From NCBI RefSeq assembly GCF_021545845.1, contig NZ_CP088923.1, positions 2,852,001-2,916,000 on the forward strand: DNA of 64,000 nucleotides, given 5' to 3'. The translations under genes and the position numbers were made by a program. This DNA is from Rhodanobacter thiooxydans. GTDB lineage: Bacteria > Pseudomonadota > Gammaproteobacteria > Xanthomonadales > Rhodanobacteraceae. Positions 1 to 64,000 of this stretch are shown here, one piece after another. Positions within the stretch are counted from its first letter, which is position 1. Each line of letters opens with the position of its first letter. The notes under the pieces were generated by a model that saw only the letters and a list, made by a program, of their open reading frames with translations, had not been told where the DNA came from and made no database searches.

Positions 1-1153
1 CAAGCAGGGCTGGCGACCCCAACGCACGCTCGTCTATGCCAGCTGGGACGGCGAGGAGCCCGGCCTGCTCGGTTCCACCGAATGGGCCGAGACGCATGCC
101 GCGGAACTCCAGCAGAAGGCCGTGCTGTATCTCAACTCCGACACCAACGGCCGCGGCTTCCTCGGCGCCGGCGGCAGTCACTCGCTGCAGCACCTGGTCA
201 ACCAGGTGGCCGCCGGCGTGACCGACCCGGAAACCGGTGTCAGCGTGCGCGAGCGACTGCGTGCACACATGCAAGTGGCCGGCAACAACAAGGACGCCAA
301 GCCGGAAGTCAAGGCGATCGCCAAGCTGGCGGCGGCCGGCGGCGACCTGCCGCTTGCCGCGCTGGGCTCGGGCTCCGACTACAGCGCGTTCCTGGAACAT
401 CTCGGCATCGCCTCGCTGGACCTCGGCTTCGGCGGCGAGGACGACGACGGCGGCATCTACCACTCGCGCTACGACTCGTTCGACCATTACGCGCGCTTTG
501 GCGACCCGAGCTTCGACTACGGCATGGCGCTGGCCAAGGTCGCCGGCCACGTGATGCTGCGCAGCGCCGAGGCCAACGTGCTGCCGCTGCGCTTCGGCGA
601 CTTCAGCGACACGCTGGGCCGCTACCTCGACGAACTGCACAAGCTGGTCGACGACACGCGCGAGGCTACCGAGCGGCAGCACCAGCTGCTGGACAGCCAT
701 GCATTCGCGCTCAATGCCGACCCGACACGGCCGGTCGCCCCGCCCGCACGCGATTCCGACATGCCGGCGATCGACCTCGCCCCACTGGACCGCGCGGCGA
801 AGCGGCTTGCGCAGAGCGCCAAGGCCTGCCGGGCCGCCTACGACAAGCGTGCCGCCGCCGGCTTCAACCTCACCGCCGCGCAGCGCCAGCAGCTCGACCG
901 CCTGGCCGGCAGCATGGAGCAGCGCCTCACCGATCCCGCCGGGCTACCCGGGCGCAGCTGGTTCAAGCACTTCATCTATGCGCCGGGCATGCTCACCGGC
1001 TACGACGTCAAGACCGTGCCCGGCGTGCGCGAGGCCATCGAGGCGCGTCGCTGGGACGAGGCCAGCCACTACGCCGCACTCACCGCCAAGGTGCTCGACC
1101 GCTACCGCGCGCAACTCGACCAGTTGACGGCGCTGCTGGACAAGCAGTCCTAG
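1..1153 (+). CDS. M28 family glutamate carboxypeptidase II-like peptidase, C-terminal part
   Basis: The gene enters from the left edge; the first complete codon is at position 2 and about 383 codons are visible. It is the C-terminal part of a glutamate carboxypeptidase II / transferrin-receptor-type zinc exopeptidase. Visible family marks are the Glu-Glu dyad in DGEEPGLLGSTEW (first 30 residues), the GSGSDYSAFL segment, and YHSRYDSF, whose His is the last zinc ligand. A helical TFR-like dimerisation domain fills the last 150 residues. Relatives are exported and trim acidic or dipeptide substrates in the periplasm. The start, signal peptide and first zinc ligands lie outside the window. It is the first of four peptidase genes in a row. 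Confidence 0.9.
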   Translation, partial: KQGWRPQRTLVYASWDGEEPGLLGSTEWAETHAAELQQKAVLYLNSDTNGRGFLGAGGSHSLQHLVNQVAAGVTDPETGVSVRERLRAHMQVAGNNKDAKPEVKAIAKLAAAGGDLPLAALGSGSDYSAFLEHLGIASLDLGFGGEDDDGGIYHSRYDSFDHYARFGDPSFDYGMALAKVAGHVMLRSAEANVLPLRFGDFSDTLGRYLDELHKLVDDTREATERQHQLLDSHAFALNADPTRPVAPPARDSDMPAIDLAPLDRAAKRLAQSAKACRAAYDKRAAAGFNLTAAQRQQLDRLAGSMEQRLTDPAGLPGRSWFKHFIYAPGMLTGYDVKTVPGVREAIEARRWDEASHYAALTAKVLDRYRAQLDQLTALLDKQS

Positions 1154-1245
1154 CCTGCAGCATCACGCTCGATCGCGAGGCGACCAGACCACCGGCCGCC
1201 CCGATCCGCTCCAGCGCCGCACCCGTCCCGATGCGGTCGGCGCCC

Positions 1246-1254
1246 TGCTATAAA
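1246..1254 (+). promoter_or_regulatory. Possible extended -10 promoter element for the S9 peptidase gene
   Basis: TGCTATAAA is an extended -10 (TGn plus TATAAA) 62 bases before the S9 start codon. No good -35 is visible, which extended -10 promoters can tolerate. Inferred from the motif only. Confidence 0.35.
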
Positions 1255-1315
1255 TGCCGCCCTGAGGCAGCCGGCAGGTTGTACGGTCGTTCAATCACGA
1301 CAGGGGAAATCAGCG

Positions 1316-3307
1316 ATGAGGATGCAGCGCTGGATCGTTGCGGGTCTGCTCTTGCTGTCTACTGCCGTGCTGCAGGCACAGCCGGTCTCCTATGCCGAGC
1401 TGGCGCGACATGCCCAGTACAAGGACGTGAAAATCTCGCCGGACGGCAAGTACCTGGCCGCCACCGCAGTGGTGAACGGGCAGACCGTGCTGGCCCTGAT
1501 CCGGGTGTCCGATCACCAGGGCAACCTGGTTCGCCCGCGGCAGGAGGACGACGTGATCGCTTTCTGGTGGGCGTCCGCTACCCGCGTGCTGTATTCCGTG
1601 GGCGAACGTGTCGGCGGTTACGATGCGCCGTTTGCCACCGGCGAACTATTCGCGGTCAACGCCGACGGCAATGGCGCGAACATGCTGTACGGCTACCGCC
1701 GCAGTGGCATGAGCACCGGCTCGCACATCCAGCGGGCGACGGCCGAATATGGCAGTGCCGAACTGATCGCCACCATCCCGGACGATCCCAAGCATGTGCT
1801 GGTATCCATCAGTTCGTGGTCGGGAGCCGGGCTCGAGGGCGCCATCCCCGTGGCCTACCGCATGGACGTGCGCAACGGCAACAAGACACAACTCATCGTT
1901 GCCCCCATGCGTGGCGCAAGCTTCGTCGCCGACCACCAGGGGCGGATCCGCTTCGCGGCTGGTTTTGACAATGACGGCAACGTCAGGGTCTACCAGCATC
2001 CGATCGATGGTGATGGCTGGCAGCTGCTGCCGGAAGCAAGCAGGAACCGCGCGATACCGATCGAATTCAACCGCGATGACAGCGGGGCGTATTTCACCTG
2101 TTCGGCCCCCGCCGCCTTCGGCGTTTGCCGCTGGGATCCGGCAAAGCAGTCGCTCAGCGTCGTGTGGAGCAATCCACACGTCGAAGCAACCCGGATACTG
2201 CAGGGCCTGGCCGACGACAGCATCCTCGGCGTGGGCTTCACGGACGGTCGTAGCGGCGCGGCGTTGTTCGACCCGCAGTCACTCGCTGCGCAGACCCTGC
2301 TGGCGCTGATGAAGCAGTTCCCTGGCGAGAACGTCCGCTTCGTCTCCGGCACGCGCGACGGCAGCCTGAGCGTGGTGCTGGTCGAGGCTGATGCCGATCC
2401 CGGCACGTTCCTGCTGTACGACGCCAAGGCCAACAGGCTCACGCCGCTGCTGGCCCGGGCCTCGTGGATCGACCCTGCCCGGATGGCCACCATGCAGCCG
2501 CTCGACTTCGCGGCACGCGACGGCATGCAGTTGCACGGCTACGTGAGCTATCCGCCCGGCAAGGAAAGCGCCAGGCACCTGCCGATGGTGGTGCTGGTGC
2601 ATGGCGGCCCGTTCGGCATCCGCGACCATTGGGAATACCAGCCGGACGTGCAGGCGCTGGCCACCCGTGGCTACGTCGTGCTGCAGGTGAACTACCGCGG
2701 TTCCGGTGGCTACGGCTACGACTACGAACGCGCCGGCTGGAGGGAGTGGGGCGGCAAGATGCAGGACGACGTCACCGACGCCACCCGTTGGGCCATCGCG
2801 CAAGGCCTCGCCGACCCGCAGCGCATCTGCATCTACGGCGCCAGCTATGGCGGTTATGCGGCACTCGAAGGGGCGGTGAAGGAACCGGACCTGTACAAGT
2901 GCGCGATCGGCTACGTGGGCGTCTACGACCTGCCCCTGATGCACCGCCGCGGCGACATCCCGCAATCGAGCTACGGCGAGGCTTATCTCAAGCGTCAGCT
3001 GGGCGACGACATGAACGTGCTGGCTACCCATTCGCCGATCAACCAGCTCGACCGGCTCAAGGCGCGCGTAATGCTGGTGGCCGGCGGCGAGGACAAGCGC
3101 GTGCCGCCCGTCCAGGGCCTCAGCCTGCACCAGGCGCTGGCGAAACGGAACATCGCGCACGAGTGGCTGTACAAGCCCAACGAGATGCACGGCTTCTACA
3201 ACGAAGCCAACCAGGCCGAACTGTATGCAAAGCTTGTGCAGTTCATCGGCTCCAGCATCGGCCCCGGCGTCACGGCGACAGGGAGCGGCAATACCGCCAC
3301 CCACTGA
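1316..3307 (+). CDS. S9 family prolyl oligopeptidase-like serine peptidase
   Basis: Exported alpha/beta-hydrolase peptidase of 663 residues. Residues 1-22 form a signal peptide (charged start, Leu-rich core, LQAQ cleavage region). A beta-propeller-like domain covers roughly residues 25-390, and the hydrolase domain the remainder. The triad is visible as Ser510 in GASYGGY, Asp593 in GGEDKRVP and His625 in EMHGFYN, in the order and spacing of dipeptidyl/acylaminoacyl peptidases. AGGGGAAA lies just before the ATG and supports this start. It probably cleaves peptides in the periplasm. The next gene is also a peptidase, but a 187-bp gap with a strong hairpin argues for separate transcripts. Confidence 0.93.
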   Translation: MRMQRWIVAGLLLLSTAVLQAQPVSYAELARHAQYKDVKISPDGKYLAATAVVNGQTVLALIRVSDHQGNLVRPRQEDDVIAFWWASATRVLYSVGERVGGYDAPFATGELFAVNADGNGANMLYGYRRSGMSTGSHIQRATAEYGSAELIATIPDDPKHVLVSISSWSGAGLEGAIPVAYRMDVRNGNKTQLIVAPMRGASFVADHQGRIRFAAGFDNDGNVRVYQHPIDGDGWQLLPEASRNRAIPIEFNRDDSGAYFTCSAPAAFGVCRWDPAKQSLSVVWSNPHVEATRILQGLADDSILGVGFTDGRSGAALFDPQSLAAQTLLALMKQFPGENVRFVSGTRDGSLSVVLVEADADPGTFLLYDAKANRLTPLLARASWIDPARMATMQPLDFAARDGMQLHGYVSYPPGKESARHLPMVVLVHGGPFGIRDHWEYQPDVQALATRGYVVLQVNYRGSGGYGYDYERAGWREWGGKMQDDVTDATRWAIAQGLADPQRICIYGASYGGYAALEGAVKEPDLYKCAIGYVGVYDLPLMHRRGDIPQSSYGEAYLKRQLGDDMNVLATHSPINQLDRLKARVMLVAGGEDKRVPPVQGLSLHQALAKRNIAHEWLYKPNEMHGFYNEANQAELYAKLVQFIGSSIGPGVTATGSGNTATH

Positions 3308-3324
3308 CCCTCTGCGGGGACAGG

Positions 3325-3355
3325 CGCGCTCCTGCCCGGTTCCGGCAGGAGCGCG
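3325..3355 (+). terminator. Hairpin after the S9 peptidase gene
   Basis: A perfect 12-bp stem (3325-3336 with 3344-3355) and a 7-base loop lie 18 bases after the S9 stop. There is no T tract, so this is a terminator-like or mRNA-stabilising hairpin rather than a textbook intrinsic terminator. Confidence 0.5.
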
Positions 3356-3494
3356 TCGTCACAGCTCGCCCATGTGGCAACCGATCGCCGTGGCGGCACA
3401 GGATTGCCCTGCCCAACTGATGGGCTACGCGCAGCCACACCGTTCTGGCAGAGTGCGACGATCAGCCGCCACACGACTCCCGGGGAAACTCATC

Positions 3495-6242
3495 ATGCAC
3501 GCACCCGTCCGGCTCTTGCTCGCCGTCCTGCTGGCGTCAGGCACTTTCGGTGCGTTTGCGGCGACCGGATCCGACAGTTCAACGCCGTATGCTCGCGACC
3601 CGACCCAACCGGTCGACCAGGCCTATACCGACCAGATCCTGAAATTCACCACCGCCCCCTCATTCAACTCGCCGCTGACCGACTACCTGCCCGCCTCCAC
3701 CAGCGTGCCCACGCCGGACAAGGTGCTGGGCCGCATCGCCGGCGCGCCGGATTACCTGCCGCATGTGGCCGACGTCCATCGCTACTTCCGCGAACTGGCC
3801 GCGGCCAGCCCGCGGGTGAAGGTGTTCTCGATCGGCAAGAGCGAGGAAGGCCGCGAGATGATCGCGGTGGCGATCGCCGACGAAAACCTGCTGGCCGATC
3901 TCGACGCGAACAAGGCGCGCCTGGCCAAGCTGGCCGACCCGCGCCGCATCGGCATGGACGACGCCGTCGCCGACCAGTTGGTCGCGCAGTCCACGCCGGT
4001 CTACTACATCACCGGCGCCATCCACTCCACCGAGACCGGTTCGCCCACCGCGCTGATGGAGCTGGCCTATCGCCTGGCGGTGGACGAGGCGCCGTACATC
4101 CAGCGCATCCGCTCGCACGTGATCACCCTGATCACCCCGGTGGTGGAGGTCGACGGCCGCGACCGCATGGTCGACCTGTACAACTGGCACCTGGCGCACC
4201 CAGGCCAGAACTACCCGCGGCTGCTGTACTGGGGCCACTACGTGGCGCACGACAACAACCGCGACGCGATGGGCATGTCGCTGAACCTCACCCGCAACGT
4301 GGCCGACACCTTCGTCGGCTGGCACGCGCAGGTGCTGCACGACCTGCACGAATCGGTGCCGTTCCTGTACGACAACACCGTGGGCGACGGCCCGTACAAC
4401 GCCTGGATCGACCCGATCCTCGCCGGCGAGTGGCAGCAGCTGGGCTGGGACAATGTGCAGCAGATGACCAGGCTCGGCATGCCGGGCGTGTTCGCCCACG
4501 GCGGCTTCGACACCTGGAGCCCCGGCTACCTGATGTTCATCGCCGCCATGCACAACGGCATCAGCCGCCTGTACGAGACCTACGGCAACGCCGGCGCCGA
4601 CACCGTGCAGCGCATCCTCGAACCGGAGGAATACCAGCGCACCTGGTACCGCCCGAACCCGCCGCTGCCGACCGTGCTGTGGTCACAGCGCAACAACAAC
4701 AACTACCAGCAGACCGGCCTGCTCACCGCGTTGAACTACTTCGCCGGCAACGGCCAGCAGTTCCTGAAGAACTTCTACCTGAAGGCCAAGCGCTCGATCG
4801 AGAAGCCGCAGCAGGCCGGCCCGGCCGCCTACGTGTTCCCGGCCGGCGACAAGCGCAGCGGCTCGCGCGCCCAGCTGCTGCGCATCCTGCAGCTGCAGCA
4901 CGCGGAGATCAGCCGCACCAGCGCACCGGTCACGGTGACCCTGCCGAAGCAGGACGACGACAGGAAGAAAGCAAAGACGCGGACCTTCCCTGCCGGCAGC
5001 TACGTGGTGCGCATGGACCAGCCGTACTCGCGCATCGCCGACACCTTGCTCGACCGCCAGTACTGGTCGCCAAAGGACCCACAGCAGCACCCCTACGACG
5101 ACACCGGCTGGTCGATGGGTGACCTGTTCGACGTGCAGGTGGTGCGCGTCACCGACACCGCGATCCTGAAGGCGCCGATGCGCCTGCTCGACGTGCCGGT
5201 CACCGTACCGCAGGGCCTGGCCGCGCTCGACATGCCGTCGGCGAAGCTGCCGCGCATCGCGCTGATGCACACCTGGCTGAGCACCCAGACCGAAGGCTGG
5301 TGGCGCATGGCGCTGGACAAGCTCGGGGTGCCGTACGACTACATCAGCACCCAGGACGTGGCCAAGGCTGGCGACCTGCGCGCGAAATACGACGTGATCC
5401 TGTTCGCCCCGGTCGGCGATACCAGCACGCAGCGCATCGTCGACGGCCTGCCGATGTGGGGCGAACCGCTGCCGTGGAAAACCACCGCGCTGACGCCGAA
5501 CCTCGGCCACATCGACGCGACCGACGACATCCGCCCCGGCCTCGGCGAGAGCGGCATCGCCCACCTCAAGCGCTTCGTGCAGGCCGGCGGCCTGCTGGTC
5601 ACCGCCGAGGACACCGCAAAGTTCGCCATCGACGAGGGCCTGGCGCCGGGCGTCTTCGTCACGAAAACCGAGAAGCTGAAAGTGGTCGGCAGCGTGCTGC
5701 AGGCGAAGTTCGTCGACCGCGGCAGCCCGATTGCCGCCGGCTACGACAGCGACGAGCTGGCGCTGTACAGCGCGGCGGGCCAGTCGTTCAAGGTGTCCAA
5801 CCTGGTCACCGGCGACCACGGGCTGCCGACCGCGAAGGAATTCCAGCGCCCGACCGGACGCGGCGGCCCGCACGACACGGACACCCCCGAAGGTCGCACC
5901 TCGACCGCCCCGGCCGCCCTGCCCGACGTCAAGCCGTGGCAACCGCTGCCGCTCAACGCCGAGCAGATGCGCAACAACCCGTGGGTGATTCCCGCCGAGC
6001 AGCGCCCGCGCGTGATCCTGCGCTACGCCGAGGCGAAGAACCTGCTGATCTCCGGCCTGCTCGACGGCGGCGACGAGATGGCCGAGCGTGCCGCCGTGGT
6101 CGACGCCCGCTACGGCAAGGGCCACGTGCTGCTGTTCGCCGGCAACCCGATCTGGCGCGGCGAAACCATCGGCAGCTACCCGCTGGTGCTCAACGCCATC
6201 GTCAACTTCAACCGGCTGGATACGCCACCGGCGAAACCCTGA
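3495..6242 (+). CDS. M14 family zinc carboxypeptidase-like protein, exported
   Basis: Protein of 915 residues starting at the ATG preceded by CGGGGAAA. An in-frame extension upstream exists but lacks the signal peptide, which begins MHAPVRLLLAVLLAS and ends near AFAA. The M14 zinc motif His177-Ser-Thr-Glu180 is clear, with a third ligand likely in HDLHE (His282 or His285). NLTRNVAD is in the place of the substrate-binding Asn-Arg pair. The remaining 550 residues include a glutamine-amidotransferase-like region seen in large bacterial M14 proteins, where the sequence reads as intact. It is predicted to act in the periplasm on peptide C-termini. The exact substrate is not readable. Confidence 0.88.
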   Translation: MHAPVRLLLAVLLASGTFGAFAATGSDSSTPYARDPTQPVDQAYTDQILKFTTAPSFNSPLTDYLPASTSVPTPDKVLGRIAGAPDYLPHVADVHRYFRELAAASPRVKVFSIGKSEEGREMIAVAIADENLLADLDANKARLAKLADPRRIGMDDAVADQLVAQSTPVYYITGAIHSTETGSPTALMELAYRLAVDEAPYIQRIRSHVITLITPVVEVDGRDRMVDLYNWHLAHPGQNYPRLLYWGHYVAHDNNRDAMGMSLNLTRNVADTFVGWHAQVLHDLHESVPFLYDNTVGDGPYNAWIDPILAGEWQQLGWDNVQQMTRLGMPGVFAHGGFDTWSPGYLMFIAAMHNGISRLYETYGNAGADTVQRILEPEEYQRTWYRPNPPLPTVLWSQRNNNNYQQTGLLTALNYFAGNGQQFLKNFYLKAKRSIEKPQQAGPAAYVFPAGDKRSGSRAQLLRILQLQHAEISRTSAPVTVTLPKQDDDRKKAKTRTFPAGSYVVRMDQPYSRIADTLLDRQYWSPKDPQQHPYDDTGWSMGDLFDVQVVRVTDTAILKAPMRLLDVPVTVPQGLAALDMPSAKLPRIALMHTWLSTQTEGWWRMALDKLGVPYDYISTQDVAKAGDLRAKYDVILFAPVGDTSTQRIVDGLPMWGEPLPWKTTALTPNLGHIDATDDIRPGLGESGIAHLKRFVQAGGLLVTAEDTAKFAIDEGLAPGVFVTKTEKLKVVGSVLQAKFVDRGSPIAAGYDSDELALYSAAGQSFKVSNLVTGDHGLPTAKEFQRPTGRGGPHDTDTPEGRTSTAPAALPDVKPWQPLPLNAEQMRNNPWVIPAEQRPRVILRYAEAKNLLISGLLDGGDEMAERAAVVDARYGKGHVLLFAGNPIWRGETIGSYPLVLNAIVNFNRLDTPPAKP

Positions 6243-6263
6243 GGTAGCAGCGCTCCATGTGGG

Positions 6264-7958
6264 TCACTTCGACGTCGATGGCGCCGCCGGCGATGCCGGC
6301 GGTTTCATCATGGCGTCGCGCTTGTCCTTGAACGGATTGCCGGCGTACCACTGCGGCCACACGCCGGCATGGCTGAGGTATTGCCCCAACTCGTACAGCG
6401 CCTGGGTGTCCTGGAGGATGCCTTCCAGGTTCCAGTGCGGATCGAACACGTCGTTCGTCGTGTGGTAGCGGTGTGCGGTGTAGTCCTCGGCCGCCTTCTG
6501 GCCGGCAGCGCGGCCGCCCTCGATCAGATCCAGGCCCGAACTGGCCAGCAGCGCCGGCACGCCGGCCCGCGCGAAGTTGAAATGGTCGGAGCGGAAGTAG
6601 AAGCCGTTTTCCGGCGTGGTCTCCGGCGAAATCACCCGGCCCTGCTTGCGCAGCACGCCGGCGAGCATGTCCTCCAGCTCGGACTGGCCCTTGCCGATCA
6701 CCGTCATGTCATGCGCGGGGCCGATCATCGGCAACGCGTCGACGGCGATGTCGGCCACCGTGCGGTTCAACGGGAACACCGGCTTGGCCGCGTAGTACTG
6801 CGAACCGAGCAGGCCCGATTCCTCCAGCGTCGGCATGAAGAACAGCACGCTGCGCTCAGGCGGCTTTGCCTGGTGTGCGAACGCGCCGGCGATCTGCAGC
6901 AGCATGCTCAGGCCGGTGCCGTTGTCGACGGCGCCGGCATAGACCTGGTGACCCTTGCGGCTGTGGTCGGTGCCCAGATGGTCCCAGTGCGCGGTGTAGA
7001 CCACCACCTCGTCGGGCTTGTAGCTGCCCTCGACCATCGCCAGCACATTCTTCGATTCGATGTGGCCGATCTTGTTGTGCAGGGTGATCGAGGCGGTCGC
7101 GTGCAACGGCACCGGCTCGAAGCCGGGCTTCGCCGCGGCCCGTTCGAGTTCGGCGAAATCGAGGCCCGCGGCGGCGAACAGCCGGGTGGCTGCGTCGCGC
7201 GTCAGCCAGCCGGCCACCGGCAGCCGCGGGGACGGATCGACGTTGGCCGGCAGGCTCAGCTGCGGACCGACCGCGCCGTTCTGCAGCACGCTCCACGGAT
7301 AACCGGCCGCGGCGTCGCTGGTGTGCACGATGAAGCAGGCGGCGGCGCCCTGCAGCGCGGCCTGCGCGTATTTGTACGGCCAGCGGCCGTACCAGGTCAT
7401 CGCGCGGCCGTTGAACAGCTTCAGATCGCGGCTGGCGAAGCCGGGATCGTTGACCAGCACGATCACCGTCTTGCCTTTCACGTCGACGTCCCGGTAGTCG
7501 TTCCAGTGCCAGGCGGGCGCATCCGCGCCGTAGCCGAGGAACACCACCGGCGAATCCTTCAGCGCAACCTCGGCTTTCGCCTGCAGGGTCTGCGCCACCA
7601 TGTCGGTGCGGTACGCCAGCTTCAGCGGCTTGCCGCGCGCGGTGACGTCCAGGCTGACATCGGTATTCAGCAGCAAGGTGGAGTCGGCCGGCACGGTCTG
7701 GAACCACGAACCGTGGTTGCCCGGCTGCAGCCCCATCCGCTTGAACTCGGCCACCAGGAAATCGGTGGTGCGCTGCGCGCCGATGGTGCCGGGCTTGCGC
7801 CCGCCGAACGCATCGGAGCTGAGCGTCTGGTCGAAGCGGACGAAATCGGCGGCGTTGATCGATGGCGCCCGCGTCGTGTCGGCTTCGGCGGCGGCCGCCT
7901 GCAGCGGCAACACGGCCAGGCCCAGTGCGACCAGCAGGACGGAACTCCTCACACGCAT
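6264..7958 (-). CDS. M28 family zinc aminopeptidase, exported
   Basis: Protein of 564 residues. I chose the ATG at 7958, preceded by GGGAG, because it puts a clean signal peptide (MRVRSSVLLVALGLAV, cleavage near AAAA) at the N-terminus; the frame is open for 25 more codons upstream. Zinc-site motifs are His324-Trp-Asp326-His, the bridging Asp in YAGAVDNGTG, the catalytic Glu-Glu of TLEESGLLGS and the final His of FRSDHFNFARAG. A protease-associated domain is probably inserted around residues 130-280. It converges on the M14 gene with 21 bases between the stops. Likely a periplasmic aminopeptidase. Confidence 0.92.
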   Translation of the reverse strand: MRVRSSVLLVALGLAVLPLQAAAAEADTTRAPSINAADFVRFDQTLSSDAFGGRKPGTIGAQRTTDFLVAEFKRMGLQPGNHGSWFQTVPADSTLLLNTDVSLDVTARGKPLKLAYRTDMVAQTLQAKAEVALKDSPVVFLGYGADAPAWHWNDYRDVDVKGKTVIVLVNDPGFASRDLKLFNGRAMTWYGRWPYKYAQAALQGAAACFIVHTSDAAAGYPWSVLQNGAVGPQLSLPANVDPSPRLPVAGWLTRDAATRLFAAAGLDFAELERAAAKPGFEPVPLHATASITLHNKIGHIESKNVLAMVEGSYKPDEVVVYTAHWDHLGTDHSRKGHQVYAGAVDNGTGLSMLLQIAGAFAHQAKPPERSVLFFMPTLEESGLLGSQYYAAKPVFPLNRTVADIAVDALPMIGPAHDMTVIGKGQSELEDMLAGVLRKQGRVISPETTPENGFYFRSDHFNFARAGVPALLASSGLDLIEGGRAAGQKAAEDYTAHRYHTTNDVFDPHWNLEGILQDTQALYELGQYLSHAGVWPQWYAGNPFKDKRDAMMKPPASPAAPSTSK

Positions 7959-8080
7959 CGAAACACTCCCGGCAATGGCATCGACGACCTTTGTAGCGCG
8001 CACCTGCACGGCTGTCCATGCGAGCTGCCGCAATCGCCGGCTGCAGCGGCACCTGCAAGCCAGGCCCTACCGCGCGGCCC

Positions 8081-9880
8081 TCAGCTGCCCATGCCGACCT
8101 CGTAAACCCTGATCCGATTGCGTCCCTCGTGCTTGGCCCGGTACATGGCGCGGTCGGCATCGATCATCAGCTGCCGCAGCTCGTAGCCGCTGCTGGCTGC
8201 GGCAGCGATGCCGAAGCTGGCCGAGATCGGAATGGCCGGCGCATCCCCGGCGCTGGAGGCGGCGGCGATGGCCGTACGCATCTGCTCGACCCTTGGCAGC
8301 ACGCTGTCCAGCGTGCACTCGGGCAACAGCACGCCGAACTCCTCCCCGCCGAGACGACCGAACACGTCGGTAGAGCGCAGATGCGCCTGGCAGGCATCGA
8401 CCGCACGCTTCAGCACCCGGTCGCCTACTGCATGCCCATGCGTGTCGTTGACCAGCTTGAAGTGGTCCAGGTCGATCAGCACCAGGCAGACGTCGCGCGC
8501 CGATTTGCGGCAGTAACGCAACTGCCGCTCGGCTTCGTTGACGAAGTGCTGCCGATTGAAGATGCCAGTGAGGCCGTCGCGCCGCGCCAGCCGCATGAAA
8601 CGCAATTGCGAACGCTTGACCCGATAGGCCCACAGTGCGATGGACGCCAGTACCAGCAGCAGCAGCGCGATATACAGCCGGCTGGTTTCTGCCGCCTTGC
8701 GATCCAGCTCGTCCTGCAGGGTAAGAATCCTGTTCTTCTTGTCGAGCCCCTCGATCTGCAGTTTCTTTGCCAGTACCTGCTGTTTGACGGTCTGGTACGC
8801 CAGTGCCTTCGCGCTCACATCATCCAGATAACCCTTGTCGGCGACCATGTAGCCTTTGAGATAGGCCAAAGCTTCGCCCAAGTCGCCTTGCTTCTCCTCA
8901 ACCTGGTACAAAACCCGATAGGCAGAGGCAGTCGATGCGGAATATACGCCTCCGATGCTTTTGTTTTTCTCGACAACACGAAGTGCATGTATTTTTGCCA
9001 GTCCGGCATCGCCACGTTTCCAGTAAGCCTGTGCCAGCAAATCGTCAAAATCGGAAACAAGCGGCGGGTAGCGCTTGCGCTGAACATCCGCATAATTTTC
9101 CTGCAGCAGGCTGATGGCTTCGGCGGATCGCCCCCGCTCAATTTCCAACTTTGCGACGACTGTCTTGAACATGCCGGCAATCAGGATATTGCCGGCCCGG
9201 TCACAGGCTTCCCTTCCGTTGCGGATTTTTTCCTCGACGATCTGCCATCGCCCCGCCCGAAGAAGTGCATCGAGCTTGTAGTACCAACCGATGCAGGCAC
9301 TCTTGGGGCTCTCGGCTCCTTTGATCAATTGCTCCGCATAGTCGATCGCCAAGTCGTATTGGCCCGCTTCGAGGTACAACTGCGAAGCAACGCCAAGGGC
9401 TTGTATGCGGACTCGTCCTTCAGTTACTCGTGGAAGCTCTTCCAGAAGGAGGCTCAACCGTGCAAATGCCTCCTCGTATCGGGATTGCGTCACCAGGAGG
9501 TCTACCGTTGTCGCAGCGGCGCGAAACGACAGGGTTGGATCTTCCGACTGATCCGCGATCGCCTTCATCAAGGGAAGTGCCGTCTTGAAGTCCCCGCGAA
9601 AGACAATCTGTCGCGCATCGAGATAGCGTCGGTGCAATTGCTGCTGTGGGGAAAGCCTCAACTTGCTGTCATCGAGTCGTTGCATCAATGCGTTGAACTC
9701 ATCGATGTTATTCGACTCGGCGCCATCAGCCAGTTTGAGAAGTTGTGCAGGGTCCTGGGGCAAAGAGGCGTGCTGCGGCTCGGCCGCAATAACCGCGCCG
9801 GCACGCGCAAGCAACCATATTGCCCATACGGCGAGGAGCAGACAGCGCCTTGCTCCCTGTCGAAACATTTGTCTGATCAC
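8081..9880 (-). CDS. TPR-sensor diguanylate cyclase 1 (GGDEF)
   Basis: Membrane protein of 599 residues. The start is a GTG at 9880 with a weak AGGCG; an ATG four codons later (9868) is an alternative and keeps the signal peptide. Order: signal peptide to about residue 32, a helical TPR-like region to about 395, one transmembrane helix near 403-421 (IALLLLVLASIALWAY), then a GGDEF domain. The active site is GGEEF at 511-515, with RSTD five residues before it, the usual inhibitory I-site. The topology puts the TPR part in the periplasm and c-di-GMP synthesis in the cytoplasm. The gene follows a small precursor-like peptide gene by 31 bases, and the same arrangement recurs at 10441-12552. Confidence 0.9.
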   Translation of the reverse strand: MIRQMFRQGARRCLLLAVWAIWLLARAGAVIAAEPQHASLPQDPAQLLKLADGAESNNIDEFNALMQRLDDSKLRLSPQQQLHRRYLDARQIVFRGDFKTALPLMKAIADQSEDPTLSFRAAATTVDLLVTQSRYEEAFARLSLLLEELPRVTEGRVRIQALGVASQLYLEAGQYDLAIDYAEQLIKGAESPKSACIGWYYKLDALLRAGRWQIVEEKIRNGREACDRAGNILIAGMFKTVVAKLEIERGRSAEAISLLQENYADVQRKRYPPLVSDFDDLLAQAYWKRGDAGLAKIHALRVVEKNKSIGGVYSASTASAYRVLYQVEEKQGDLGEALAYLKGYMVADKGYLDDVSAKALAYQTVKQQVLAKKLQIEGLDKKNRILTLQDELDRKAAETSRLYIALLLLVLASIALWAYRVKRSQLRFMRLARRDGLTGIFNRQHFVNEAERQLRYCRKSARDVCLVLIDLDHFKLVNDTHGHAVGDRVLKRAVDACQAHLRSTDVFGRLGGEEFGVLLPECTLDSVLPRVEQMRTAIAAASSAGDAPAIPISASFGIAAAASSGYELRQLMIDADRAMYRAKHEGRNRIRVYEVGMGS

Positions 9881-9911
9881 CCACGCCTAACGGCAACCCG
9901 AGTTATACGGG

Positions 9912-10220
9912 TCATTTTCTGGGCCTCCTTGATGGTTTTTCCTTCACCCTGCCCTTGCCGTCCTCGTCTTTATCGTCCTTGTCATCCTTATCGTCTTTAT
10001 CATCCTCGTCCTCATCTTCCTTGCCTGGATTGATATAACAGCAGAAAGCCCCTTTCCCCAGTTTGGTCGCAAGGCTTTGGCCATCCCCGGCAAGGATCGC
10101 CACGCGCAACTCCGGATCAACCTCGGGACCGGACAGCACAAGCCCCACATCATCCCGAGATGCATGGCGCAGCCGCGCGTCCTGTCCCACCCGTTCCAGA
10201 AAATCGATCACATCGAACAT
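9912..10220 (-). CDS. Small borosin-precursor-like peptide 1 with acidic tail
   Basis: Protein of 102 residues with AGGGGG before the ATG. Residues 1-55 are a helical leader with FLERVGQDARL, AILAGD and a Leu/Gly turn. This pattern is shared with the two other small proteins here and resembles the leader (borosin binding domain) of split-borosin precursors such as Shewanella SonA. It is followed by FCCYINPG, a run of Asp/Glu/Lys encoded by 9-bp repeats, and a basic end (PSRRPRK). There is no signal peptide or transmembrane helix. It lies 31 bases upstream of a TPR-GGDEF gene. The leader pattern is seen; being a methylated precursor is inferred. A Nif11-like leader is the main alternative. Confidence 0.7.
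   Translation of the reverse strand: MFDVIDFLERVGQDARLRHASRDDVGLVLSGPEVDPELRVAILAGDGQSLATKLGKGAFCCYINPGKEDEDEDDKDDKDDKDDKDEDGKGRVKEKPSRRPRK
9966..10010 (-). repeat. Imperfect 9-bp tandem repeat encoding an Asp/Lys tail
   Basis: Five consecutive 9-bp units (GTCTTTATC, GTCCTTGTC, ATCCTTATC, GTCTTTATC, ATCCTCGTC on the plus strand) encode the KDD repeats of precursor-like peptide 1. Unit gain or loss would change tail length without shifting frame. Confidence 0.7.
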
Positions 10221-10440
10221 CGGTCATCCCCCTGTCAGGATGATTGCCGGCTATCTGGTGATGGCCGCATGAAATTCCTCTGCCGGCCTTCCCCCCGTTT
10301 CCCGCGCATTGCGCGCTGCAAGCTGCAAACCTGGCTGCCTGACGGGCCCAAAATACACCATTCCTTCGACGCCGTGCCATCGCATTGAGGTGCCTATCCT
10401 TGCCCCAGGCGGCAGGCGGAACGGCAGCCATCCGGCTCAG

Positions 10441-12249
10441 CTACTGCACGCCTTCGGTCGTCACGGCAACCGCGCCCAGTTGCGGTTTCGACCGGCCGTC
10501 GCTGACGCTGACCCGATTGCGGCCCTCGCGTTTGGCCCGATACAAGGCGTCGTCGGCGTGGATCAGCAGTTGGCGCAGGTCATGCCCGGAATGCTTGGTG
10601 GTCGCCACGCCAAAACTGGCCGAAACGCAGATTTCCTCGGCAGCATCGCCGCAGACCTCCACGATCGCCAAGCGGATCCGTTCGGTCCGGGCAAGCACCT
10701 GCTCGAGCGTGCACTCCGGCAACACGATGCCGAACTCCTCCCCGCCCAGGCGGCCGAAGATGTCGGTGGAACGCAGATGCGCCTGGCAGGCGGCCACGGC
10801 ACGCTTCAGCACGCGATCACCCACCGCATGTCCGTAAGTGTCGTTGACGGCCTTGAAGTGGTCCAGGTCGATCAGCACCAGGCAGGCTTCCCGCCCCGAC
10901 TTCCGGCAGTACTGCAACTGCTGCTCGGCCTCGTTGATGAAATGCTGCCGGTTGAAGATATCCGTGAGCCCGTCGCGCCGCGCCTGGCGCATGAAACGCA
11001 GTTGCGAGCGCTTGATGCGGTAGGCCCAGAAGCCGATAAAAGCCAGCACCGTAAGCAACAGCAATATGTATAGACGACTCGTTTCGGAAGCTTTTTTGTC
11101 GAGGTTTCGCTGGAGCTGCAGGATTTGGTTCTGCTTGCTCAATGTGTCTAACTGCAGTTTTTTGGCGAGAAGTTGTTGCTGGACGATCTGAAAAGCGAGT
11201 GCCCTGGCCCCCACTTCATCCAGCCAACCATTGTTTGACGCCATATAGCGCTCGTGATGGTCAAGAGCGGCCCGCAGGTCTCCCTGACTTTTCGCAATAA
11301 GATAGAGAACGCGCTCGGCAGTACTCAAGGATTCCGAATATTTGTTCCCACCACTTCGAGCAACCACTTGGAGTGCCGATTGCTTCGATAAGGCAATCTG
11401 GCCGGTACGCAAGTATGCCTCGGCCAATAGCGCATCAACCTGCGAGAGCAACCACGAGTAGCCACTTCTCTCCACTGCATCGTAACTGCTCTTCAGTAGT
11501 GTAATTGCCTCTTCTGAATGCCCCCGCCCCAATGCAACTCTCGCCAGGTACAGGCGAACGCCATTGGCATAAAGTTCGTCGCCCACCTTCTCGCACAGAT
11601 CTATGCCTTTTTGAAACTTCTCGTTAATTCCGTCCAGCTTGCCTGCCTTGTAGAGCGCCACCAGTCTTGCGTAGCCCGTTTTGCATATCCAATCGTTCGG
11701 CTGCTGGGTTTCATTGGCAAGCTGGTCAGCATAATTCCAGGCAAGGTCGTACTGCCCAGACTCCTCGTAGAGGAGCGTAGCGACGGTGAGCGCTAGGGCA
11801 CGAGCATCCGGGTCAGAAATCGTATGCAGCCGCGATAGCAGCAAATTCAAGCGTCGGAACGCATCCTCGTAACGGGAACGCTCCGCAAGAGAGTTCACCA
11901 CGAGGGAGTCTGCCTTAAAGCGTAAAACCGAATCCCGCGAATGATTCAACACGGTATCAGCCAACCGATCCGATGTTGCGTAATCGCCGACGTAAGCTGC
12001 CTGCCATGCTTGAAGGTAATGCAGATATTCCTGTTGCGCGGGCGGCAACTTCGCAGCCTGTTTGTCGAGATGCTGCAAGAGCTCCAGGAATCTGTCGTAG
12101 TTCTGTGTTCTGCTGCTATCGGCCTCCTTCAGCAGGGAGGCGCTCTGGTCAATAGTCGGGAGCACAGCCGCATGGGCAGTACTCCCGGATAATCCGAGCA
12201 ATATCCACCCCGCGATCACCATCCGGCGATTCACTACGGATGCGGGCAT
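10441..12249 (-). CDS. TPR-sensor diguanylate cyclase 2 (GGDEF)
   Basis: Paralogue of the protein at 8081-9880, 602 residues. Signal peptide to about residue 27 (VIAGWILLGLSGSTAHA), helical TPR-like region to about 385, transmembrane helix 394-412, GGDEF domain after that. GGEEF is at 502-506 and the I-site RSTD precedes it by five residues, so an active, product-inhibited cyclase is expected. The ATG at 12249 lies 12 bases after the stop of precursor-like peptide 2, with no strong Shine-Dalgarno, which suggests translational coupling. The cytoplasmic halves of the two cyclases are nearly the same, while the TPR halves differ much more. The TPR-coding part is visibly AT-richer than its neighbours. 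Confidence 0.9.
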   Translation of the reverse strand: MPASVVNRRMVIAGWILLGLSGSTAHAAVLPTIDQSASLLKEADSSRTQNYDRFLELLQHLDKQAAKLPPAQQEYLHYLQAWQAAYVGDYATSDRLADTVLNHSRDSVLRFKADSLVVNSLAERSRYEDAFRRLNLLLSRLHTISDPDARALALTVATLLYEESGQYDLAWNYADQLANETQQPNDWICKTGYARLVALYKAGKLDGINEKFQKGIDLCEKVGDELYANGVRLYLARVALGRGHSEEAITLLKSSYDAVERSGYSWLLSQVDALLAEAYLRTGQIALSKQSALQVVARSGGNKYSESLSTAERVLYLIAKSQGDLRAALDHHERYMASNNGWLDEVGARALAFQIVQQQLLAKKLQLDTLSKQNQILQLQRNLDKKASETSRLYILLLLTVLAFIGFWAYRIKRSQLRFMRQARRDGLTDIFNRQHFINEAEQQLQYCRKSGREACLVLIDLDHFKAVNDTYGHAVGDRVLKRAVAACQAHLRSTDIFGRLGGEEFGIVLPECTLEQVLARTERIRLAIVEVCGDAAEEICVSASFGVATTKHSGHDLRQLLIHADDALYRAKREGRNRVSVSDGRSKPQLGAVAVTTEGVQ

Positions 12250-12261
12250 TGACTTAGCCGG

Positions 12262-12552
12262 TCAACTCCACGCACTCGACGCGGAGCGGCTTGTTTCGTC
12301 CTCGCGCTCTGGAGTTTCGTCGCCGCCTTCATCCTCCTGCTCTTCCTGCTCCTCGCCGGGCGCAAGCATCGCGCAATGTGTCGCAATGCCGAGCAATGCC
12401 TTCAATGTCGATGAATCCTCTGAGAGGATCGCATCCTGCAAAGTCAAATCCAGCCCCGTGCTCGCCATCACATGCTCAAGCTCATTGACCGATGCTCGGC
12501 TCAACTGTGCGTCCCGCCCCATCCGTTCAAGAAACTCGACAACGTCCGACAT
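12262..12552 (-). CDS. Small borosin-precursor-like peptide 2
   Basis: Protein of 96 residues. The ATG at 12552 is chosen over one two codons upstream because GGGGGG sits seven bases before it and because the paralogues also begin M-(S/F)-(D/N). The leader has FLERMGRDAQL, a Leu-rich second helix, AILSED and ALLG, aligning without gaps to the other two peptides. The core region reads HCAMLAPG, followed by a Glu/Asp-rich tail and a Ser-rich end. Only one Cys is present here, at the position conserved in all three (C-x4-P). It ends 12 bases before the start of the second TPR-GGDEF gene. No export signal is visible. Function as a peptide substrate is inferred. Confidence 0.7.
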   Translation of the reverse strand: MSDVVEFLERMGRDAQLSRASVNELEHVMASTGLDLTLQDAILSEDSSTLKALLGIATHCAMLAPGEEQEEQEDEGGDETPEREDETSRSASSAWS

Positions 12553-12602
12553 ATGCATTCCCCCCGACTGTTGTTGGCTTGGTCAACGTCTTGGGGAACG
12601 CT

Positions 12603-12631
12603 GCCTCGCTGGCGCTATGCGCCAGCGAGGC
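12603..12631 (-). other. Stable hairpin between the first two precursor-like peptide genes
   Basis: Perfect 12-bp stem (12603-12614 with 12620-12631), extendable by one C-G pair, with a 3-5 base loop, in the 88-base gap between peptide 3 and peptide 2. No T tract follows on the minus strand. It may be a partial terminator or an RNA-protecting structure that raises the amount of the first peptide message over the cyclase message. Confidence 0.6.
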
Positions 12632-12640
12632 CATTCCCAT

Positions 12641-12907
12641 TCAAGCACGCTGTTCGTGGCAGTACTCGTCTTCATCGTTGATACCGGGAACAAGCCAACA
12701 CCGTACCTGCGCAGGAACTAGCAAGCAGCATACATTCTGTGCCCCCACCAGCGCAGTCAGTCGTTCCTGGTCCTTGGCCAGCACAGCCTCCTTGATATCC
12801 TGATCGAACTGGCTATGGGCCAGCATGCGCTGCATGTCCCCTGCGGAAGCATAGCGCAAGCTGGCGTTCTGACCGACGTTCTCAAGAAAATCGACGATAT
12901 TCGACAT
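12641..12907 (-). CDS. Small borosin-precursor-like peptide 3, two core-like repeats
   Basis: Protein of 88 residues, first of the three small peptides after the methyltransferase; GGGAG lies seven bases before the ATG. The leader (FLENVGQNASL, AVLAKD, ALVG) matches the other two. The tail differs: CCLLVPAQ is followed at once by RCWLVPGI, so a Cys-x-Leu-Val-Pro unit occurs twice, and the acidic tail is short and ends with another Cys. Two core-like units in one precursor are a feature of several RiPP families. It has no cyclase of its own directly behind it; the next gene is peptide 2. The leader similarity is strong; being a modified peptide is inferred. Confidence 0.7.
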   Translation of the reverse strand: MSNIVDFLENVGQNASLRYASAGDMQRMLAHSQFDQDIKEAVLAKDQERLTALVGAQNVCCLLVPAQVRCWLVPGINDEDEYCHEQRA

Positions 12908-13048
12908 GGCGTATCTCCCGGATAGTCAATGGATTGGAATGACGCGGCTGGCCTGATTCGCAGGGGTGGAATGGTTTGCCCCGCAGTGAGGCTTCAAACC
13001 GCGCCGATTCATCCTAGGGACGACGCCAACGGCAACTTGCCTACTTGC

Positions 13049-13870
13049 TCACAAAACGCCAGCATCCTGCTTGATTTCCGCCTTGTCCAGCGCGTCCAGC
13101 CGTGCGCGCATCGCCAGGTCAGGCTGCAGCGGGCCGGTCGGCGGCAGCACCACGGTGTCTTCCATGCCTACCTCGGCTTGCGGCAGGTCGCCCAGCCGGA
13201 TCCGGCGAATCCGCGGCTGCTGGATCGGCAAGGTGGCGCCGCGGTAGATGATGATCTCGTGGTCCTGCGGGTAGTCGCGCGCCAGCACCTCGACCAGCAG
13301 TTCGCGGTAGGCCGGCCCGGTAGAGAAGCGCGCCAACGACTGGTCACCAACCAGACCCACCTGCCACAGCACCAGGTAGGCGGTCGGGTCGATCCGGCGC
13401 CGGTAGAACAGCAGCTGGCTGGCCTCGAAGTGCTGGCAGCCGTAGCGGCCGGGGTCGATGCCGAGGTCGGCGTACAGGCAGTCCTCGGCCGAGATGCCCG
13501 GTTCCATGTGCGCCGCGTAGCCCTCGCTGCGGGCCACCTCGATCGACTTGTGCGGTGCCCAGGCGAACACGCCGGGATGGCCGTAGAACACCCCGCACAC
13601 CCGCTTGCCCGCGCGCACCTCGGTGAGGATCGCCTCGACCATCTCGCGGTAGGTCTGCATGCGCGACTTCCCTTCGCGGTAGTACGGCTGCAGGCTGCGC
13701 ACGTCCGGGTGCATCTTGTGCAGCCACATCTCGACGATGCCGTCGGAGAGCCCGGCGAACACCACGTCCGCCTGTTCGATATGGCTGCGCGCCAGCGGGC
13801 CGAGGTGCGAACCCAGGGTCATGCCCAGGCCAACGCAGACCAGGCTTCCGGGTGAACTTGCTGCATCCAT
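13049..13870 (-). CDS. Borosin-type peptide alpha-N-methyltransferase (tetrapyrrole-methylase fold)
   Basis: Enzyme of 273 residues with the tetrapyrrole (SAM-dependent) methylase fold: VCVGLGMTLGSH near the N-terminus and FYGHPGVFAW at 95-104. Instead of cobalamin or siroheme enzyme features it has YYREGKSRMQTYREM at 63-77. This matches the active-site helix of borosin alpha-N-methyltransferases (omphalotin OphMA, Shewanella SonM), where Tyr, Arg and Tyr are catalytic; here Tyr64, Arg70, Tyr74 and Tyr96. The first Tyr of that set is Gln61. It lacks a fused precursor tail, as in split systems, and three precursor-like genes follow on the same strand. The ATG at 13870 is the only start that fits the fold. 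No cobalamin genes are nearby. Substrate assignment is inferred from fold plus context. Confidence 0.8.
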   Translation of the reverse strand: MDAASSPGSLVCVGLGMTLGSHLGPLARSHIEQADVVFAGLSDGIVEMWLHKMHPDVRSLQPYYREGKSRMQTYREMVEAILTEVRAGKRVCGVFYGHPGVFAWAPHKSIEVARSEGYAAHMEPGISAEDCLYADLGIDPGRYGCQHFEASQLLFYRRRIDPTAYLVLWQVGLVGDQSLARFSTGPAYRELLVEVLARDYPQDHEIIIYRGATLPIQQPRIRRIRLGDLPQAEVGMEDTVVLPPTGPLQPDLAMRARLDALDKAEIKQDAGVL

Positions 13871-13935
13871 GGTGGCGCACCGTCTTGGCAGTGGGATGGC
13901 GGCATTATTCGCACGCCCGCGACGGCGGCGCCAGT

Positions 13936-14706
13936 TCAGCGCTCCACGGGCGGCTTCGCCGGCAGCGCCTCCAGCAACGGCTTGATCAGGTCCAGCGGCA
14001 GCGGGAACACCACGGTGGAGGACTTGCCGCTGTTGGACATGTCGGCCAGCGTCTGCAGGTAGCGCAGCTGCAGCGCCTGCGGCTGCTGCGACAGCAGCGC
14101 GGCGGCGTCGCGCAGCTTCTCGGCGGCCTGCAGCTCGCCGTCGGCGTGGATCACCTTGGCGCGGCGTTCGCGCTCGGCCTCGGCCTGGCGGGCGATCGCG
14201 CGCACCATGGTCTCGTTGAGGTCGACGTCCTTGAGCTCCACGTTGGCGACCTTGATGCCCCACGGGTCGGTGGCCTCGTCCAGGATTGCCTGCAGGGTGT
14301 GGTTGATCGAATCTCGCTGCGACAGGATCTCGTCCAGCTCGTGCTGGCCGAGCACCGAGCGCAGCCGGGTCTGCGCCAGCTGGCTGGTCGCCTGCAGGAA
14401 GTTCTCCACCTGCAATACGGATTTGTCGGGCTCGACCACGCGGAAGTAGACCACCGCGTTCACCCGCACCGAGACGTTGTCGCGCGAGATCACGTCCTGC
14501 GGCGGTACGTCCATCACGGTCACGCGCAGATCGACCCGGATCATCCGCTGCACGAACGGCACCAGCAGCACCAGTCCGGGGCCCTTGGTGCCGGTGTAGC
14601 GGCCCAGGGTCAGCACGACGCCACGCTGGTACTCCGGCAGGATCTTCACCGCGGAGAACAGCAGCAGCATGCCGAGGATTACCAGAACGCCGACGAATCC
14701 GAACAT
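13936..14706 (-). CDS. Slipin / SPFH (band 7) membrane protein
   Basis: Protein of 256 residues. The second of two ATGs (14706) has GGGAG at a proper distance. One N-terminal transmembrane helix ([16 protein letters not shown]) is followed by the SPFH domain with [26 protein letters not shown] and [12 protein letters not shown]. An Ala/Glu-rich coiled coil ([12 protein letters not shown]) and a hydrophobic C-terminal oligomerisation stretch complete it. Slipins form membrane microdomain scaffolds and are cleaved by the partner NfeD protease in archaeal examples. The nfeD gene is directly upstream, 16 bases away, so the two form an operon. The 65-base gap to the methyltransferase gene leaves open whether transcription continues into the peptide locus. 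Confidence 0.92.
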
Positions 14707-14722
14707 GATCATCTCCCGTCTC

Positions 14723-16129
14723 TCATGGATGGGTCGCGTCGGCTGGCGCCGGCTCGACCCGCAACAGCAAACCCTGCCGCGACACCACGCGCACCCGCGC
14801 ACCAGCCGGCAAGGCGATATTGCTATGCACGCGCCAGCGCTCGCCGCGCACCAGCATCCACGCCTCGCCGTTGGCGCCCACCGGCTCCAGCAGTTCGCCG
14901 ATATCCATCCGCATCGCCGCGTCGCCGGTGGCCTGATGCGCGCGGCGCGAACGGAACACCAGCCACACGATCAGCGCCAGCAGCGCGGCTGCGCCCACCG
15001 CGATGCCGGCGATCACGCCGAGGTTGACACCATAGCCGGGCACACCGGTATTCATCAGCATCACCGAGCCCGTCACGAACGCCACCAGTCCGCCGACGCC
15101 GAACGCGCCCACGCTGGGGTTGGCCGCCTCCGCCACCAGCAGGCCGACGCCCAGCGCCATCAAGGCCAGCCCGGCGTAGTTCACCGGCAGCAGCTGCAGC
15201 GCGTACAGGCCGACCAGCAGGCTGATGCCGCCGACGATGCCCGGCAGCATCGCGCCGGGGTGCATCGCTTCCAGCGCCAGTCCGAAGATGCCGGCCAGCA
15301 GCAGCAGGTAGGCGATGGTGGGATTGGTGATGATTGCCAGGAAGCGCGTGCGCGCGCCGGGTGCGTACTCGCGCACGGACGCACCCTTTAGCTGCAGCGT
15401 GACATCGCGCTCGCCCACCCGTACCTTGCGCCCGTCTGCCTTGGCCAGCAGGTCGGCCACGTCCGCCGCCACGAAGTCGACCACGTGCTGCTGCGCGGCC
15501 TCGCTGGCAGTCAGCGTGGCCGCACCGCGCACCGCCTGTTCGGCCCACTGCGCGTTGCGCCCGCGCAACTGCGCCAGCGAGCGGATGTAGGCGATCGCGT
15601 CGTTCATCACCTTGTGCGACTCGGCGTCGTTGCCTGCTGCCGCTTCGTCTTTGGCAGCAGAACCCGCCGGCGCCGGCTGCTCGCCGGTTTTTGGCAGCGG
15701 CATCGGCGTGGCGCCACCCAGCGACACTGGCGTGGCCGCGCCCAAGTGGGTCGCCGGCGCCATCGCGGCGATCTGCCCCGCATACAGGATGTAGGTGCCA
15801 GCCGAGGCCGCGCGGGCGCCAGCGGGGGCCACGTACACCAGCACCGGCACCTTGCTGGCCAGCATGCCGGCGATGATCTGCCGCATCGAGTCGGCTAGCC
15901 CGCCGGGCGTATCCAGGCGCAGCACGATCGCCACCGCGCCATCGGCCACGGCGCGTTTCGAGGCGTCGTCGAAGTATTCGGCGGCGGCCGGACCGATCGG
16001 ACCATCCAGCGCGATCTGCGCCACCATCGGCCGGCTTGCCGTGGGTTGGCCGGTCTCCGCCGCCAGCACCGTGACTACCGGCAGCATGCAGCAGCACATG
16101 ATCCATGCCACCCTCGACCAGCGCTTCAT
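14723..16129 (-). CDS. nfeD: NfeD long-form membrane-bound serine protease
   Basis: Protein of 468 residues from the ATG at 16129; this start gives a signal peptide ([17 protein letters not shown]) that a longer frame would bury. Residues 30-210 form a ClpP-like serine protease domain with RLDTPGGL and the nucleophile Ser in [14 protein letters not shown]. Then come four to five transmembrane helices (about 240-400) and a C-terminal OB-like NfeD domain. A Pro/Gly/Ala-rich insert lies near residues 130-160. Family members cleave stomatin/slipin C-termini; the slipin gene follows 16 bases later. Probable role: membrane quality control together with slipin. Confidence 0.9.
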
Positions 16130-16235
16130 CGGACCTGCCTCCCGCCGATTCGTCATCGACGCAACCATCCTAGCGCGGACGGCGCGCACAAACTCGTCAA
16201 TCGCAACTACCGGCAACCATTCCAGGGAAACCGTC

Positions 16236-16691
16236 ATGCCAAGAATCGATACAGCTACCGTCCCGGAACGCAAGGGCTCCGGCTATCCGCCGCCTTATGC
16301 GGCGTTCGCCGGCGAACGCCGCAAGCAGGCGCTGGGCGACGCTGGCGGCTTGACCGACTTCGGCGTCAACCTCACCCACTTGCCGGCAGGCGCCTGGTCC
16401 AGCCAGCGCCACTGGCATTCGCACGAGGACGAATTCGTCTACGTGCTGTCGGGCGAACTGGTGCTACTCAGCGACGCCGGCGAACAAGTGCTGCGCGCCG
16501 GCGACTGTGCGGCGTTTCCCCGCAATGTCGCCGATGGCCACCACCTGATCAATCGCAGCGGGGAAATGGCCGTTTACCTGGAAATCGGCTCACGCTCGAA
16601 CGAGGATGCCTGCAGCTATCCCGACATCGACCTGCATCTGGAACGCGGCGCAGACCGTTATTCGCACAAGGACGGAACACCCTATGCCTGA
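16236..16691 (+). CDS. Cupin domain protein
   Basis: Protein of 151 residues; AGGGAAA precedes the ATG at 16236. A single double-stranded beta-helix (cupin 2) is marked by HWHSHEDEFVYVLSGE (metal-binding His-x-His-x4-Glu) and, after GDCAAFPRNVADG, a second His motif (HHLINRS). The C-terminal part (ERGADRYSHKDG) is typical of small stand-alone cupins annotated as cupin domain-containing proteins in proteobacteria. The reaction is not deducible. The gene starts 106 bases from nfeD on the other strand, so the two may share a promoter region, and its end overlaps thpR by ten bases, tail to tail. Confidence 0.85.
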   Translation: MPRIDTATVPERKGSGYPPPYAAFAGERRKQALGDAGGLTDFGVNLTHLPAGAWSSQRHWHSHEDEFVYVLSGELVLLSDAGEQVLRAGDCAAFPRNVADGHHLINRSGEMAVYLEIGSRSNEDACSYPDIDLHLERGADRYSHKDGTPYA

Positions 16692-17314
16692 ATTCCTGGG
16701 CTGTCGTGCGACAGCGGCCATTCCGCCAGCACGTGGTAATCCGCCTGGCCGACCACGCTGTGCAGCAGCGCGACGCGATCGACCGGCCACACCAATGGCG
16801 CGACTGGCGTGGCATCCAGCACCACGCCGTGGCTGTAGGCGAGCGTGACGTGCGGCGTGAAGCCCGCTTCGAGACGACGGCCTTGCCCGGCCAGGAGTAG
16901 CGCATGGCGCAGCTCGTGCCACAGCTGCTGCAGCGGCGCGGGCACGCTGGCACTGCGAAGAATGCATGGCGGCTGCCGGCCGCGGAAGCCGGCGGCCTGG
17001 TCCAGCACCCACTCGAACGATGGCGTGCGCAAGCGCTGCGCCGCCGCGGTGGCGGCGGCAACCACGTCCTGCCGCAGCGACGCGTGGTCACCGAGAAAAT
17101 GCAGCGTGACGTGGTAGCGCGCCGGCTTCACCCAGCGCGCGCGCAGCCCGGGCTGGCCGGAGCGCAGCGCGGCCGCGGCCTGCGCCAGCTGGGCGCGCGT
17201 CGCCGCGTCCGGCAACAGGGCCAGGAACAGCCGATGCACCTCGGCCGGTTGCGCGTTATTGCCGCCAAGCAGGTCGAGCTGGGTCGGGCCGGGAGGCGAA
17301 AGTTGCCGGTTCAT
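16682..17314 (-). CDS. thpR: RNA 2',3'-cyclic phosphodiesterase (LigT/2H family)
   Basis: Protein of 210 residues of the 2H phosphoesterase family. Both catalytic His-x-Thr motifs are present: HVTLHFLGD in the N-terminal half and HVTLAYSHG in the C-terminal half. The beginning of the domain reads RLFLALLPD, as in E. coli ThpR. The enzyme opens 2',3'-cyclic phosphates on RNA ends; its cell role is unclear. It lies between a cupin and a DUF3014 gene with no functional link visible. A second, broken relative sits at 27937-28616. Confidence 0.88.
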   Translation of the reverse strand: MNRQLSPPGPTQLDLLGGNNAQPAEVHRLFLALLPDAATRAQLAQAAAALRSGQPGLRARWVKPARYHVTLHFLGDHASLRQDVVAAATAAAQRLRTPSFEWVLDQAAGFRGRQPPCILRSASVPAPLQQLWHELRHALLLAGQGRRLEAGFTPHVTLAYSHGVVLDATPVAPLVWPVDRVALLHSVVGQADYHVLAEWPLSHDSPGIQA

Positions 17315-17345
17315 CGTCAGGTGGCGGCCGAGATGACGCGCGAAA

Positions 17346-18194
17346 CTAGCCCGCCGTGCCCGCCGGCGCGGGCAAGGCCTGTCCGACCAGCAGGCCGCGG
17401 ATCGTGCGCAGTCTGGCCTTGATCCTCGCCTCGTTGGCCGTGCCCGCGCGCAGCAGCAGCTTCTGCCCGGTCGACAGCGATTCCAGCGCCGGGTCGGCGT
17501 AGACGTAGTATGCCTTCGAGCGCACCAGGGCCGGCGGCTGGGCGGGTTCCGGCGCGGCCAGCATGTCGTCGATCGCCACGATCAGGCGATCGTTGAAATA
17601 GCCCTTCGGGTAGCCCAGCTGCCGATACGCCTGCTGGAACAGCGGATAGGCGTGCACGTACCAGGCCACCAGCGCCTGCGGATCGACGGCGTCGACCACC
17701 CGCATGTACGGCGCGTAGCGCGCGGCGTTCGCGGCGCCGGGGACCGTGGCACCGCCCACCTCCTCGACCGCAAATGCCCCCTTGGGCGCATGCGCCGGCA
17801 GCGTGAATGCCGCCAGCCCGTCGTGGCGCGGCAGCGCATCGACGGTGGCGACGATGCGCGCGACCAGTTGCTGGCTCACCAGCAACGAGGACAGCTCGCT
17901 GTCCCCGGCCAGCGCGACGAGCGCCGCGGCCACGCTGGCATCGCTGTCGCCCAGCGCGGGCAGCGCCGCGGTCGATGCCGTTGCCGGGCCGGTCTGCACC
18001 TGTTCGATCGGATGCTGGACCGACGCCGTGGCGGGAGGCACGGCGGTGGATGCCGCCGCGGCCGGCGTGCTGGATGCCGGCACGCCGGGCTGCATCGCCT
18101 TGCGCGCGAGGTACACGCCGCCCGCCACGACGGCCAGTACCACTACCACCGCGCCGATCCAGCTGCCTGTCGATGATTGCCTGCGCACGTTCAC
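17346..18194 (-). CDS. DUF3014 family single-span membrane protein
   Basis: Protein of 282 residues. One transmembrane helix (IGAVVVVLAVVAGGVYL, about residues 13-29) is followed by an Ala/Pro/Thr-rich linker to about 85 and a folded domain. That domain contains LPRHDGLAAFTLPAH, ARYAPYMRVVDAVDP and YPKGYFNDRLIVAIDDML, typical of the DUF3014 family. It is predicted to be anchored in the inner membrane with the domain in the periplasm. Family function is not known. It is 31 bases upstream of thpR on the same strand. Confidence 0.75.
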   Translation of the reverse strand: MNVRRQSSTGSWIGAVVVVLAVVAGGVYLARKAMQPGVPASSTPAAAASTAVPPATASVQHPIEQVQTGPATASTAALPALGDSDASVAAALVALAGDSELSSLLVSQQLVARIVATVDALPRHDGLAAFTLPAHAPKGAFAVEEVGGATVPGAANAARYAPYMRVVDAVDPQALVAWYVHAYPLFQQAYRQLGYPKGYFNDRLIVAIDDMLAAPEPAQPPALVRSKAYYVYADPALESLSTGQKLLLRAGTANEARIKARLRTIRGLLVGQALPAPAGTAG

Positions 18195-18446
18195 CCCTTC
18201 TGTCGTCGCGTATCCGCTATGGACTCGTTCATCCGCGATTCGTTCATTGCGAGCGACCCCGCCACGCGAGCGTACCCGTTCCCTCGCTGCGCCGCGCCTT
18301 GCCCGGCCATAACAACCGGGTCACGTGCCCACAACGCCCCGGGGACTAAGAGCCAAGCGTGCAAGCCCGTCTTGCCGCGTGGCCCCGCGGGGTCGACCGG
18401 CCCGCCCATGCGGCAGCGCCCATGCCGGAAGCGGAGGCCTGCCCCG

Positions 18447-18917
18447 ATGAAAACCCGCTGCGTATTCAGTACCAACGATCTGCCGGCCGCGCGTGCCGCG
18501 ATGGCGGCCGCGCGCGAAGCCGGTGTCGACGACCGCGACATTTCGCTGGTCGCCCGCGAGGACATCGAACTGGAGAAGATCCCCGATCACCTGATGCAGG
18601 GACGCAACGACTTCTACCCCGCCGCCGTGCGCGGCGGCGTCTGCGGCGGCGGCACCGGCCTGCTGCTGGGGCTGGCCGCGGCCGCCGTGCCGCCGCTGGG
18701 CGTGACGCTGGGCGCCGCCTTCGGCACCTGCATCGGCGAGATCGTCGGCTTCGAGGTGCCCGATACGGTGAGCCGCAAGTTCAGCGACGAGATCGCCGCA
18801 GGACGCATTCTGGTGGTAATCGACGCCCGCCGCGAGCAGCTCGACGCGGCCGAACCGGCGGTGCTGCGCACCGGCGCGCGGGAGCTGCCGTTCCATGCGC
18901 ACACCGCGCTGACCTGA
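18447..18917 (+). CDS. DUF1269-like glycine-zipper protein
   Basis: Protein of 156 residues; GGAGG lies nine bases before the ATG at 18447, so the longer in-frame extension upstream is rejected. The N-terminal 60 residues look like a ferredoxin-like small domain (CVFSTNDLPAARAAM). The middle is a hydrophobic Gly-rich hairpin (GGVCGGGTGLLLGLAAAA, then GVTLGAAFGTCIGEIVG) that could insert into the membrane. A soluble C-terminus follows. It resembles proteobacterial proteins annotated as DUF1269 or as stress-related glycine-zipper proteins. No function can be given. Confidence 0.65.
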   Translation: MKTRCVFSTNDLPAARAAMAAAREAGVDDRDISLVAREDIELEKIPDHLMQGRNDFYPAAVRGGVCGGGTGLLLGLAAAAVPPLGVTLGAAFGTCIGEIVGFEVPDTVSRKFSDEIAAGRILVVIDARREQLDAAEPAVLRTGARELPFHAHTALT

Positions 18918-18936
18918 ATACGCCGGCATCCCCGGC

Positions 18937-19698
18937 TCAGGCCTTCAGGCGGTAGCCGCTGCGGAAGATCCACCACACTGCGGCCAGGCAGATCGCGAGG
19001 AACACCGCGGTCATCCCCACGCTGACGCCCATGCCGACGTCGGACACGCCGTAGAAGCTCCAGCGGAAGCCGCTGATCAGGTACACCACCGGATTGAACA
19101 GGGTGACCTTCTGCCAGAACGGCGGCAGCATGTGGATCGAGTAGAAGCTGCCGCCGAGGAAGGTCAGCGGCGTCACCACCAGCAGCGGCACCAGCTGCAG
19201 CTTCTCGAAGTTGTCCGCCCAGATGCCGATGATGAATCCGAACAGGCTGAAGGTGACCGCAGTGAGCAGCAGGAACGCCAGCATCCACAGCGGATGCTCG
19301 ATGCCGAACGGCACGAACAGCCGCGCGGTGGCCAGGATGATCAGGCCCAGAATGATCGACTTGCTCGCCGCCGCGCCGACGTAGCCGGCCACGATTTCGA
19401 ACGGCGACACCGGCGCCGACAGGATCTCGTAGATGGTGCCCACGAACTTCGGGAAGTAGATGCCGAACGAGGCGTTGGAGATGCTCTGCGTGAGCAGCGA
19501 CAGCATGATCAGCCCCGGCACGATGAAGGCGCCGTAGCTGACCCCGTCGATGCCGTTCATGTGCGAGCCGATCGCCGCGCCGAACACCACGAAGTACAGC
19601 GAGGTGGAGATCACCGGCGAGACGATGCTCTGCAGCAGGGTGCGCCCGGTGCGCGCCATCTCGAAGCGGTAGATCGCGCGGATCGCGTAAAGATTCAT
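18937..19698 (-). CDS. ABC-2 type transporter permease
   Basis: Integral membrane protein of 253 residues with six predicted helices, of the ABC-2 exporter family (YadH-like). Marks include [31 protein letters not shown] and [12 protein letters not shown]. Its ATG overlaps the stop of the ATPase gene (ATGA at 19695-19698), so the two are translated together. The exported substrate is not known; close relatives such as E. coli YadGH are also uncharacterised. Confidence 0.9.
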
Positions 19699-20621
19699 GC
19701 GCGTTCCCTCAGCAGGCCGACGAAGATGTCCTCCAGCGAACTCTGCCGGGTCTGCAGGTCCTTGAAGTCGATGCCCGCCTCGCCGAGCCGGCGCAGCAGC
19801 ACGTCGATGCCGGTGTGCTCGCCCTGCGCGTCGAACGTATAGACCAGTTGCCGGCAGTCGGCCGACAGCTGCAGCGGGTAGCCGGCCAGCGCCGCGGGGA
19901 TGGCTTCCAGCGGATTCTGCAGGTGCAGGGTCAGCTGCTTGCGGCCGAGCTTCTCCATCAGCTCGGCCTTGTCCTCGACCAGGATCAGCTCGCCCTTGTG
20001 GATCACCCCGATGCGGTCGGCCATTTCCTCGGCCTCCTCGATGTAGTGGGTGGTCAGGATGATGGTGACGCCGGTGTCGCGCAGCGCGCGCACCATCGCC
20101 CACATGTCGCGACGCAATTCCACGTCGACGCCTGCGGTGGGCTCATCGAGGAACAGGATCTGCGGCTCGTGCGACAGCGCCTTGGCGATCATCACGCGCC
20201 GCTTCATGCCGCCGGACAGGGTGATCAGCTTGTTGTTGCGCTTGTCCCACAGCGAGAGGTCCTTCAGCACTTTCTCGATGTGCGCCGGGTTGGCGGCGCG
20301 ACCGAACAGGCCGCGACTGAAGCTGACCGTGTTCCACACCGTCTCGAACGCGTCGGTGGTCAGCTCCTGCGGCACCAGGCCGATCTTCGCGCGCGCCGCG
20401 CGATAGTCGCGCACCACATCGTGGCCGTCGGCCAGCACGCTGCCCTCGCTGGGCTTGACGATGCCGCAGATGATGCTGATCAGGGTGGTCTTGCCGGCGC
20501 CGTTGGGGCCAAGCAGGGCGAAGATTTCGCCGCGACGGATCTCCAGGTCGATCCGCTTCAGCGCCTGGAAGCCGGAGGCGTAGGTCTTGCCGAGCTGGCG
20601 AACGATGATGATCGGCGGCAT
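19695..20621 (-). CDS. ABC transporter ATP-binding protein (YadG-like)
   Basis: Cytoplasmic ATPase of 308 residues; AGGAG precedes the ATG at 20621. Walker A is GPNGAGKT, the signature LSGGMKRR, Walker [10 protein letters not shown] and the switch His TTHYIEE, all in the right order. The last 80 residues are the accessory domain found in ABC-2 exporters. With the overlapping permease gene it forms a two-gene exporter. It is divergent from the antiporter gene at 20752 with 130 bases between the starts. Confidence 0.93.
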
Positions 20622-20751
20622 GCGATCTCCTGGGGAACGGATCGGTCGCGGGAGCGTCGATGGTATGCCATGTCGCTCCCGGCATGTCGTCGCCGTCGCT
20701 CGACGCGGCGGCCGCCGTGTTGCTAAGGTCGCAAACGCACCCGGACATCCC

Positions 20752-22389
20752 ATGAACTCGATCGAAGTAGCCTTGGCCATGCTGCTGGCGGTGGTCGGCA
20801 GCGGCTACCTGGTACGCATGCTGCCGTTCTCGCTGCCGCTGCCGCTGGTGCAGATCGGGCTGGGCGCGGTGATCACCGGCGTGTTCAAGCATGGCGTGGC
20901 GCTCGACCCGGCCATCTTCTTCCTGCTGTTCCTGCCGCCGCTGCTGTTCCTCGACGGCTGGCGCATCCCCAAGGACGGGCTGATGCGCGACCGCGGCGCG
21001 ATCCTGGCGCTGGCGCTGGGGTTGGTGGTGTTCACCGTGGTCGGCGTCGGTTTCCTGATCCACTGGCTGATCCCGGCGATGCCGCTGGCGGTGGCGTTCG
21101 CGCTGGCGGCGATCGTGTCGCCGACCGACCCGGTGGCGGTGTCGTCGATCACTGCGCGGGTGCCGATCCCGAAGCGGCTGATGCACATCCTCGAAGGCGA
21201 GTCGCTGCTCAACGACGCATCCGGCCTGGTCTGCTTCCGCTTCGCGGTGGCGGCGATGACCGGCAGCTTCTCGCTGCTGTCCGCGTCGCTGACCTTCCTG
21301 TGGGTGGCGCTGGCCGGGTTCGGCGTCGGCGTGGCGTTCACCGTGGCGGTGAGCTTCGCGCAACGCTGGCTGTCGCGGCACTTCGGCCAGGAGGCCGGCT
21401 CGCCGATCCTGATCAGCCTGCTGATCCCGTTCGGCGCCTATCTGCTGGCCGAACAGGTGCATGCCTCGGGCATTCTCGCCGCGGTGGCGGCCGGCATCAC
21501 CATGAGCTATGTCGAGCTCAGCGGCCGCCTGCTGGCGACCACGCGCGTGCAGCGCACGGCGGTGTGGAACACCGTGCAGTTCGCCCTGAACGGCATCATG
21601 TTCGTGCTGCTGGGTGAACAGCTGCCCGCCAGTCTGCAGGGCGCGATGGAATCGGTGGCGCAAAGCGGCCATCGCAACCCCTGGTGGCTGCTGGTGTACG
21701 CGCTGGCGATCAATATCGGCCTGGCGCTGCTGCGCCTCGCCTGGGTCTGGATCTCGCTGCGGCTGAACGTGCTCAAGGCGCACCATCACGGCACCCCGGT
21801 GAGCCGGCCGCACTGGCGCCTATTGTTGGCGACCTCGCTGGCCGGCGTTCGCGGCGCGATCACCCTGGCCGGCGTGATGACGCTGCCGTTGCTGCTGCCC
21901 GACGGCACGCCCTTTCCCGCGCGCGAGCTGACGATCTTCCTCGCCACCGCGGTGATCCTGCTCTCGCTGCTGGTTGCCAGCATCGGCCTGCCGCCGCTGC
22001 TGAAAGGCCTGCAGCTGCCGCCGGAGCCGGCGGTGCAGCGGGAGGAGAACCTGGCCCGCCGGAGCGCCGCCAAGGCGGCGATCGCCGCCGTCGAGAAAGC
22101 CCAGCATGAACTGCTGGAAAAGGCGCCGGCCGGCGACGTCGATACCTACACCAACGCCGCCACGCGGGTGATCGCCCTGTACCAGCACTGGCTGGACGAG
22201 GACGCCTCCAGCGAAGACGAGGCGCGGCAGCTGCGCAAGGCCGACACGGCCGAACGCGAGCTGCGCCTGGCCGCGCTGCAGGGCCAGCGCGAGGCGGTCT
22301 TCGAACTGGCGCGCCACCGCCGTATCTCCGACGAGGTCTCGCGCCGGCTGGTGCGCGAGATCGACCTGCAGGAAGCGCGCTACCGCTAG
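20752..22389 (+). CDS. Na+/H+ antiporter, CPA1 family
   Basis: Membrane protein of 545 residues with about 12 helices in the first 420 residues and a charged helical cytoplasmic tail ([19 protein letters not shown] onward). CPA1 marks are [11 protein letters not shown] and [12 protein letters not shown], which carries the Asn-Asp ion-binding pair. This family exchanges sodium or potassium for protons at the inner membrane. The ATG at 20752 follows a short leader without a strong ribosome site. Upstream frames are open but do not add membrane sequence. Confidence 0.9.
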
Positions 22390-22455
22390 ACCGCCTGCCA
22401 TGCTTCAACCATCCTTGGTCCCTCCCGCACCACGCACGCTCCACGGAACCAGGCC

Positions 22456-22995
22456 ATGCATGTGTTTTGCCGATTGCTGATCGCGGCGACCCTGGCCTGC
22501 ACCTGGCCGGTTGGCGCTGCCAGCTTGCCGAACCAGCCGGTGCCGTCACTGGACCTGCACCGCTACGCCGGCCAGTGGCACGAGGTCGCGCGCCTGCCGA
22601 TGTACTTCGAGCGCAACTGCCTGGGTGCCGTGATCGCCACCTACACACCGAACCCCGATGGCACCGTGCACATCCACAACACCTGCCGCACCGGCAAGGG
22701 CCCGATGTCCGTGGATGGCGTAGCGCGGATCAAGGACAACCAGCCCGCGGCGCTGGAGGTGCGCTTCGCGCCGGCCTGGCTGACCTGGCTGCCGATGGCC
22801 TGGGCCGACTACTGGGTGATCGAGGTGGACGCCGACTACCAGTGGGCGGTGATCGGCAGCCCCGGGCGCAAGCACCTGTGGATACTCTCGCGCCGCCCCG
22901 CGATGGACCAGGCGCTGTTCCTGCAGCTCAAGGAACACTCGCGCCAGCGCGGTTACGCGGTCGGCCGGCTGATCATGACCGCGCCGCTGGATTGA
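22456..22995 (+). CDS. blc: Lipocalin Blc-like protein
   Basis: Protein of 179 residues. The signal peptide MHVFCRLLIAATLACTWPVG contains a Cys, but the TLAC context is a poor lipobox, so lipidation is uncertain. The lipocalin fold is marked by RYAGQWHEVARLPMYFER (the G-x-W motif), NTCRTGKG, WVIEVDADYQWAVIG and ILSRRPAM. E. coli Blc is an outer-membrane lipoprotein binding lysophospholipids. It stands alone, 66 bases after the antiporter gene on the same strand. Confidence 0.9.
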   Translation: MHVFCRLLIAATLACTWPVGAASLPNQPVPSLDLHRYAGQWHEVARLPMYFERNCLGAVIATYTPNPDGTVHIHNTCRTGKGPMSVDGVARIKDNQPAALEVRFAPAWLTWLPMAWADYWVIEVDADYQWAVIGSPGRKHLWILSRRPAMDQALFLQLKEHSRQRGYAVGRLIMTAPLD

Positions 22996-23013
22996 GAGCC
23001 CGGCGCGCTCCAT

Positions 23014-23121
23014 CCCGACCACGGCGAGGGCGCCAGGCAGCTGCGGCGGCGCGCCGACGGCGCGATGTACGACGCCGAGCGGCAAGGCGGCGACCACGCG
23101 CGGATGAGCGGCACGCCACAA
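23014..23121 (+). pseudogene. Remnant of a GGDEF domain C-terminus
   Basis: Frame 1 here reads LRRRADGAMYDAERQGGD, which fits the end of GGDEF domains (R-A-D-x-A-M-Y-x-A-x-x-x-G). There is no start codon, GGDEF motif or rest of the domain around it. It appears to be a gene fragment left between the lipocalin and the ABC importer. The 295-base gap 22996-23290 holds nothing else I recognise. Confidence 0.45.
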
Positions 23122-23290
23122 CGATCCGTGGCGTCGACGCCGCGGCCCGGCCCGGCCAGCACGGCGCTCGCCGGTAGCAGCCGGATCCGCCCTGCTGATA
23201 GGCTCACGCGCGCACCGCGGCCGCGGCGGCATCGCCCGCCCGCGCCGTTTCCCCGCCACCGAACCGAAGGTCGAGCTGCCATGACGCGCC

Positions 23291-24058
23291 ATGTCCACGG
23301 CTGAGTCCGCCGGCGGCATCGCCTTCGCACTGGTGCAGGCGGGCAAGCGCTACGGCAGGCTGCAGGCGCTCGAACAGGTCACCCTGGCGTTCGCTGCCGG
23401 CACCACCACCGCGCTGATCGGCAGCAGCGGCTCGGGCAAGTCCACCGTGCTGCGCCTGCTGCTCGGGCTGGAGTGGCCGGACCACGGCCATGTCGAGATC
23501 GACGGCCAGCCCCTGCAGCGCGCCGACGTGCTGCCGCTGCGTCGGCGGGTCGGCTACGTGATCCAGGACGGCGGCCTGTTTCCGCACCTCACCGCGCTGG
23601 GCAACCTGGCCCTGTTGCCGCGCTACCTTGGGTGGGATCGCGAGCGGATCCGCCAGCGCGCGGAACAGCTCGCCGCGCTGACCCACCTGCCGGCGAACGT
23701 GCTGGAGCGCTATCCGGCCGAACTGTCCGGCGGTCAGCGCCAGCGCGTGGCGCTGATGCGCGCGCTGATGGCCGACCCCGACGCGCTGCTGCTGGACGAG
23801 CCGCTGGGCGCGCTCGACCCGGTGGTGCGGCACGAGCTGCAGGACGAGCTGAAGCAGATCTTCAACCAGCTCGGCAAGACGGTGATCGTGGTCACCCACG
23901 ACCTCGCCGAAGCGGCCTGGTTCGCCGAGCGGCTGGTGCTGCTGCGCCAGGGCGCTGTGCTGCAGGACGGAGCTTTCCGCGACCTGCGCGAGTGCCCCGC
24001 CGACGCGTTCGTCAGCCGCTTCGTCGCCGCGCAGCGACGCTTGCCGGAGGCTCCGTGA
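23291..24058 (+). CDS. Osmoprotectant/quaternary-amine ABC transporter ATP-binding protein
   Basis: ATPase of 255 residues. Walker A is GSSGSGKST, the Q-loop VIQDGGLFPHLT, the signature ELSGGQRQRVALMRAL and Walker B LLLDEPLGALDP. The spacing matches the OpuA/OpuC/OsmV importer group; the C-terminal CBS domains of OpuCA are absent. The stop overlaps the next ATG (TGATG), and that gene encodes the binding protein and permease in one chain. Together they form a complete importer, probably for glycine betaine, choline or a related solute. Confidence 0.9.
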   Translation: MSTAESAGGIAFALVQAGKRYGRLQALEQVTLAFAAGTTTALIGSSGSGKSTVLRLLLGLEWPDHGHVEIDGQPLQRADVLPLRRRVGYVIQDGGLFPHLTALGNLALLPRYLGWDRERIRQRAEQLAALTHLPANVLERYPAELSGGQRQRVALMRALMADPDALLLDEPLGALDPVVRHELQDELKQIFNQLGKTVIVVTHDLAEAAWFAERLVLLRQGAVLQDGAFRDLRECPADAFVSRFVAAQRRLPEAP

Positions 24059-25563
24059 TGCACCGCCTGCTGAGCGCGCCGATGCTGCTGGCGGCCTGCC
24101 TGCTGCTGGGTCCATGTCTGCAGCCCGCGCCGGCGCAGGCCGCGCCGGTACGCATCGGCTCCAAGCAGTTCACCGAGTCGGTGATCCTCGGCGAACTGGC
24201 GCTGGCCGGCGCACGCGAAGCCGGCATCGACGCGATGCACCGGCGCGAGCTGGGCGGCACCCGCATCCTGTGGCGCGCCCTGCTCGACGGCGAGATCGAC
24301 GCCTATCCCGAGTACACCGGCACGCTCACCCAGGAACTGCTGAAGGGCATGCCGGCGAACGCGGACATCGCCAGCCTGCGCGCGCGGCTGAAACCCCTGG
24401 GCGTCGGCATCACCGACTCGCTCGGCTTCAGCGACAGCTATGCGCTCGGCATGCGCGACGATGTCGCCGCGCGGCTGGGCATCCGGGACATTTCCGACCT
24501 GCTGCAGCACCCCGGCCTGCGCTTCGGCTTTTCCAACGAGTTCATGGACCGCGGCGACGGCTGGCCCGGCCTGCGCCAACGCTACGGCCTGCCGCAGGCG
24601 AAGGTGAGCGGTCTCGACCACGCGCTGTCGTACCGCGCGGTGGCCAGCGGCGCGGTCGACGCGATCGACCTGTACAGCACCGACGCGGAAATCCCCTACT
24701 ACCACCTGCGCACGCTGCGCGACGACCGCCATTACTTCCCGCGCTACGACGCGGTCTACCTGTACCGCCTGGCGCTGGAGCAGAGCGCCCCCGCCTTCGT
24801 CGGCGTGCTGCGCAAATTCGCCGGCAGCATCGACGAGGACGCGATGCGCGCGATGAACGCGCGGGTGAAGCTGCGCGGCGTGAAGGAAAACGTGGTGGCT
24901 GCCAGTTTCCTCGGCATCCATGCGCACGACCACGAGGGCGGCCGGTGGACGCAACTGCTCCAGCGCAGCGTCGAACACCTCAGGCTGGTGGCGATCTCGC
25001 TCGGGCTGGCCATGCTGCTGGCGATCCCGCTGGGCATCCTGGCGGCCCGGCGGCGGCGTCTCGGCCAGTGGCTGATCGGCTTGACCGGCATCCTGCAGAC
25101 GGTGCCGTCGCTGGCGATGTTCGTGTTCATGATCCCGCTGCTCGGCATCGGCACCTGGCCGGCGATCGCCGCGCTGTTCCTGTACAGCCTGCTGCCGATC
25201 GTGCGCAACACACACGCCGGCCTGATCGGCATCGCCCCGGAACTGCGCGAGTCCGCCGCCGCGCTGGGCCTGCCGCCCGGCGTGCGCCTGCGCTGGGTCG
25301 AGTTGCCGCTGGCGATGCGCTCGATCCTGGCCGGGATCAAGACCGCGGCGGTGATCAACGTGGGCACCGCCACGCTGGCGGCGCTGATCGGCGCCGGCGG
25401 CTACGGCCAGCCGATCCTCACCGGCATCCGGCTGGACGACGTGGGCCTGATCCTGCAGGGCGCGATCCCGGCCGCCGTGCTGGCGCTGCTGGTGCAGGGC
25501 CTGTTCGAACTGGTCGAGCGCCGGCTGACCCCGCGCGGGCTGCGGCTCGAAGCACGCCAGTAG
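24058..25563 (+). CDS. Fused substrate-binding and permease protein of an osmoprotectant ABC importer
   Basis: Protein of 501 residues. Signal-like helix 1-28, then an OpuAC-type binding domain to about residue 295 (VRIGSKQFTESVILGE, DAYPEYTGTLTQELL, IDLYSTDAEIPYY). A permease domain with five to six helices follows (about 305-490), with the EAA loop IAPELRESAAALGLPPG. Aromatic residues in the binding part suit a quaternary-amine ligand. The ATG overlaps the ATPase stop. The usual separate genes are joined here, with the binding domain before the permease. Confidence 0.88.
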   Translation: MHRLLSAPMLLAACLLLGPCLQPAPAQAAPVRIGSKQFTESVILGELALAGAREAGIDAMHRRELGGTRILWRALLDGEIDAYPEYTGTLTQELLKGMPANADIASLRARLKPLGVGITDSLGFSDSYALGMRDDVAARLGIRDISDLLQHPGLRFGFSNEFMDRGDGWPGLRQRYGLPQAKVSGLDHALSYRAVASGAVDAIDLYSTDAEIPYYHLRTLRDDRHYFPRYDAVYLYRLALEQSAPAFVGVLRKFAGSIDEDAMRAMNARVKLRGVKENVVAASFLGIHAHDHEGGRWTQLLQRSVEHLRLVAISLGLAMLLAIPLGILAARRRRLGQWLIGLTGILQTVPSLAMFVFMIPLLGIGTWPAIAALFLYSLLPIVRNTHAGLIGIAPELRESAAALGLPPGVRLRWVELPLAMRSILAGIKTAAVINVGTATLAALIGAGGYGQPILTGIRLDDVGLILQGAIPAAVLALLVQGLFELVERRLTPRGLRLEARQ

Positions 25564-25578
25564 GCCCGCGCGCGCTCA

Positions 25579-25830
25579 GAGCCTGTTCATGATCTCCAAG
25601 TACCCCGCGCCGGGAGCTGTTTGTCCGCAGGCCAAGGAAGAACGTGGGCACGCGGGGAGAGTCCATGGATGGACTCGGCTTTGAGGAGCTGAGGAGTGGA
25701 CGTCCGTCCACGACCGAGTGATGACGCCGGCATGCGGACAAACAGACCCGGCCCGAAGGGTTGTCATCGAGCGGCTGCGAGGCAGTCGCTCGATGACAAC
25801 GCGGGGCACTTGGAGATCATGAACAGGCTC
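25579..25830. mobile_element. MITE-like element with 30-bp terminal inverted repeats
   Basis: A 252-bp element bounded by 30-bp inverted repeats (25579-25608 and 25801-25830) that differ at one base. It is flanked by TCA on both sides (25576-25578 and 25831-25833), which fits the TNA target duplication of IS5-family elements. Inside are further perfect palindromic pairs: CTGTTTGTCCGCA with its complement near 25733-25746, and GTTGTCATCGAGCG (25760-25773) with 25787-25800. No transposase is encoded. The right TCA is the phnA stop codon, so insertion left that gene intact. Family assignment is inferred from the ends only. Confidence 0.75.
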
Positions 25831-26175
25831 TCAAGCCTTCTTCAGGAAACACGCCTTCAGCACCAGCCCCTTGATCTTGTCCGAGCTGCCTTCGATGTGC
25901 TCGTCGTCGCCGTCGACCAGGCGGATGTTGCGGATCACCGTGCCCTGCTTCAGCGGGATCGACGACCCCTTCACCTTCAGGTCCTTGATCACCGTCACCG
26001 TGTCGCCACTGGCAAGCACGTTGCCGTTGACGTCGCGCACCACCAGCGCGGCGTCGCCTGCCTGGGTTGCCGCCGCGATCGGCCACTCGTGGCCGCAGTC
26101 GGCGCAGACGTAGTTGTCGCCGTCCGGATAGGTGTTTTCCATCGCGCACAGCGGGCAGGCGGGGATGTCGGACAT
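25831..26175 (-). CDS. phnA: PhnA/YjdM family zinc-ribbon protein
   Basis: Protein of 114 residues; the ATG at 26175 is preceded by AGGA and begins MSDIPACPLCAMENTY. The zinc ribbon has Cys pairs CPLC and CADC; the rest is the PhnA domain (VVRDVNGNVLASGDTV, GTVIRNIRLV, GLVLKACFLKKA). Despite the old name, PhnA proteins are not established phosphonoacetate hydrolases outside a few species. The stop codon coincides with the target duplication of the adjacent MITE. Confidence 0.9.
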   Translation of the reverse strand: MSDIPACPLCAMENTYPDGDNYVCADCGHEWPIAAATQAGDAALVVRDVNGNVLASGDTVTVIKDLKVKGSSIPLKQGTVIRNIRLVDGDDEHIEGSSDKIKGLVLKACFLKKA

Positions 26176-26350
26176 CGGTCGATCCTGGTCGTCCAATCAA
26201 TGGGCCAGCGATTATACTGGCCAGCGGAGCATGGCTTGCCCCGGCCAGGTGGCCCGGACGGCAGCACCCGTGATCATCGCCGGATCCTCGACCACTCGAG
26301 CCCCGACTCGACTATCCTGACCGTCTCCCCCTTCCCCGAGACATACGCCG

Positions 26351-26902
26351 ATGTACCGCCTACTGCTGCTGTTGCTGGCACTTGCCCTGTCCGCTTCCGT
26401 CGCCGCCGCCGCGCCGGAAGAAGCCGCCTTGGCCGGGCTTCCTCATGTTGCGTTCCCCGCGCCGCACCGCGTGGCCTCCGGGCGCCTGCAGGCCAGTGAC
26501 ATCCCCGCGCTAAAGCGCGCCGGCACCCGCCAGGTGATCGACCTCAGCCTGGACAGCGAGACGCCCGACTTCGACGAAGCCGCCGCCGTGCGGGCGGCCG
26601 GCATCGGCTATCACAACCTGCCGATCCGCGGCGCCGGCGATCTCACCCGCGACCGCGTGGTGCAGTTCGACCGCCTGCTGCGCGAGGCCGGCGAGCAGCC
26701 GACCCTGGTGCATTGCGCCAGCAGCAACCGGGTGGGTGCGATGATCGCCCTGCGCGCCGCGCTGCTCGGCGGCCAGTCGACCGACGCCGCGCTGGCGGAA
26801 GGCCGTCGCTGGGGACTGAAGAGCCTGGAACCGGCCGTGCGCGAGCGGCTGCAGGCGTGGTCGAGCGAGGCCACGGAAGCCGCGACGCCGCCCGCACACT
26901 GA
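26351..26902 (+). CDS. Exported tyrosine-phosphatase-like (DUF442/BLH-type) protein
   Basis: Protein of 183 residues with a signal peptide (LLLLLALALSASVAAAA). The fold is a small dual-specificity-phosphatase-like domain: RVASGRLQASDIPAL, RQVIDLSLDSETPDFDE, and the active-site loop LVHCASSNRVGAM. The loop is Cys-x4-Arg, not the classical Cys-x5-Arg, and matches the beta-lactamase-hydrolase-like DUF442 group. Predicted to be periplasmic. Substrate unknown, and catalysis is not assured with this loop spacing. Confidence 0.75.
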   Translation: MYRLLLLLLALALSASVAAAAPEEAALAGLPHVAFPAPHRVASGRLQASDIPALKRAGTRQVIDLSLDSETPDFDEAAAVRAAGIGYHNLPIRGAGDLTRDRVVQFDRLLREAGEQPTLVHCASSNRVGAMIALRAALLGGQSTDAALAEGRRWGLKSLEPAVRERLQAWSSEATEAATPPAH

Positions 26903-26948
26903 AGCGCCGCGCCCGGCGGCGCCAAAGCCGGCGCGCAAGTGGGGTACC

Positions 26949-27914
26949 ATGCGCGCCACCTCGAACTGCCCCGCCACGGCCCTGGACCCGATCCCCGCAT
27001 CGCCGCCCGTTCCCACCCCGCTGCCGCTGCGCGCGGTGCTGCTGATGCTGGGCAGCGCCGGCTTCTTCGCGCTGATGGCGGTGACCATCCGCTTCGCCTC
27101 GGCCCAGCTGCACCCGTTCCAGATCACCTTCTTCCGCAGCGCGTTCGGTGCCTTGTTCGCCCTGCCGCTGCTGCATGGGCACGGCTGGGCGCTGCTGCGT
27201 ACGCCGCGCTTCGGTTTCTACGTGATGCGCTGCGTGCTCGGCATGGGCGGCATGCTGGCCGGCTTCTGGGCGATCGTGAACCTGCCGCTGGCCGAGGCGG
27301 TGGCGCTGTCGTACTCCTCGCCCTTGTTCGTCACCATCGGCGCGGTGATCTTTCTCGGCGAAGTCGTGCGCCGGCGCCGCTGGAGCGCGGTGGTGGCCGG
27401 CTTCATCGGCGTGCTGGTGATCGTGCGGCCCGGCAGCGCGGCGTTCGCCGCCGGCAGCCTGGTGGCCCTGCTCGCGGCGGCGTTGACCGGCGCGGTGACG
27501 ATCAGCATCAAGTCGCTGACCGGCAGCGAGCCGGCCGACCGCATCGTGCTGCTGACCACGCTGCTGTGGGTGCCGCTGTCGCTGCCCGCCGCGCTGGCCG
27601 TATGGCAATGGCCGCATGCCGCCATCTGGCCGTGGCTGGTGTTGTCCGGCGCGCTGGGCACCAGCGGCCACTGGTGCTGGACGCGCGCGCTGCGGCTGGC
27701 CGACGCCTCGCTGCTGGCGCCGTTCAGCTACCTGCAATTGCTGATCGTGGCCGTGCTGGCGTGGTGGATCTTCGGCGAACAGGTGGATCGCTACACCGCG
27801 GCAGGCGCGGCCATCATCATCGGTGCCAGCCTGTACATCGCCCACCGCGAACACAGCCTGGCGCGCCAGCGGCGCCGCGAGGTGCGCGCCGCGAACGCCG
27901 AGCCGCCGATCTGA
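26949..27914 (+). CDS. DMT superfamily transporter (EamA)
   Basis: Inner-membrane protein of 321 residues with ten helices in two EamA repeats (first from LLMLGSAGFFALMAV, second from LLAAALTGAVTIS). The marks FFRSAFGALFALPLL and SYLQLLIVAVLAWWIFGE are typical. Close family members export amino acids or import S-adenosylmethionine; the sequence does not decide the substrate. GGGG lies before the ATG. It converges on the broken LigT-like gene. Confidence 0.88.
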   Translation: MRATSNCPATALDPIPASPPVPTPLPLRAVLLMLGSAGFFALMAVTIRFASAQLHPFQITFFRSAFGALFALPLLHGHGWALLRTPRFGFYVMRCVLGMGGMLAGFWAIVNLPLAEAVALSYSSPLFVTIGAVIFLGEVVRRRRWSAVVAGFIGVLVIVRPGSAAFAAGSLVALLAAALTGAVTISIKSLTGSEPADRIVLLTTLLWVPLSLPAALAVWQWPHAAIWPWLVLSGALGTSGHWCWTRALRLADASLLAPFSYLQLLIVAVLAWWIFGEQVDRYTAAGAAIIIGASLYIAHREHSLARQRRREVRAANAEPPI

Positions 27915-27936
27915 CGCGAGCCGCGTCCGGCGCCAA

Positions 27937-28616
27937 TCACTCCACGTCGGACCAGTCAGTCAGCTCCGCAAGATCCGGCAGGTCCACCACGCTGGCCAGC
28001 TCCGCCAGCAGGTCGAGTGGCTCGGGCGCGGCGCCTGCCGCCAGCGGCCAGCGGCCTACCACTTCGTACTTCGACTGGCCGAAGAAGCTGCGGATCAGCA
28101 CGAACTCGGACACCTGCCACTGGATCGCCGCGACCGATTCCTCGACCGCGTCGACCGCATGGCCGTGCAGCAGGCTCACGTGCGGCAGGAAGCTGGACAC
28201 GCCACTGACCTGCAGGCCCGCGCCACGGCAATCGCCTTGCGCAGCTCCAGCGCCGCGGCGGTGGTGAGCCCGTCCGCGCACAGCACGAACGGGAACTGCC
28301 CGTCCCTGGCGCTGAAGCGCATCGCTGCATCCAGCGTCACGGTGAACCCCTGGGCGCGCACGTCGCTGGCCGCGGCCAGCAGCGATTCTTCCAGCGGCCG
28401 GCGCAATCGCTCAGGCTTGCCCATCGGGCACAGCGTCAGGTGCAGGTCGTCGATGCCGACCGGCGTTCCCTCGACCCGGTGCGACTTGCGGAAACGCTCG
28501 CCCACGCCGGCGATCGCACGACGCGTCTGCTCATCCGGCAGCAACGCAAAAAAGTAGTTGATGCCGGCGGCGAGTTCGAACGGGTTCAATGAAGTGGAAA
28601 TGAGCGCTGCCTCCAT
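27937..28616 (-). pseudogene. 2'-5' RNA ligase (LigT-like) family gene with a frameshift
   Basis: The first part (28616 to about 28220) reads INYFFALLPDEQTRRAI and DDLHLTLCPMG, the first His-x-Thr motif. The second part, in another frame (about 28240 to 27937), reads SFLPHVSLLHGH, the second motif in His-x-Ser form, and ends normally. The break is near 28215-28240, after LRKAIA, where one base appears lost. Joined, the product would be about 225 residues. Either the gene is recently dead or this is a sequencing error. It resembles the intact thpR at 16682-17314 in fold but not closely in sequence. Confidence 0.75.
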
Positions 28617-28631
28617 GCCATCGCCTGAAAT

Positions 28632-28659
28632 AAGCCGAGCCGCGAAGCGGCTTCGGCTT
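28632..28659 (-). other. Degenerate attC-like palindrome
   Basis: AAGCCGAGCCGC, GAA, GCGGCTTCGGCTT form an imperfect stem like the centre of integron attC sites. The flanks read CTCTAAAAC and TCAGGCGATG on the minus strand, worn versions of the two core sites. It lies directly after the stop of the small exported protein gene, where an attC is expected. Confidence 0.5.
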
Positions 28660-28678
28660 GAATGAAGTTTTAGAGCCG

Positions 28679-29089
28679 CTACCGCTCACTGGCAGCCCCT
28701 GCGATTTGCTTGCAGAGAAGCGCAGCCGACCTAGGACATTGGTTCCGAGCTGAGGTTGCGACTCTATTCAGCTCAGTAGTCAAGGCGGAGCCATTGATGT
28801 GGCGCAACACGAAGACTCGGAACTTGGGGTCACTGGCGATGAGCTGCTGTGCTTGGCTGAGCGAATCCCAGCGAGTAGCAAGCAGGTGGACGATCTTGTC
28901 GGTGAATCCCTCAGCAATGGAACCATCGTCGCAATGACCATACTGCCTATAGGATGCATAGATGGATTGCCATGAGGCAAGCGAATCAACGGAGCTCTCA
29001 GCGGCCTGCGCCTCTGCAGTGGTGCACTTCTGCGCCCAGGCAGAGGAAGCGACTAAAAGAAGGACTATGGCAGTTGCAATGCGCATCAT
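28679..29089 (-). CDS. Small exported protein, probable old gene cassette
   Basis: Protein of 136 residues with a signal peptide (MMRIATAIVLLLVASSAWA) and four Cys that could form two disulfides (KCTT, GHCDD, NQCPR, LLCKQ). I do not recognise the family. The gene is less GC-rich than its neighbours. It starts 4 bases after GTTAGAGC (minus strand, 29100-29093), which resembles an integron core site, and ends next to the attC-like palindrome. This gives the layout of a single gene cassette. Expected to be periplasmic. Confidence 0.65.
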   Translation of the reverse strand: MMRIATAIVLLLVASSAWAQKCTTAEAQAAESSVDSLASWQSIYASYRQYGHCDDGSIAEGFTDKIVHLLATRWDSLSQAQQLIASDPKFRVFVLRHINGSALTTELNRVATSARNQCPRSAALLCKQIAGAASER

Positions 29090-29325
29090 GCGGCTCTAAC
29101 ACGCCAGTGACCCGTTGCCGACTGTCCCGCGACACCAAGTCGGCCAGTCAATGGGATCCAGCTTGCCGTTTGTCCATCGGACGCACAAGTACCATCCTCG
29201 TCTGCATCCCGAGGCAGCGGTCATCTATCCCGCTCTGCGGGATGATCCGGAACAACTGACCGGACGGCTTCCGGCACGGGACCCGCGTGTGTAGATTCGG
29301 CGAACCCGCATATGTGATCCAGCCC

Positions 29326-30580
29326 ATGTCGCCACGATTCGTCGCCACCCTGCTCTGCCTGTCCGCGTTCTCGGCGCCCATGGCGACGGCCATGGAGGCA
29401 GCTCGACCGCAGGCGCGCAATTTCTTCCAGGAACTCAAGCCGCTGCCCAACGACCTGGCGCGCTACCAGTACCTGCATCGGCTGATGCCGTAACTTTCGG
29501 ACGACGACCGCAAGCAGGCGCGCCAGTTCCTCGCCTTTGCCGACGCTAATCTCGGCCTGTACCGGGCCGCCGTCAGCGACTTTCCGTTCGCCAGTGCGGG
29601 CCGCGCCGACCGGGCCATGCCGTCACCGACGCAATGGCAGGCCGTCAACGCGGTGGATGCCATCACCAGGCTCGCTGCGAACCGCCGCATCGTGATGGTC
29701 AACGAAGCCTATCACGACCCGCATACCCGCCTGCTCACGCTGGCCTTGCTGCCGCGCCTGCGTGCCTAGGCTTCACCCACTTCGCTGCCGAGGCGCTCGA
29801 CAAAAGGGATACCGAACTGGCCCACCGCGGTTACGCACTGGCCACGAGCGGCAGCGAATACCTGCGCGAACCGCTGTACGGCGACATCGTGCGCGAGGCG
29901 ATCCGGCTCGGCTTCGTGATCGTGCCGTACGAGTCATCCGACATGACGCCGAAGATCCGGGAAAACAGCCAGGCCGATAATCTGTATCGCCGTGTTTTCA
30001 TGGCAGACCCGGCGGCACGCCTGTTCGTGCATGCCGGTTATGCGCACATCGACAAGGCTCCCGGCGGGCTGGGTGAGGATGTCAGACCGATGGCGATGGA
30101 ACTGAAGCGATTGAGCGGTTTCGATCCCCTGTCCATCAACCAGACCGTATTCAGCGGAGTCGATCCCCCCCGCGACAGTCGCCGCCTTACCAGCAACTGA
30201 TTGCGGCATTGCACCCGGCCAGGGCGATGGTTCTGCTGAATCGTGTCAACGGCAAGCCGTGGAGCGCCTACCCCCAGCGCAATGACGTCAGCGTGATCCT
30301 CCCGCCCACCAGCGACACCCCGCGTCCCGACTGGCTGCGCAGCGACCAGCGGCGCCACGCATGGCTGATCGACACCGCCCTGTGCGCGCGAACCCGCCCC
30401 TGCGTTATCGAGGCACGGCTGGCAAACGAACCGGACGATGCCACCCCGGCCGACCGATACACCTTACTGGACGTGCACGAGCGAGCCGCGCTTTATCTGC
30501 CGCCAGGCGAGTACAGGGTGCGGGCATGGGGTGCGAGCGGCAGGACGCTAGGCGAGCGCCGCATTTCGATCGGCAAGTGA
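29326..30580 (+). pseudogene. Exported protein gene with nonsense codon and two frameshifts
   Basis: A gene of about 415 codons can be followed in three frames. Segment 1 starts at 29326 with a signal peptide (FVATLLCLSAFSAPMATA), meets TAA at 29491, continues in frame as LSDDDRKQARQFLAFA to about 29765, and ends at a TAG. Segment 2 (to about 30170) reads LGFTHFAAEALDKRD and FVHAGYAHIDKAPGG. Segment 3 (to 30580) reads QSPPYQQLIAALHP and ends RISIGK. The second shift falls in a run of seven C at 30165-30171. Motifs such as NEAYHDPHTR and HAGYAHID recall ChaN/EreA/Tiki-like proteins, but only weakly. Confidence 0.7.
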
Positions 30581-30609
30581 GGAGCGCCGTCGCACTCCAA
30601 GCATGGGCT

Positions 30610-30876
30610 TCAGCGCAGCTGGCTGTCCTTGCTGCCGCGGCGGTTGTACAGGCTGGCGCTGCGCTGCTCCGCGTCCTGCGCTTCCTGGCAGGCCACGCAC
30701 AGGCGCACGCCGGGCACGGCCTGGCGCCGTGCCGCGGGAATCGGCGCGTCGCACTCCTCGCAGTGCTTGAGGCCCGGGCCCTTGCGCAACTGCTGGCGCG
30801 CCCGCTGCACCGCATCGTCGACCGTGGCGTCGATCTGCTCCTGCACGGCGCCGTCGCCCGCCCAACCGGTTGCCAT
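30610..30876 (-). CDS. TraR/DksA-type C4 zinc-finger protein
   Basis: Protein of 88 residues. The C-terminal half has a DksA/TraR zinc finger with four Cys (HCEECDAPIPAARRQ, then VRLCVACQE). The N-terminal half is a short helical segment, too short for the full DksA coiled coil. It resembles E. coli YbiI. Such proteins may bind RNA polymerase, but that is not shown for this subgroup. It converges on the pseudogene at 29326-30580. Confidence 0.85.
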   Translation of the reverse strand: MATGWAGDGAVQEQIDATVDDAVQRARQQLRKGPGLKHCEECDAPIPAARRQAVPGVRLCVACQEAQDAEQRSASLYNRRGSKDSQLR

Positions 30877-31076
30877 GGCCCTACCTCCGAAAACCCGCCG
30901 ATATGACGTACCACAAGCGGTGATCTGGGTGCGCCGGAAAACGTTTCAAGCACCGGCGGCCCGTCGTCGCCGCCGGACGGCATGGCCACGCGACGCGCCG
31001 GGTGCGTCGATTGGCAACATGAGTGGGCGCGGCGAAAGTGCCAGAATGGCGCTTCGCCTTTCATGGAGATCGCGTC

Positions 31077-32846
31077 ATGAGCTCGTCGCCGCCCGCCACC
31101 CCCGCTTCTGCCACCTTGCGCAGCGACGACAGCGTCGCCAAGCAGCTGTTCCTGGGCAACATCCTGGAAGAGAACCTGTTCCCCTACCCCGAGATCAACG
31201 CCCGCGACAAGGAAATGCTGGGCGCGATGACCGACGCGATCGACCAGTTCCTCGCCGACAAGGGCGCCGAGCTGAAGCAGTACGACCGCGACGCCGAGCA
31301 GCCGGCCGAGTTCATCCAGGCGCTGCGCGAGATGGGCCTGTTCGGCCTGATCATCCCCGAGCAGTTCGGCGGCATGGAACTGTCCAACGGCGCCTACGCG
31401 CGCGTGCTGGGCCAGACCAGCAGCCACGACAGCTCGGTCTCGCTGACCATCGGCGCGCACAGCTCGATCGGCATGAAGGGCCTGCTGCTGTTCGGCAGCG
31501 ACGAGCAGAAGCAACGCTACCTGCCGAAGCTGGCCAGCGGCGAGATGATCGCCGCGTTCTGCCTCACCGAATCCGGCGCCGGCTCCGACGCCGCCTCGAT
31601 CCGCACCAAGGCGGTGCGCAACGACGACGGCAGCTGGACGCTTTCGGGCGAGAAAATCTGGATCACCAACGGCGGCATCGCCGACTTCTACACCGTGTTC
31701 GCGCGCACCGACACGCCCGAGGGCAAGATCACCGCCTTCCTGGTCGAGGCGAAGTGGCCCGGCGTGAGCCACGGCCCGCACGAGGACAAGATGGGCATTC
31801 GCGCATCAAGCACCACCACGGTGGCGTTCGCCGATGTGCGCGTGCCGGCAGAAAACGTGCTGGGCCCGGTCGGCAAGGGCTTCAAGGTGGCGATGAGCAT
31901 CCTCAACTCGGGCCGCACCGGCCTGGGCGGCGGCGCGGTGGGCGGCATGCGCACGCTGATCCGGCTGGCCAGCGCGCAGTCGAAGGAGCGCAAGCAGTTC
32001 GGCCAGCCGATCGCCGAGTTCGGCCTGGTGCGCGAAAAGATCGCGCAGATGACGGTGGACTGCTTCGCCGCCGAGAGCGCGGTGTGGATGGTGGCGCACC
32101 TGATCGACGGCGGCGGCAGCGACTACTCGGTCGAGGCGGCGATGAGCAAGGTGTTCGCCAGCGAAGCGGTGCAGCGCGCGTCCTACGAGGCGCTGCAGAT
32201 CGCCGCCGGCAACGGCTTCATGCGCGAGTTCCCGTACGAACAGATCACCCGCGACACGCGCATCCTGTCGATCTTCGAGGGCACCAACGAGATCCTGCGG
32301 CTGTACATCGCGCTGTCCGGTCTGAAGGGCGTGGGCGCGGGCCTCAGCGAGCTGAAGGCCGCGGTGGGCGACATCTTCAACGAGCCGATCAAGGGCTTCG
32401 GCGTGCTCGGCAGCTACACCGGCCGGCGCATGCGCGAGGCCACCGGCTACGGCATCGACCGCATCGCGCACGAGCTGTCGCCGCGGCTGCGCAAGGTGGC
32501 CGCCACCTACGAGAAGTACACGGTGGAGTTGTCCAGATCCTCCGACGCGCTGCTGCGCCGCTACGGCAAGAAGGTGGCCGACATGCAGCACGCGCAGAAG
32601 CGCCTGGGCGACATCGCGATCGACCTGTTCGTAGGCCTGTGCGTGCTGTCGCGCGCCGACAGTCTGCTGAAACAGGCGCATCCCGCCGCCAACGAAGCCG
32701 TGAACATCGCCGAGGTATTCGCACGCCAGGCGCGCCGGCGCATGGCGCGCAACGTACGCGGGCTGGAACGCAACGAGGACGAGGCGATCGAACAGCTGGC
32801 CGGCGCGGTGCTAGCGCACGATGGCTACATGTGGGACGTGATCTGA
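31077..32846 (+). CDS. Acyl-CoA dehydrogenase
   Basis: FAD enzyme of 589 residues; GGAGATCGCGTC precedes the ATG at 31077. N-terminal helical domain, middle beta domain (AFCLTESGAGSDAASIRT, WITNGGIADFY) and C-terminal domain with REFPYEQITRDTRI and FEGTNEILRLYIA. The Glu in FEGTNEI is at the family's variable catalytic-base position. The extra 180 residues at the C-terminus resemble the very-long-chain/ACAD9 type. It probably performs the first step of long-chain fatty acid beta-oxidation. The OsmC gene follows 23 bases later and may be cotranscribed. Confidence 0.9.
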   Translation: MSSSPPATPASATLRSDDSVAKQLFLGNILEENLFPYPEINARDKEMLGAMTDAIDQFLADKGAELKQYDRDAEQPAEFIQALREMGLFGLIIPEQFGGMELSNGAYARVLGQTSSHDSSVSLTIGAHSSIGMKGLLLFGSDEQKQRYLPKLASGEMIAAFCLTESGAGSDAASIRTKAVRNDDGSWTLSGEKIWITNGGIADFYTVFARTDTPEGKITAFLVEAKWPGVSHGPHEDKMGIRASSTTTVAFADVRVPAENVLGPVGKGFKVAMSILNSGRTGLGGGAVGGMRTLIRLASAQSKERKQFGQPIAEFGLVREKIAQMTVDCFAAESAVWMVAHLIDGGGSDYSVEAAMSKVFASEAVQRASYEALQIAAGNGFMREFPYEQITRDTRILSIFEGTNEILRLYIALSGLKGVGAGLSELKAAVGDIFNEPIKGFGVLGSYTGRRMREATGYGIDRIAHELSPRLRKVAATYEKYTVELSRSSDALLRRYGKKVADMQHAQKRLGDIAIDLFVGLCVLSRADSLLKQAHPAANEAVNIAEVFARQARRRMARNVRGLERNEDEAIEQLAGAVLAHDGYMWDVI

Positions 32847-32869
32847 AACCCGACGAAGGAGAACCCGCC

Positions 32870-33283
32870 ATGCGCATCCCCACCGTCCGCGCCAGCACCG
32901 GCAATGCGCCGTACGCGGTCGATTTCACCGACGACCAGGGCAACACCTGGCACGCCGACGAACCGCTCGACGAAGGCGGCGCCAACACCGGTCCGGCGCC
33001 GCACCGGCTGCTGCTGTCCGCGCTGGGCGCCTGCACCGCGATCACGCTGCAGATGTACGCGGCGCGCAAGCAGTGGCCGCTGCAACACGTCGACGTCGAG
33101 CTCGCGTTCAACCCCGACGGCACGCCCGAGTCGGGCAACGACATCACCCGCGTGATCACCCTGCAGGGCGAGCTGGACGACGAGCAGCGCGAGCGCCTGC
33201 TGCAGATCGCCAACAAGTGTCCGATCCACAAGGTGCTGACCGGCGAGGTGCGCATCGCTTCGCGACTCGGCGGTTCCCCGTAA
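32870..33283 (+). CDS. OsmC family thiol peroxidase-like protein
   Basis: Protein of 137 residues of the OsmC/Ohr superfamily. The two redox Cys are visible in SALGACTAITLQMYA and ANKCPIHKVLTGEV. The N-terminus lacks the long beta extension of classical Ohr, and the HADEPLDEGGANTGPAP stretch fits the OsmC-like subgroup. It likely reduces organic hydroperoxides in the cytoplasm. AGGAGAA precedes the ATG at 32870. Confidence 0.88.
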   Translation: MRIPTVRASTGNAPYAVDFTDDQGNTWHADEPLDEGGANTGPAPHRLLLSALGACTAITLQMYAARKQWPLQHVDVELAFNPDGTPESGNDITRVITLQGELDDEQRERLLQIANKCPIHKVLTGEVRIASRLGGSP

Positions 33284-33643
33284 CGCGCTGCTACCGCGGC
33301 TGGGACCTCGACTCGACAGGTGGCCGTGCCGGCGTCACGCGCGTCGCAGCGCGGCCGTCTGGAAGGCCGTTCCGGGACAGGTACCACGGCCGTCATCCTG
33401 GCTTCCCCGCACTGCTGTCCGGAATGAATTCGCCGCAGGGCGGCGGAAGAGCTGCGGCACAGTGTTGGGCGGTCATCACCCGCAACCTCGCCCCAAAATC
33501 TCCGCTCGCCTTGCCGTCATTGCTGCGAAGGCGGGACAAAAGCGAGCCACGTGAGCGTTGAACAGCCGAAGGCTGGCTCCGCAGGGGCGAGCGCAGCGAG
33601 TTGTCGCACTGCCCTACGCATTCAGGCCACCGAATCAAGTGCG

Positions 33644-33663
33644 ATCCCGGCCTTCGCCGGGAT
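33644..33663. repeat. REP-like palindrome
   Basis: Perfect 8-bp arms (ATCCCGGC and GCCGGGAT) with a CTTC loop. This short hairpin form is widespread in proteobacterial intergenic DNA. Only one copy was noticed in this window. Confidence 0.5.
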
Positions 33664-33764
33664 GACGGTCGGGAAGATTGCGGGAATGGTGGCCTTGGGC
33701 GCAGGGCGTGGATTTATTCCGGACAGCAGCAGAACAGCAACAAACTTTTCCTCACCACCCTTCC

Positions 33765-33793
33765 TTGACACTGCCACCCGGATAGGGTAAATG
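33765..33793 (+). promoter_or_regulatory. Candidate promoter of the ba3 oxidase operon
   Basis: A perfect -35 TTGACA (33765-33770) is followed after 17 bases by TAAATG (33788-33793), a poor -10. It ends 34 bases before the first ATG of the operon. Confidence 0.35.
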
Positions 33794-33827
33794 GCTTCGA
33801 CGTGGTGCTTTTCGGGGAGGCACGGCC

Positions 33828-34376
33828 ATGATTTTCCAGAACGTGATTTGGGCGATCACGCTGACAGGCATGGGGCTGGTGACACTGGGCTTCATCTACG
33901 CGATCGCGCAGGCTGGCAGGCCAGCCGATACCGCCGAGGCAGAGCGGGCACATCGAACTTCCATCAGCTTGCGCCGCGTCTTGTTCGCGGCGCTTTTGCT
34001 GTTGGGTATCGGGATCGCCTGGGCCAGCCTGCGACCCTTTCCCATCCCGGCGCAGCATGCGCCGCTGCAGGCGGCGCAGGTGGTCGATGTGGTCGGCCAC
34101 CAATGGACCTGGGACGTCAGCCAGACCCACCTGACCGCAGGCGAGCCGGTGGAGTTCCGGGTGACCGCCGGCGACGTCAACCACGGCTTCGCGATCTACG
34201 CCCCGGATGGGCGCATCGTCATCCAGACCCAGGCGATGCCCGGCTTCACCAACAAGATCCTGTACACCTTCCGCACGCCGGGCACCTACAAAATCATGTG
34301 CCTCGAGTACTGCGGCGTCGCGCACAACGGGATGACCGCCGAACTCGACGTCGCTGCCCGGGGGGACAAGTCATGA
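33828..34376 (+). CDS. Cytochrome c oxidase subunit II, ba3-type
   Basis: Protein of 182 residues with two N-terminal transmembrane helices (VIWAITLTGMGLVTLGFIY and VLFAALLLLGIGIAWASL) and a periplasmic cupredoxin domain. The CuA site is complete: His in DVNHGF and CLEYCGVAHNGM (C-x3-C-x3-H-x2-M). It accepts electrons from cytochrome c or another donor and passes them to subunit I. GGGAGG stands before the ATG. The next gene overlaps by four bases. Confidence 0.92.
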   Translation: MIFQNVIWAITLTGMGLVTLGFIYAIAQAGRPADTAEAERAHRTSISLRRVLFAALLLLGIGIAWASLRPFPIPAQHAPLQAAQVVDVVGHQWTWDVSQTHLTAGEPVEFRVTAGDVNHGFAIYAPDGRIVIQTQAMPGFTNKILYTFRTPGTYKIMCLEYCGVAHNGMTAELDVAARGDKS

Positions 34377-35860
34377 GCTCGCTCGAACTCTACCCGCAGG
34401 ACGAAAAACTGCCGCGCGGCGAACACGTGGCGTTCAACCTGTACATGATCACCGCGTTGCTGCTGTTCGTGCTGATGATGCTGCTGGGCCTGACCATGCG
34501 CATGACCCAGGCCGACTGGACACCGGTGCAGGCCGCGATGTTCTACAAGATCATGACCATGCACGGCGCCGGCATGGTCGGCGCCATGAGCCTGGCCAGC
34601 ATCGCGGTGATGTGGTTCTTCCTGCGCAAGTACGTGTCGCTGCACCTGTGGGCGTTCGTGAGCAACTACGTGCTGTTCATGCTGGGTGCGCTGTGCATCA
34701 TCTGGGCGGTGTTCGTCGGCGACTTCGCCAGCGCGTGGACCTTCCTGTACCCGCTGCCGGTGCACTCGATGGGCCTGTGGAGCAACGGCGCCGCCGCCGT
34801 GTTCATGGTCGGCTACCTGCTGATCGGCGTGGGCATGCTGCTGTTCTACCTGGACGCCGCCGCGGCGATCATCCAGCGCTACGGCAACCTGGGTCGCGGG
34901 CTGGGCCTGCAATGGCTGTTCGGCGGCGCGATCGACCCGACCCATCCCAAGGCCGTGGTCGCCAGCACCATGGTGATCATCGCCAACTCGCTGGGCATCC
35001 TGGCCGGCGCGGTGGTGCTGGTGATGTGCCTGATCAACGTCTACGACCCCGAGATCGCGCTGAACGCGCTGGTGGCGAAGAACCTGATCTACTGGTTCGG
35101 CCACATGATCATCAACGCCACCATCTACATGGGCGTGATCGCGGTCTACGAACTGCTGCCGCGCTACACCGGCAAACCCTACGGGGTCTCGCGCCCGTTC
35201 CTGTGGTCGTGGGCGGCGAGCACCGTGTTCGTGATCATCGTGTTCCCGCACCACCTGCTGATGGATTACGCGGAGCCGCGCTGGATGCTGGTGATGGGCC
35301 AGATCATCTCCTATGCGGCCGGTTTCCCAGTGTTCCTGGTCACCGCCTACGGCGTGCTGACCAACATCCATCGCTCCGGGTTGCGCTGGACGATGCCCTC
35401 GATGCTGGCCGTGCTGGCGCTGTTCGGCTGGGCCGCCGGCATCGTGCCGGCGATCATCGACGGCACCATCGGCGTCAACCGGGTGATGCACAACACGCAA
35501 TGGGTGCCGGGGCATTTCCACTTCTACCTGCTGCTCGGCGTGCTGCCGATGGTCCTCACCCTGCTTTACCACGTGGTCGGCAGCCGCCGGCGGGCGCCGG
35601 TGAACAGCGGAACCGACCGCGCCGGCCTGCTCCTGTATGTCGTGGGTGGCATCAGCTTCTGCATGGTGTTCCTGTACGCCGGCCACATGAGCGTGGCGCG
35701 GCGCTTCTCCACGCACCTGCCGGAATGGTTGCCATACGACCGGGCCGGTTCCATCGCCGCGATGGTGCTGATCCTGGGCATGCTGGTGTTCGCCACGCGC
35801 ATCATCGTCGGCCTGCTCAAGGCGCCGGTCGATGCCGATGCTGCGCACCCTGCTGGCTAG
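34373..35860 (+). CDS. Cytochrome c oxidase subunit I, ba3-type
   Basis: Membrane protein of 495 residues with about 13 helices. Heme and CuB ligands are visible as MHGAGM (low-spin heme), WFGHMIINATIY (CuB His with the following Tyr), FPHHLLMDY (CuB His pair) and NTQWVPGHFHFYLLLG (high-spin and low-spin His). This short-loop form belongs to the B-type (ba3) heme-copper oxidases, which work at low oxygen. Its ATG overlaps the subunit II stop (ATGA). Confidence 0.92.
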   Translation: MSSLELYPQDEKLPRGEHVAFNLYMITALLLFVLMMLLGLTMRMTQADWTPVQAAMFYKIMTMHGAGMVGAMSLASIAVMWFFLRKYVSLHLWAFVSNYVLFMLGALCIIWAVFVGDFASAWTFLYPLPVHSMGLWSNGAAAVFMVGYLLIGVGMLLFYLDAAAAIIQRYGNLGRGLGLQWLFGGAIDPTHPKAVVASTMVIIANSLGILAGAVVLVMCLINVYDPEIALNALVAKNLIYWFGHMIINATIYMGVIAVYELLPRYTGKPYGVSRPFLWSWAASTVFVIIVFPHHLLMDYAEPRWMLVMGQIISYAAGFPVFLVTAYGVLTNIHRSGLRWTMPSMLAVLALFGWAAGIVPAIIDGTIGVNRVMHNTQWVPGHFHFYLLLGVLPMVLTLLYHVVGSRRRAPVNSGTDRAGLLLYVVGGISFCMVFLYAGHMSVARRFSTHLPEWLPYDRAGSIAAMVLILGMLVFATRIIVGLLKAPVDADAAHPAG

Positions 35861-36446
35861 CGCCCTGCTGCTGGTGCTCGGTGGCGCCGTGCTGACGGTT
35901 GCCACCGACGGTTTCCACGCATTCACCAGCGAAACCGCACGCCGCCTCGCGGTGCGGCACGACCCGCCGCCAGTACCGGCGGTGACGCTGGAAACCCAGT
36001 CAGGCGCGCACGTCAAGCTGGCCGAGCTGCGCGGTCGCTGGGTGCTGGTCGACTTCATCTACACCCGCTGCCTGACCTGGTGCCTGGCGCTGGGCGGCGA
36101 ATTTGCGCAACTGCAGGATCAGCTCGCCACGCCGCTGGCCGACGGCCGGCTGGTGCTGCTCAGCATCAGTTTCGACCCGGCGCACGACACGCCCGCCGAG
36201 CTGGCGGCCTACCGGCAGCGCTTCCGTGGCCGCGACCACGGCTGGCTCATCGCCCGGCCGACGAGCAAGAACGACCTGCGGCAGCTGCTGCGCACCTTCG
36301 GCGTCACCGTGGTGCCGGACGGGATGGGCGGCTACGTGCACAACGCCGCGATCCAGGTGGTCGACCCGCAGGGGCGGCTGGTGCGGATCCTGGACGGGGG
36401 CAATCCGCAGGCCGTCGCGCAGGTCATGCGGCGCAAGCTGCCATGA
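35832..36446 (+). CDS. SCO1/SenC family copper chaperone
   Basis: Protein of 204 residues with an N-terminal membrane anchor (LLASALLLVLGGAVLTVAT) and a thioredoxin-like fold. The copper motif Cys-x3-Cys is TRCLTWC, and the distant His is in GGYVHNAA. SCO proteins deliver copper to the CuA centre of oxidase subunit II, which fits its place after subunits II and I. Its start overlaps the end of subunit I by 29 bases; a second ATG two codons later is equally possible. Confidence 0.88.
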   Translation: MPMLRTLLASALLLVLGGAVLTVATDGFHAFTSETARRLAVRHDPPPVPAVTLETQSGAHVKLAELRGRWVLVDFIYTRCLTWCLALGGEFAQLQDQLATPLADGRLVLLSISFDPAHDTPAELAAYRQRFRGRDHGWLIARPTSKNDLRQLLRTFGVTVVPDGMGGYVHNAAIQVVDPQGRLVRILDGGNPQAVAQVMRRKLP

Positions 36447-37021
36447 GCATCGCCGGACGCCAGCGACTGGCGCCGGCCTTCGCCGCCGTGCTGTTCGTAG
36501 CCCTGCTGCTGCTGCCGGCGCGGGCGTGGCTGGAGGGCAGCATGACCCTGCAGATGCTGGTGCAGATCCCGCTGCTGATCGGCGTCGGCTACCTGCTGCC
36601 GGCCGCGCTGCCGCCGCGGCTCGACGCCAGCATCGCGCGCTGGAACCACCACGGCATCACCAGCCTGGTGCTGGCCAGCCTGGCTGGCATGTTCTGGATG
36701 CTACCGCGCTCGCTGGATGCCGCCGCCAGCGAGGCCTGGATGGCGTTCGCCAAATTCACCAGCGTACCGCTGCTGATCGGCCTGCCGCTGGGGCTGGGCT
36801 GGCCGCGCATGGGTTTCGTGGTACGCGGCGTGTTCCTGCTCGAACTGATCGCCACGTTTTTCCGGCTGGGCTGGCTGTATCTGGTCTCGCCGATACGTTT
36901 GTGCAACAACTACCTGCTCGACGACCAGCAGCACTCGGGCGAAGCCATGCTGGTGATCGGCAGCCTCCTGCTGGCCGGCGTGACCATCAAGCTTTTGTGG
37001 GGGCGCTTCAACTCGACTTGA
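36443..37021 (+). CDS. Multi-span membrane protein of the ba3 oxidase operon
   Basis: Protein of 192 residues with five predicted helices (for example FAAVLFVALLLLPARAWL, LLIGVGYLLPAAL, LVLASLAGMFWML, and LVIGSLLLAGVTIKLLW). The ATG overlaps the SCO stop, so it belongs to the same operon. No motif is recognised. Small membrane proteins after ba3 oxidase genes are often assembly or accessory subunits, but this cannot be shown here. Confidence 0.7.
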   Translation: MSIAGRQRLAPAFAAVLFVALLLLPARAWLEGSMTLQMLVQIPLLIGVGYLLPAALPPRLDASIARWNHHGITSLVLASLAGMFWMLPRSLDAAASEAWMAFAKFTSVPLLIGLPLGLGWPRMGFVVRGVFLLELIATFFRLGWLYLVSPIRLCNNYLLDDQQHSGEAMLVIGSLLLAGVTIKLLWGRFNST

Positions 37022-37039
37022 CGGGCCGCCGGCACCACG

Positions 37040-37351
37040 TCAGCCAATACCTGCCAGCCGGAGCAGCGCCGCCACGAGCGCGCCCGCAACCACCACCAGC
37101 AGGAACGGCGCGCGCAGCCACAGAGCGGCAGCGGCGGCGAGCAAGGCGCCGAGCCGGGCGTCGAATGCCAACACCGGGCCGGCGCTGAACGTGTTCATCG
37201 CGGTCAGCGAAGCCAGCAGGCCGATCGTCAGCGTGCCGGCCACCCGGCTCATGTGTTCGTTCTCCAGCCAGCGCGCAGGCACCAGGTAACCGGCCAGCTT
37301 GATCGCGTACGCCGCCGCACTGGCCAGCAACAGCCATCCCCACAGCGCCAT
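37040..37351 (-). CDS. azlD: AzlD family branched-chain amino acid exporter subunit
   Basis: Small membrane protein of 103 residues with four helices (LLLASAAAYAIKLAGYL, GTLTIGLLASLTAMN, ARLGALLAAAAALWL, FLLVVVAGALVAALL), typical of AzlD. Its ATG overlaps the azlC stop (TGATG). AzlCD pairs export branched-chain amino acids. Confidence 0.85.
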   Translation of the reverse strand: MALWGWLLLASAAAYAIKLAGYLVPARWLENEHMSRVAGTLTIGLLASLTAMNTFSAGPVLAFDARLGALLAAAAALWLRAPFLLVVVAGALVAALLRLAGIG

Positions 37352-38091
37352 CAGCGGTGCTCCTGCGGCGGTGTGTCGGCACCATCGAAACCGACCGGAT
37401 CGACGTCCGGCTCCAGCCCCTCGTCCGCCGGCCCGCGACTGAACCAGCCCCACAGCGCCGCGACCAGTGCAGCGAGCAGGATCGGCACGCCCGGCGGCAC
37501 CCGCGGCATCGCCAGCACGGTCACCAGCGCGCAGACCACGGCCAGCGCCACCGGCTCGCGGGCGCGCAGGCGCGGCCACAGCAGGCCGAGGAACGCGGCC
37601 ACCGCCGCGCCGTCCAGGCCCCAGCGGCGGGGATCGCCCAGCGCGTCACCGAGCAGCGCGCCGGCCAGGGTGAACAGGTTCCACAGCACGAACACACCCA
37701 GCCCCGCGCTCCAGAAGCCGCGGCGCTGCTCGCCGGGATCGAGCTGGCCCGCGGCGGTGGCGGCAGATTCATCGATGGTGAGCTGGGCGGCAAGCAGCCG
37801 GCGCCAGCCGCGCGGCCTGAGCATGCGGTTCAGCTGCATGCCGTAGACTGCGTTGCGCACGCCCAGCAAGGTGGCCGCTCCGAACGCTGCCGAACCGGCG
37901 CCGCCGCCGGCCAGCACGCCGATGAAGGCGAACTGCGAACCGCCGGTGAACATCAGCGCGCTCAGCGCCACCGTCTGCCACACGCCGAGCCCGGAAGCGA
38001 CGCCGAGCGCGCCGAACGACACGCCGTACAACCCGGTCGCCACGGCAATCGAGAGGCCAATCTTCACGGCGGGGGACAGCGCGGGGCTCAC
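37351..38091 (-). CDS. azlC: AzlC family branched-chain amino acid exporter
   Basis: Membrane protein of 246 residues with about seven helices. Family marks are GVSFGALGVASGLG, SALMFTGGSQFAFIGVL and LGVRNAVYGMQLNRML. With the overlapping azlD gene it forms a two-component exporter for branched-chain amino acids or analogues. It is divergent from the marR gene, and the AT-rich operator region lies between them. Confidence 0.88.
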   Translation of the reverse strand: MSPALSPAVKIGLSIAVATGLYGVSFGALGVASGLGVWQTVALSALMFTGGSQFAFIGVLAGGGAGSAAFGAATLLGVRNAVYGMQLNRMLRPRGWRRLLAAQLTIDESAATAAGQLDPGEQRRGFWSAGLGVFVLWNLFTLAGALLGDALGDPRRWGLDGAAVAAFLGLLWPRLRAREPVALAVVCALVTVLAMPRVPPGVPILLAALVAALWGWFSRGPADEGLEPDVDPVGFDGADTPPQEHR

Positions 38092-38159
38092 CGGCGGATT
38101 TTATCCCATCGGCCCTCCGTCCTGCGGGATCGCCGCCCTCTTTCTCTTTTTAGTACATT

Positions 38160-38174
38160 ACTGTAATATACAGT
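38160..38174. promoter_or_regulatory. Candidate MarR operator palindrome
   Basis: ACTGTA-ATA-TACAGT, perfect 6-bp arms, in an AT-rich island 24 bases before the marR start. MarR regulators usually bind such palindromes at their own promoter, and the downstream efflux genes overlap marR, so autoregulation of the whole operon is likely. It also lies 68 bases upstream of azlC. Confidence 0.65.
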
Positions 38175-38198
38175 TATGGAAACAATCACAACGAAGAT

Positions 38199-38693
38199 AT
38201 GAGCGACTTCTTGGCCATCGAACAGAAGCTCGCGGTCAGCACGCGCAGGCACCGCGGCTTCCCCCGCGACCAGGCCATGCTGGTACGCATGGTGAAGCTG
38301 CTGCACAAGCTGTTCAGCGACCACGCCAACCTGCTGCTGCGCGCGCATGACCTGACCCACCCGGAATACAACGTGCTGATGATGCTCGACGGCAGCAAGG
38401 GCGGGCTGAGTCCGTCGCAGCTCGGCGAAGCGACCAGCGAGAAGTCGTCGAACACCACCCGCCTGATCGACCAGCTGCTGGCCAAGGGCCTGCTCACCCG
38501 CTCGCCCAGCAACGGGGACCGCCGCAAGCTGCTGGTGCAGCTCACCGACGAAGGCGAGGCGCTGATCCGGCAGGTGGTGCCGGCGGTCACCCTGCAGCTG
38601 CAGGGCTTCTTCGCCGGCATCACCGACGCCCAGCGCAGCCAGCTGGAACACCTGCTGAAGAAGGTGCTGCGCGGGGTGGAGTCGCAGGGATGA
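38199..38693 (+). CDS. MarR family transcriptional regulator
   Basis: Protein of 164 residues with the MarR winged helix: LTHPEYNVLMMLDGSK, LSPSQLGEATSEKSSNTTRLIDQL and the wing RSPSNGDRRKLLVQLT. The stop overlaps the ATG of the FUSC gene (ATGA). It is probably a repressor of the efflux operon that responds to an aromatic or phenolic compound, as is common for MarR-FUSC pairs; this is inferred from context. Confidence 0.9.
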   Translation: MSDFLAIEQKLAVSTRRHRGFPRDQAMLVRMVKLLHKLFSDHANLLLRAHDLTHPEYNVLMMLDGSKGGLSPSQLGEATSEKSSNTTRLIDQLLAKGLLTRSPSNGDRRKLLVQLTDEGEALIRQVVPAVTLQLQGFFAGITDAQRSQLEHLLKKVLRGVESQG

Positions 38694-40837
38694 GCAACGC
38701 CGCGAGCGCGGAACTGCCGGCAACGCCGGCGCCGTCCTGGCGCCAGCAGATCGCCCACGCCATGGCCGGCGAGAAGGCCGCGTGGCTGTTCGTCCTCAAG
38801 ACCCTGCTGGCGATCTACCTCACCGGCTGGCTGGCGATGCGACTGCAACTGGGCTCACCGTCGGTGGCGATGGTCACCGTGATCGTGGTGATGAACCGGC
38901 AGTCGGGCATGGTGCTGGCCAAGAGTCTCTATCGCGGTCTGGGCACCCTGCTCGGCTGCACTGGCGCCATCCTGGCGGTGGCGCTGTTCCCGCAGCAGCC
39001 GTTGCCGCTGGTGCTGTTCATCTCGCTGTGGGCCGGGCTGTGCGCCGGCGGTGCGGTGCTGTTCCGCCACTTCCGCGCCTATGCCTTCGTGCTGGCCGGC
39101 TATACCGCAGCGATGATCGTGCTGCCGGCCATGCACCATCCGGTCAACGTGTTCGACAGCGCGTTCGCGCGCACCTCCGAGGTGCTGCTGGGCCTGCTGG
39201 TGGCCAGCGTGGTGTTCGACGCGGTGTTCCCGGTCCGCCTGCGCGGCGACCTGCGCGGCAGCGCCGACCGCAACTTCGACGGCTTCCTGGATTTCATCCG
39301 CGACAGCAGCCGCGGCGCGCTGGTCGACCATGAGGCGATGGAGCGCACGCAGATGCGCGTGGTGCGCGGTGCACTCGGCTTCGAGGACCTGCGCACCGCC
39401 GCGTTCTTCGACGACCCTTCCCTGCGCACCCGCAACGGCGTACTGAAGCTGCTCAACCAGCGCTTCATGGTCTCGGCTTCGCGCTTCCAGTTACTGCATC
39501 ACCTGATCGACCGCCTGCGGCGCAAGGGCTCGACCGCCGCCGTGCAGGCGTTGATGCGCCTGCTACGCCCACTGGGCGATGCACTGGACCAGCGTGCCAC
39601 GCGCGACGACCTGGACCGGCTGGCCGACGAGCTTGCCGCCTGCCGTCGACGGATCGTCATGCAGGCGACGCACGAGCGCGCCGCGCTGGAGCCGCCCTGC
39701 CACGACGACTTCGATACCGGCTACGCGCTGATCCGCCGCTTTCTCGACGAACTGCGCGACTACGTGCGCATCAAGGCCCACCTGGACCTGGGCCGCCGCG
39801 CCGGCAAGCCCTTGCCGCGAGCGCGTGGCCGCGTGCACTTCGCCCGTACCAACGACAGCCATGCCGTGATGCTGGCGATGCTGCGTTCGGCGGCAGTGAC
39901 CCTGGTGCTGTCGCTGTTGTGGCTCTCCAGCGGCTGGACCGGCGGCGGCATCGTCCTGTTTGGTCTGGTGGCGCTGATCTCGATGGCCTCGGCGGCGCCG
40001 GATCCGGTGTTCGTCTCCAAGCGCATCGCAGCCGGCCACCTGCTGGCGCCGATCGTGGCGCTGCCCACCTACAGCGTGCTGCCGTTGCTGCCCACCTACC
40101 CGCTGCTGGTGCTCGGCACGCTGCCGCTGCTGATGCTGTCGCTGTACCTGGTCACCCGGCCCAGGCTGGCCATCATCGGCACCGCCATGAGCGTGGGCAT
40201 CCTGGTCGCGCTGGCGATCGGCGAGGCGCCGCACGTCGATGCGCCGATGTATCTCAACAGCGGGCTGACTTTCGCGGTGGGCGCCTGCCTTGCGGTGGCG
40301 ATCTTCAAGCTGATTCCCTCGGGCCACGGCAGCAAGGGGCGTCGTCGCCGGTTGCTGCGCCGCCTGCGCGGGCTGGTCCGGCTTGCCGCCAGCGCGCCGC
40401 TGCCGGGCCTGCTGCCGCGTTTCGAAAGCCTCGCCCGCGACCTGTTCCAGCAGATCGTGGCGCAGACCCGGCCGGGCAGTCGGCATTCGCACGAACTGCT
40501 GGGCTGGGCCCTGATGGTGCATGAAACCGGCCACACCCTGATCGAGCTGCGCCACGACCTGGCCGAACAAGCGCCGCCGCCCGCGCTGCACGCCGACCTC
40601 GCCGCCGCGCTGGACGCGCTGGCCCGCGTCTACGAACGGCTGGACCCGGCCGACCGCGCCGCTGCGCTCGCCCGCATCCGCCATGTCCTGGCGCAGATCG
40701 ACTTCACTCACCCGACGCTGCGCGAACACCTGCACCTGCTGCTGGGCGCACTGGAGGACGGCGATTCCATGCTGGCCGCCGGCGTCGCCCGCCAGCACCG
40801 TCTGCAGCGTTCGCCGGGAGCCGCCCATGCCGTATGA
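38690..40837 (+). CDS. FUSC family aromatic-acid efflux permease (AaeB-like)
   Basis: Inner-membrane protein of 715 residues. Two sets of about five to six helices (roughly residues 25-180 and 390-540) flank a cytoplasmic helical domain (180-380), with another soluble domain at the C-terminus. VTVIVVMNRQSGMVLAKS and the YRGLGTLLGCTGAIL segment are FUSC marks. E. coli AaeB exports p-hydroxybenzoate with the adaptor AaeA. Here the following genes encode DUF1656 and HlyD-type partners, so the system is complete except for an outer-membrane channel. Confidence 0.9.
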   Translation: MSNAASAELPATPAPSWRQQIAHAMAGEKAAWLFVLKTLLAIYLTGWLAMRLQLGSPSVAMVTVIVVMNRQSGMVLAKSLYRGLGTLLGCTGAILAVALFPQQPLPLVLFISLWAGLCAGGAVLFRHFRAYAFVLAGYTAAMIVLPAMHHPVNVFDSAFARTSEVLLGLLVASVVFDAVFPVRLRGDLRGSADRNFDGFLDFIRDSSRGALVDHEAMERTQMRVVRGALGFEDLRTAAFFDDPSLRTRNGVLKLLNQRFMVSASRFQLLHHLIDRLRRKGSTAAVQALMRLLRPLGDALDQRATRDDLDRLADELAACRRRIVMQATHERAALEPPCHDDFDTGYALIRRFLDELRDYVRIKAHLDLGRRAGKPLPRARGRVHFARTNDSHAVMLAMLRSAAVTLVLSLLWLSSGWTGGGIVLFGLVALISMASAAPDPVFVSKRIAAGHLLAPIVALPTYSVLPLLPTYPLLVLGTLPLLMLSLYLVTRPRLAIIGTAMSVGILVALAIGEAPHVDAPMYLNSGLTFAVGACLAVAIFKLIPSGHGSKGRRRRLLRRLRGLVRLAASAPLPGLLPRFESLARDLFQQIVAQTRPGSRHSHELLGWALMVHETGHTLIELRHDLAEQAPPPALHADLAAALDALARVYERLDPADRAAALARIRHVLAQIDFTHPTLREHLHLLLGALEDGDSMLAAGVARQHRLQRSPGAAHAV

Positions 40838-41027
40838 AGTCTCCCTCGGCGGCATCTACTTTCCCGGTGTGCTGGTGCTCGCCGTCCTGCTGCTGCCCGT
40901 GCTGTGGCTGCTCGACCACCTGCTCGGCCGCATCGGCCTCTACCGTCATGCGACACATCCGTCGCTGCTGCGCATCGCGCTGTTTGCCGGCGTCTGCAGC
41001 GTGGCGACGCTAGCCATGTTTTCCTGA
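40827..41027 (+). CDS. DUF1656 small membrane protein (AaeX-like)
   Basis: Protein of 66 residues with two helices (FPGVLVLAVLLLPVLWLL and IALFAGVCSVATLAMF). It overlaps the end of the FUSC gene by 11 bases and precedes the adaptor gene by 12. Its position and length match AaeX, a small component of aromatic-acid efflux systems with no known role. Confidence 0.85.
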   Translation: MPYEVSLGGIYFPGVLVLAVLLLPVLWLLDHLLGRIGLYRHATHPSLLRIALFAGVCSVATLAMFS

Positions 41028-41039
41028 GGTATCCCTGTC

Positions 41040-42041
41040 ATGAGAAGTACAACCCTGATCCGTGCCGGCTTCACCGCCGCGATGGTGCTGCTGGCGGCGG
41101 CGACCGCGTACGCCGCCTGGCAACACTACATGTTGTCACCGTGGACCCGCGACGCGCGTGTCCGCGCCGAAGTGGTGCGCATCGCGCCGGATGTCTCCGG
41201 CCTGATCACCCGCGTCGCGGTGAAGGACAACCAGCCGGTGAAGAAAGGCGACCTGCTGTTCGTGGTGGACCGCGACCGCTACCAGCTGATCGCCGACCAG
41301 GCCGAGGCCGACCTCGCCGCCGCCGAAGCCGCCGCGGCGGCCGCCGGCGCGAACACCTCGGCCGCCGCCGCTGGCGCGCAGGCCAGCGAGGCCGAGGCCG
41401 CCATGCGCCGCCTGCAGGCACAACGTCGCGACCGGCTGGGCGACGTGATTTCGCGCGAGGCGCGCGACGATGCCTCCGCCGCGGCCGAAGCAGCCCGCGC
41501 CAACTGGCGCCAGGCGCAGGCCGGGCGCAGCGCCGCCAGTGCCAGCCAGCGGCGCGCCCTGGTCGCAGTGCGCCAGGCGCGCATCGCGCTGGAGCGTGCG
41601 CAGCTCGATCTGGCCCGCACCGAAGTGCGCGCACCCAGCGACGGCACCATCACCAACCTCGACCTGCGCGCCGGCGACTTCGCCGACACGGGCAAGCCGC
41701 GCATGGCCCTGGTCCAGCGCGACGACATCTGGATCTATGGCTACTTCGAGGAAACCAAGCTGCCGCAGGTGCACGTCGGCGATCCGGTCGACATCCGCCT
41801 GATGGCCGGCGGCATGCACCTGCGCGGCCACGTCGACAGCGTCGCGGTGGGCATCGCCGACGGCGCCAGCCCCACCAGCGACAGCCTGCTGGCCCAGGTC
41901 GAGCCCACATTCAACTGGATCCGGCTGGCCCAACGGGTGCCGGTGCGCGTGCGCATCGACGCGTCCTCGATCCCGAGCGGGGCCGTGCTCGCCGCCGGCA
42001 TGAGCGCCACCCTAGTCGTGCAGGGAAACCCGCAGAGCTGA
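41040..42041 (+). CDS. HlyD/AaeA-type membrane fusion protein
   Basis: Protein of 333 residues. An N-terminal membrane anchor (FTAAMVLLAAATAYAAW) is followed by a lipoyl half-domain (RVRAEVVRIAPDVSGLI, VKDNQPVKKGDLLFVVD). An Ala/Glu-rich helical hairpin spans about 85-190, then come the second lipoyl half (TEVRAPSDGTITNLDLR) and a beta-barrel domain (WIYGYFEETKLP). It links the FUSC permease to an outer-membrane channel. GAGGTATCCCTGTC precedes the ATG. Confidence 0.92.
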   Translation: MRSTTLIRAGFTAAMVLLAAATAYAAWQHYMLSPWTRDARVRAEVVRIAPDVSGLITRVAVKDNQPVKKGDLLFVVDRDRYQLIADQAEADLAAAEAAAAAAGANTSAAAAGAQASEAEAAMRRLQAQRRDRLGDVISREARDDASAAAEAARANWRQAQAGRSAASASQRRALVAVRQARIALERAQLDLARTEVRAPSDGTITNLDLRAGDFADTGKPRMALVQRDDIWIYGYFEETKLPQVHVGDPVDIRLMAGGMHLRGHVDSVAVGIADGASPTSDSLLAQVEPTFNWIRLAQRVPVRVRIDASSIPSGAVLAAGMSATLVVQGNPQS

Positions 42042-42044
42042 TCG

Positions 42045-43268
42045 TCAGGCCGGCCGTGGCCGGCGCAACAGCCGCAGCGGCGCGGGTACGCCGCCCTGCT
42101 CGGCAGTGAGGCCCGACATCACCAGCCGCCGGAACGGTCGCAGCCGTGCGCCGGCGCCCAGCGCCAGCTTGCGCAGCGCACGCGCCGGGCGGCGGTCGTC
42201 GGTATACAGGCCGGCCAGTGCGTTGGTGGCCAGGTACAGTGGCCGCGTAGCCAGCCGCAGCCGGCGTTCGTAGCGCGCCAGCAGCGCCGGTGCGGCGATG
42301 GACTGGCCGGCGGCCTGCGCGGCGCACAGCTCGCGCGCCAGCAGATCCTGCCCGAGCAGGCCGAAATTGAAGCCGTGCGCAGTGACCGGATGCATGCCCA
42401 CCGCCGCGTCGCCGATCAACGCGAAGCGCTCGGCCACGAAACGCTTCGCGTACACACCCACCAGCGGATAGGCGCAGCGCGGGCCGGCCACGGTCATGCT
42501 GCCCAGCCGGTGCCCGAAACGTTCGGCCATGGCCGCTTCCAGCGCCGCATCGTCCAGCGCCAGCAGCTCGCGCATTGCCGGCGGGGCCAGGGTCAGCACC
42601 ACCGACGAGGTATACGCATCGTGCAACGGCAGCAGGGCCAGGGTCTGGCCGTGACCGAACCACTCCCACGCCACCTGCTCGTGCGGCACCTGGTGGCGCA
42701 TGCGCAGCACCAGCATGGTCTTGCCGAAGTCACGCATCTCCGCGCCAATGCCCATCGCGCGGCGCGTCTCGGAGAAACGGCTGTCCGCCGCTACCACCAG
42801 CTGCGCGTGCAGCATGTCGCCGTTGTCCAGCTCGACCTCGGCGCCGTCGGTACCGGTGCGCACGGCGTCGACCCGCGCGCCGGTGATGCGCTCGACCTCG
42901 CTCAGGCCTGCCACCCCTTCGTATGCGGCGCGGCGGATCGCGTGGTTCGACAGCAGCCAGCCCAGCTGTTCCTTGCCGGCCTCGCCGTGGCGGAACATCA
43001 GGCCGTCGCGGTCGTCGCCGTCGAGCACCATGGCGTCACGCAGCGTGCCGATCTCATCCTCGCGCAGGCGCGCCCACAGACCCAGTTCGCGCAGCAGCCG
43101 TCGCGAGTGGTGGGTGATCGCGATCTCGCGGCCGTCGTCGGCTGGCGCCATCAGCGCCGCCTCTTCCTGCCGCTCCACCAGCGCGATGCGCAGGCCGCTG
43201 CCGGCCAGCGAGCGGGCGAAACACAGCCCGGCAGGGCCGGCCCCGATGACCACGATATCGAACGACAT
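42045..43268 (-). CDS. ubiM: FAD-dependent ubiquinone hydroxylase, UbiM-like
   Basis: Flavoprotein monooxygenase of 407 residues. The FAD-binding start is IVVIGAGPAGLCFARSLAG, the UbiH/VisC marks DGREIAITHHSRR and the second FAD motif GDAAVGMHPVTAHGFNFGL. The DGREIA..THHS and HPVTAHGFN forms fit UbiM, the hydroxylase that replaces UbiH/UbiF in Neisseria and some Xanthomonadales. UbiH or UbiI is the alternative. It would add a ring hydroxyl in ubiquinone synthesis at the inner membrane. It converges on the efflux operon. Confidence 0.75.
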   Translation of the reverse strand: MSFDIVVIGAGPAGLCFARSLAGSGLRIALVERQEEAALMAPADDGREIAITHHSRRLLRELGLWARLREDEIGTLRDAMVLDGDDRDGLMFRHGEAGKEQLGWLLSNHAIRRAAYEGVAGLSEVERITGARVDAVRTGTDGAEVELDNGDMLHAQLVVAADSRFSETRRAMGIGAEMRDFGKTMLVLRMRHQVPHEQVAWEWFGHGQTLALLPLHDAYTSSVVLTLAPPAMRELLALDDAALEAAMAERFGHRLGSMTVAGPRCAYPLVGVYAKRFVAERFALIGDAAVGMHPVTAHGFNFGLLGQDLLARELCAAQAAGQSIAAPALLARYERRLRLATRPLYLATNALAGLYTDDRRPARALRKLALGAGARLRPFRRLVMSGLTAEQGGVPAPLRLLRRPRPA

Positions 43269-43365
43269 GGCAGAACGCTCCTGGGGTTGATCGTCGGCAA
43301 GCGACGAGGCGCGACGCCGGCCCGCGCCGACGCCGATCAGGACAGCATCGCCGGCCGCCGTCGCG

Positions 43366-43605
43366 TCAGCCGCCGCAACCGCCGCAGCAGATCGACGGCA
43401 ACTGCACCACCTGCTTCGGCGCCACCGACCAGCCGACCTGACGCAACACCTCGATCAGGTCCGCCGCCGTCGCCGAGGCGGATACGCGCATCACCAGGCC
43501 GCTCATGTCCAGGTCGGCCACCGCGGTGGGATCGACGTTGAACAGGGCATCCTGCACCACGGCCGGATCAGGGGAGGCCTCGGTCAAGGCAATATGGAAC
43601 TCCAT
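43366..43605 (-). CDS. Small protein with C-terminal Cys-Cys-Gly-Gly-Cys motif
   Basis: Protein of 79 residues; GAGGAAA precedes the ATG at 43605. The body could be a small ferredoxin-like or HMA-like fold (MEFHIALTEASPDPAVV, SGLVMRVSASATAADL) and the protein ends ICCGGCGG. I do not recognise the family. Three Cys in seven residues at the very end suggest metal or cofactor binding. It is transcribed away from a perfect FNR/ANR-type box 75 bases upstream, so low-oxygen control is likely. Confidence 0.7.
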   Translation of the reverse strand: MEFHIALTEASPDPAVVQDALFNVDPTAVADLDMSGLVMRVSASATAADLIEVLRQVGWSVAPKQVVQLPSICCGGCGG

Positions 43606-43679
43606 CGGATTTCCTCGTTTCAGGGGCACCGCATCGGTGCCGTCGACGCCCATATTCGGCACGCTCTCTGGCTGCCACC

Positions 43680-43693
43680 TTGATCCAGATCAA
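43680..43693. promoter_or_regulatory. FNR/ANR-type box between divergent genes
   Basis: TTGATCCAGATCAA matches the FNR/ANR consensus TTGAT-N4-ATCAA exactly. It lies 75 bases from the start of the Cys-motif protein gene and 74 bases from the GST gene start, so it could serve either or both promoters. Confidence 0.75.
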
Positions 43694-43766
43694 GTGCGCA
43701 GCGGGCCATGGCGATCCGGCTGGCGACCATTCATCGCATGGACAATCTCCACAAAAAGGCGCCGCC

Positions 43767-44426
43767 ATGCCCTTGCAGCTCTACGCCCACCGGTTCTCCT
43801 CCTACTGCCAGAAGGTGCTGATCGCGCTGTACGAGAACGGCATTGCGTTCGAATGGCGCGTGCTCACGCCGGACGATGCCGTCACCGACGCCGAGTTCAC
43901 CGCGCTGTGGCCGATCCGCCGCTTTCCCCTGCTGCGCGACGGCGAACGCACGGCGGTCGAGTCGGGCATCATCATCGAGTACCTCGATCGGCATTACCCC
44001 GGTACCGCACCGCTGATTCCCGTCGACGCCGACACCGCGCTCGAAGCACGCGCGATGGACCGCTTCTTCGACCACTACGTGCACACGCCGCTGCAGAAGA
44101 TCGTGTTCGACAGCCTGCGCCCCGCGGCCGACCGCGACCCCTACGGCGTGAAGGAGGCACGTGCCCTGCTCGATACCGCCTACGCCTGGCTGGAGAGGAA
44201 ACTAGCCGGCCGCCATTGGGCCACCGGCGGCGACTTCAGCCTCGCCGACTGCTCCGCCGCGCCTGCGCTGTTCTACGCCGACTGGACCCATCGCATCCCG
44301 GCAAGCTGCATCAACGTCACCGCCTACCGGCAACGCCTGCTGGCGCGCCCCTCGTTCGCCCGCGCGGTGGACGAGGCGCGACCGTACCGCCCGTACTTCC
44401 CGCTCGGCGCACCCGACCGCGACTGA
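43767..44426 (+). CDS. Glutathione S-transferase family protein
   Basis: Protein of 219 residues. N-terminal thioredoxin-like domain (QLYAHRFSSYCQKVLIALYE, with Ser or Cys as the likely thiol-activating residue; RRFPLLRDGE; ESGIIIEYLD) and an all-helical C-terminal domain (LAGRHWATGGDFSLADCSA). AAAAAGG precedes the ATG at 43767. Substrate unknown. It is probably under the FNR/ANR-type box upstream. Confidence 0.9.
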   Translation: MPLQLYAHRFSSYCQKVLIALYENGIAFEWRVLTPDDAVTDAEFTALWPIRRFPLLRDGERTAVESGIIIEYLDRHYPGTAPLIPVDADTALEARAMDRFFDHYVHTPLQKIVFDSLRPAADRDPYGVKEARALLDTAYAWLERKLAGRHWATGGDFSLADCSAAPALFYADWTHRIPASCINVTAYRQRLLARPSFARAVDEARPYRPYFPLGAPDRD

Positions 44427-44588
44427 GGTGGGCGCCATCGGCCGCAACATCGAGCTCGCCATGCCCCCGCTTCGTAGAGCGGGCACCGCCCGCCGCTCTT
44501 GATGGTGCGCACCGTTGAAAAGCGCGGCGGGCCGTGCCCGCCCTACGAAACCGGCGCGGACCGCGCCACCTGCCGCGGTTACGGTGCG

Positions 44589-45986
44589 TCACTCGGCCGG
44601 CAGGGCCTCGGCGCGGCGCAACCGGCGCTCCTTCCACAGGTAGCCGATGCCCAGCAGCACGAACCACACCGGGCTGGCAATCAGCGCCTCGCGGGTATCC
44701 GGCTGCAGGCTCAACAGCACCAGCACGAACACGAAGAACGCCAGGCAGGCCCAGCACATGAACACGCCGCCGGGCATCTTGTAGGTGGAGGCTTCATGCA
44801 GCTGCGGGCGCTTGCGCCGGTAGGCCAGGTAGGCGAACAGGATCAGCGACCAGACGAACATGAACAGTACCGCCGACAGCGTGGTGATCAGGGTGAACGC
44901 GGTGACCAGGTCGGGGATCAGGTAGATCATCGCCGCGCCCAGCAGCAGGCAGAAGCAGGAAAACAGCAGGCCCAGCGACGGCACCGCCGCCCGCGACAGC
45001 CGCGCGAACATCTTCGGCGCGTGCCGCTCCTCGGCCAGGCCGTACAGCATGCGGCTGGTGGAGAAGATGCCGCTGTTGGCCGACGAGGTGGCCGAGGTCA
45101 GCACCACGAAGTTGATCAGGCTGGCCGCGGCCGGGATGCCGGCCAGCACGAACAGCTCCACGAACGGGCTCTTGCCCGCTTCCACCAGGCGCCACGGCGT
45201 CACCATCATGATCGCGACCAGCGCCAGCACGTAGAAGATGATGATGCGCACCGGGATCGAGTTGATCGCCTTCGGCAGGTTGCGCTTCGGGTCCGCCGTC
45301 TCGGCGGCGGTGGTGCCGACCAGCTCGATGCCGACGAAGGCGAACACCGCGATCTGGAAGCCGGCGAAGAATCCGCTGATGCCCTTCGGGAAGAACCCGC
45401 CGTCACTCCACAGGTTGGCCAGCGAAGCCTTGTGCCCGCTCGGCGAGGTGAAGCCCCAGGCAACCAGCGCGAAGCCGGTAACGATCAACGCGACGATCGC
45501 CACGATCTTGATCAGCGCGAACCAGAACTCCAGCTCGCCGAACAGCTTCACCGTGACCAGGTTCAGGCTGAGCAGCAGCAGCACGCACAGCACCGCGGGA
45601 ATCCACGGCGCCAGCCCCGGAAACCAGAACTGCGCATAGGCGGCGATCGCGATCACGTCGGCGATCGCGGTGATCACCCAGCAGAACCAGTAGGTCCAGC
45701 CGCAGAAGAAACCAGCCCACGGTCCGAGCAGGTCGGTGGAAAAGTCGATGAAGGATTTGTACTCGAGGTTGGACAACAGCAGCTCGCCCATCGCCCGCAT
45801 CACGAAGAACAGCATCACGCCGATGACCAGGTAGACCAAGAGGATCGACGGCCCGGCCAGGCTGATCGTCTTGCCCGAGCCCATGAACAGGCCGGTACCG
45901 ATCGCGCCGCCGATGGCTATCAGCTGCAGATGCCGGTTGGAAAGGCTGCGCCTCAGATGATCGGGGTGTTCCAGCGATGCGGTCAT
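44589..45986 (-). CDS. Amino acid permease, APC family (CycA/AnsP-like)
   Basis: Inner-membrane protein of 465 residues with 12 helices. The start at 45986 is supported by AAGG and by the conserved N-terminus (LRRSLSNRHLQLIAIGGAIGTGLFMGSG). Other marks are AFVGIELVGTTAAETADPKRNLPKA, shortened here to its FVGIELVG core, and SSANSGIFSTSRMLYGLA. The closest match by eye is the D-serine/D-alanine/glycine importer CycA; GABA or asparagine permeases are alternatives. Confidence 0.87.
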   Translation of the reverse strand: MTASLEHPDHLRRSLSNRHLQLIAIGGAIGTGLFMGSGKTISLAGPSILLVYLVIGVMLFFVMRAMGELLLSNLEYKSFIDFSTDLLGPWAGFFCGWTYWFCWVITAIADVIAIAAYAQFWFPGLAPWIPAVLCVLLLLSLNLVTVKLFGELEFWFALIKIVAIVALIVTGFALVAWGFTSPSGHKASLANLWSDGGFFPKGISGFFAGFQIAVFAFVGIELVGTTAAETADPKRNLPKAINSIPVRIIIFYVLALVAIMMVTPWRLVEAGKSPFVELFVLAGIPAAASLINFVVLTSATSSANSGIFSTSRMLYGLAEERHAPKMFARLSRAAVPSLGLLFSCFCLLLGAAMIYLIPDLVTAFTLITTLSAVLFMFVWSLILFAYLAYRRKRPQLHEASTYKMPGGVFMCWACLAFFVFVLVLLSLQPDTREALIASPVWFVLLGIGYLWKERRLRRAEALPAE

Positions 45987-46120
45987 GCGGCGCGCCTTGA
46001 CGTTGGGAAGGCGCCAACATACCGAAAAGCGCACGCCGCATCTATGCGCCGCGCCATGCGGCGCCCCGCCGCTACCCCCAAATGCCCGGTTGGACCCACA
46101 CTGATCCGCGAAGACCCCAA

Positions 46121-46342
46121 CTAATTGACATCCACGCCGAGGAACCCACCATCATCGAAGTGCACCCGAAAGTTCTCCTTGTTACAACCTGTCATCTCAT
46201 GACAGTGAGGACACTGCGCTCGGTTCGCAAAAAGTATTGAGGTGTCGAACGACTCGCTGTCGCCAAAGAAGATAGGAGACGGAAACCACTGGTGACAATG
46301 CTCGCAGCGAATCTCGATGCTCTTCGTCTTGGACATTTGCAT
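46121..46342 (-). CDS. Cassette-borne small zinc-ribbon protein
   Basis: Protein of 73 residues with two Cys pairs (CEHCHQW and CPHCHEM) likely to hold zinc. The family is not recognised. The gene is AT-richer than its surroundings. It starts 10 bases after the core site GTTAGAC at the end of the attC at 46352-46409, which is the normal layout of an integron gene cassette. An ATG two codons further in is an alternative start. No clear attC follows its stop. Confidence 0.7.
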   Translation of the reverse strand: MQMSKTKSIEIRCEHCHQWFPSPIFFGDSESFDTSILFANRAQCPHCHEMTGCNKENFRVHFDDGGFLGVDVN

Positions 46343-46351
46343 CCTTCTGCG

Positions 46352-46409
46352 GTCTAACGCTGGAATTGAGCGGCGGCGAAGCCGTCCGCCTCGAATGATT
46401 TGTTAGGAC
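46352..46409 (-). other. Integron attC recombination site
   Basis: 58 bp. On the minus strand it begins with a GTCCTAAC core, has a palindromic centre (GAGGCGGACGGC, TTC, GCCGCCGCTC) and ends GCGTTAGAC. Outer and inner arms pair imperfectly, as attC sites do. It abuts the stop of the 188-residue gene upstream. No integrase gene is present in the window, so this is a cassette cluster without intI (CALIN type). Confidence 0.8.
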
Positions 46410-46976
46410 TCATTGCGGGTCTCCGGCCTTGGGAATACCCATGCCCTTGAGAACCCAATGAGTGGTTTGCTTAGAAAGCGGCTCTTTGCGCCCCTTGAAC
46501 CCACGCAAATCGCCTCCAAAAGGGCGAATTTTAGCAATGTCGTAGACGAAGTCATTGAGCCCGGTGGCAAAATCTATGATGTCGATGAGCGATTTTCTGG
46601 CTTGTGCTTCCGTCCAGTTTTTTCCATGTGCAATCTTGTCCCTTGTCGCCTCTGCGTTGCTCAGCTTTAGGAGAAGCTGGTCATCAATGGGTTTCCCGTA
46701 GACAATCTTGAAAAGATCTCGGAAGCGACCGCGACTCATATGGTCTCTGTCGACAGCGCGATGGGTTAACTCAGACTCGGTCCAATGAAGCTTTACGATC
46801 CCGCAGTAGATTGTTTTGTGTTTAACAGACTCGACGCGCGAAAAAACATAAGAAATTGATACATCCCAATCGTAGCCCTTGACGAGCTTTTCAAACGACG
46901 GGAGATATGAGCGAACTTCTTTGGGTGAGGCCTTGAAGTGCGAAAGGACCTGCTTGTAGTTTGCGGGATCATTCAT
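46410..46976 (-). CDS. Cassette-borne protein of unknown function
   Basis: Protein of 188 residues, markedly AT-rich compared with flanking genes, which suggests transfer. No signal peptide or transmembrane helix. Segments such as SNAEATRDKIAHGKNWTEAQ recall helical RiboL-PSP/HEPN-like or MAE_28990-type proteins, but I cannot name the family. The stop touches the attC, and the start is just after a GTTAGGAC core site (46989-46982), so cassette boundaries are clear on both sides. Confidence 0.75.
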   Translation of the reverse strand: MNDPANYKQVLSHFKASPKEVRSYLPSFEKLVKGYDWDVSISYVFSRVESVKHKTIYCGIVKLHWTESELTHRAVDRDHMSRGRFRDLFKIVYGKPIDDQLLLKLSNAEATRDKIAHGKNWTEAQARKSLIDIIDFATGLNDFVYDIAKIRPFGGDLRGFKGRKEPLSKQTTHWVLKGMGIPKAGDPQ

Positions 46977-47289
46977 CGTGAGTCCTAACGCTTAGTAGAC
47001 CCCAAAAGTGGGGTGTTGCACCAAGTATGCGGCTCCGCCCCTGACCGCACAAGCCGACAATTCCTGCGGCAGATCAGGCTCTTGCGCGGCAGCACCGCTA
47101 TCGATACGGGTACAGGTAGCGGTGTTATCCGACACTTTTGAGGGTGTATGAGTTACACAGGCAAAAGTGCGGGTGTAACCGGGTGCGAAAATGCCGTGGC
47201 GGCCGGATCGGGTGCAGGCGTATCGGGGAGACAAGGAGGCGGGTTTGCATTCCCGGGACGGAAGGCCGATCCGCCGCCCCTGGCTCTCT
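46977..47289. other. Gene-free stretch between cassette and diguanylate cyclase
   Basis: Contains the outer cassette core site GTCCTAAC (46982-46989), CCCC-AAAAGT-GGGG at 47000-47013, and a perfect pair GTTACAC (47152-47158) and GTGTAAC (47173-47179). No coding frame or integrase is evident. AGACCCCAA at 46997-47005 also occurs at 46112-46120, on the far side of the cassettes. Confidence 0.5.
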
Positions 47290-48444
47290 TTACGCCGCCG
47301 GATTCCACGCCACCTGATTGCGGCCCTGGTGCTTGGCCCGGTACAGCGCGACATCGGCGACATTGACCAATTGCTTGAAGTCCGCGTCGATGGCCGTGGC
47401 CACGCCCACGCTGGTGGTGATGTCGATGCTGCGGCCATCGAACAATGCCGGTTCCGCCGCCACGGCGGCGCGCATGCGCTCGGCGAGTGCGTCGGCGGCC
47501 GCTGGCTTGATGGCGGGCAGCACCAGCATGAACTCCTCGCCGCCGTAACGCGCGAACAGCGCCTCGCGGGCCAGTCCCGCGCCACGGATCACCCCGACGA
47601 AATGGCTGAGCACCGCATCGCCCGCCGCGTGGCCCCAGTTGTCGTTGATCGACTTGAAGTGGTCCAGGTCGAACATCAGCACGCTGCAGGCCTGTCCGCG
47701 TGCGCGGCAGGCCTGCACCAGGCGCGTGCCCGCCTCGATCAGCGCGTTGCGATTGAGCAGGCCGGTGAGCCCATCGGTGCGCGCCAGCCGGCGCAGGTCC
47801 AGGGTCAGCCGCTCGGCCAGCATCAGGGTGAACCCGGTGCTCAGCAGGAACGAGGACAGGATGCCGAACAGGTAGTTCCATGTGGTGAGCAGTTGGTCGA
47901 GCGGCGAGTGTGCGAACAGCTGCGGAAACAGCACCACCACCGAACGCAACAGGTAGAACAGCGCGTCGATGGTGAAGATCAGTGCGGTGAAGCTGCAGGT
48001 GTTGCGCATGTCCCGCGGCGAGCGCCACAGCAGCACCCAGACCATCCATGCGTCCCAGACCACGCTGTAGCCGCCGAACATCAGTGCCGAGATCGTCTGC
48101 GTCGGTGGCGACAGGTAGACATGGATCTGGCAGACGACGAACAGGCCCGTCACCGCCAGCGGCCAGCGCCAGCGCAGCGGGTAGCGCAGGTGGATGGCGA
48201 TGCCCATCAGCATCAGCGCATTGGCCAGTGCGATCAGGCCGCCACCCACGACCGTTGAGAGCAGGCTGCCGTTTTCGTTCAGGCCCTGCAGGAGCACGGC
48301 GACGGTTATCACCCAGAACGCGGTGGCCCAGATGCGCAGCGCCGGCAGGCCGCGCAGCACCAGCCCGAGCAGGGTGAAACTTATCGAGATGGCGATGCCG
48401 ATGGCCGCGCCGATGACGCCGAGCGTAAAAAGGTCGAAGTGCAT
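47290..48444 (-). CDS. Membrane diguanylate cyclase (GGDEF)
   Basis: Protein of 384 residues. The start at 48444 has GGGA at seven bases. The first 200 residues carry six to seven transmembrane helices (LFTLGVIGAAIGIAISISF, IWATAFWVITVAVLL, and others) as a membrane sensor. A GGDEF domain follows (TDGLTGLLNRNALIEAG, FARYGGEEFMLVLP). The catalytic motif is intact. The RxxD inhibitory site is absent (AREA at that position), unlike the two TPR-GGDEF proteins. It makes c-di-GMP in response to an unknown signal. Confidence 0.9.
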   Translation of the reverse strand: MHFDLFTLGVIGAAIGIAISISFTLLGLVLRGLPALRIWATAFWVITVAVLLQGLNENGSLLSTVVGGGLIALANALMLMGIAIHLRYPLRWRWPLAVTGLFVVCQIHVYLSPPTQTISALMFGGYSVVWDAWMVWVLLWRSPRDMRNTCSFTALIFTIDALFYLLRSVVVLFPQLFAHSPLDQLLTTWNYLFGILSSFLLSTGFTLMLAERLTLDLRRLARTDGLTGLLNRNALIEAGTRLVQACRARGQACSVLMFDLDHFKSINDNWGHAAGDAVLSHFVGVIRGAGLAREALFARYGGEEFMLVLPAIKPAAADALAERMRAAVAAEPALFDGRSIDITTSVGVATAIDADFKQLVNVADVALYRAKHQGRNQVAWNPAA

Positions 48445-48759
48445 GCCCATTCCCGTATGCAGACCGAAAGCCGGGGTCGGCGTGCCGCTTCCATCATGCG
48501 CACGCGGGGCTTTCGGGCCGACACGCCCCGCAAGGTAGCACGGCAGGACGCCGGCATTTCCGGCCGATACCACGCCGCGCCAGCCTCAATGCACCCGCCC
48601 CCGAAGCGCGTACTCTGCGGGTGGACACCCCGCCAGCGCCCTGAAACCGCGCAGGAGTTTTCCACGAAAGCCGCGGTTCCACGCTTGCCTATACTTGCAG
48701 CGTTCATCCTCGCTGCGGACGCCACTGACGCGCCTGCGCCGCCCTCCCGGAGCCCACCG
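48445..48759. other. Gene-free stretch before the DUF3224 pseudogene
   Basis: About 315 bases between the diguanylate cyclase start and the DUF3224 remnant. I see no gene, no strong hairpin and no clear promoter. Confidence 0.5.
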
Positions 48760-49168
48760 CCAAGCATGCCACCGGCCATTTCGACGTCAGCATCCCCCGC
48801 AAAACCCGGACAACCCGCAGGCCCGGGTCTCCGGCCTCGCGCAGCTGTCGCTGGACAAACAGTTCCATGGCAACCTTGACGCCACCAGCCAGGGCGAGAT
48901 GCTGGCAGCGGGCGACGGCACCACCTCGGGTGCCTGCGTGGCGCTGGAAAAAATCAGCGGCAAGCTGCATGGTCGCAGCGGCAGCTTCGTGCTGCTGCAC
49001 CGCGCCTTGATGGTCGACGGCATGCCGCAGGAGTGGACGGTGGCGGTGGTGCCCGGCTCCGGTACGGGCGAGCTGGCCGGCCTCGGCGGCGCGATGACGA
49101 TCACCGTCGCCAACGGCAAGCACGGTTACGATCTCGGCTATACCCTGCCCGGCCGCCGAGCGGCCTGA
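48760..49168 (+). pseudogene. DUF3224 family gene with a frameshift and no start codon
   Basis: The N-terminal part reads KHATGHFDVSIP in one frame (about 48760-48795) and continues in the next as PPQNPDNPQARVSGLAQLSL, then DKQFHGNLDATSQGEML, LHGRSGSFVLLHRALM and GSGTGELAGLGGAMTI, all typical of DUF3224. The shift falls in a run of five C near 48791-48795; one more C would restore the frame. No ATG lies in the first frame before an upstream stop. The gene is dead, or the sequence has local errors. Confidence 0.65.
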
Positions 49169-49193
49169 CCATGCAACCCCGGGAAGCACCGCG

Positions 49194-50438
49194 ATGAACC
49201 AGCACACGGAAGTACCCAGCAGCGCCACGCCGAAAACGCCTTCCGTGCTGCGCCGGATCCCGGCCGGCATCTGGGCGCTGGGCATGGTCTCGATGCTGAT
49301 GGACACCTCCTCGGAGATGATCCACGCGCTGTTGCCGGTGTACCTGGTCAGCGTGCTCGGCGCCTCGGCGCTCGCCGTCGGCTTCATCGAGGGCATCGCC
49401 GAATCCACCGCGGCGATCACCAAGGTATTCTCCGGCGCGCTGTCGGACTGGCTGGGCCGACGCAAGCTGCTGGTGGCGATCGGCTACGGCCTCGCCGCGT
49501 TCACCAAGCCGATCTTTCCGCTGGCGAGCACGCTCGGCTGGGTGGTCACCGCACGCTTCGTGGACCGTATCGGCAAGGGCATCCGCGGCGCGCCGCGCGA
49601 TGCGCTGATCGCCGACCTGGCGCCGCCCGCACTGCGCGGCGCCTCGTTCGGCCTGCGCCAGTCGCTCGATACCACCGGCGCGTTCCTCGGCCCGGCACTG
49701 GCGATCGTGCTGATGTGGCTGGCTGCCGACAATATCCGGCTGGTGTTCTGGTTCGCGGTGCTGCCGGCCTTCGCCGCATTCGCGCTGGTGGTGTTCGGCG
49801 TGCACGACGTGCCGGACAGCGGGGAAAAGAAGCGGGCGCGCTCGCCGCTGTCGCGCGCCGAGTTGGCGCGCCTGCCGCCGTTGTACTGGGGCGTGGTGGC
49901 GATCGCCGCGGTGTTCACCCTGGCCCGTTTCAGCGAGGCCTTCCTGGTGCTGCGCGCGCAGGAACTGGGGCTGGGGCTGGTGCTGATCCCGCTGGTGCTG
50001 GTGGTGATGAACGTGGTGTATGCGCTGTCGTCCTACCCGGTCGGCGTACTGGCCGACCGCTTCGACCGCGGCACGCTGCTCGGACTGGGCGTGCTGGTCC
50101 TGGTGCTGGCGGACCTGGCGCTGGCCCTCGTCGGCGGGCTGGCCGGGCTGGCGCTGGGTGTGGTGCTGTGGGGTTTGCACATGGGCATGACCCAGGGCCT
50201 GCTGGCCGCCATGGTCGCCGACACCGCACCGGCCGACCTGCGCGGCACCGCGTACGGCATGTTCAACCTGGTGAGCGGGCTGGCGCTGCTGGCGGCCAGC
50301 GTGGTGGCCGGCGAGTTGTGGGACGCGTTCGGCTCGCACGCCACCTTCCTCGCCGGCGCCGGCTTCGCGATCGTGGCGTTGCTCGCGCTGGTGCCGGTGG
50401 CACGGCGGGTGCGCAGGAAGCGGCCTGCGCCGGGCTGA
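49194..50438 (+). CDS. Major facilitator superfamily transporter
   Basis: Inner-membrane protein of 414 residues with 12 helices. The loop between helices 2 and 3 reads GALSDWLGRRKLLV, and ARFVDRIGKGIRGAPRDALI is typical of a subgroup related to bicyclomycin and sugar efflux proteins. Substrate unknown. The gene follows the DUF3224 remnant by 25 bases. Confidence 0.88.
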   Translation: MNQHTEVPSSATPKTPSVLRRIPAGIWALGMVSMLMDTSSEMIHALLPVYLVSVLGASALAVGFIEGIAESTAAITKVFSGALSDWLGRRKLLVAIGYGLAAFTKPIFPLASTLGWVVTARFVDRIGKGIRGAPRDALIADLAPPALRGASFGLRQSLDTTGAFLGPALAIVLMWLAADNIRLVFWFAVLPAFAAFALVVFGVHDVPDSGEKKRARSPLSRAELARLPPLYWGVVAIAAVFTLARFSEAFLVLRAQELGLGLVLIPLVLVVMNVVYALSSYPVGVLADRFDRGTLLGLGVLVLVLADLALALVGGLAGLALGVVLWGLHMGMTQGLLAAMVADTAPADLRGTAYGMFNLVSGLALLAASVVAGELWDAFGSHATFLAGAGFAIVALLALVPVARRVRRKRPAPG

Positions 50439-50565
50439 ACAGCGCACTGCGCATCGCGCGACGCGCTCGACAGGCGGTGCGTCCACCGCGCCGATGCCGG
50501 TTTCGCCGGTGCCTGTTCGTCATCCAGGCAGTCCCGTCGATTCGACACATGCCGCTTGCGCACCG

Positions 50566-51141
50566 CTACGAAAGCGGGTGCCGCTCCACCGCTGCGGCAT
50601 CCACCTCGCAGCGACCCTCGGCGCAACGTTCCGCCGTTGGCGCCGCGGGCGTGGCATCGAGGCGCTGCTGCGCCGCCTCGGCCAGCAGCGTGCCGATCTC
50701 CGCGCCGAGCAGCAGGTCGTCGTACACGCCGAACACCTGGCGACGCAGCCGCCCTTGTGCGTCGATCAGGATCGCGGTCGGCGTGCCCTGCATGGCGTAC
50801 GCGCGCATGGTGCGCGGGATCGGGTCGCCGTCCGGGCCGGGCATGTCGATGCCGACGGGAAACGTCACGCGGTATTCGTACAGAAACGCGCGCAGCGACT
50901 CCGGACCCATCGCCGCATGATGCTCGAACACCGTATGCAGGCCGACCACCGCCAGCGGCGCACCCTCGAACAGCTTCGCCACGCGCTGTGCCTGGGGGAT
51001 GCCGTGCGCCACGCAGCCGGGACAAAGCATCTGGAAGGCGTGCAGCAGCACCACCCGCCCGCAGAAGTGGCCGAGGCTGAGTGGCTCGGCAGTATTCAGC
51101 CAGGCGCTGGTGCGCCACTCGGGTGCCGCTTCGGGCTTCAT
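50566..51141 (-). CDS. Thioredoxin-fold (TlpA/AhpC-like) redox protein
   Basis: Cytoplasmic protein of 191 residues without a signal peptide. The thioredoxin-like fold carries LLHAFQMLCPGCVAHGIPQ, with a Cys-x2-Cys pair, and the cis-Pro segment MQGTPTAILIDAQGRL. Two more Cys are near the end (AERCAEGRCEV). The ATG overlaps the stop of the protoglobin gene (TGATG), so the two are cotranscribed and may share a role in redox or gas stress. Confidence 0.85.
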   Translation of the reverse strand: MKPEAAPEWRTSAWLNTAEPLSLGHFCGRVVLLHAFQMLCPGCVAHGIPQAQRVAKLFEGAPLAVVGLHTVFEHHAAMGPESLRAFLYEYRVTFPVGIDMPGPDGDPIPRTMRAYAMQGTPTAILIDAQGRLRRQVFGVYDDLLLGAEIGTLLAEAAQQRLDATPAAPTAERCAEGRCEVDAAAVERHPLS

Positions 51142-51737
51142 CAGAAATCTCCGTCCTTGACGTATGGGTAGGTCCACAACGTCATCTGCAACAGGCACGA
51201 CTTCAGCCACGCAGCGTACATCTTCTCCACCTCGTCGGCGGTGTGACCCTTGCCGGCAAGGAACGGTTTGAGCGTATAGGTCACCGGATAGACCAGCGCA
51301 AACAGGTCGCGAAACGGCACGATCGTGGTGGAGGCGGCGCCGTCGGTGCGGTTCTTCTTCGCGCGGTGGTGGCGCAGGCCGATCTCGTGCTGGTAGTCGA
51401 GCCACGCCTGGTCGTATTCGGCATCGGCAGTGTCGAGGATCCAGCGGCCGAAGCGCTTGCGCACGGCGCCGAGGTAATCGCCCAGCGGCTTGCCGTCGGT
51501 CCTGCCGGTGAGGGACGCCAGCAGGTGTGGCTGCGCGCCGATGAAGCCGTACCAGACGTCGAGGATCGCCTCGACCTGATCCGCCACGATACCGCGCGAA
51601 AGGCGCAGATACTTGACGTCCTCGTCGTCGAACAGGATGCTCTTCTTCATCAGTTCGAAGTCGCCGGGCGTCACTGGAGAACGCGCGATCGCACTGGTGC
51701 CGAAGGTGTATCCGGGAATGGCGTGGTTCTCTTTCAT
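51141..51737 (-). CDS. Protoglobin family heme protein
   Basis: Protein of 198 residues; GAGAGGAA precedes the ATG at 51737. An all-helical globin-like domain with SILFDDEDVKYLRLSRGI and YQHEIGLRHHRAKKN, which holds the proximal His. There is no attached signalling domain. Single-domain protoglobins bind oxygen, NO or CO. The operon with a thioredoxin-fold protein, and the divergent HxlR regulator 118 bases away, suggest response to redox or nitrosative stress; this is inference. Confidence 0.87.
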   Translation of the reverse strand: MKENHAIPGYTFGTSAIARSPVTPGDFELMKKSILFDDEDVKYLRLSRGIVADQVEAILDVWYGFIGAQPHLLASLTGRTDGKPLGDYLGAVRKRFGRWILDTADAEYDQAWLDYQHEIGLRHHRAKKNRTDGAASTTIVPFRDLFALVYPVTYTLKPFLAGKGHTADEVEKMYAAWLKSCLLQMTLWTYPYVKDGDF

Positions 51738-51855
51738 GGCCTGATTCCTCTCGTTTCGCCAGGTTCGAGGCGCGGGCCTGCGCTCCGTGGCCATGGACTC
51801 TAGCGACGGCACCGGCGCGCGTCAGGAAGGCACTTTTCGGTAAGGTGGTTACGAC

Positions 51856-52263
51856 ATGGGCGAACACGAACCCGCGAGCAGCAGGCGGCCGGACCCGGCG
51901 GACGCCACTGCCGTTCCCGTCGCCTCGATGGTCGAGAGCATCGTCGGCTGCAAATGGTCGGTCCGGCTGCTGCAGCTCTGCGCGGAAGGCAACCACCGCC
52001 CCAGCGCGCTGCTGCGTGCCTGCACCGGGCTCTCGGCCAAGGTGCTGAACGAGCGCCTGCGCAAGATGACCCGCTTCGGCATCATGCACCGCACCGTGCA
52101 TGGCGAGAAACCGCCGGTCGAGGTGGAGTACCGCCTGACGCCGTTCGGCCGCCGCTTCATGGGCATCCTCGAAGAGGTGCAGCGGCTGCAGCAGGCGGTC
52201 GAACATGGCGCGATCGGCGACGCTGGCGAAGCTGCGGAAAGAACGCGGTGGGGACACGCCTGA
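51856..52263 (+). CDS. HxlR family transcriptional regulator
   Basis: Protein of 135 residues with the HxlR winged helix: VGCKWSVRLLQLCAEGNHRP, then ALLRACTGLSAKVLNERLR and EVEYRLTPFGRRFMGIL. The single Cys near the helix start is the sensing residue in several redox-active relatives. It is divergent from the protoglobin operon and probably controls it. The shared promoter region is 118 bases, with repeats of AAGG(C/T) type but no convincing palindrome. Confidence 0.88.
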   Translation: MGEHEPASSRRPDPADATAVPVASMVESIVGCKWSVRLLQLCAEGNHRPSALLRACTGLSAKVLNERLRKMTRFGIMHRTVHGEKPPVEVEYRLTPFGRRFMGILEEVQRLQQAVEHGAIGDAGEAAERTRWGHA

Positions 52264-52302
52264 CTGCCCCGCGCTGAGCCATCGCTTCGCAGCGCGTCAG
52301 CC

Positions 52303-52594
52303 TCAGCGCGGCAACGCGGCCTGGCGACCTTGCAGGAAACGGCGCACGGCGGGATCGCCGGCAAGGCCGATCGCGATGTCGAAGGCGTGCCGCGCGTCGC
52401 GGCAGGCATGCGTCCTGGCCAGCAATGCCGGATTCACGGGGCAGCCGGTGCGCGGCCAGTCCGCCAGGGCCGTGGCAAAGGCTTCGGACAAGGCGTCCTC
52501 GGCCGCTGCCACGTCATGCATGGTAGCGGCGAGGATGGCGACGAGCTTGCCGTAGCTGCGGCAGGCCACGGCGTCCGCCGCACGGCATGCCTGC
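52303..52594 (-). pseudogene. Sigma factor (SigJ/DUF6596-type ECF) gene with internal deletion
   Basis: Minus-strand frame reads RSYGKLVAILAATMHDVAA and EDALSEAFATALADWP, the start of region 2 of large ECF sigma factors. This passes directly into RHAFDIAIGLAGDPAVRRFL, which is their last segment. About 300 residues between are missing, so region 4 and the DUF6596 part are gone. No start codon fits. The remnant is joined upstream to a GST fragment. Confidence 0.7.
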
Positions 52595-52912
52595 GCGGTA
52601 CGATCCAAGCCACATGTACATCCTCGGGCCAGACGACGCACCGCTGCGCCGGCGCGGATTCCGCCAGCACACTGCAGATGTTCTCGGCGCCGAATACCGT
52701 TGCCCCATCCTTCATGAGCCCGGCCGCTTGAGTGCGGAGTTCCCCGCATAGTCACGCGCATCCAGCGACGCCCGGTCGTGGACCGGGGCGAACTCGCAGG
52801 CCACACCCAACTCCCGCTCGAACACACGCACCAGGCGGGTGAAATGCGAACGGCTGCGACCGGTGATCCGCGGCGGCGGACTCACACCGGTCGTGTCGCT
52901 TGCACCGGACAA
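52595..52912 (-). pseudogene. Glutathione S-transferase N-terminal fragment, frameshifted
   Basis: Minus strand: SRSHFTRLVRVFERELGV and ASLDARDYAGNSALK are the first half of a GST thioredoxin-like domain. After a break near 52715-52735 the text continues in another frame as KDGATVFGAENICSVLAES and APAQRCVVWPEDVHVA. The helical domain is missing. Broken at both ends and adjoining the sigma remnant. Confidence 0.65.
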
Positions 52913-52946
52913 GTCACCACCTGCTGCGTTCCATCAACCGCGGCTT

Positions 52947-53516
52947 TCACGGCTTTCCCGTCGAGCCACCCTGCGCGAACGCGACGAAGCCTGCCATGAA
53001 CTTGCGCAGCTGGTCGCTGGTGCGCGCGTCGGCGATGGCGCCATCGGCATCGAACACGCTGCTCGCGTGCGACACCATCAGGCGGCCGCCGGTCCACAGT
53101 TCCGCGCCGAGCGTGCGCAGCACCGGCAGCCAGGCGTTCTGCGACAGGATGGTGCCGAAGCCGCCGGGCGAGGCGCCGATCAGCGCCACCGGCTTGCCGG
53201 CGAATACGCGCGGGATGTCGGCTGGCGGCCGGGTCAGCCAGTCCAGCGCGTTCTTGGTCACGCCGGGGATGCTGTTGTTGTATTCAGGCGTGGCGATCAG
53301 CAGGCCGTCGGCCGCGGCGATCGCCTCCTTCAGCGCCGTCACCTCGGCCGGAAGGCCGTGCGCGGCCTCGTCGTCGCCGTTGTACAGCGGGAACGCGGCG
53401 ATCGACATGATCTGCAGCCGGCTGCCGGCCGGCACCGCCGCGACGGCGGCGCGCAGCAACGCGGCATTGAACGAGCCCTTGCGCAGGCTGCCGGAAAAAC
53501 CCACCAATGTGGCCAT
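52947..53516 (-). CDS. NADPH-dependent FMN reductase
   Basis: Flavodoxin-like protein of 189 residues; GAGGTGG precedes the ATG at 53516. FMN contacts are GFSGSLRKGSFNAAL (phosphate loop), ATPEYNNSIPGVTKNALDW and IGASPGGFGT. It belongs to the chromate/quinone reductase group (ChrR, YieF), which transfers two electrons from NADPH to FMN, quinones or metal ions. It stands next to the decayed GST and sigma fragments. Confidence 0.9.
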   Translation of the reverse strand: MATLVGFSGSLRKGSFNAALLRAAVAAVPAGSRLQIMSIAAFPLYNGDDEAAHGLPAEVTALKEAIAAADGLLIATPEYNNSIPGVTKNALDWLTRPPADIPRVFAGKPVALIGASPGGFGTILSQNAWLPVLRTLGAELWTGGRLMVSHASSVFDADGAIADARTSDQLRKFMAGFVAFAQGGSTGKP

Positions 53517-53625
53517 GTTCCACCTCGGAGCGGCGACAGTAGTGGCAAGAGTAATGCGGAAACGGTGACGCGGATGGCAACCCGATCGGCTCGCCGCCGT
53601 CACGTCGGGAGGCGGCCGGGTTACG

Positions 53626-54525
53626 ATGCCGCTCCTTCGCCGCACCGCGGCGCGTTGCCATCGTTGTTCGGGACAATCCGCCGTGCCGCATTACTCCGGT
53701 CCCCTGCTCACACGCCCGATCGCCCAGGCGCTGCTGGCTGCACGCGATGCCGGTGCGGGCGAATGGGCCGGCTCACTGGATCTGGGCCGCTCGAATGGCA
53801 GCGCGTCGGTGCAGACGGACACCTGGCGGTGGCAGGGTCAGCGCTACCCGTATCCGCACAAACTGAAGGACCGCACGATCCACTACTGGGACGGCGACGA
53901 CTTCGCGCCGGTGGCGCGCTACGCCGGCTCGCTGATCAAGCTGGTGCCCACCGAGTGGGGTGCGCCCACCTTCGAGATCGACGGCATCAAGATGCTGCCC
54001 ACCGCGAAGGAATCGCCGGTCGCGGACGCGCGCCGCAAGGTGGCGCTGGTCGAGCCGCGCGGCAAGGTGGTGCTGGATACCTGCGGCGGCCTGGGCTACT
54101 TCGCGGCCTGCTGCCTGGAGGCCGGCGTGGCGCGCATCCTCTCGTTCGAGAAGAACGCCGACGTGTTGTGGTTGCGCACGCTCAATCCGTGGTCGCCGGA
54201 CCCTGACGCTCCGGCCAGCGGCGGCCGCCTGCAGCTCACTCACGCCGACGTGTCGCAGGCGATCGCGCAGATCGCCGACGCCTCGGTGGACGCGCTGCTG
54301 CACGACCCACCGCGCTTCGGCATCGCCGGCGAACTCTACGCGCAGGCGTTCTACGACCAGCTGGCGCGCGTGCTGCGCAAGGGCGGCTGGCTGTTCCACT
54401 ACACCGGCAGCCCGAACAAACTCACCAGCGGCCGCGACGTGCCGCGCGAGGTGGCCAGGCGGCTGGAGAAAGCCGGCTTCAAGGCGCAGCTGGCGCTGGA
54501 TGGCGTGCTGGCGGTGCGACGCTGA
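53626..54525 (+). CDS. Class I SAM-dependent methyltransferase
   Basis: Protein of 299 residues if started at 53626; a GTG at 53683 (VPHYSGPLLTRP) would give 280 and may be better. The Rossmann methyltransferase part has motif I VLDTCGGLGYFAACCLEAGV, the acidic end of strand 2 in SFEKNAD, and motif IV ALLHDPPRFG. The first 130 residues resemble a spermidine-synthase-like or MnmC-like front (DRTIHYWDGDDF). Substrate unknown; the D-P-P motif would fit an RNA or amino-group target. It faces the M61 gene tail to tail. Confidence 0.8.
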   Translation: MPLLRRTAARCHRCSGQSAVPHYSGPLLTRPIAQALLAARDAGAGEWAGSLDLGRSNGSASVQTDTWRWQGQRYPYPHKLKDRTIHYWDGDDFAPVARYAGSLIKLVPTEWGAPTFEIDGIKMLPTAKESPVADARRKVALVEPRGKVVLDTCGGLGYFAACCLEAGVARILSFEKNADVLWLRTLNPWSPDPDAPASGGRLQLTHADVSQAIAQIADASVDALLHDPPRFGIAGELYAQAFYDQLARVLRKGGWLFHYTGSPNKLTSGRDVPREVARRLEKAGFKAQLALDGVLAVRR

Positions 54526-54568
54526 GCCGGCGCCGGGAGGCACTGGGCCAGCCCCTTCCCGCCATCGC

Positions 54569-56530
54569 CTACTTGCGCGCCGCGATGATCTCGCCCAGGT
54601 AGTCTGGCGTGCCCTCGATGCGCACCAGGTGCGGGTATTGCGGGCCGTCGTGATAATCCACCGGCACGGTCGTGTATTCGCCCTGGTATTTCAGCAGCAG
54701 CTGGATCGGCGCCTTGCTGCCCTTGGCCGCGGCGATCGCGTCTTTCAGCACGTCGCGCGTATAGGCCGTACCGTTTACCGCCACCAGGGTCGCGCCGGTG
54801 CTGACACCGGCCTTGAACGCCGGGCCGTTCCAGCGCACGTCGTTGATCTGGTCATTCTTGCCCACGGTCAGGCCGATCGACCAGGCGAAGTTGAACAGGT
54901 GGCGGGGCGATTGCGGCCGGCTGTCGTACTGCTTCTCGTAGGCACTTGGCTGGTCGGTATAGACCAGCTTCCAGCCGCTGCCCTCGATGCCGTCCCGCAG
55001 CGGTGGCGTGCGTGCGTCTGCACGCGCGCGCAGGAAGCCGGCCCAGTCGTACGGCGCCACGCCGTTCAAGGTCGACACCACGTCGTCGAAGGTATAGGTC
55101 TTGGTGACGAAATTGCCGTCGTCGACGCCGAAAAACGCGCGTGCGAAATCGTCCAGCGACTTGCGGTCGTGGCTCAGCGCGCGCAGCTTCGCGTCCACCG
55201 CCAGCCACAGCATCTGCCCGCCGCTGTAGTACTCCTCGCTCATCTGCCAGCTGCGGTACGGCAGGCCGGAGCGGCGCGCGGCGGTCGGGTCGTTGGTGGT
55301 GTCCTCCAGCGTACGCCAGCCGAAGCCAGGGCGGTTGCGCTCGTAGTTGGCCGCCACCATCGCCAGCGCATCGCGGAACTGCTCGGGCGTCCACAGGCCG
55401 GCGCGCGCGGTCAGCACGAAGCCCCAGTACTGCGTCTGCCCCTCGTACACCCACAGCAGCGAACCGCCCATCGGCACCTTGAAGTTCGGCGTCCACAGGT
55501 CGGCCGGGCGGCGGAACTTGCCGTTCCACGAATGCGTGTACTCGTGCGCCAGCAGGTCGCGGCCGGGGGCGGCGTCGCTCCAGGCGGTGAAGTAGTCGGC
55601 GCCCAGGCCGTTCTCGCTGGACCGGTGATGCTCCAGGCCGTTGCCGTCCAGCTCGTCCGACAGCGAGAACAGGAAATCGTAGTGGTCGTAATGGTGCGAA
55701 CCGAACAGCTTCGTCGCCTGCGTCACCAGCGCACGGTGCACCTGCAGCTGCGGCGGCGTGACCTCGAGATACTTCGGCGCATCGGCGACGACATCCATGT
55801 GCACCGGCGCGGTGCCGCCGGGATTGAGGTCGAAGCGCTTGAAGTAGCAGCCGGCGTAGATCGGCGAATCGACCAGTGTGTTGAACGTCACCGGCTTGAA
55901 GCGGATGGTGTCGCCCGCGTGCGAGGCCGCTTCCAGCGCGCTGCCGAACTGCCAGCCTTGCGGCAGCGTCACACTGGGCGCGAAGGTGATGCCGCGCGTG
56001 TAGTGGCCGGCCGGGTACAGCGCCATCTTGTTCCATTCCAGCGCCAGCATGCGGTCGGTCATCTCGATCGAGCCATCGCTGCCCGTGCGGCCGGACAGGT
56101 ACTGGAAATCCGCGTCGACGCTGGAAACGCCGGCGGGCACGTCGAGATGGAACGCGTACACGTCGTACTCGTCGCGCGTCCACGCCAGCGGCTTGCCGCC
56201 GGCGCTGAGCGCGAGACCGGCAAGCATGGCGATCGGGCCGGTCGGCGAGTGGTCGCCGGGAATCCATTGCGGATACAGCAGGGTCAAGGCGCCCGGCTGT
56301 ACCGGGATCGTCTCGTGCACGCGGAAGATGCCCTGCGAGGTGTCGCCGGCATCGACGTGGATGGCGATCGTGCCGGGGTACGGCACGTCCTGCGGCGGCG
56401 GCACGCTGACACCCGGCGCCGCCTGCGCCCAGGCGATACCCGCCGCGAGCGCGAACCATACCGCCAGCGCCCCACCCGTCGCCCTGCGGTGCGCACCGGC
56501 CGGCAACCCGGCGAGAGAAACAATGGACAT
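54569..56530 (-). CDS. M61 family glycyl aminopeptidase with PDZ domain, exported
   Basis: Protein of 653 residues; GGAG before the ATG at 56530. Signal peptide in the first 40 residues. N-terminal beta domain, then the zinc site HEYTHSWNGK (His-Glu-x2-His) with the distant Glu probably in WVYEGQTQYWG, and a C-terminal PDZ domain (PAFKAGVSTGATLVAVNG) that may guide substrates. Family members remove N-terminal Gly or Ala. Predicted to be periplasmic, adding to the peptidase set at the left edge. Confidence 0.92.
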   Translation of the reverse strand: MSIVSLAGLPAGAHRRATGGALAVWFALAAGIAWAQAAPGVSVPPPQDVPYPGTIAIHVDAGDTSQGIFRVHETIPVQPGALTLLYPQWIPGDHSPTGPIAMLAGLALSAGGKPLAWTRDEYDVYAFHLDVPAGVSSVDADFQYLSGRTGSDGSIEMTDRMLALEWNKMALYPAGHYTRGITFAPSVTLPQGWQFGSALEAASHAGDTIRFKPVTFNTLVDSPIYAGCYFKRFDLNPGGTAPVHMDVVADAPKYLEVTPPQLQVHRALVTQATKLFGSHHYDHYDFLFSLSDELDGNGLEHHRSSENGLGADYFTAWSDAAPGRDLLAHEYTHSWNGKFRRPADLWTPNFKVPMGGSLLWVYEGQTQYWGFVLTARAGLWTPEQFRDALAMVAANYERNRPGFGWRTLEDTTNDPTAARRSGLPYRSWQMSEEYYSGGQMLWLAVDAKLRALSHDRKSLDDFARAFFGVDDGNFVTKTYTFDDVVSTLNGVAPYDWAGFLRARADARTPPLRDGIEGSGWKLVYTDQPSAYEKQYDSRPQSPRHLFNFAWSIGLTVGKNDQINDVRWNGPAFKAGVSTGATLVAVNGTAYTRDVLKDAIAAAKGSKAPIQLLLKYQGEYTTVPVDYHDGPQYPHLVRIEGTPDYLGEIIAARK

Positions 56531-56703
56531 GAGCGACTCCGGCAGGCAGACCAAAGGATTTCCACAACCTAGCATCCCGGCGCCGCAGCGAGGCCGGGAC
56601 GGAACGTGGCGATTTCAAGTGTTCCCGCAACCAGGGCTGAATTCGCCAATCGCATCCGGATGACCATCGGATCGGCACCGACCGAAAAGGCGGGCATGGT
56701 ATA

Positions 56704-56862
56704 TTGACCACCGCTGGTATCGGCTTGGCTTCCACCGATACTTCCGGCTATGGGCTGCAACGGCTCTGCAAGGAGGCGAACGCCGCGCTTTACCGCGCCA
56801 GGCGGGTCGGGCGCAACCGCGTCATCGCCGATACCGGGAACGGCAATCTGGTCGAAACCTGA
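56704..56862 (+). pseudogene. Remnant of a GGDEF domain C-terminus
   Basis: The frame reads GIGLASTDTSGYGLQRL, then CKEANAALYRARRVGRNRV and stops at 56862. This matches the end of GGDEF domains (SIGVA..., A-D/N-x-A-L-Y-R-A-x-x-x-G-R-N-R-V). The GGDEF motif and everything before it are absent. The 572-base gap 56531-57102 holds nothing else recognised. Confidence 0.7.
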
Positions 56863-57102
56863 AACCCCGGTCTGGCTTCGCGCCTCTTAAGAAAACCGGC
56901 GCCATGCCGATTGCCACTCAGGCCCTCAGGATCCATCGATGTCGCGACACGTCCGAATGCTCTCTTGCACAACGAAATCACCTGCCGAGAATAGAAGGCG
57001 CCGGTCGGTTCGGCCGCGCCCGCCCGATACCCAGGGTAGGCACATGAGCATGTGCGGCCCATCTCGCCACACCATCAGCGCCCACCCCAGAGGATGGCCG
57101 AA

Positions 57103-57477
57103 ATGACGGCCAACAGGGGTTTCCCCACCCGCCTAGGCAACCGCGTCGATTGGAACGACCCCGAATTGCAGAAGCTGCTGAGCAAGATCGAAGGCTGGGA
57201 CCTGGACAACCGCGAAAACTTCGTGCGCGAGGACGTGCAGATCCAGGTCGGCTGGAGCGCCGGATCCGTCCGCGCTGCCACCCTGGTCTGGAAACGCGAG
57301 AAGGTCATGGTGCTGGAAGCCAGCCTGCAGATCCCCACCGGCGAATTCGTGCGGGTGGATACCTTCGTCGCCGACGGCATGCGCAGTGTGTGGGGCGTGG
57401 TGGTCGAAGGCCGGGCGGGAAGGCGCGAGGAGGACCGCAGCAACGGCATGAACGTCTACTGGCTGCACGAGTGCTGA
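57103..57477 (+). CDS. Protein of unknown function, paralogue A
   Basis: Protein of 124 residues. The ATG at 57103 has AGAGG nine bases before it and gives the same distance to the conserved VDW(N/D)DP motif as in the paralogue at 57535-57921. Conserved blocks are LLSKIEGWDLDNR, DVQIQVGWSAGSV and RVDTFVADGMRSVWGVVVEG. It may be a small beta-barrel domain, PilZ-like in general shape, but the RxxxR and D/NxSxxG motifs of PilZ are absent. No signal peptide. Family not recognised. Confidence 0.75.
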   Translation: MTANRGFPTRLGNRVDWNDPELQKLLSKIEGWDLDNRENFVREDVQIQVGWSAGSVRAATLVWKREKVMVLEASLQIPTGEFVRVDTFVADGMRSVWGVVVEGRAGRREEDRSNGMNVYWLHEC

Positions 57478-57482
57478 CCACC

Positions 57483-57505
57483 GGCCCGTGTGCGCAGCAC
57501 GGGCC
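57483..57505. terminator. Bidirectional hairpin between convergent paralogues
   Basis: GGCCCGTG and CACGGGCC, 8-bp arms with a 7-base loop, centred between the two stops. No T tract on either side. Confidence 0.45.
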
Positions 57506-57534
57506 AATCCCTGCACCACCTCACCGCAGCGGCG

Positions 57535-57921
57535 TCAGCCGATGCGCAGCCTGCTCAGGAACAGGCCATGCTCGCGATCCTCGACGCGGTGGCCCTCGCG
57601 CCCCTCGACGATGCAGCCCCACACGCTGCGCGTGCCGCCGGCATGCTGGGTGTCCACACGCACGCGGTCGCCCAGCGGCAACGGAAACCGGGTCACCAGC
57701 ACCATGGCCTGCTCATCCATCGAGACCATCTGCGCCGGCTTGCTGACCACGGAATTGGCCGTCCATCCGGAACTGATCTGGATCTGCACGTCCTGCAGCG
57801 GATGATCGCTGCGGTTGTCGAGCTTCCAGCCGTCGATTTTCTGCAGCAGCGCATCCAGGTTCGGGTCATCCCAGTCGACCTGGCCGACCGAAACGCTCGA
57901 GCGTGATTTGTCGTGGCCCAT
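57535..57921 (-). CDS. Protein of unknown function, paralogue B
   Basis: Protein of 128 residues; GGAG before the ATG at 57921. It shares VDWDDPNLDALLQKIDGWKL, DVQIQISSGW and the TRSVWGCIVEGREG block with the gene at 57103-57477, in the same order, with no signal peptide or membrane segment. The two genes face each other across 57 bases, which suggests an inverted duplication. Function unknown. Confidence 0.75.
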   Translation of the reverse strand: MGHDKSRSSVSVGQVDWDDPNLDALLQKIDGWKLDNRSDHPLQDVQIQISSGWTANSVVSKPAQMVSMDEQAMVLVTRFPLPLGDRVRVDTQHAGGTRSVWGCIVEGREGHRVEDREHGLFLSRLRIG

Positions 57922-58111
57922 GTGCTGATCTCCGCCGGGTCTGCGAATGGACATGCTGGCGTGTTCCCGCGCCAACATAGCAGAACCGCCGCCTGACGAC
58001 GGCGCGGAGATGACAGCCATGTCCATCATCCCTCCCCGCTGGCGGCGACAGAGCTTTGTCCACCGCTTCCGGCGTATAAGCTGGCTGACCCACCAGCCCC
58101 AAGAGGCCGTC

Positions 58112-58657
58112 ATGAATGCCCTGTCGAAATTCGCCGCGCTCGCCCTGGTGGGGAGCGCCGCCCTCGCCGCGCCGGCGCTGGGCGCCCTGAAGGAAGGCGC
58201 CAGGGCGCCCGGCTTTTCTGCGCCGGCCTATCTCGCCGGCCAGCCGTTCACGTTCAAGCTTGCCGATGCGCTGAAGAAGGGCCCGCTGGTGCTCTACTTC
58301 TTCCCCGCCGCGCACACCCCGGGCTGCAACCTGGAAGCGCACCTGTTCTCCGAGGCCATCGAGCAGTTCAAGGCGCAGCATGCCACGGTGATCGGCGTCA
58401 CCGCCGGCAACACCTCGAAGCTGGCGGCGTTCTCGCAGGAGACCGAGCATTGCGGCGGCAAGTTCGCGGTTGCCGCGGACGAGGGCGCGAAGATCGCCAG
58501 GAGCTACGACGCGCTGCTGCCGATGCGGCCAGGCTGGTCGGACCGCACCTCCTATGTGATCGCCCCGTCCGGACAGATCGTACATGTCTATTCGAACCTG
58601 AACCCCAAGCAGCATGTGCGCGAGACGCTGGACGCCGCGCAGGCGCTCGGCAACTAG
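58112..58657 (+). CDS. Periplasmic peroxiredoxin (AhpC/TSA family)
   Basis: Protein of 181 residues; AGAGG before the ATG at 58112. Signal peptide MNALSKFAALALVGSAALAA. Thioredoxin fold with the peroxidatic Cys in FFPAAHTPGCNLEAHLF, a position like that of Bcp-type enzymes, and a second Cys in TEHCGGKFAVAADEGA. It should reduce peroxides in the periplasm. A strong hairpin follows its stop. Confidence 0.9.
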   Translation: MNALSKFAALALVGSAALAAPALGALKEGARAPGFSAPAYLAGQPFTFKLADALKKGPLVLYFFPAAHTPGCNLEAHLFSEAIEQFKAQHATVIGVTAGNTSKLAAFSQETEHCGGKFAVAADEGAKIARSYDALLPMRPGWSDRTSYVIAPSGQIVHVYSNLNPKQHVRETLDAAQALGN

Positions 58658-58685
58658 CGCGCTGCGGAGGCGGCAGCGGTTCGAC

Positions 58686-58716
58686 CGGCTCGCCCCAAGG
58701 CGAGCCGGCTGCTTTC
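58686..58716 (+). terminator. Intrinsic terminator of the peroxiredoxin gene
   Basis: CCGGCTCGCC, CCAA, GGCGAGCCGG: a perfect 10-bp stem with a 4-base loop 28 bases after the stop, followed by CTGCTTTC. The T tract is weak. Confidence 0.65.
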
Positions 58717-58899
58717 GTCTGTCCGACGGGTGGATGAAAAACGGCGGCCCTGCCCTCTTCAACGCGCCAGCTCAGCGCATGTCCATCGCGGGAGCTGGCT
58801 ACGTCAGATCAAATGCCTGGTGTGTCCGATGCGCGACTAGCCATCCGTGGCCCGCACCGGCCAGGGGTCATGCAACGCTCTGCCGGGGGCGTCGCAGGT

Positions 58900-60756
58900 T
58901 CACGGCGTGATCGCCGAGATGCGGGTGGCCCAGTTGCCCAGCGCTCCGCGCGTGCCGCCGCACTGGAACAGCGGGGCGGTCAGGTACTCGCTCAGGGTGC
59001 AGGTCTGCGCGATGTATTCTGAGGCGGTCCAGATCGTGTTGCCATCCGCCGCCGCCGCGCCGTAATCGCCCCAGCGCGGGCGGTTGCCGGCCAGGTAGGG
59101 GATCCCGGTGAAGCCGTCCCACGGGCCCGCGCCCGCGGCGGCGACATGCACCTCGCCGGCGCCGAGCTTTGCGTCCAGCCCGGCATAGCCGGCGCTTGGA
59201 TGGTCGTTCGGGCCGACCACGGTGAACGCGATGACGCCGCGCCCGCTCTGCGTGACGGCCGCCGCACCGTAGGTCAGGTTCGCGTCGGGCAAGGCCAGCG
59301 TGCCGTTGGCGGAGAGACCAGCGGAGGCCGGATTGATGACGAAGTAGTTGATGCCCGAGCCGTGGCTGCCATCGGCCAGCAGCACGTCAGTGTCCAGCGT
59401 GCCCCAGAGCTTGCCGTTGGCGTAGCTCACCTGCTGCATGCGCGAGTCGTTCACCGCCATCGGGCGCGGTGCGGGATAGACGATGTTGGGGTAACCCAGG
59501 TAGTTCGGCGCGCAACCTTTTAGCGCAAAGCAGTCACGCAGCGGCGTATCGCCCGGCTTCTGTTGCGCCAGGCTGCTCGGCACGGCGTAGGTCTGCACGG
59601 TCAGCGGCGACACGTTCAGCGCCAGCGCCGCCGGTGCGCTGTCGATGGCCTGCGTGTTCGACACCGACCACAGCCAGAGCGTGTTGGAAATGCCCGAATC
59701 GTAGAACACCGCGTCCGAGCTCAGCAGGTACTCGGTGCCGCCGCGCGTGTCGACATACTGCCCGCCGGAGGAAATGGCCGGCCAGACCGTGAACGCCGGC
59801 GCCGGAACGCTCGGGTCGCCGCCATTGAACAACACCACGTTCGGCGCGGCCGCACCGCTGGCCAGCGCCTGCTTGGAAATGGCGTAGATCTGCGCGCCGT
59901 AGAAGCCGGGACCGAACAGCGAGAACTCGTTGGTGGTCAGGAAGATCGCATGGGCGTCGGCGCCGATGTGCGGGTAATCGCCCAGGCAGAAGCCGCCCGC
60001 GCAGCCGTGGTCCGGCGTACCCTCGGTGCCGTTGTTCTGCACCGGCAGCCGGTAGATGGTCCAGGCGCCGGTGGGGTCGGCACCCCGGCTGACCGCGATG
60101 TCCAGATGGTTGGTGCCCGCCAGCGGCGAGGTGGTGCCGACGCGGTCGAGCGTGAGCACGACCTGGAACCAGCGCTGCGTGCCAGCGTCGTAATAGCAGG
60201 ACGGGTCGGTGATGCTCGGTCCGTACGCCCTGGTCGCGCGGTTGATCGCCGCCGGATAGCCGTAGAACGTGTTGAGATCGACCGGACCGACGAGTTTGTT
60301 GCCGGCCCTGTCGTAGATCGACAGCACGTCGTTGACGCTTTCCATGACGAAGCCGTTGCCGGCGCACAGGCCCTGGTCGGGCGGCTCCACCGAGAACTGG
60401 TTGCCGCCGTTGGCGTAACGCTGGTCATGGAAATCGAGGCCGTCGAAACCGCCCAGCAGCTGCGGGTTCGCCTTCGCGCGGCGGGCCGTTCCCATCCGGT
60501 TGCTGCCGGCGTGGCCGCGGGCGATGCTGCGGTTCACCACCGGCTGCGGCCCGAGGTCGCTGCCGCCACCCGAATCGGCATCGCCAGCGGTCATCGCCGG
60601 ATCCAGTTCCAGGTTCGTCAGCGCCTGTCCGCCGGCGGGCGTGGTCACTGGCGTGGTGGTGCCCGCCTTGTGCAGCTGGAGGGTGGTTGGCGTCACAGCC
60701 AGCGCGCTCGTGGCAAACGCCACGGCCGCCACTGCGATGAGCAGTCGAGTCTTCAT
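58900..60756 (-). CDS. Large secreted protein of unknown function
   Basis: Protein of 618 residues; GGAGACC before the ATG. Signal peptide MKTRLLIAVAAVAFATSALA. Repeated Gly/Asp/aromatic-rich segments (EPPDQGLCAGNGFVME, YYDAGTQRWFQVVLTLDR, HIGADAHAIFLTTNEFSLFG, GDYGAAAADGNTIWTASEY) suggest a beta-propeller. Paired Cys (CAGGFC, CFALKGC, CTLSEY and FQCGG) may form disulfides. The family is not recognised. A palindrome 78 bases upstream may be its operator. Confidence 0.75.
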   Translation of the reverse strand: MKTRLLIAVAAVAFATSALAVTPTTLQLHKAGTTTPVTTPAGGQALTNLELDPAMTAGDADSGGGSDLGPQPVVNRSIARGHAGSNRMGTARRAKANPQLLGGFDGLDFHDQRYANGGNQFSVEPPDQGLCAGNGFVMESVNDVLSIYDRAGNKLVGPVDLNTFYGYPAAINRATRAYGPSITDPSCYYDAGTQRWFQVVLTLDRVGTTSPLAGTNHLDIAVSRGADPTGAWTIYRLPVQNNGTEGTPDHGCAGGFCLGDYPHIGADAHAIFLTTNEFSLFGPGFYGAQIYAISKQALASGAAAPNVVLFNGGDPSVPAPAFTVWPAISSGGQYVDTRGGTEYLLSSDAVFYDSGISNTLWLWSVSNTQAIDSAPAALALNVSPLTVQTYAVPSSLAQQKPGDTPLRDCFALKGCAPNYLGYPNIVYPAPRPMAVNDSRMQQVSYANGKLWGTLDTDVLLADGSHGSGINYFVINPASAGLSANGTLALPDANLTYGAAAVTQSGRGVIAFTVVGPNDHPSAGYAGLDAKLGAGEVHVAAAGAGPWDGFTGIPYLAGNRPRWGDYGAAAADGNTIWTASEYIAQTCTLSEYLTAPLFQCGGTRGALGNWATRISAITP

Positions 60757-60833
60757 CGTGTCGGTCTCCGTTCGTCGTTGGGACCGCGCCCCCTGGGGCG
60801 CCGGTGCCGCTCATGCCGGCACGGCGTCCACCG

Positions 60834-60849
60834 CAAGTACGCATACTTG
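60834..60849. promoter_or_regulatory. Palindrome upstream of the secreted protein gene
   Basis: CAAGTA-CGCA-TACTTG, perfect 6-bp arms, 78 bases before the ATG of the 618-residue protein. A possible regulator site. The rest of the 343-base gap 60757-61099 shows no gene. Confidence 0.45.
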
Positions 60850-61099
60850 ACATATGCGCCCAGCCACGATACGCGCGCCCGAGCGAAGTCGCCATCCCCC
60901 GGTGGAACCGGCCGGTCCGCGCCGGCATGCCGGCGCTTGCTCGCGCCTGACGGCGTGAGCGACGAAGGCCGCGAATCGCTGCCGCCCTGCGTCAGGCGTT
61001 CCGCCCCGGGGCTACGGGTTGGCGTGGCGCCGCGGGCGCCGCCGAGGCGTTGTCCAGGGCGCAAGCCCTGCCGCTGGCGCTGCCTGCCCCGGGCTTCCG

Positions 61100-62215
61100 T
61101 CAACGCCCGCCGCGGCGTCCGCCTTTCATCCGCGGCGGCACCAGCGCCCATAGCGACTGGCCGACCGCGGCACGCAGCCGCGGCTGGTGCATGACCACGC
61201 CGCCGAGCAGGCCGACCGCGCAGCCCAGCACGGTATCCAGGAAGCGCGACTGGATCAGCGCCGCGTGCGAGGCCTGCGGGTCGAGCGTGGCGGCCTCGGC
61301 CAGCAGGATCGTCAGCGGCGTGATGAACACCGTCGCCAGGCCGTAATGGCGCACGACCAGCCACTCCACCGCGAACGACAACAGCATCAGGATCGGCGCC
61401 ACCGCCCAGGGACCCAGCGGCAGCGACAGCAGGCCCCACGCCACCAGCATGCCGAGCGCGGTGCCGGCAACACGCTGCAGGTTGCGATTCCACACCGCGC
61501 GCAGCGTCGTGCCCTGGATCACCGCCATGCAGCTCACCGGCACCCAGTACGGCCGCTCCATCTGCAAGGCCACCGCGAGCAGCAGCGAGAGGCCGACCAG
61601 CGCACCGATCAGCACCGAGTCGAGCACCACGTAGTCGAAGGTGGGCCTGGGCAGCGGTTTCACCGGTGACGGTGCCTGCAGGCGCAGCACGACCAGGCTG
61701 TAGCCGAAGGCGATGACGGTCGCCAGCAGCCCGCCGAGAAACACCAGCCCGACCCTCAGCGGCAGTTCCAGAAACGGCACCGGGGAATACGCGCCGATCG
61801 CCGCGACCATCACGAAGAACAGGCTGGCCGGCGGCCCCACGCGGTAGTAGCGGCAGGCCATCGTGACCAGCACCGCGATCACCGTCAGCAGCGGCACCGT
61901 CGCCACCGCCACGGCGTGGCTCATGATGCCGAGCGCGTAGCACGCCGCGAGGGCGAACGCACAGACCATCAGCCTGGCCATGCGGTGGTACATCGGCGTG
62001 TCGGGCAGGTACAGGAACGCCAGCCCGCCCAGCGACGAGACCAGTCCGTAATCGAGCCGACCGAAGTACGCGCCCACCAGCACCGGCAAGCCGGTGGCCA
62101 GCCCGGCCGCCACCGGCATCTGCCAGCGCCGGCGCGAGGGATGGAACGTGGACAGGTGCTGCCATTCGACGCGCAACCAGCGTCCCAGTGTCGTGCCTTG
62201 GACTGACTGGGTCAT
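61100..62215 (-). CDS. FUSC family membrane protein, short form
   Basis: Inner-membrane protein of 371 residues with about ten helices in two halves (MPVAAGLATGLPVLVGAYFG, LARLMVCAFALAACYALG; LVGLSLLLAVALQM, VAPILMLLSFAVEWLVV). It lacks the large soluble domain of the FUSC protein at 38690-40837. VPVSCMAVIQGTTLRAVW is the FUSC mark. Substrate unknown. The ATG at 62215 overlaps the end of the truncated deacetylase gene (ATGA). Confidence 0.85.
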   Translation of the reverse strand: MTQSVQGTTLGRWLRVEWQHLSTFHPSRRRWQMPVAAGLATGLPVLVGAYFGRLDYGLVSSLGGLAFLYLPDTPMYHRMARLMVCAFALAACYALGIMSHAVAVATVPLLTVIAVLVTMACRYYRVGPPASLFFVMVAAIGAYSPVPFLELPLRVGLVFLGGLLATVIAFGYSLVVLRLQAPSPVKPLPRPTFDYVVLDSVLIGALVGLSLLLAVALQMERPYWVPVSCMAVIQGTTLRAVWNRNLQRVAGTALGMLVAWGLLSLPLGPWAVAPILMLLSFAVEWLVVRHYGLATVFITPLTILLAEAATLDPQASHAALIQSRFLDTVLGCAVGLLGGVVMHQPRLRAAVGQSLWALVPPRMKGGRRGGR

Positions 62216-62550
62216 GGGCCGGCGAACGCCGCGAGCAAGCCCGCGGGCACGCGGTCGTGGCGCATGCCGCGCGCCGGGAAAGCTCCCGGCAACATGAAGC
62301 CGCCGCGGCCTTCCGCCTGCCATTCCGCGTAGGCCCCGCGCAGGAACGCCAGGTAGTTCGCATCGTGTACGCGGGCGAGCACGGCATCGTCGTACCCGCG
62401 CGGCGCTTCCACCGCCCAGCCCGCGCGCGCGATCGCCGCCAGGATGTGGTCGACCCGCGCCGGCATCTCGAAGCACGGCACCAGCTCGCCGCAGTGCAGT
62501 TCCATACCGCCGTCATGCAAAGCGTGCAGCGGTGAATGGATCGTCTTCAT
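62212..62550 (-). pseudogene. Truncated histone-deacetylase-like (acetylpolyamine amidohydrolase) gene
   Basis: 112 codons from the ATG at 62550, preceded by GAGGAT. The text (MKTIHSPLHALHDGGMELH, PARVDHILAAIARAGW, DAVLARVHDANYLAFLR) is the N-terminal third of a class II deacetylase-like enzyme; the usual length is about 340. All catalytic His and Asp residues lie in the missing part. It runs directly into the FUSC gene with an ATGA overlap, so a deletion has probably joined them. Confidence 0.75.
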
Positions 62551-62776
62551 CGAATCCTCGTGGCGAAACGGGCGGGATGCATCGTTCCACAACCGGCTCC
62601 GCCAGGAACAGCCTCCGGCCCCCATGCTCCATTCCGATAATGGCCACGGCAAAGGCGACCGTCACGCGAAACGCCTGTGCGGCAAGGTTCCCTCATCGCC
62701 GGCGCCAGCAGGGCGACACGCGGCCGCGGCGTGGCTGTGCCAACCGGTGAAACACGCCTGAGCCACTCCGCCGCGT

Positions 62777-64000
62777 TCAGTCGTTCGTCTTGCGGCCCCT
62801 GGGCACGGTGAGCACGATCGAGACGATCGCCGCCACCACCATCAGCACGTTGAAACCCAGCGCCACGAAGGCGGCTTCGCGCACCGCCAGGTTGTCCTGG
62901 CGGCCGGCGAAAGTGATCACGCCTTCCAGCCAGCGCACGCTGCCGCTGTCGCCCGCCAGCGCGGTGAACACGGCGGCGGAGATCGCCACGCCGAAGGCGG
63001 CGCCCAGCGACGAGGCCATCTTGTAGATGCCCGAGCCCGAACCGCCCTGCGCCGCCGGCAGGTTGGACAGCGCAGCGTCGGTGGAGGGCGTGGCGTAGAA
63101 CGCCAGGCCCAGGCCGAACAGTGTGTAGCCGATCATCGCCAGCACCTTGTACTGCCCCAGCAGCAGTTGCGTGGGCATCAGCAACGCGATCGCCACGCCG
63201 GTGATCAGGCAGCCCCAGATCATCGGCTTGCGCGGGCCGAAGCGCTGCAGCAGCTTCTCGCCCACGCGGATGAAGGCGATGATCGCGATCGCATAGCCCA
63301 GCGTCAGCATGCCCGCCTGCTGCGCATTCATGCCGCCGCCCAGCTGCACCAGCTGCAGCGAGACGATCAGCGTGCCGGCGGTGGCGTTGATCAGGAAATT
63401 GGAAATCGTGGCGCCGGTGTAGGTCGGGTTGCCGAACAACCGGAAATCGAAGAACGCATTGGCCGAGCGCCGCTCGATCAGCACGAACAGCACGCCGAAT
63501 ACCAGCGTCGCAGCGATCAACCCGAGCACCGACGGGCTGGCCCAACCCAGCGTGTTGCCCTGTGTCACCAATACCTGCAGCGCCAGCATCGCCACCATGA
63601 AGGCCAGCACCCCGGGCAGGTCGAACTTGTAGTCGCCGTGGGTCTCGGCCTTGTTCTCCGGCGTGCCGCGCATCAGCCACAGGCCGAGCACGTTGACTGC
63701 GATCGCCAGCCAGAAGATCGAACGCCAGCCCAGGTTCTGCGACATCAAGCCACCGACCAGCGAGCACAGCCCGCCGCCGCCCCACGAGCCGATCGACCAC
63801 AGCGACACCGCACGCTGGCGCGCGGCGCCATCCCAGTACGCCTTCACCAGTGCCAGGCTGGCCGGCATCACGCAGGCCGCCGACAGCCCCTGCAGCGCGC
63901 GCCCCGCCAGCAGCACCGGCGCGGCCATCGCACCGGTGGGCGTGATCGCCACCAGCAGCGAGCCGGCGATGCTCAGGTAGAAACCGATGCGGGTGATCCG
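62777..64000 (-). CDS. MFS drug-efflux transporter, DHA2 family, C-terminal part
   Basis: The frame is open to the right edge; 407 codons are visible and the N-terminus lies outside. Helices from RITRIGFYLSIAGSLL onward, with RALQGLSAACVMPASLAL (the DHA family motif C region), GTPENKAETHGD (central loop) and SNFLINATAGTLIVSLQL, fit a 14-helix EmrB/QacA-type exporter. Partner genes, if any, would lie to the right. Confidence 0.87.
   Translation of the reverse strand, partial: RITRIGFYLSIAGSLLVAITPTGAMAAPVLLAGRALQGLSAACVMPASLALVKAYWDGAARQRAVSLWSIGSWGGGGLCSLVGGLMSQNLGWRSIFWLAIAVNVLGLWLMRGTPENKAETHGDYKFDLPGVLAFMVAMLALQVLVTQGNTLGWASPSVLGLIAATLVFGVLFVLIERRSANAFFDFRLFGNPTYTGATISNFLINATAGTLIVSLQLVQLGGGMNAQQAGMLTLGYAIAIIAFIRVGEKLLQRFGPRKPMIWGCLITGVAIALLMPTQLLLGQYKVLAMIGYTLFGLGLAFYATPSTDAALSNLPAAQGGSGSGIYKMASSLGAAFGVAISAAVFTALAGDSGSVRWLEGVITFAGRQDNLAVREAAFVALGFNVLMVVAAIVSIVLTVPRGRKTND

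Follow-up and report, generated by a model that had tools for sequence, protein, structure and literature searches.

We analyzed a 64,000-nucleotide stretch of the Rhodanobacter thiooxydans genome (contig NZ_CP088923.1, positions 2,852,001 to 2,916,000; hereafter the window), in which six genes between positions 8081 and 13870 follow one another on the minus strand in the order MT, PepA, PepB, DGC-B, PepC, and DGC-C (Table 1). The initial annotation had described a split-borosin-like locus interleaved with two TPR-sensor diguanylate cyclases; re-reading of the ORFs together with profile matches recovered the same architecture, place and strand, and the same gaps of 12 bp (PepB/DGC-B) and 31 bp (PepC/DGC-C). 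Each cyclase gene is immediately preceded by a gene encoding a peptide with a borosin-binding domain (BBD). A promoter and terminator scan of the locus gave no signal higher than that in shuffled sequence.

Table 1 Features of the methyltransferase, peptide, and sensor locus (window coordinates).
Feature	Coordinates	Strand	Basis
MT, split-borosin alpha-N-methyltransferase (expected activity), SonM family, 273 aa	13049..13870	-	PF00590, SonM match, conserved Y58/R67/Y71/Y93
PepA, BBD precursor, 88 aa, short tail, without adjoining cyclase	12641..12907	-	recovered from its own genome by profile A3 (PepA among its members), E=2.6e-23
PepB, BBD precursor, 98 aa, acidic tail, 12 bp upstream of DGC-B	12262..12558	-	profile A3 (PepB among its members), E=1.3e-28
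DGC-B, 602 aa: predicted signal peptide, periplasmic TPR, TM, GGDEF (GGEEF, RxxD)	10441..12249	-	sequence, Pfam
DGC-B TPR sensor domain	11074..12153	-	sensor profile and alignment A2
DGC-B GGDEF domain, residues 424-579	10513..10980	-	PF00990, E=3.3e-44
PepC, BBD precursor, 102 aa, long acidic tail, 31 bp upstream of DGC-C	9912..10220	-	profile A3 (PepC among its members), E=3.5e-30
DGC-C, 599 aa, GTG start: predicted signal peptide, periplasmic TPR, TM, GGDEF (GGEEF, RxxD)	8081..9880	-	sequence, Pfam
DGC-C TPR sensor domain	8678..9757	-	alignment; AlphaFold2
DGC-C transmembrane helix, about residues 402-419	8624..8677	-	sequence
DGC-C GGDEF domain, residues 433-589	8114..8584	-	PF00990, E=6.3e-42

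In a profile search of the PDB, MT matched SonM (7ltc) with E=4.6e-78 and the fungal borosin enzymes with E=2.6e-45 to 2.1e-51; it is 50% identical to SonM over the SonM stretch used, and Pfam assigned residues 5-273 to PF00590 (E=1.3e-19). An alignment indicated that SonM residues Y58, R67, Y71, and Y93 are all kept in MT, R67 being an important residue as well. Tyr58, Tyr71, and Tyr93 are described as active-site tyrosines of SonM (PMC8429565). That MT is a tetrapyrrole methylase of the cobalamin or YabN type was rejected, because the NCBIfam scores were far below the cut-offs (35 vs 525 bits for YabN) and borosin structures matched far better. The split-borosin assignment thus holds: as in type IV split borosins, the enzyme is a discrete member of the SonM/OphM family with its active-site residues, and it is expected to be a SonM-like backbone N-methyltransferase, by homology of the Rhodanobacter proteins with SonM/SonA.

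The precursors likewise resemble the type IV arrangement, being separate peptides with an N-terminal BBD. A profile built from 32 BBD peptides retrieved seven SonA sequences as its top PDB matches (E=3.5e-5 to 1.6e-4); the next match was unrelated (E=0.19), and none but SonA fell below 0.1. PepA as a lone query reached SonA with just E=0.077. The common leader previously noted in the three window peptides is supported. The structure model of PepC (mean pLDDT 70.5) is helical up to residue 53, with helices at residues 4-13, 22-29, 36-44, and 47-53, and its best PDB fold match, a weak one, is SonA (TM 0.68 of the target, E=1.8). The three peptides differ in their cores, the core-like stretch being doubled in PepA (CCLLVPA..CWLVPG) and reading FCCYINPG in PepC, and two of them carry acidic tails. 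When peptides without the anchor pattern were left out, the peptides next to a sensor exceeded the others in acidity in 19 of the 20 loci containing both kinds; in the lone exception, locus L215, the anchor was apparently mis-set.

Pfam detected GGDEF domains in both cyclases along with TPR matches, that of DGC-B being under the Pfam cut-off. Both proteins have an N-terminal hydrophobic segment, a transmembrane helix, and, after RxxD, a GGEEF sequence corresponding to the GG(D/E)EF active-site motif of diguanylate cyclases. DGC-B and DGC-C should make the second messenger c-di-GMP. The topology first proposed for these sensors also holds across their relatives: a hydropathy script found 204 of 225 sensors to have a hydrophobic segment at the N-terminus and 221 of 221 to have one separating TPR from GGDEF, and a GGEEF or GGDEF motif is present in 219 of 221 sensor proteins. 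The TPR domain of DGC-C was modeled by AlphaFold2 with pLDDT 94.6 and pTM 0.89, and its Cys196 and Cys226 are invariant across 195 aligned paired sensors. The fold itself is generic, since APPBP2, APC/C, MalT, and LGN scored on par with peptide receptors in structure comparison.

Absence of these families from one another's neighbourhood in other genomes had been named at the outset as a test that would refute the idea, and the linkage proved strong. Among loci fetched by MT only (11 MTs from sensor-fetched loci being excluded), a sensor lies beside or is fused to all 83 unique family MTs; in named genomes this is true of 76 of 81 MTs, the other five being cut by contig ends, and 9 MT sequences are common to the two sets. 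A BBD peptide is encoded directly upstream of 198 of 218 unique sensors, and this also applies to 20 of the 24 sensor loci with no MT in the fetched stretch. A pattern search found no BBD upstream of the other 20 of the 218 sensors; at least two of these (L115 and L227) show one by eye. Two lineages carry a histidine kinase after the TPR where GGDEF would otherwise stand, with the BBD peptide and MT retained; one such locus (L113) additionally carries a TPR-GGDEF gene. Seven Shewanella SonM-type loci, MR-1 not among them, encode a SonA-like peptide directly followed by a TPR-GGDEF gene, which in locus L224 is in two ORFs. Sampling 299 genomes of the host's order (Xanthomonadales) gave MT in 144 of them, and in a class sample outside the family 6 of 8 MTs were without a sensor. 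Four profiles (two BBD, one sensor, one MT) gave 0 matches at E<=0.01 among 27263 reversed ORFs, and this control together with the linkage counts rules out a chance neighbourhood. MT, BBD peptides, and TPR sensors are a conserved unit that is widespread in bacteria.

ORFs of >=100 aa from 208 loci were clustered, and the widest clusters beyond sensor, MT, and BBD comprised a LysR regulator in 24 loci, a short-chain dehydrogenase in 16, and a GNAT acetyltransferase in 14. Among these clustered ORFs, neither an exporter nor a leader protease was conserved next to the module across genera. An MFS transporter cluster covers 10 loci, at 0.5-5.8 kb and mostly on the opposite strand. An ABC-2 permease is found 2.3-6.7 kb upstream in 10 loci (window copy at 18937-20103) and an M28 peptidase behind DGC-C in 10 loci; both are read as genus synteny, nearly all of these loci being from Rhodanobacter.

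The conserved unit suggests that the peptides are signals for the neighbouring sensors. We judge it somewhat probable that the six genes form a compact peptide-receptor module with a methylated core as ligand, a TPR receptor, and c-di-GMP as output; the best reading of the gene order is that each peptide, probably in methylated form, is recognised as cognate ligand by the adjoining, predicted periplasmic TPR receptor. Gene families, sequence-derived topology, conserved pairing, co-occurrence, fusion, and output swapping were computed, and we infer methylation, leader removal, export, binding, the sign of the effect, and the output phenotype. In such a module, cytoplasmic MT would engage the BBD leader of every precursor and then, going by SonM/SonA homology, N-methylate backbone amides in the short core behind it. 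A protease would free the modified core, which would reach the periplasm, possibly aided by the membrane permeability that N-methylation confers, and dock into the TPR superhelix of the sensor whose gene lies directly downstream. The signal would then pass via the long C-terminal helix and the transmembrane segment to GGDEF, altering c-di-GMP synthesis; in the two lineages with a kinase, a sensor of this type would drive a histidine kinase phosphorelay. One MT may serve several peptide-sensor pairs, and probably also pairs elsewhere in the genome.

Several observations weigh against this module. Neither an exporter nor a leader protease adjoins it consistently across genera, the precursors begin with the BBD instead of a signal peptide, and TPR folds are generic; 20 of the 218 sensors had no BBD found upstream, 6 of the 8 MTs sampled outside the family are without a sensor, and the GNAT acetyltransferase of some modules hints at tailoring for which a ligand role has no need. 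Nor did co-variation point to the TPR domain in particular. A partial Mantel analysis of distances used 195 of the 198 pairs, the rest being dropped for a missing GGDEF or a short core; it gave 0.06 for the core against the TPR, controlling for GGDEF and leader, and 0.05 for the core against GGDEF, controlling for TPR and leader, i.e. no signal of specific core-TPR co-evolution among these pairs. Peptide acidity was not correlated with TPR charge inside the family (rho -0.05, n=123); outside it, with the fused genus included, the value was 0.48 (n=72). In paralogous pairs, core and TPR diverge more than leader and GGDEF.

A complex of MT and BBD peptide might instead regulate the cyclase from the cytoplasmic side, through its linker or its GGDEF dimer, with the TPR sensing an unrelated envelope signal and peptide methylation serving as a switch or timer. 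This we regard as doubtful, even with the support of fused TPR-GGDEF-MT proteins in Luteimonas and Rubrivivax: MT is C-terminal to GGDEF in the Luteimonas-type proteins and hence cytoplasmic, which makes cytoplasmic action possible. The lack of a conserved exporter or protease fits as well, as does the observation that the precursors begin with the BBD and show no N-terminal secretion signal by eye. GGDEF cyclases dimerise, and the active form of SonM is a dimer too. The latter point is from PMC8429565. Three points count against cytoplasmic control: the lineages in which a histidine kinase has taken the place of GGDEF next to a retained peptide and MT, a TPR that diverges more than GGDEF inside single loci, and the sensor loci that keep a peptide and have no MT in the fetched stretch.

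It is unlikely that the TPR-GGDEF protein is an environmental sensor and that c-di-GMP controls the making or deploying of a borosin whose target lies elsewhere, e.g. in antimicrobial action or metal handling. In L097 and L103, arrays of 10 and 6 peptides without tails, respectively, are each followed by one tailed peptide and resemble a product library, and the more distant borosin MTs (L117-L119) lie near transporter genes and lack a sensor. The GNAT gene is on the same strand and inside or <=92 bp from the module in all 14 modules, so it is a true addition to them; it also occurs at L212 and is fused to a BBD in L160, and its product may be a tailoring enzyme, hinting at further peptide modification. 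Nevertheless, it is mostly a single peptide that directly precedes each sensor, even with no MT in the stretch, no transporter accompanies the module across genera, and an Rfam scan of positions 7500-14500 returned no match to a c-di-GMP riboswitch or any other family. That the TPR joins the sensor to other envelope proteins, with the peptide as a minor modulator or partner, is very improbable: RcbAB, whose TPR domain gates a cyclase via a co-encoded partner through TPR-TPR contacts (PMC12282931), and the Z to scaffold TPRs such as LGN (18.6-20.1), close to that for peptide receptors, speak for such a scaffold, but it leaves unexplained both the co-occurrence of the families and a usual neighbour that is the likely substrate of a backbone methyltransferase.

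For the peptide-receptor reading, the closest known relative is SonM-SonA of Shewanella oneidensis (PMC8429565), which shares the enzyme with its active-site residues and a related helical BBD; the seven Shewanella loci extend the likeness to peptide and TPR-GGDEF. The window differs in its three precursors with different cores and two acidic tails and in its two sensor cyclases, whereas the published work, as far as its cited portions go, covers MT and precursor, and reported in 2021 split-borosin pathways none of which yet had a final product. The RRNPP receptors (Rap-Phr, NprR, AimR) are cytoplasmic and act on re-imported peptides. The window TPR is, in contrast, predicted to be periplasmic on a membrane cyclase, and its peptide, a BBD-bearing RiPP precursor, shows no secretion signal by eye. 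RcbA of Vibrio vulnificus is a TPR-GGDEF protein whose TPR represses its cyclase until relieved by RcbB; this partner is a predicted cytoplasmic TPR protein rather than a BBD peptide, and the passages on RcbA-RcbB drawn on here mention no methyltransferase or RiPP (PMC12282931). The initial annotation knew of no described system of this form. Open-licence PMC contained no paper on a borosin with a diguanylate cyclase, no match for RiPP, diguanylate cyclase, methyltransferase, and precursor peptide combined, and no mention of SO1480. The statement nevertheless needs qualifying: the Shewanella SonM-type loci have the same kind of cyclase alongside, and in a 2024 paper the legend to figure 1, which shows borosin architectures, already names a GGDEF domain, its function not being given there (PMC11395268). 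The architecture meant is perhaps, at a guess, the fused protein of Luteimonas and Rubrivivax, whereas MT and sensor are separate proteins in the window. Bacterial borosin types V-X are credited to Imani and Cho in the cited part of PMC11285071.

More broadly, we tentatively propose, at slightly less than even confidence, a widespread and unrecognised class of peptide signalling, in which N-methylated, membrane-permeable, protease-resistant ribosomal peptides would serve specifically as ligands for TPR receptors that lie in the periplasm, are stabilised by a disulfide, and can be coupled to different outputs (c-di-GMP or histidine kinase). If so, most SonM-type split borosins, also the Shewanella ones, would act as signals and not as antibiotics, and a dedicated exporter would be replaced by N-methylation. 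The signalling logic would be one modifying enzyme with several peptide-receptor pairs and swappable outputs. A large RiPP group would thereby gain a function, and a family of sensor cyclases a proposed ligand class. The genomic evidence ties the SonM-like clade tightly to one receptor family, so that the function of these peptides is now directly testable.

The genome holding the window (4.2 Mb, two contigs) encodes one SonM-like split-borosin α-N-methyltransferase (MT), three peptides with a SonA-like borosin-binding domain (BBD, the leader), found with a profile itself built with these three peptides, and two sensors of the TPR-GGDEF kind. All lie within the module locus.

Features of the module and of neighbouring parts of the window
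Feature	Position	Strand	Remark
MT	13870-13049	minus	first in transcription order
PepA		minus	precursor peptide, follows MT
PepB		minus	precursor peptide, follows PepA
DGC-B		minus	sensor, follows PepB
PepC		minus	precursor peptide, follows DGC-B
DGC-C	ends at 8081	minus	sensor, follows PepC
Inverted repeat	12559-12640		PepA-PepB gap; stem of ~13 bp, short loop, no T run (by eye)
M14 peptidase gene	3225-6242		adjoins module
M28 peptidase gene	6264-8033		adjoins module
188-aa ORF	46410-46976		no Pfam match; low-GC stretch (GC 0.52 for 46001-47000)
Another GGDEF-like gene	47290-48573		by eye

The inverted repeat parts the cyclase-free PepA from the first peptide-cyclase pair. M14 and M28 peptidase clusters also occur in 7 and 10 loci, respectively, nearly all from Rhodanobacter. 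The 188-aa ORF sits between a permease-like gene and this further GGDEF-like gene.

The window MT is 50% identical to the aligned stretch of SonM, the Shewanella oneidensis enzyme, and matches 7ltc (SonM) at E=4.6e-78 with phmmer, fungal OphM-type enzymes ranking next. It keeps R67 as well as Y58, Y71, and Y93, which a passage on SonM names as active-site residues (PMC8429565). MT genes of four sampled genomes carry one in-frame stop each (G151, TGA; G124, TAA; G193, TAG; G044, TGA), and G044 and G124 hold extra MT copies. PepA alone gave a weak leader match to SonA, the SonM precursor (E=0.077), and a profile of 32 peptides searched against the PDB returned seven SonA sequences (E=3.5e-5 to 1.6e-4) as its only matches below 0.1. 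In the PepC model (mean pLDDT 70.5), the helical part extends to residue 53 and the rest has no structure; its closest PDB fold is SonA, but at E=1.8; residues 1-53 are described as the SonA BBD in a section of PMC8429565. Behind the leader are short stretches, e.g. CCYINPG, CAMLAPG, or CCLLVPA, and PepB and PepC bear an acidic tail. On the features tested, the MT and its precursors belong to the type IV split borosins.

In 19 of the 20 loci with both kinds, the part that follows the leader is more acidic in sensor-adjacent peptides than in the rest, a hint of two peptide classes; outside the family, many sensor-adjacent peptides have no long tail. Four loci, L097 (10 copies), L103 (6), L099, and L100, contain short tailless BBD peptides with a core of about MxxPQxxQ, some nearly identical, between the MT and a tailed peptide-sensor pair. 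These arrays look like a peptide library or a recombining cassette.

DGC-B and DGC-C share one layout: a hydrophobic segment at the N-terminus, then the TPR region, a single transmembrane (TM) helix, and a GGDEF domain bearing the GGEEF and RxxD motifs. Among the collected sensors, the N-terminal segment was found in 204/225 and a segment before GGDEF in 221/221, with a hydrophobic segment inside the TPR region in 0/225; GGEEF or GGDEF is present in 219/221 and RxxD in 124/221. A pair of cysteines spaced by 30 residues is conserved without exception in all 195 paired sensors and in alignment A2 (90 sensors, down to 21% identity to the first), and the kinase sensor of L115, outside both sets, appears by eye to lack them. 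The DGC-C TPR model (pLDDT 94.6, pTM 0.89) puts them close to where one helix begins and the following one ends, a placement that a disulfide would require.

Among 233 genomes of the family, the MT is found in 162 and the sensor in 159: both in 158, MT only in 4, sensor only in 1 (G081, 86% complete), and neither in 70 (Fisher p=2e-53, ignoring phylogeny). The four MT-only genomes all belong to genus g5, which encodes sensor and MT as a single protein, and were so counted because the fused sensor scored under threshold with the window's sensor query. In 80 neighbourhoods of at most 20 kb, selected over the genera represented among the MT matches listed, MT and sensor share one strand in 80/80 and a BBD peptide is present in 79 (all but L101); by unique sequence, window included, 83/83 MTs have a sensor beside or fused to them. 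Conversely, among loci picked from the list of sensor matches in family genomes, 24 have no MT in the stretch, and 20 of these have a BBD peptide directly upstream of the sensor (none at L135, L152, L158, and L159). L138, among these 20, comes from G081, the genome in which the search detected no MT; the genomes of the others carry an MT elsewhere. Since such pairs occur without a nearby MT, peptide and sensor look like a unit.

Beyond the family, searching named genomes with a six-MT alignment gave 79 loci, drawn from the 80 top-ranked of at least 577 matches, a ranking that favours query-like MTs and is not a random sample. In this set, 76/81 unique MTs carry the sensor in fusion or have it no more than 4.5 kb away, the remaining 5 are cut by a contig end, 26 are fused to GGDEF, and 9 recur in family loci fetched by MT or sensor. 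Seven Shewanella loci have a SonA-like peptide that is followed by the sensor after no more than 15 bp or overlaps it (longest ORF), the sensor being split over two ORFs at L224. Rheinheimera is also represented, Wenzhouxiangella has the order peptide-sensor-MT, and Luteimonas, Thermomonas, Dokdonella, and Rubrivivax encode signal peptide (SP)-TPR-TM-GGDEF-MT in one protein. Assembly error as the origin of GGDEF-MT fusions was rejected, given 324 matching proteins and both Pfam domains in 120/120 listed. Nine order-level loci, selected on family membership irrespective of context (two repeat named loci), showed a sensor in 9/9 and a detected BBD in 7/9; the other two have a short gap ORF with a leader-like start, ending in VCMIEPDDDD or VCIVMPEDDE.

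In a class-wide draw, 10/369 genomes have an MT. Among the eight MTs outside the family, a TPR sensor is present at two (L113 and L115) and absent at six (L114 and L116-L120; the L117 stretch covers 7.7 kb only). A sensor profile, scoring at most five candidates per genome and missing the L115 sensor at threshold, detected sensors in 3/369 genomes, all three MT-positive. The six sensor-less MTs are 24-41% identical to SonM; therefore, the module is a trait of the SonM-like clade, not of all borosins. At L114 (9033-9947), the residues at SonM Y58, R67, Y71, and Y93 are replaced in the MT homologue, and neither BBD nor sensor was detected close by; it may be a pseudo-enzyme or have a new function. 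L117-L119 have a small ORF upstream of the distant MT, with an MFS gene directly downstream at L117 and L118 and a POT/MFS gene 4 kb off at L119, perhaps an export-type borosin context.

The output domain can differ. L113 has the order BBD peptide, SP-TPR-HisKA-HATPase-receiver protein, MT, TPR-GGDEF, and L115 the order MT, 67-aa BBD peptide (weak LigA match, E=0.0044), SP-TPR-HisKA-HATPase-receivers-Hpt protein; these kinase outputs indicate that the peptide tracks the TPR part, not GGDEF alone. DGC-B and DGC-C are 52% identical overall. In 17 comparisons between two peptide-sensor pairs of one locus, the TPR is less conserved than GGDEF in 17/17 (median identities 45 vs 77%) and the core less than the leader in 16/17, the core being the stretch behind the leader. 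At L212 and L229, two sensors are 91-94% identical in GGDEF but 30-31% in TPR, reflecting recent output conversion or input swap. The TPR is also the faster domain between loci (53 vs 70%), indicating a domain tendency that is more marked within a locus. Testing core-TPR co-evolution directly gave no convincing signal.

A same-strand GNAT acetyltransferase gene lies inside or at most 92 bp from the module in 14/208 loci, including Rheinheimera, Salinimonas, Neiella, Lysobacter, Arenimonas, and two loci of the window's genus; another is at L212, and none is in the window. Loci with the gene in or next to the module are L160, L215-L219, L221, L227, L229, L232, L046, L047, L205, L220, L233, and L212. 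At L160 (1901-2734), acetyltransferase and BBD precursor share one 277-aa reading frame. GNAT may further tailor the peptide.

In the open-licence literature, we found no paper joining borosins with diguanylate cyclase, one joining them with GGDEF, and none joining RiPP, diguanylate cyclase, methyltransferase, and precursor peptide. A figure legend on borosin architectures already names a GGDEF domain (PMC11395268), and a passage in a review credits borosin types V-X to Imani and Cho (PMC11285071). Within that literature, and allowing for the legend and types V-X, the reading as a system appears new.

Control of the cyclase from the cytoplasm is a less likely rival, favoured by fusion of the MT to the sensor's cytoplasmic end. 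The tight pairing, its persistence without a nearby MT, the output-domain swap, and the periplasmic TPR together point to the peptide as ligand and the TPR sensor as its receptor. The weak point of this reading is the route to the periplasm for a peptide that has no signal sequence; N-methylation, said in the abstract of PMC8429565 to favour membrane permeability, may make a transporter unnecessary.
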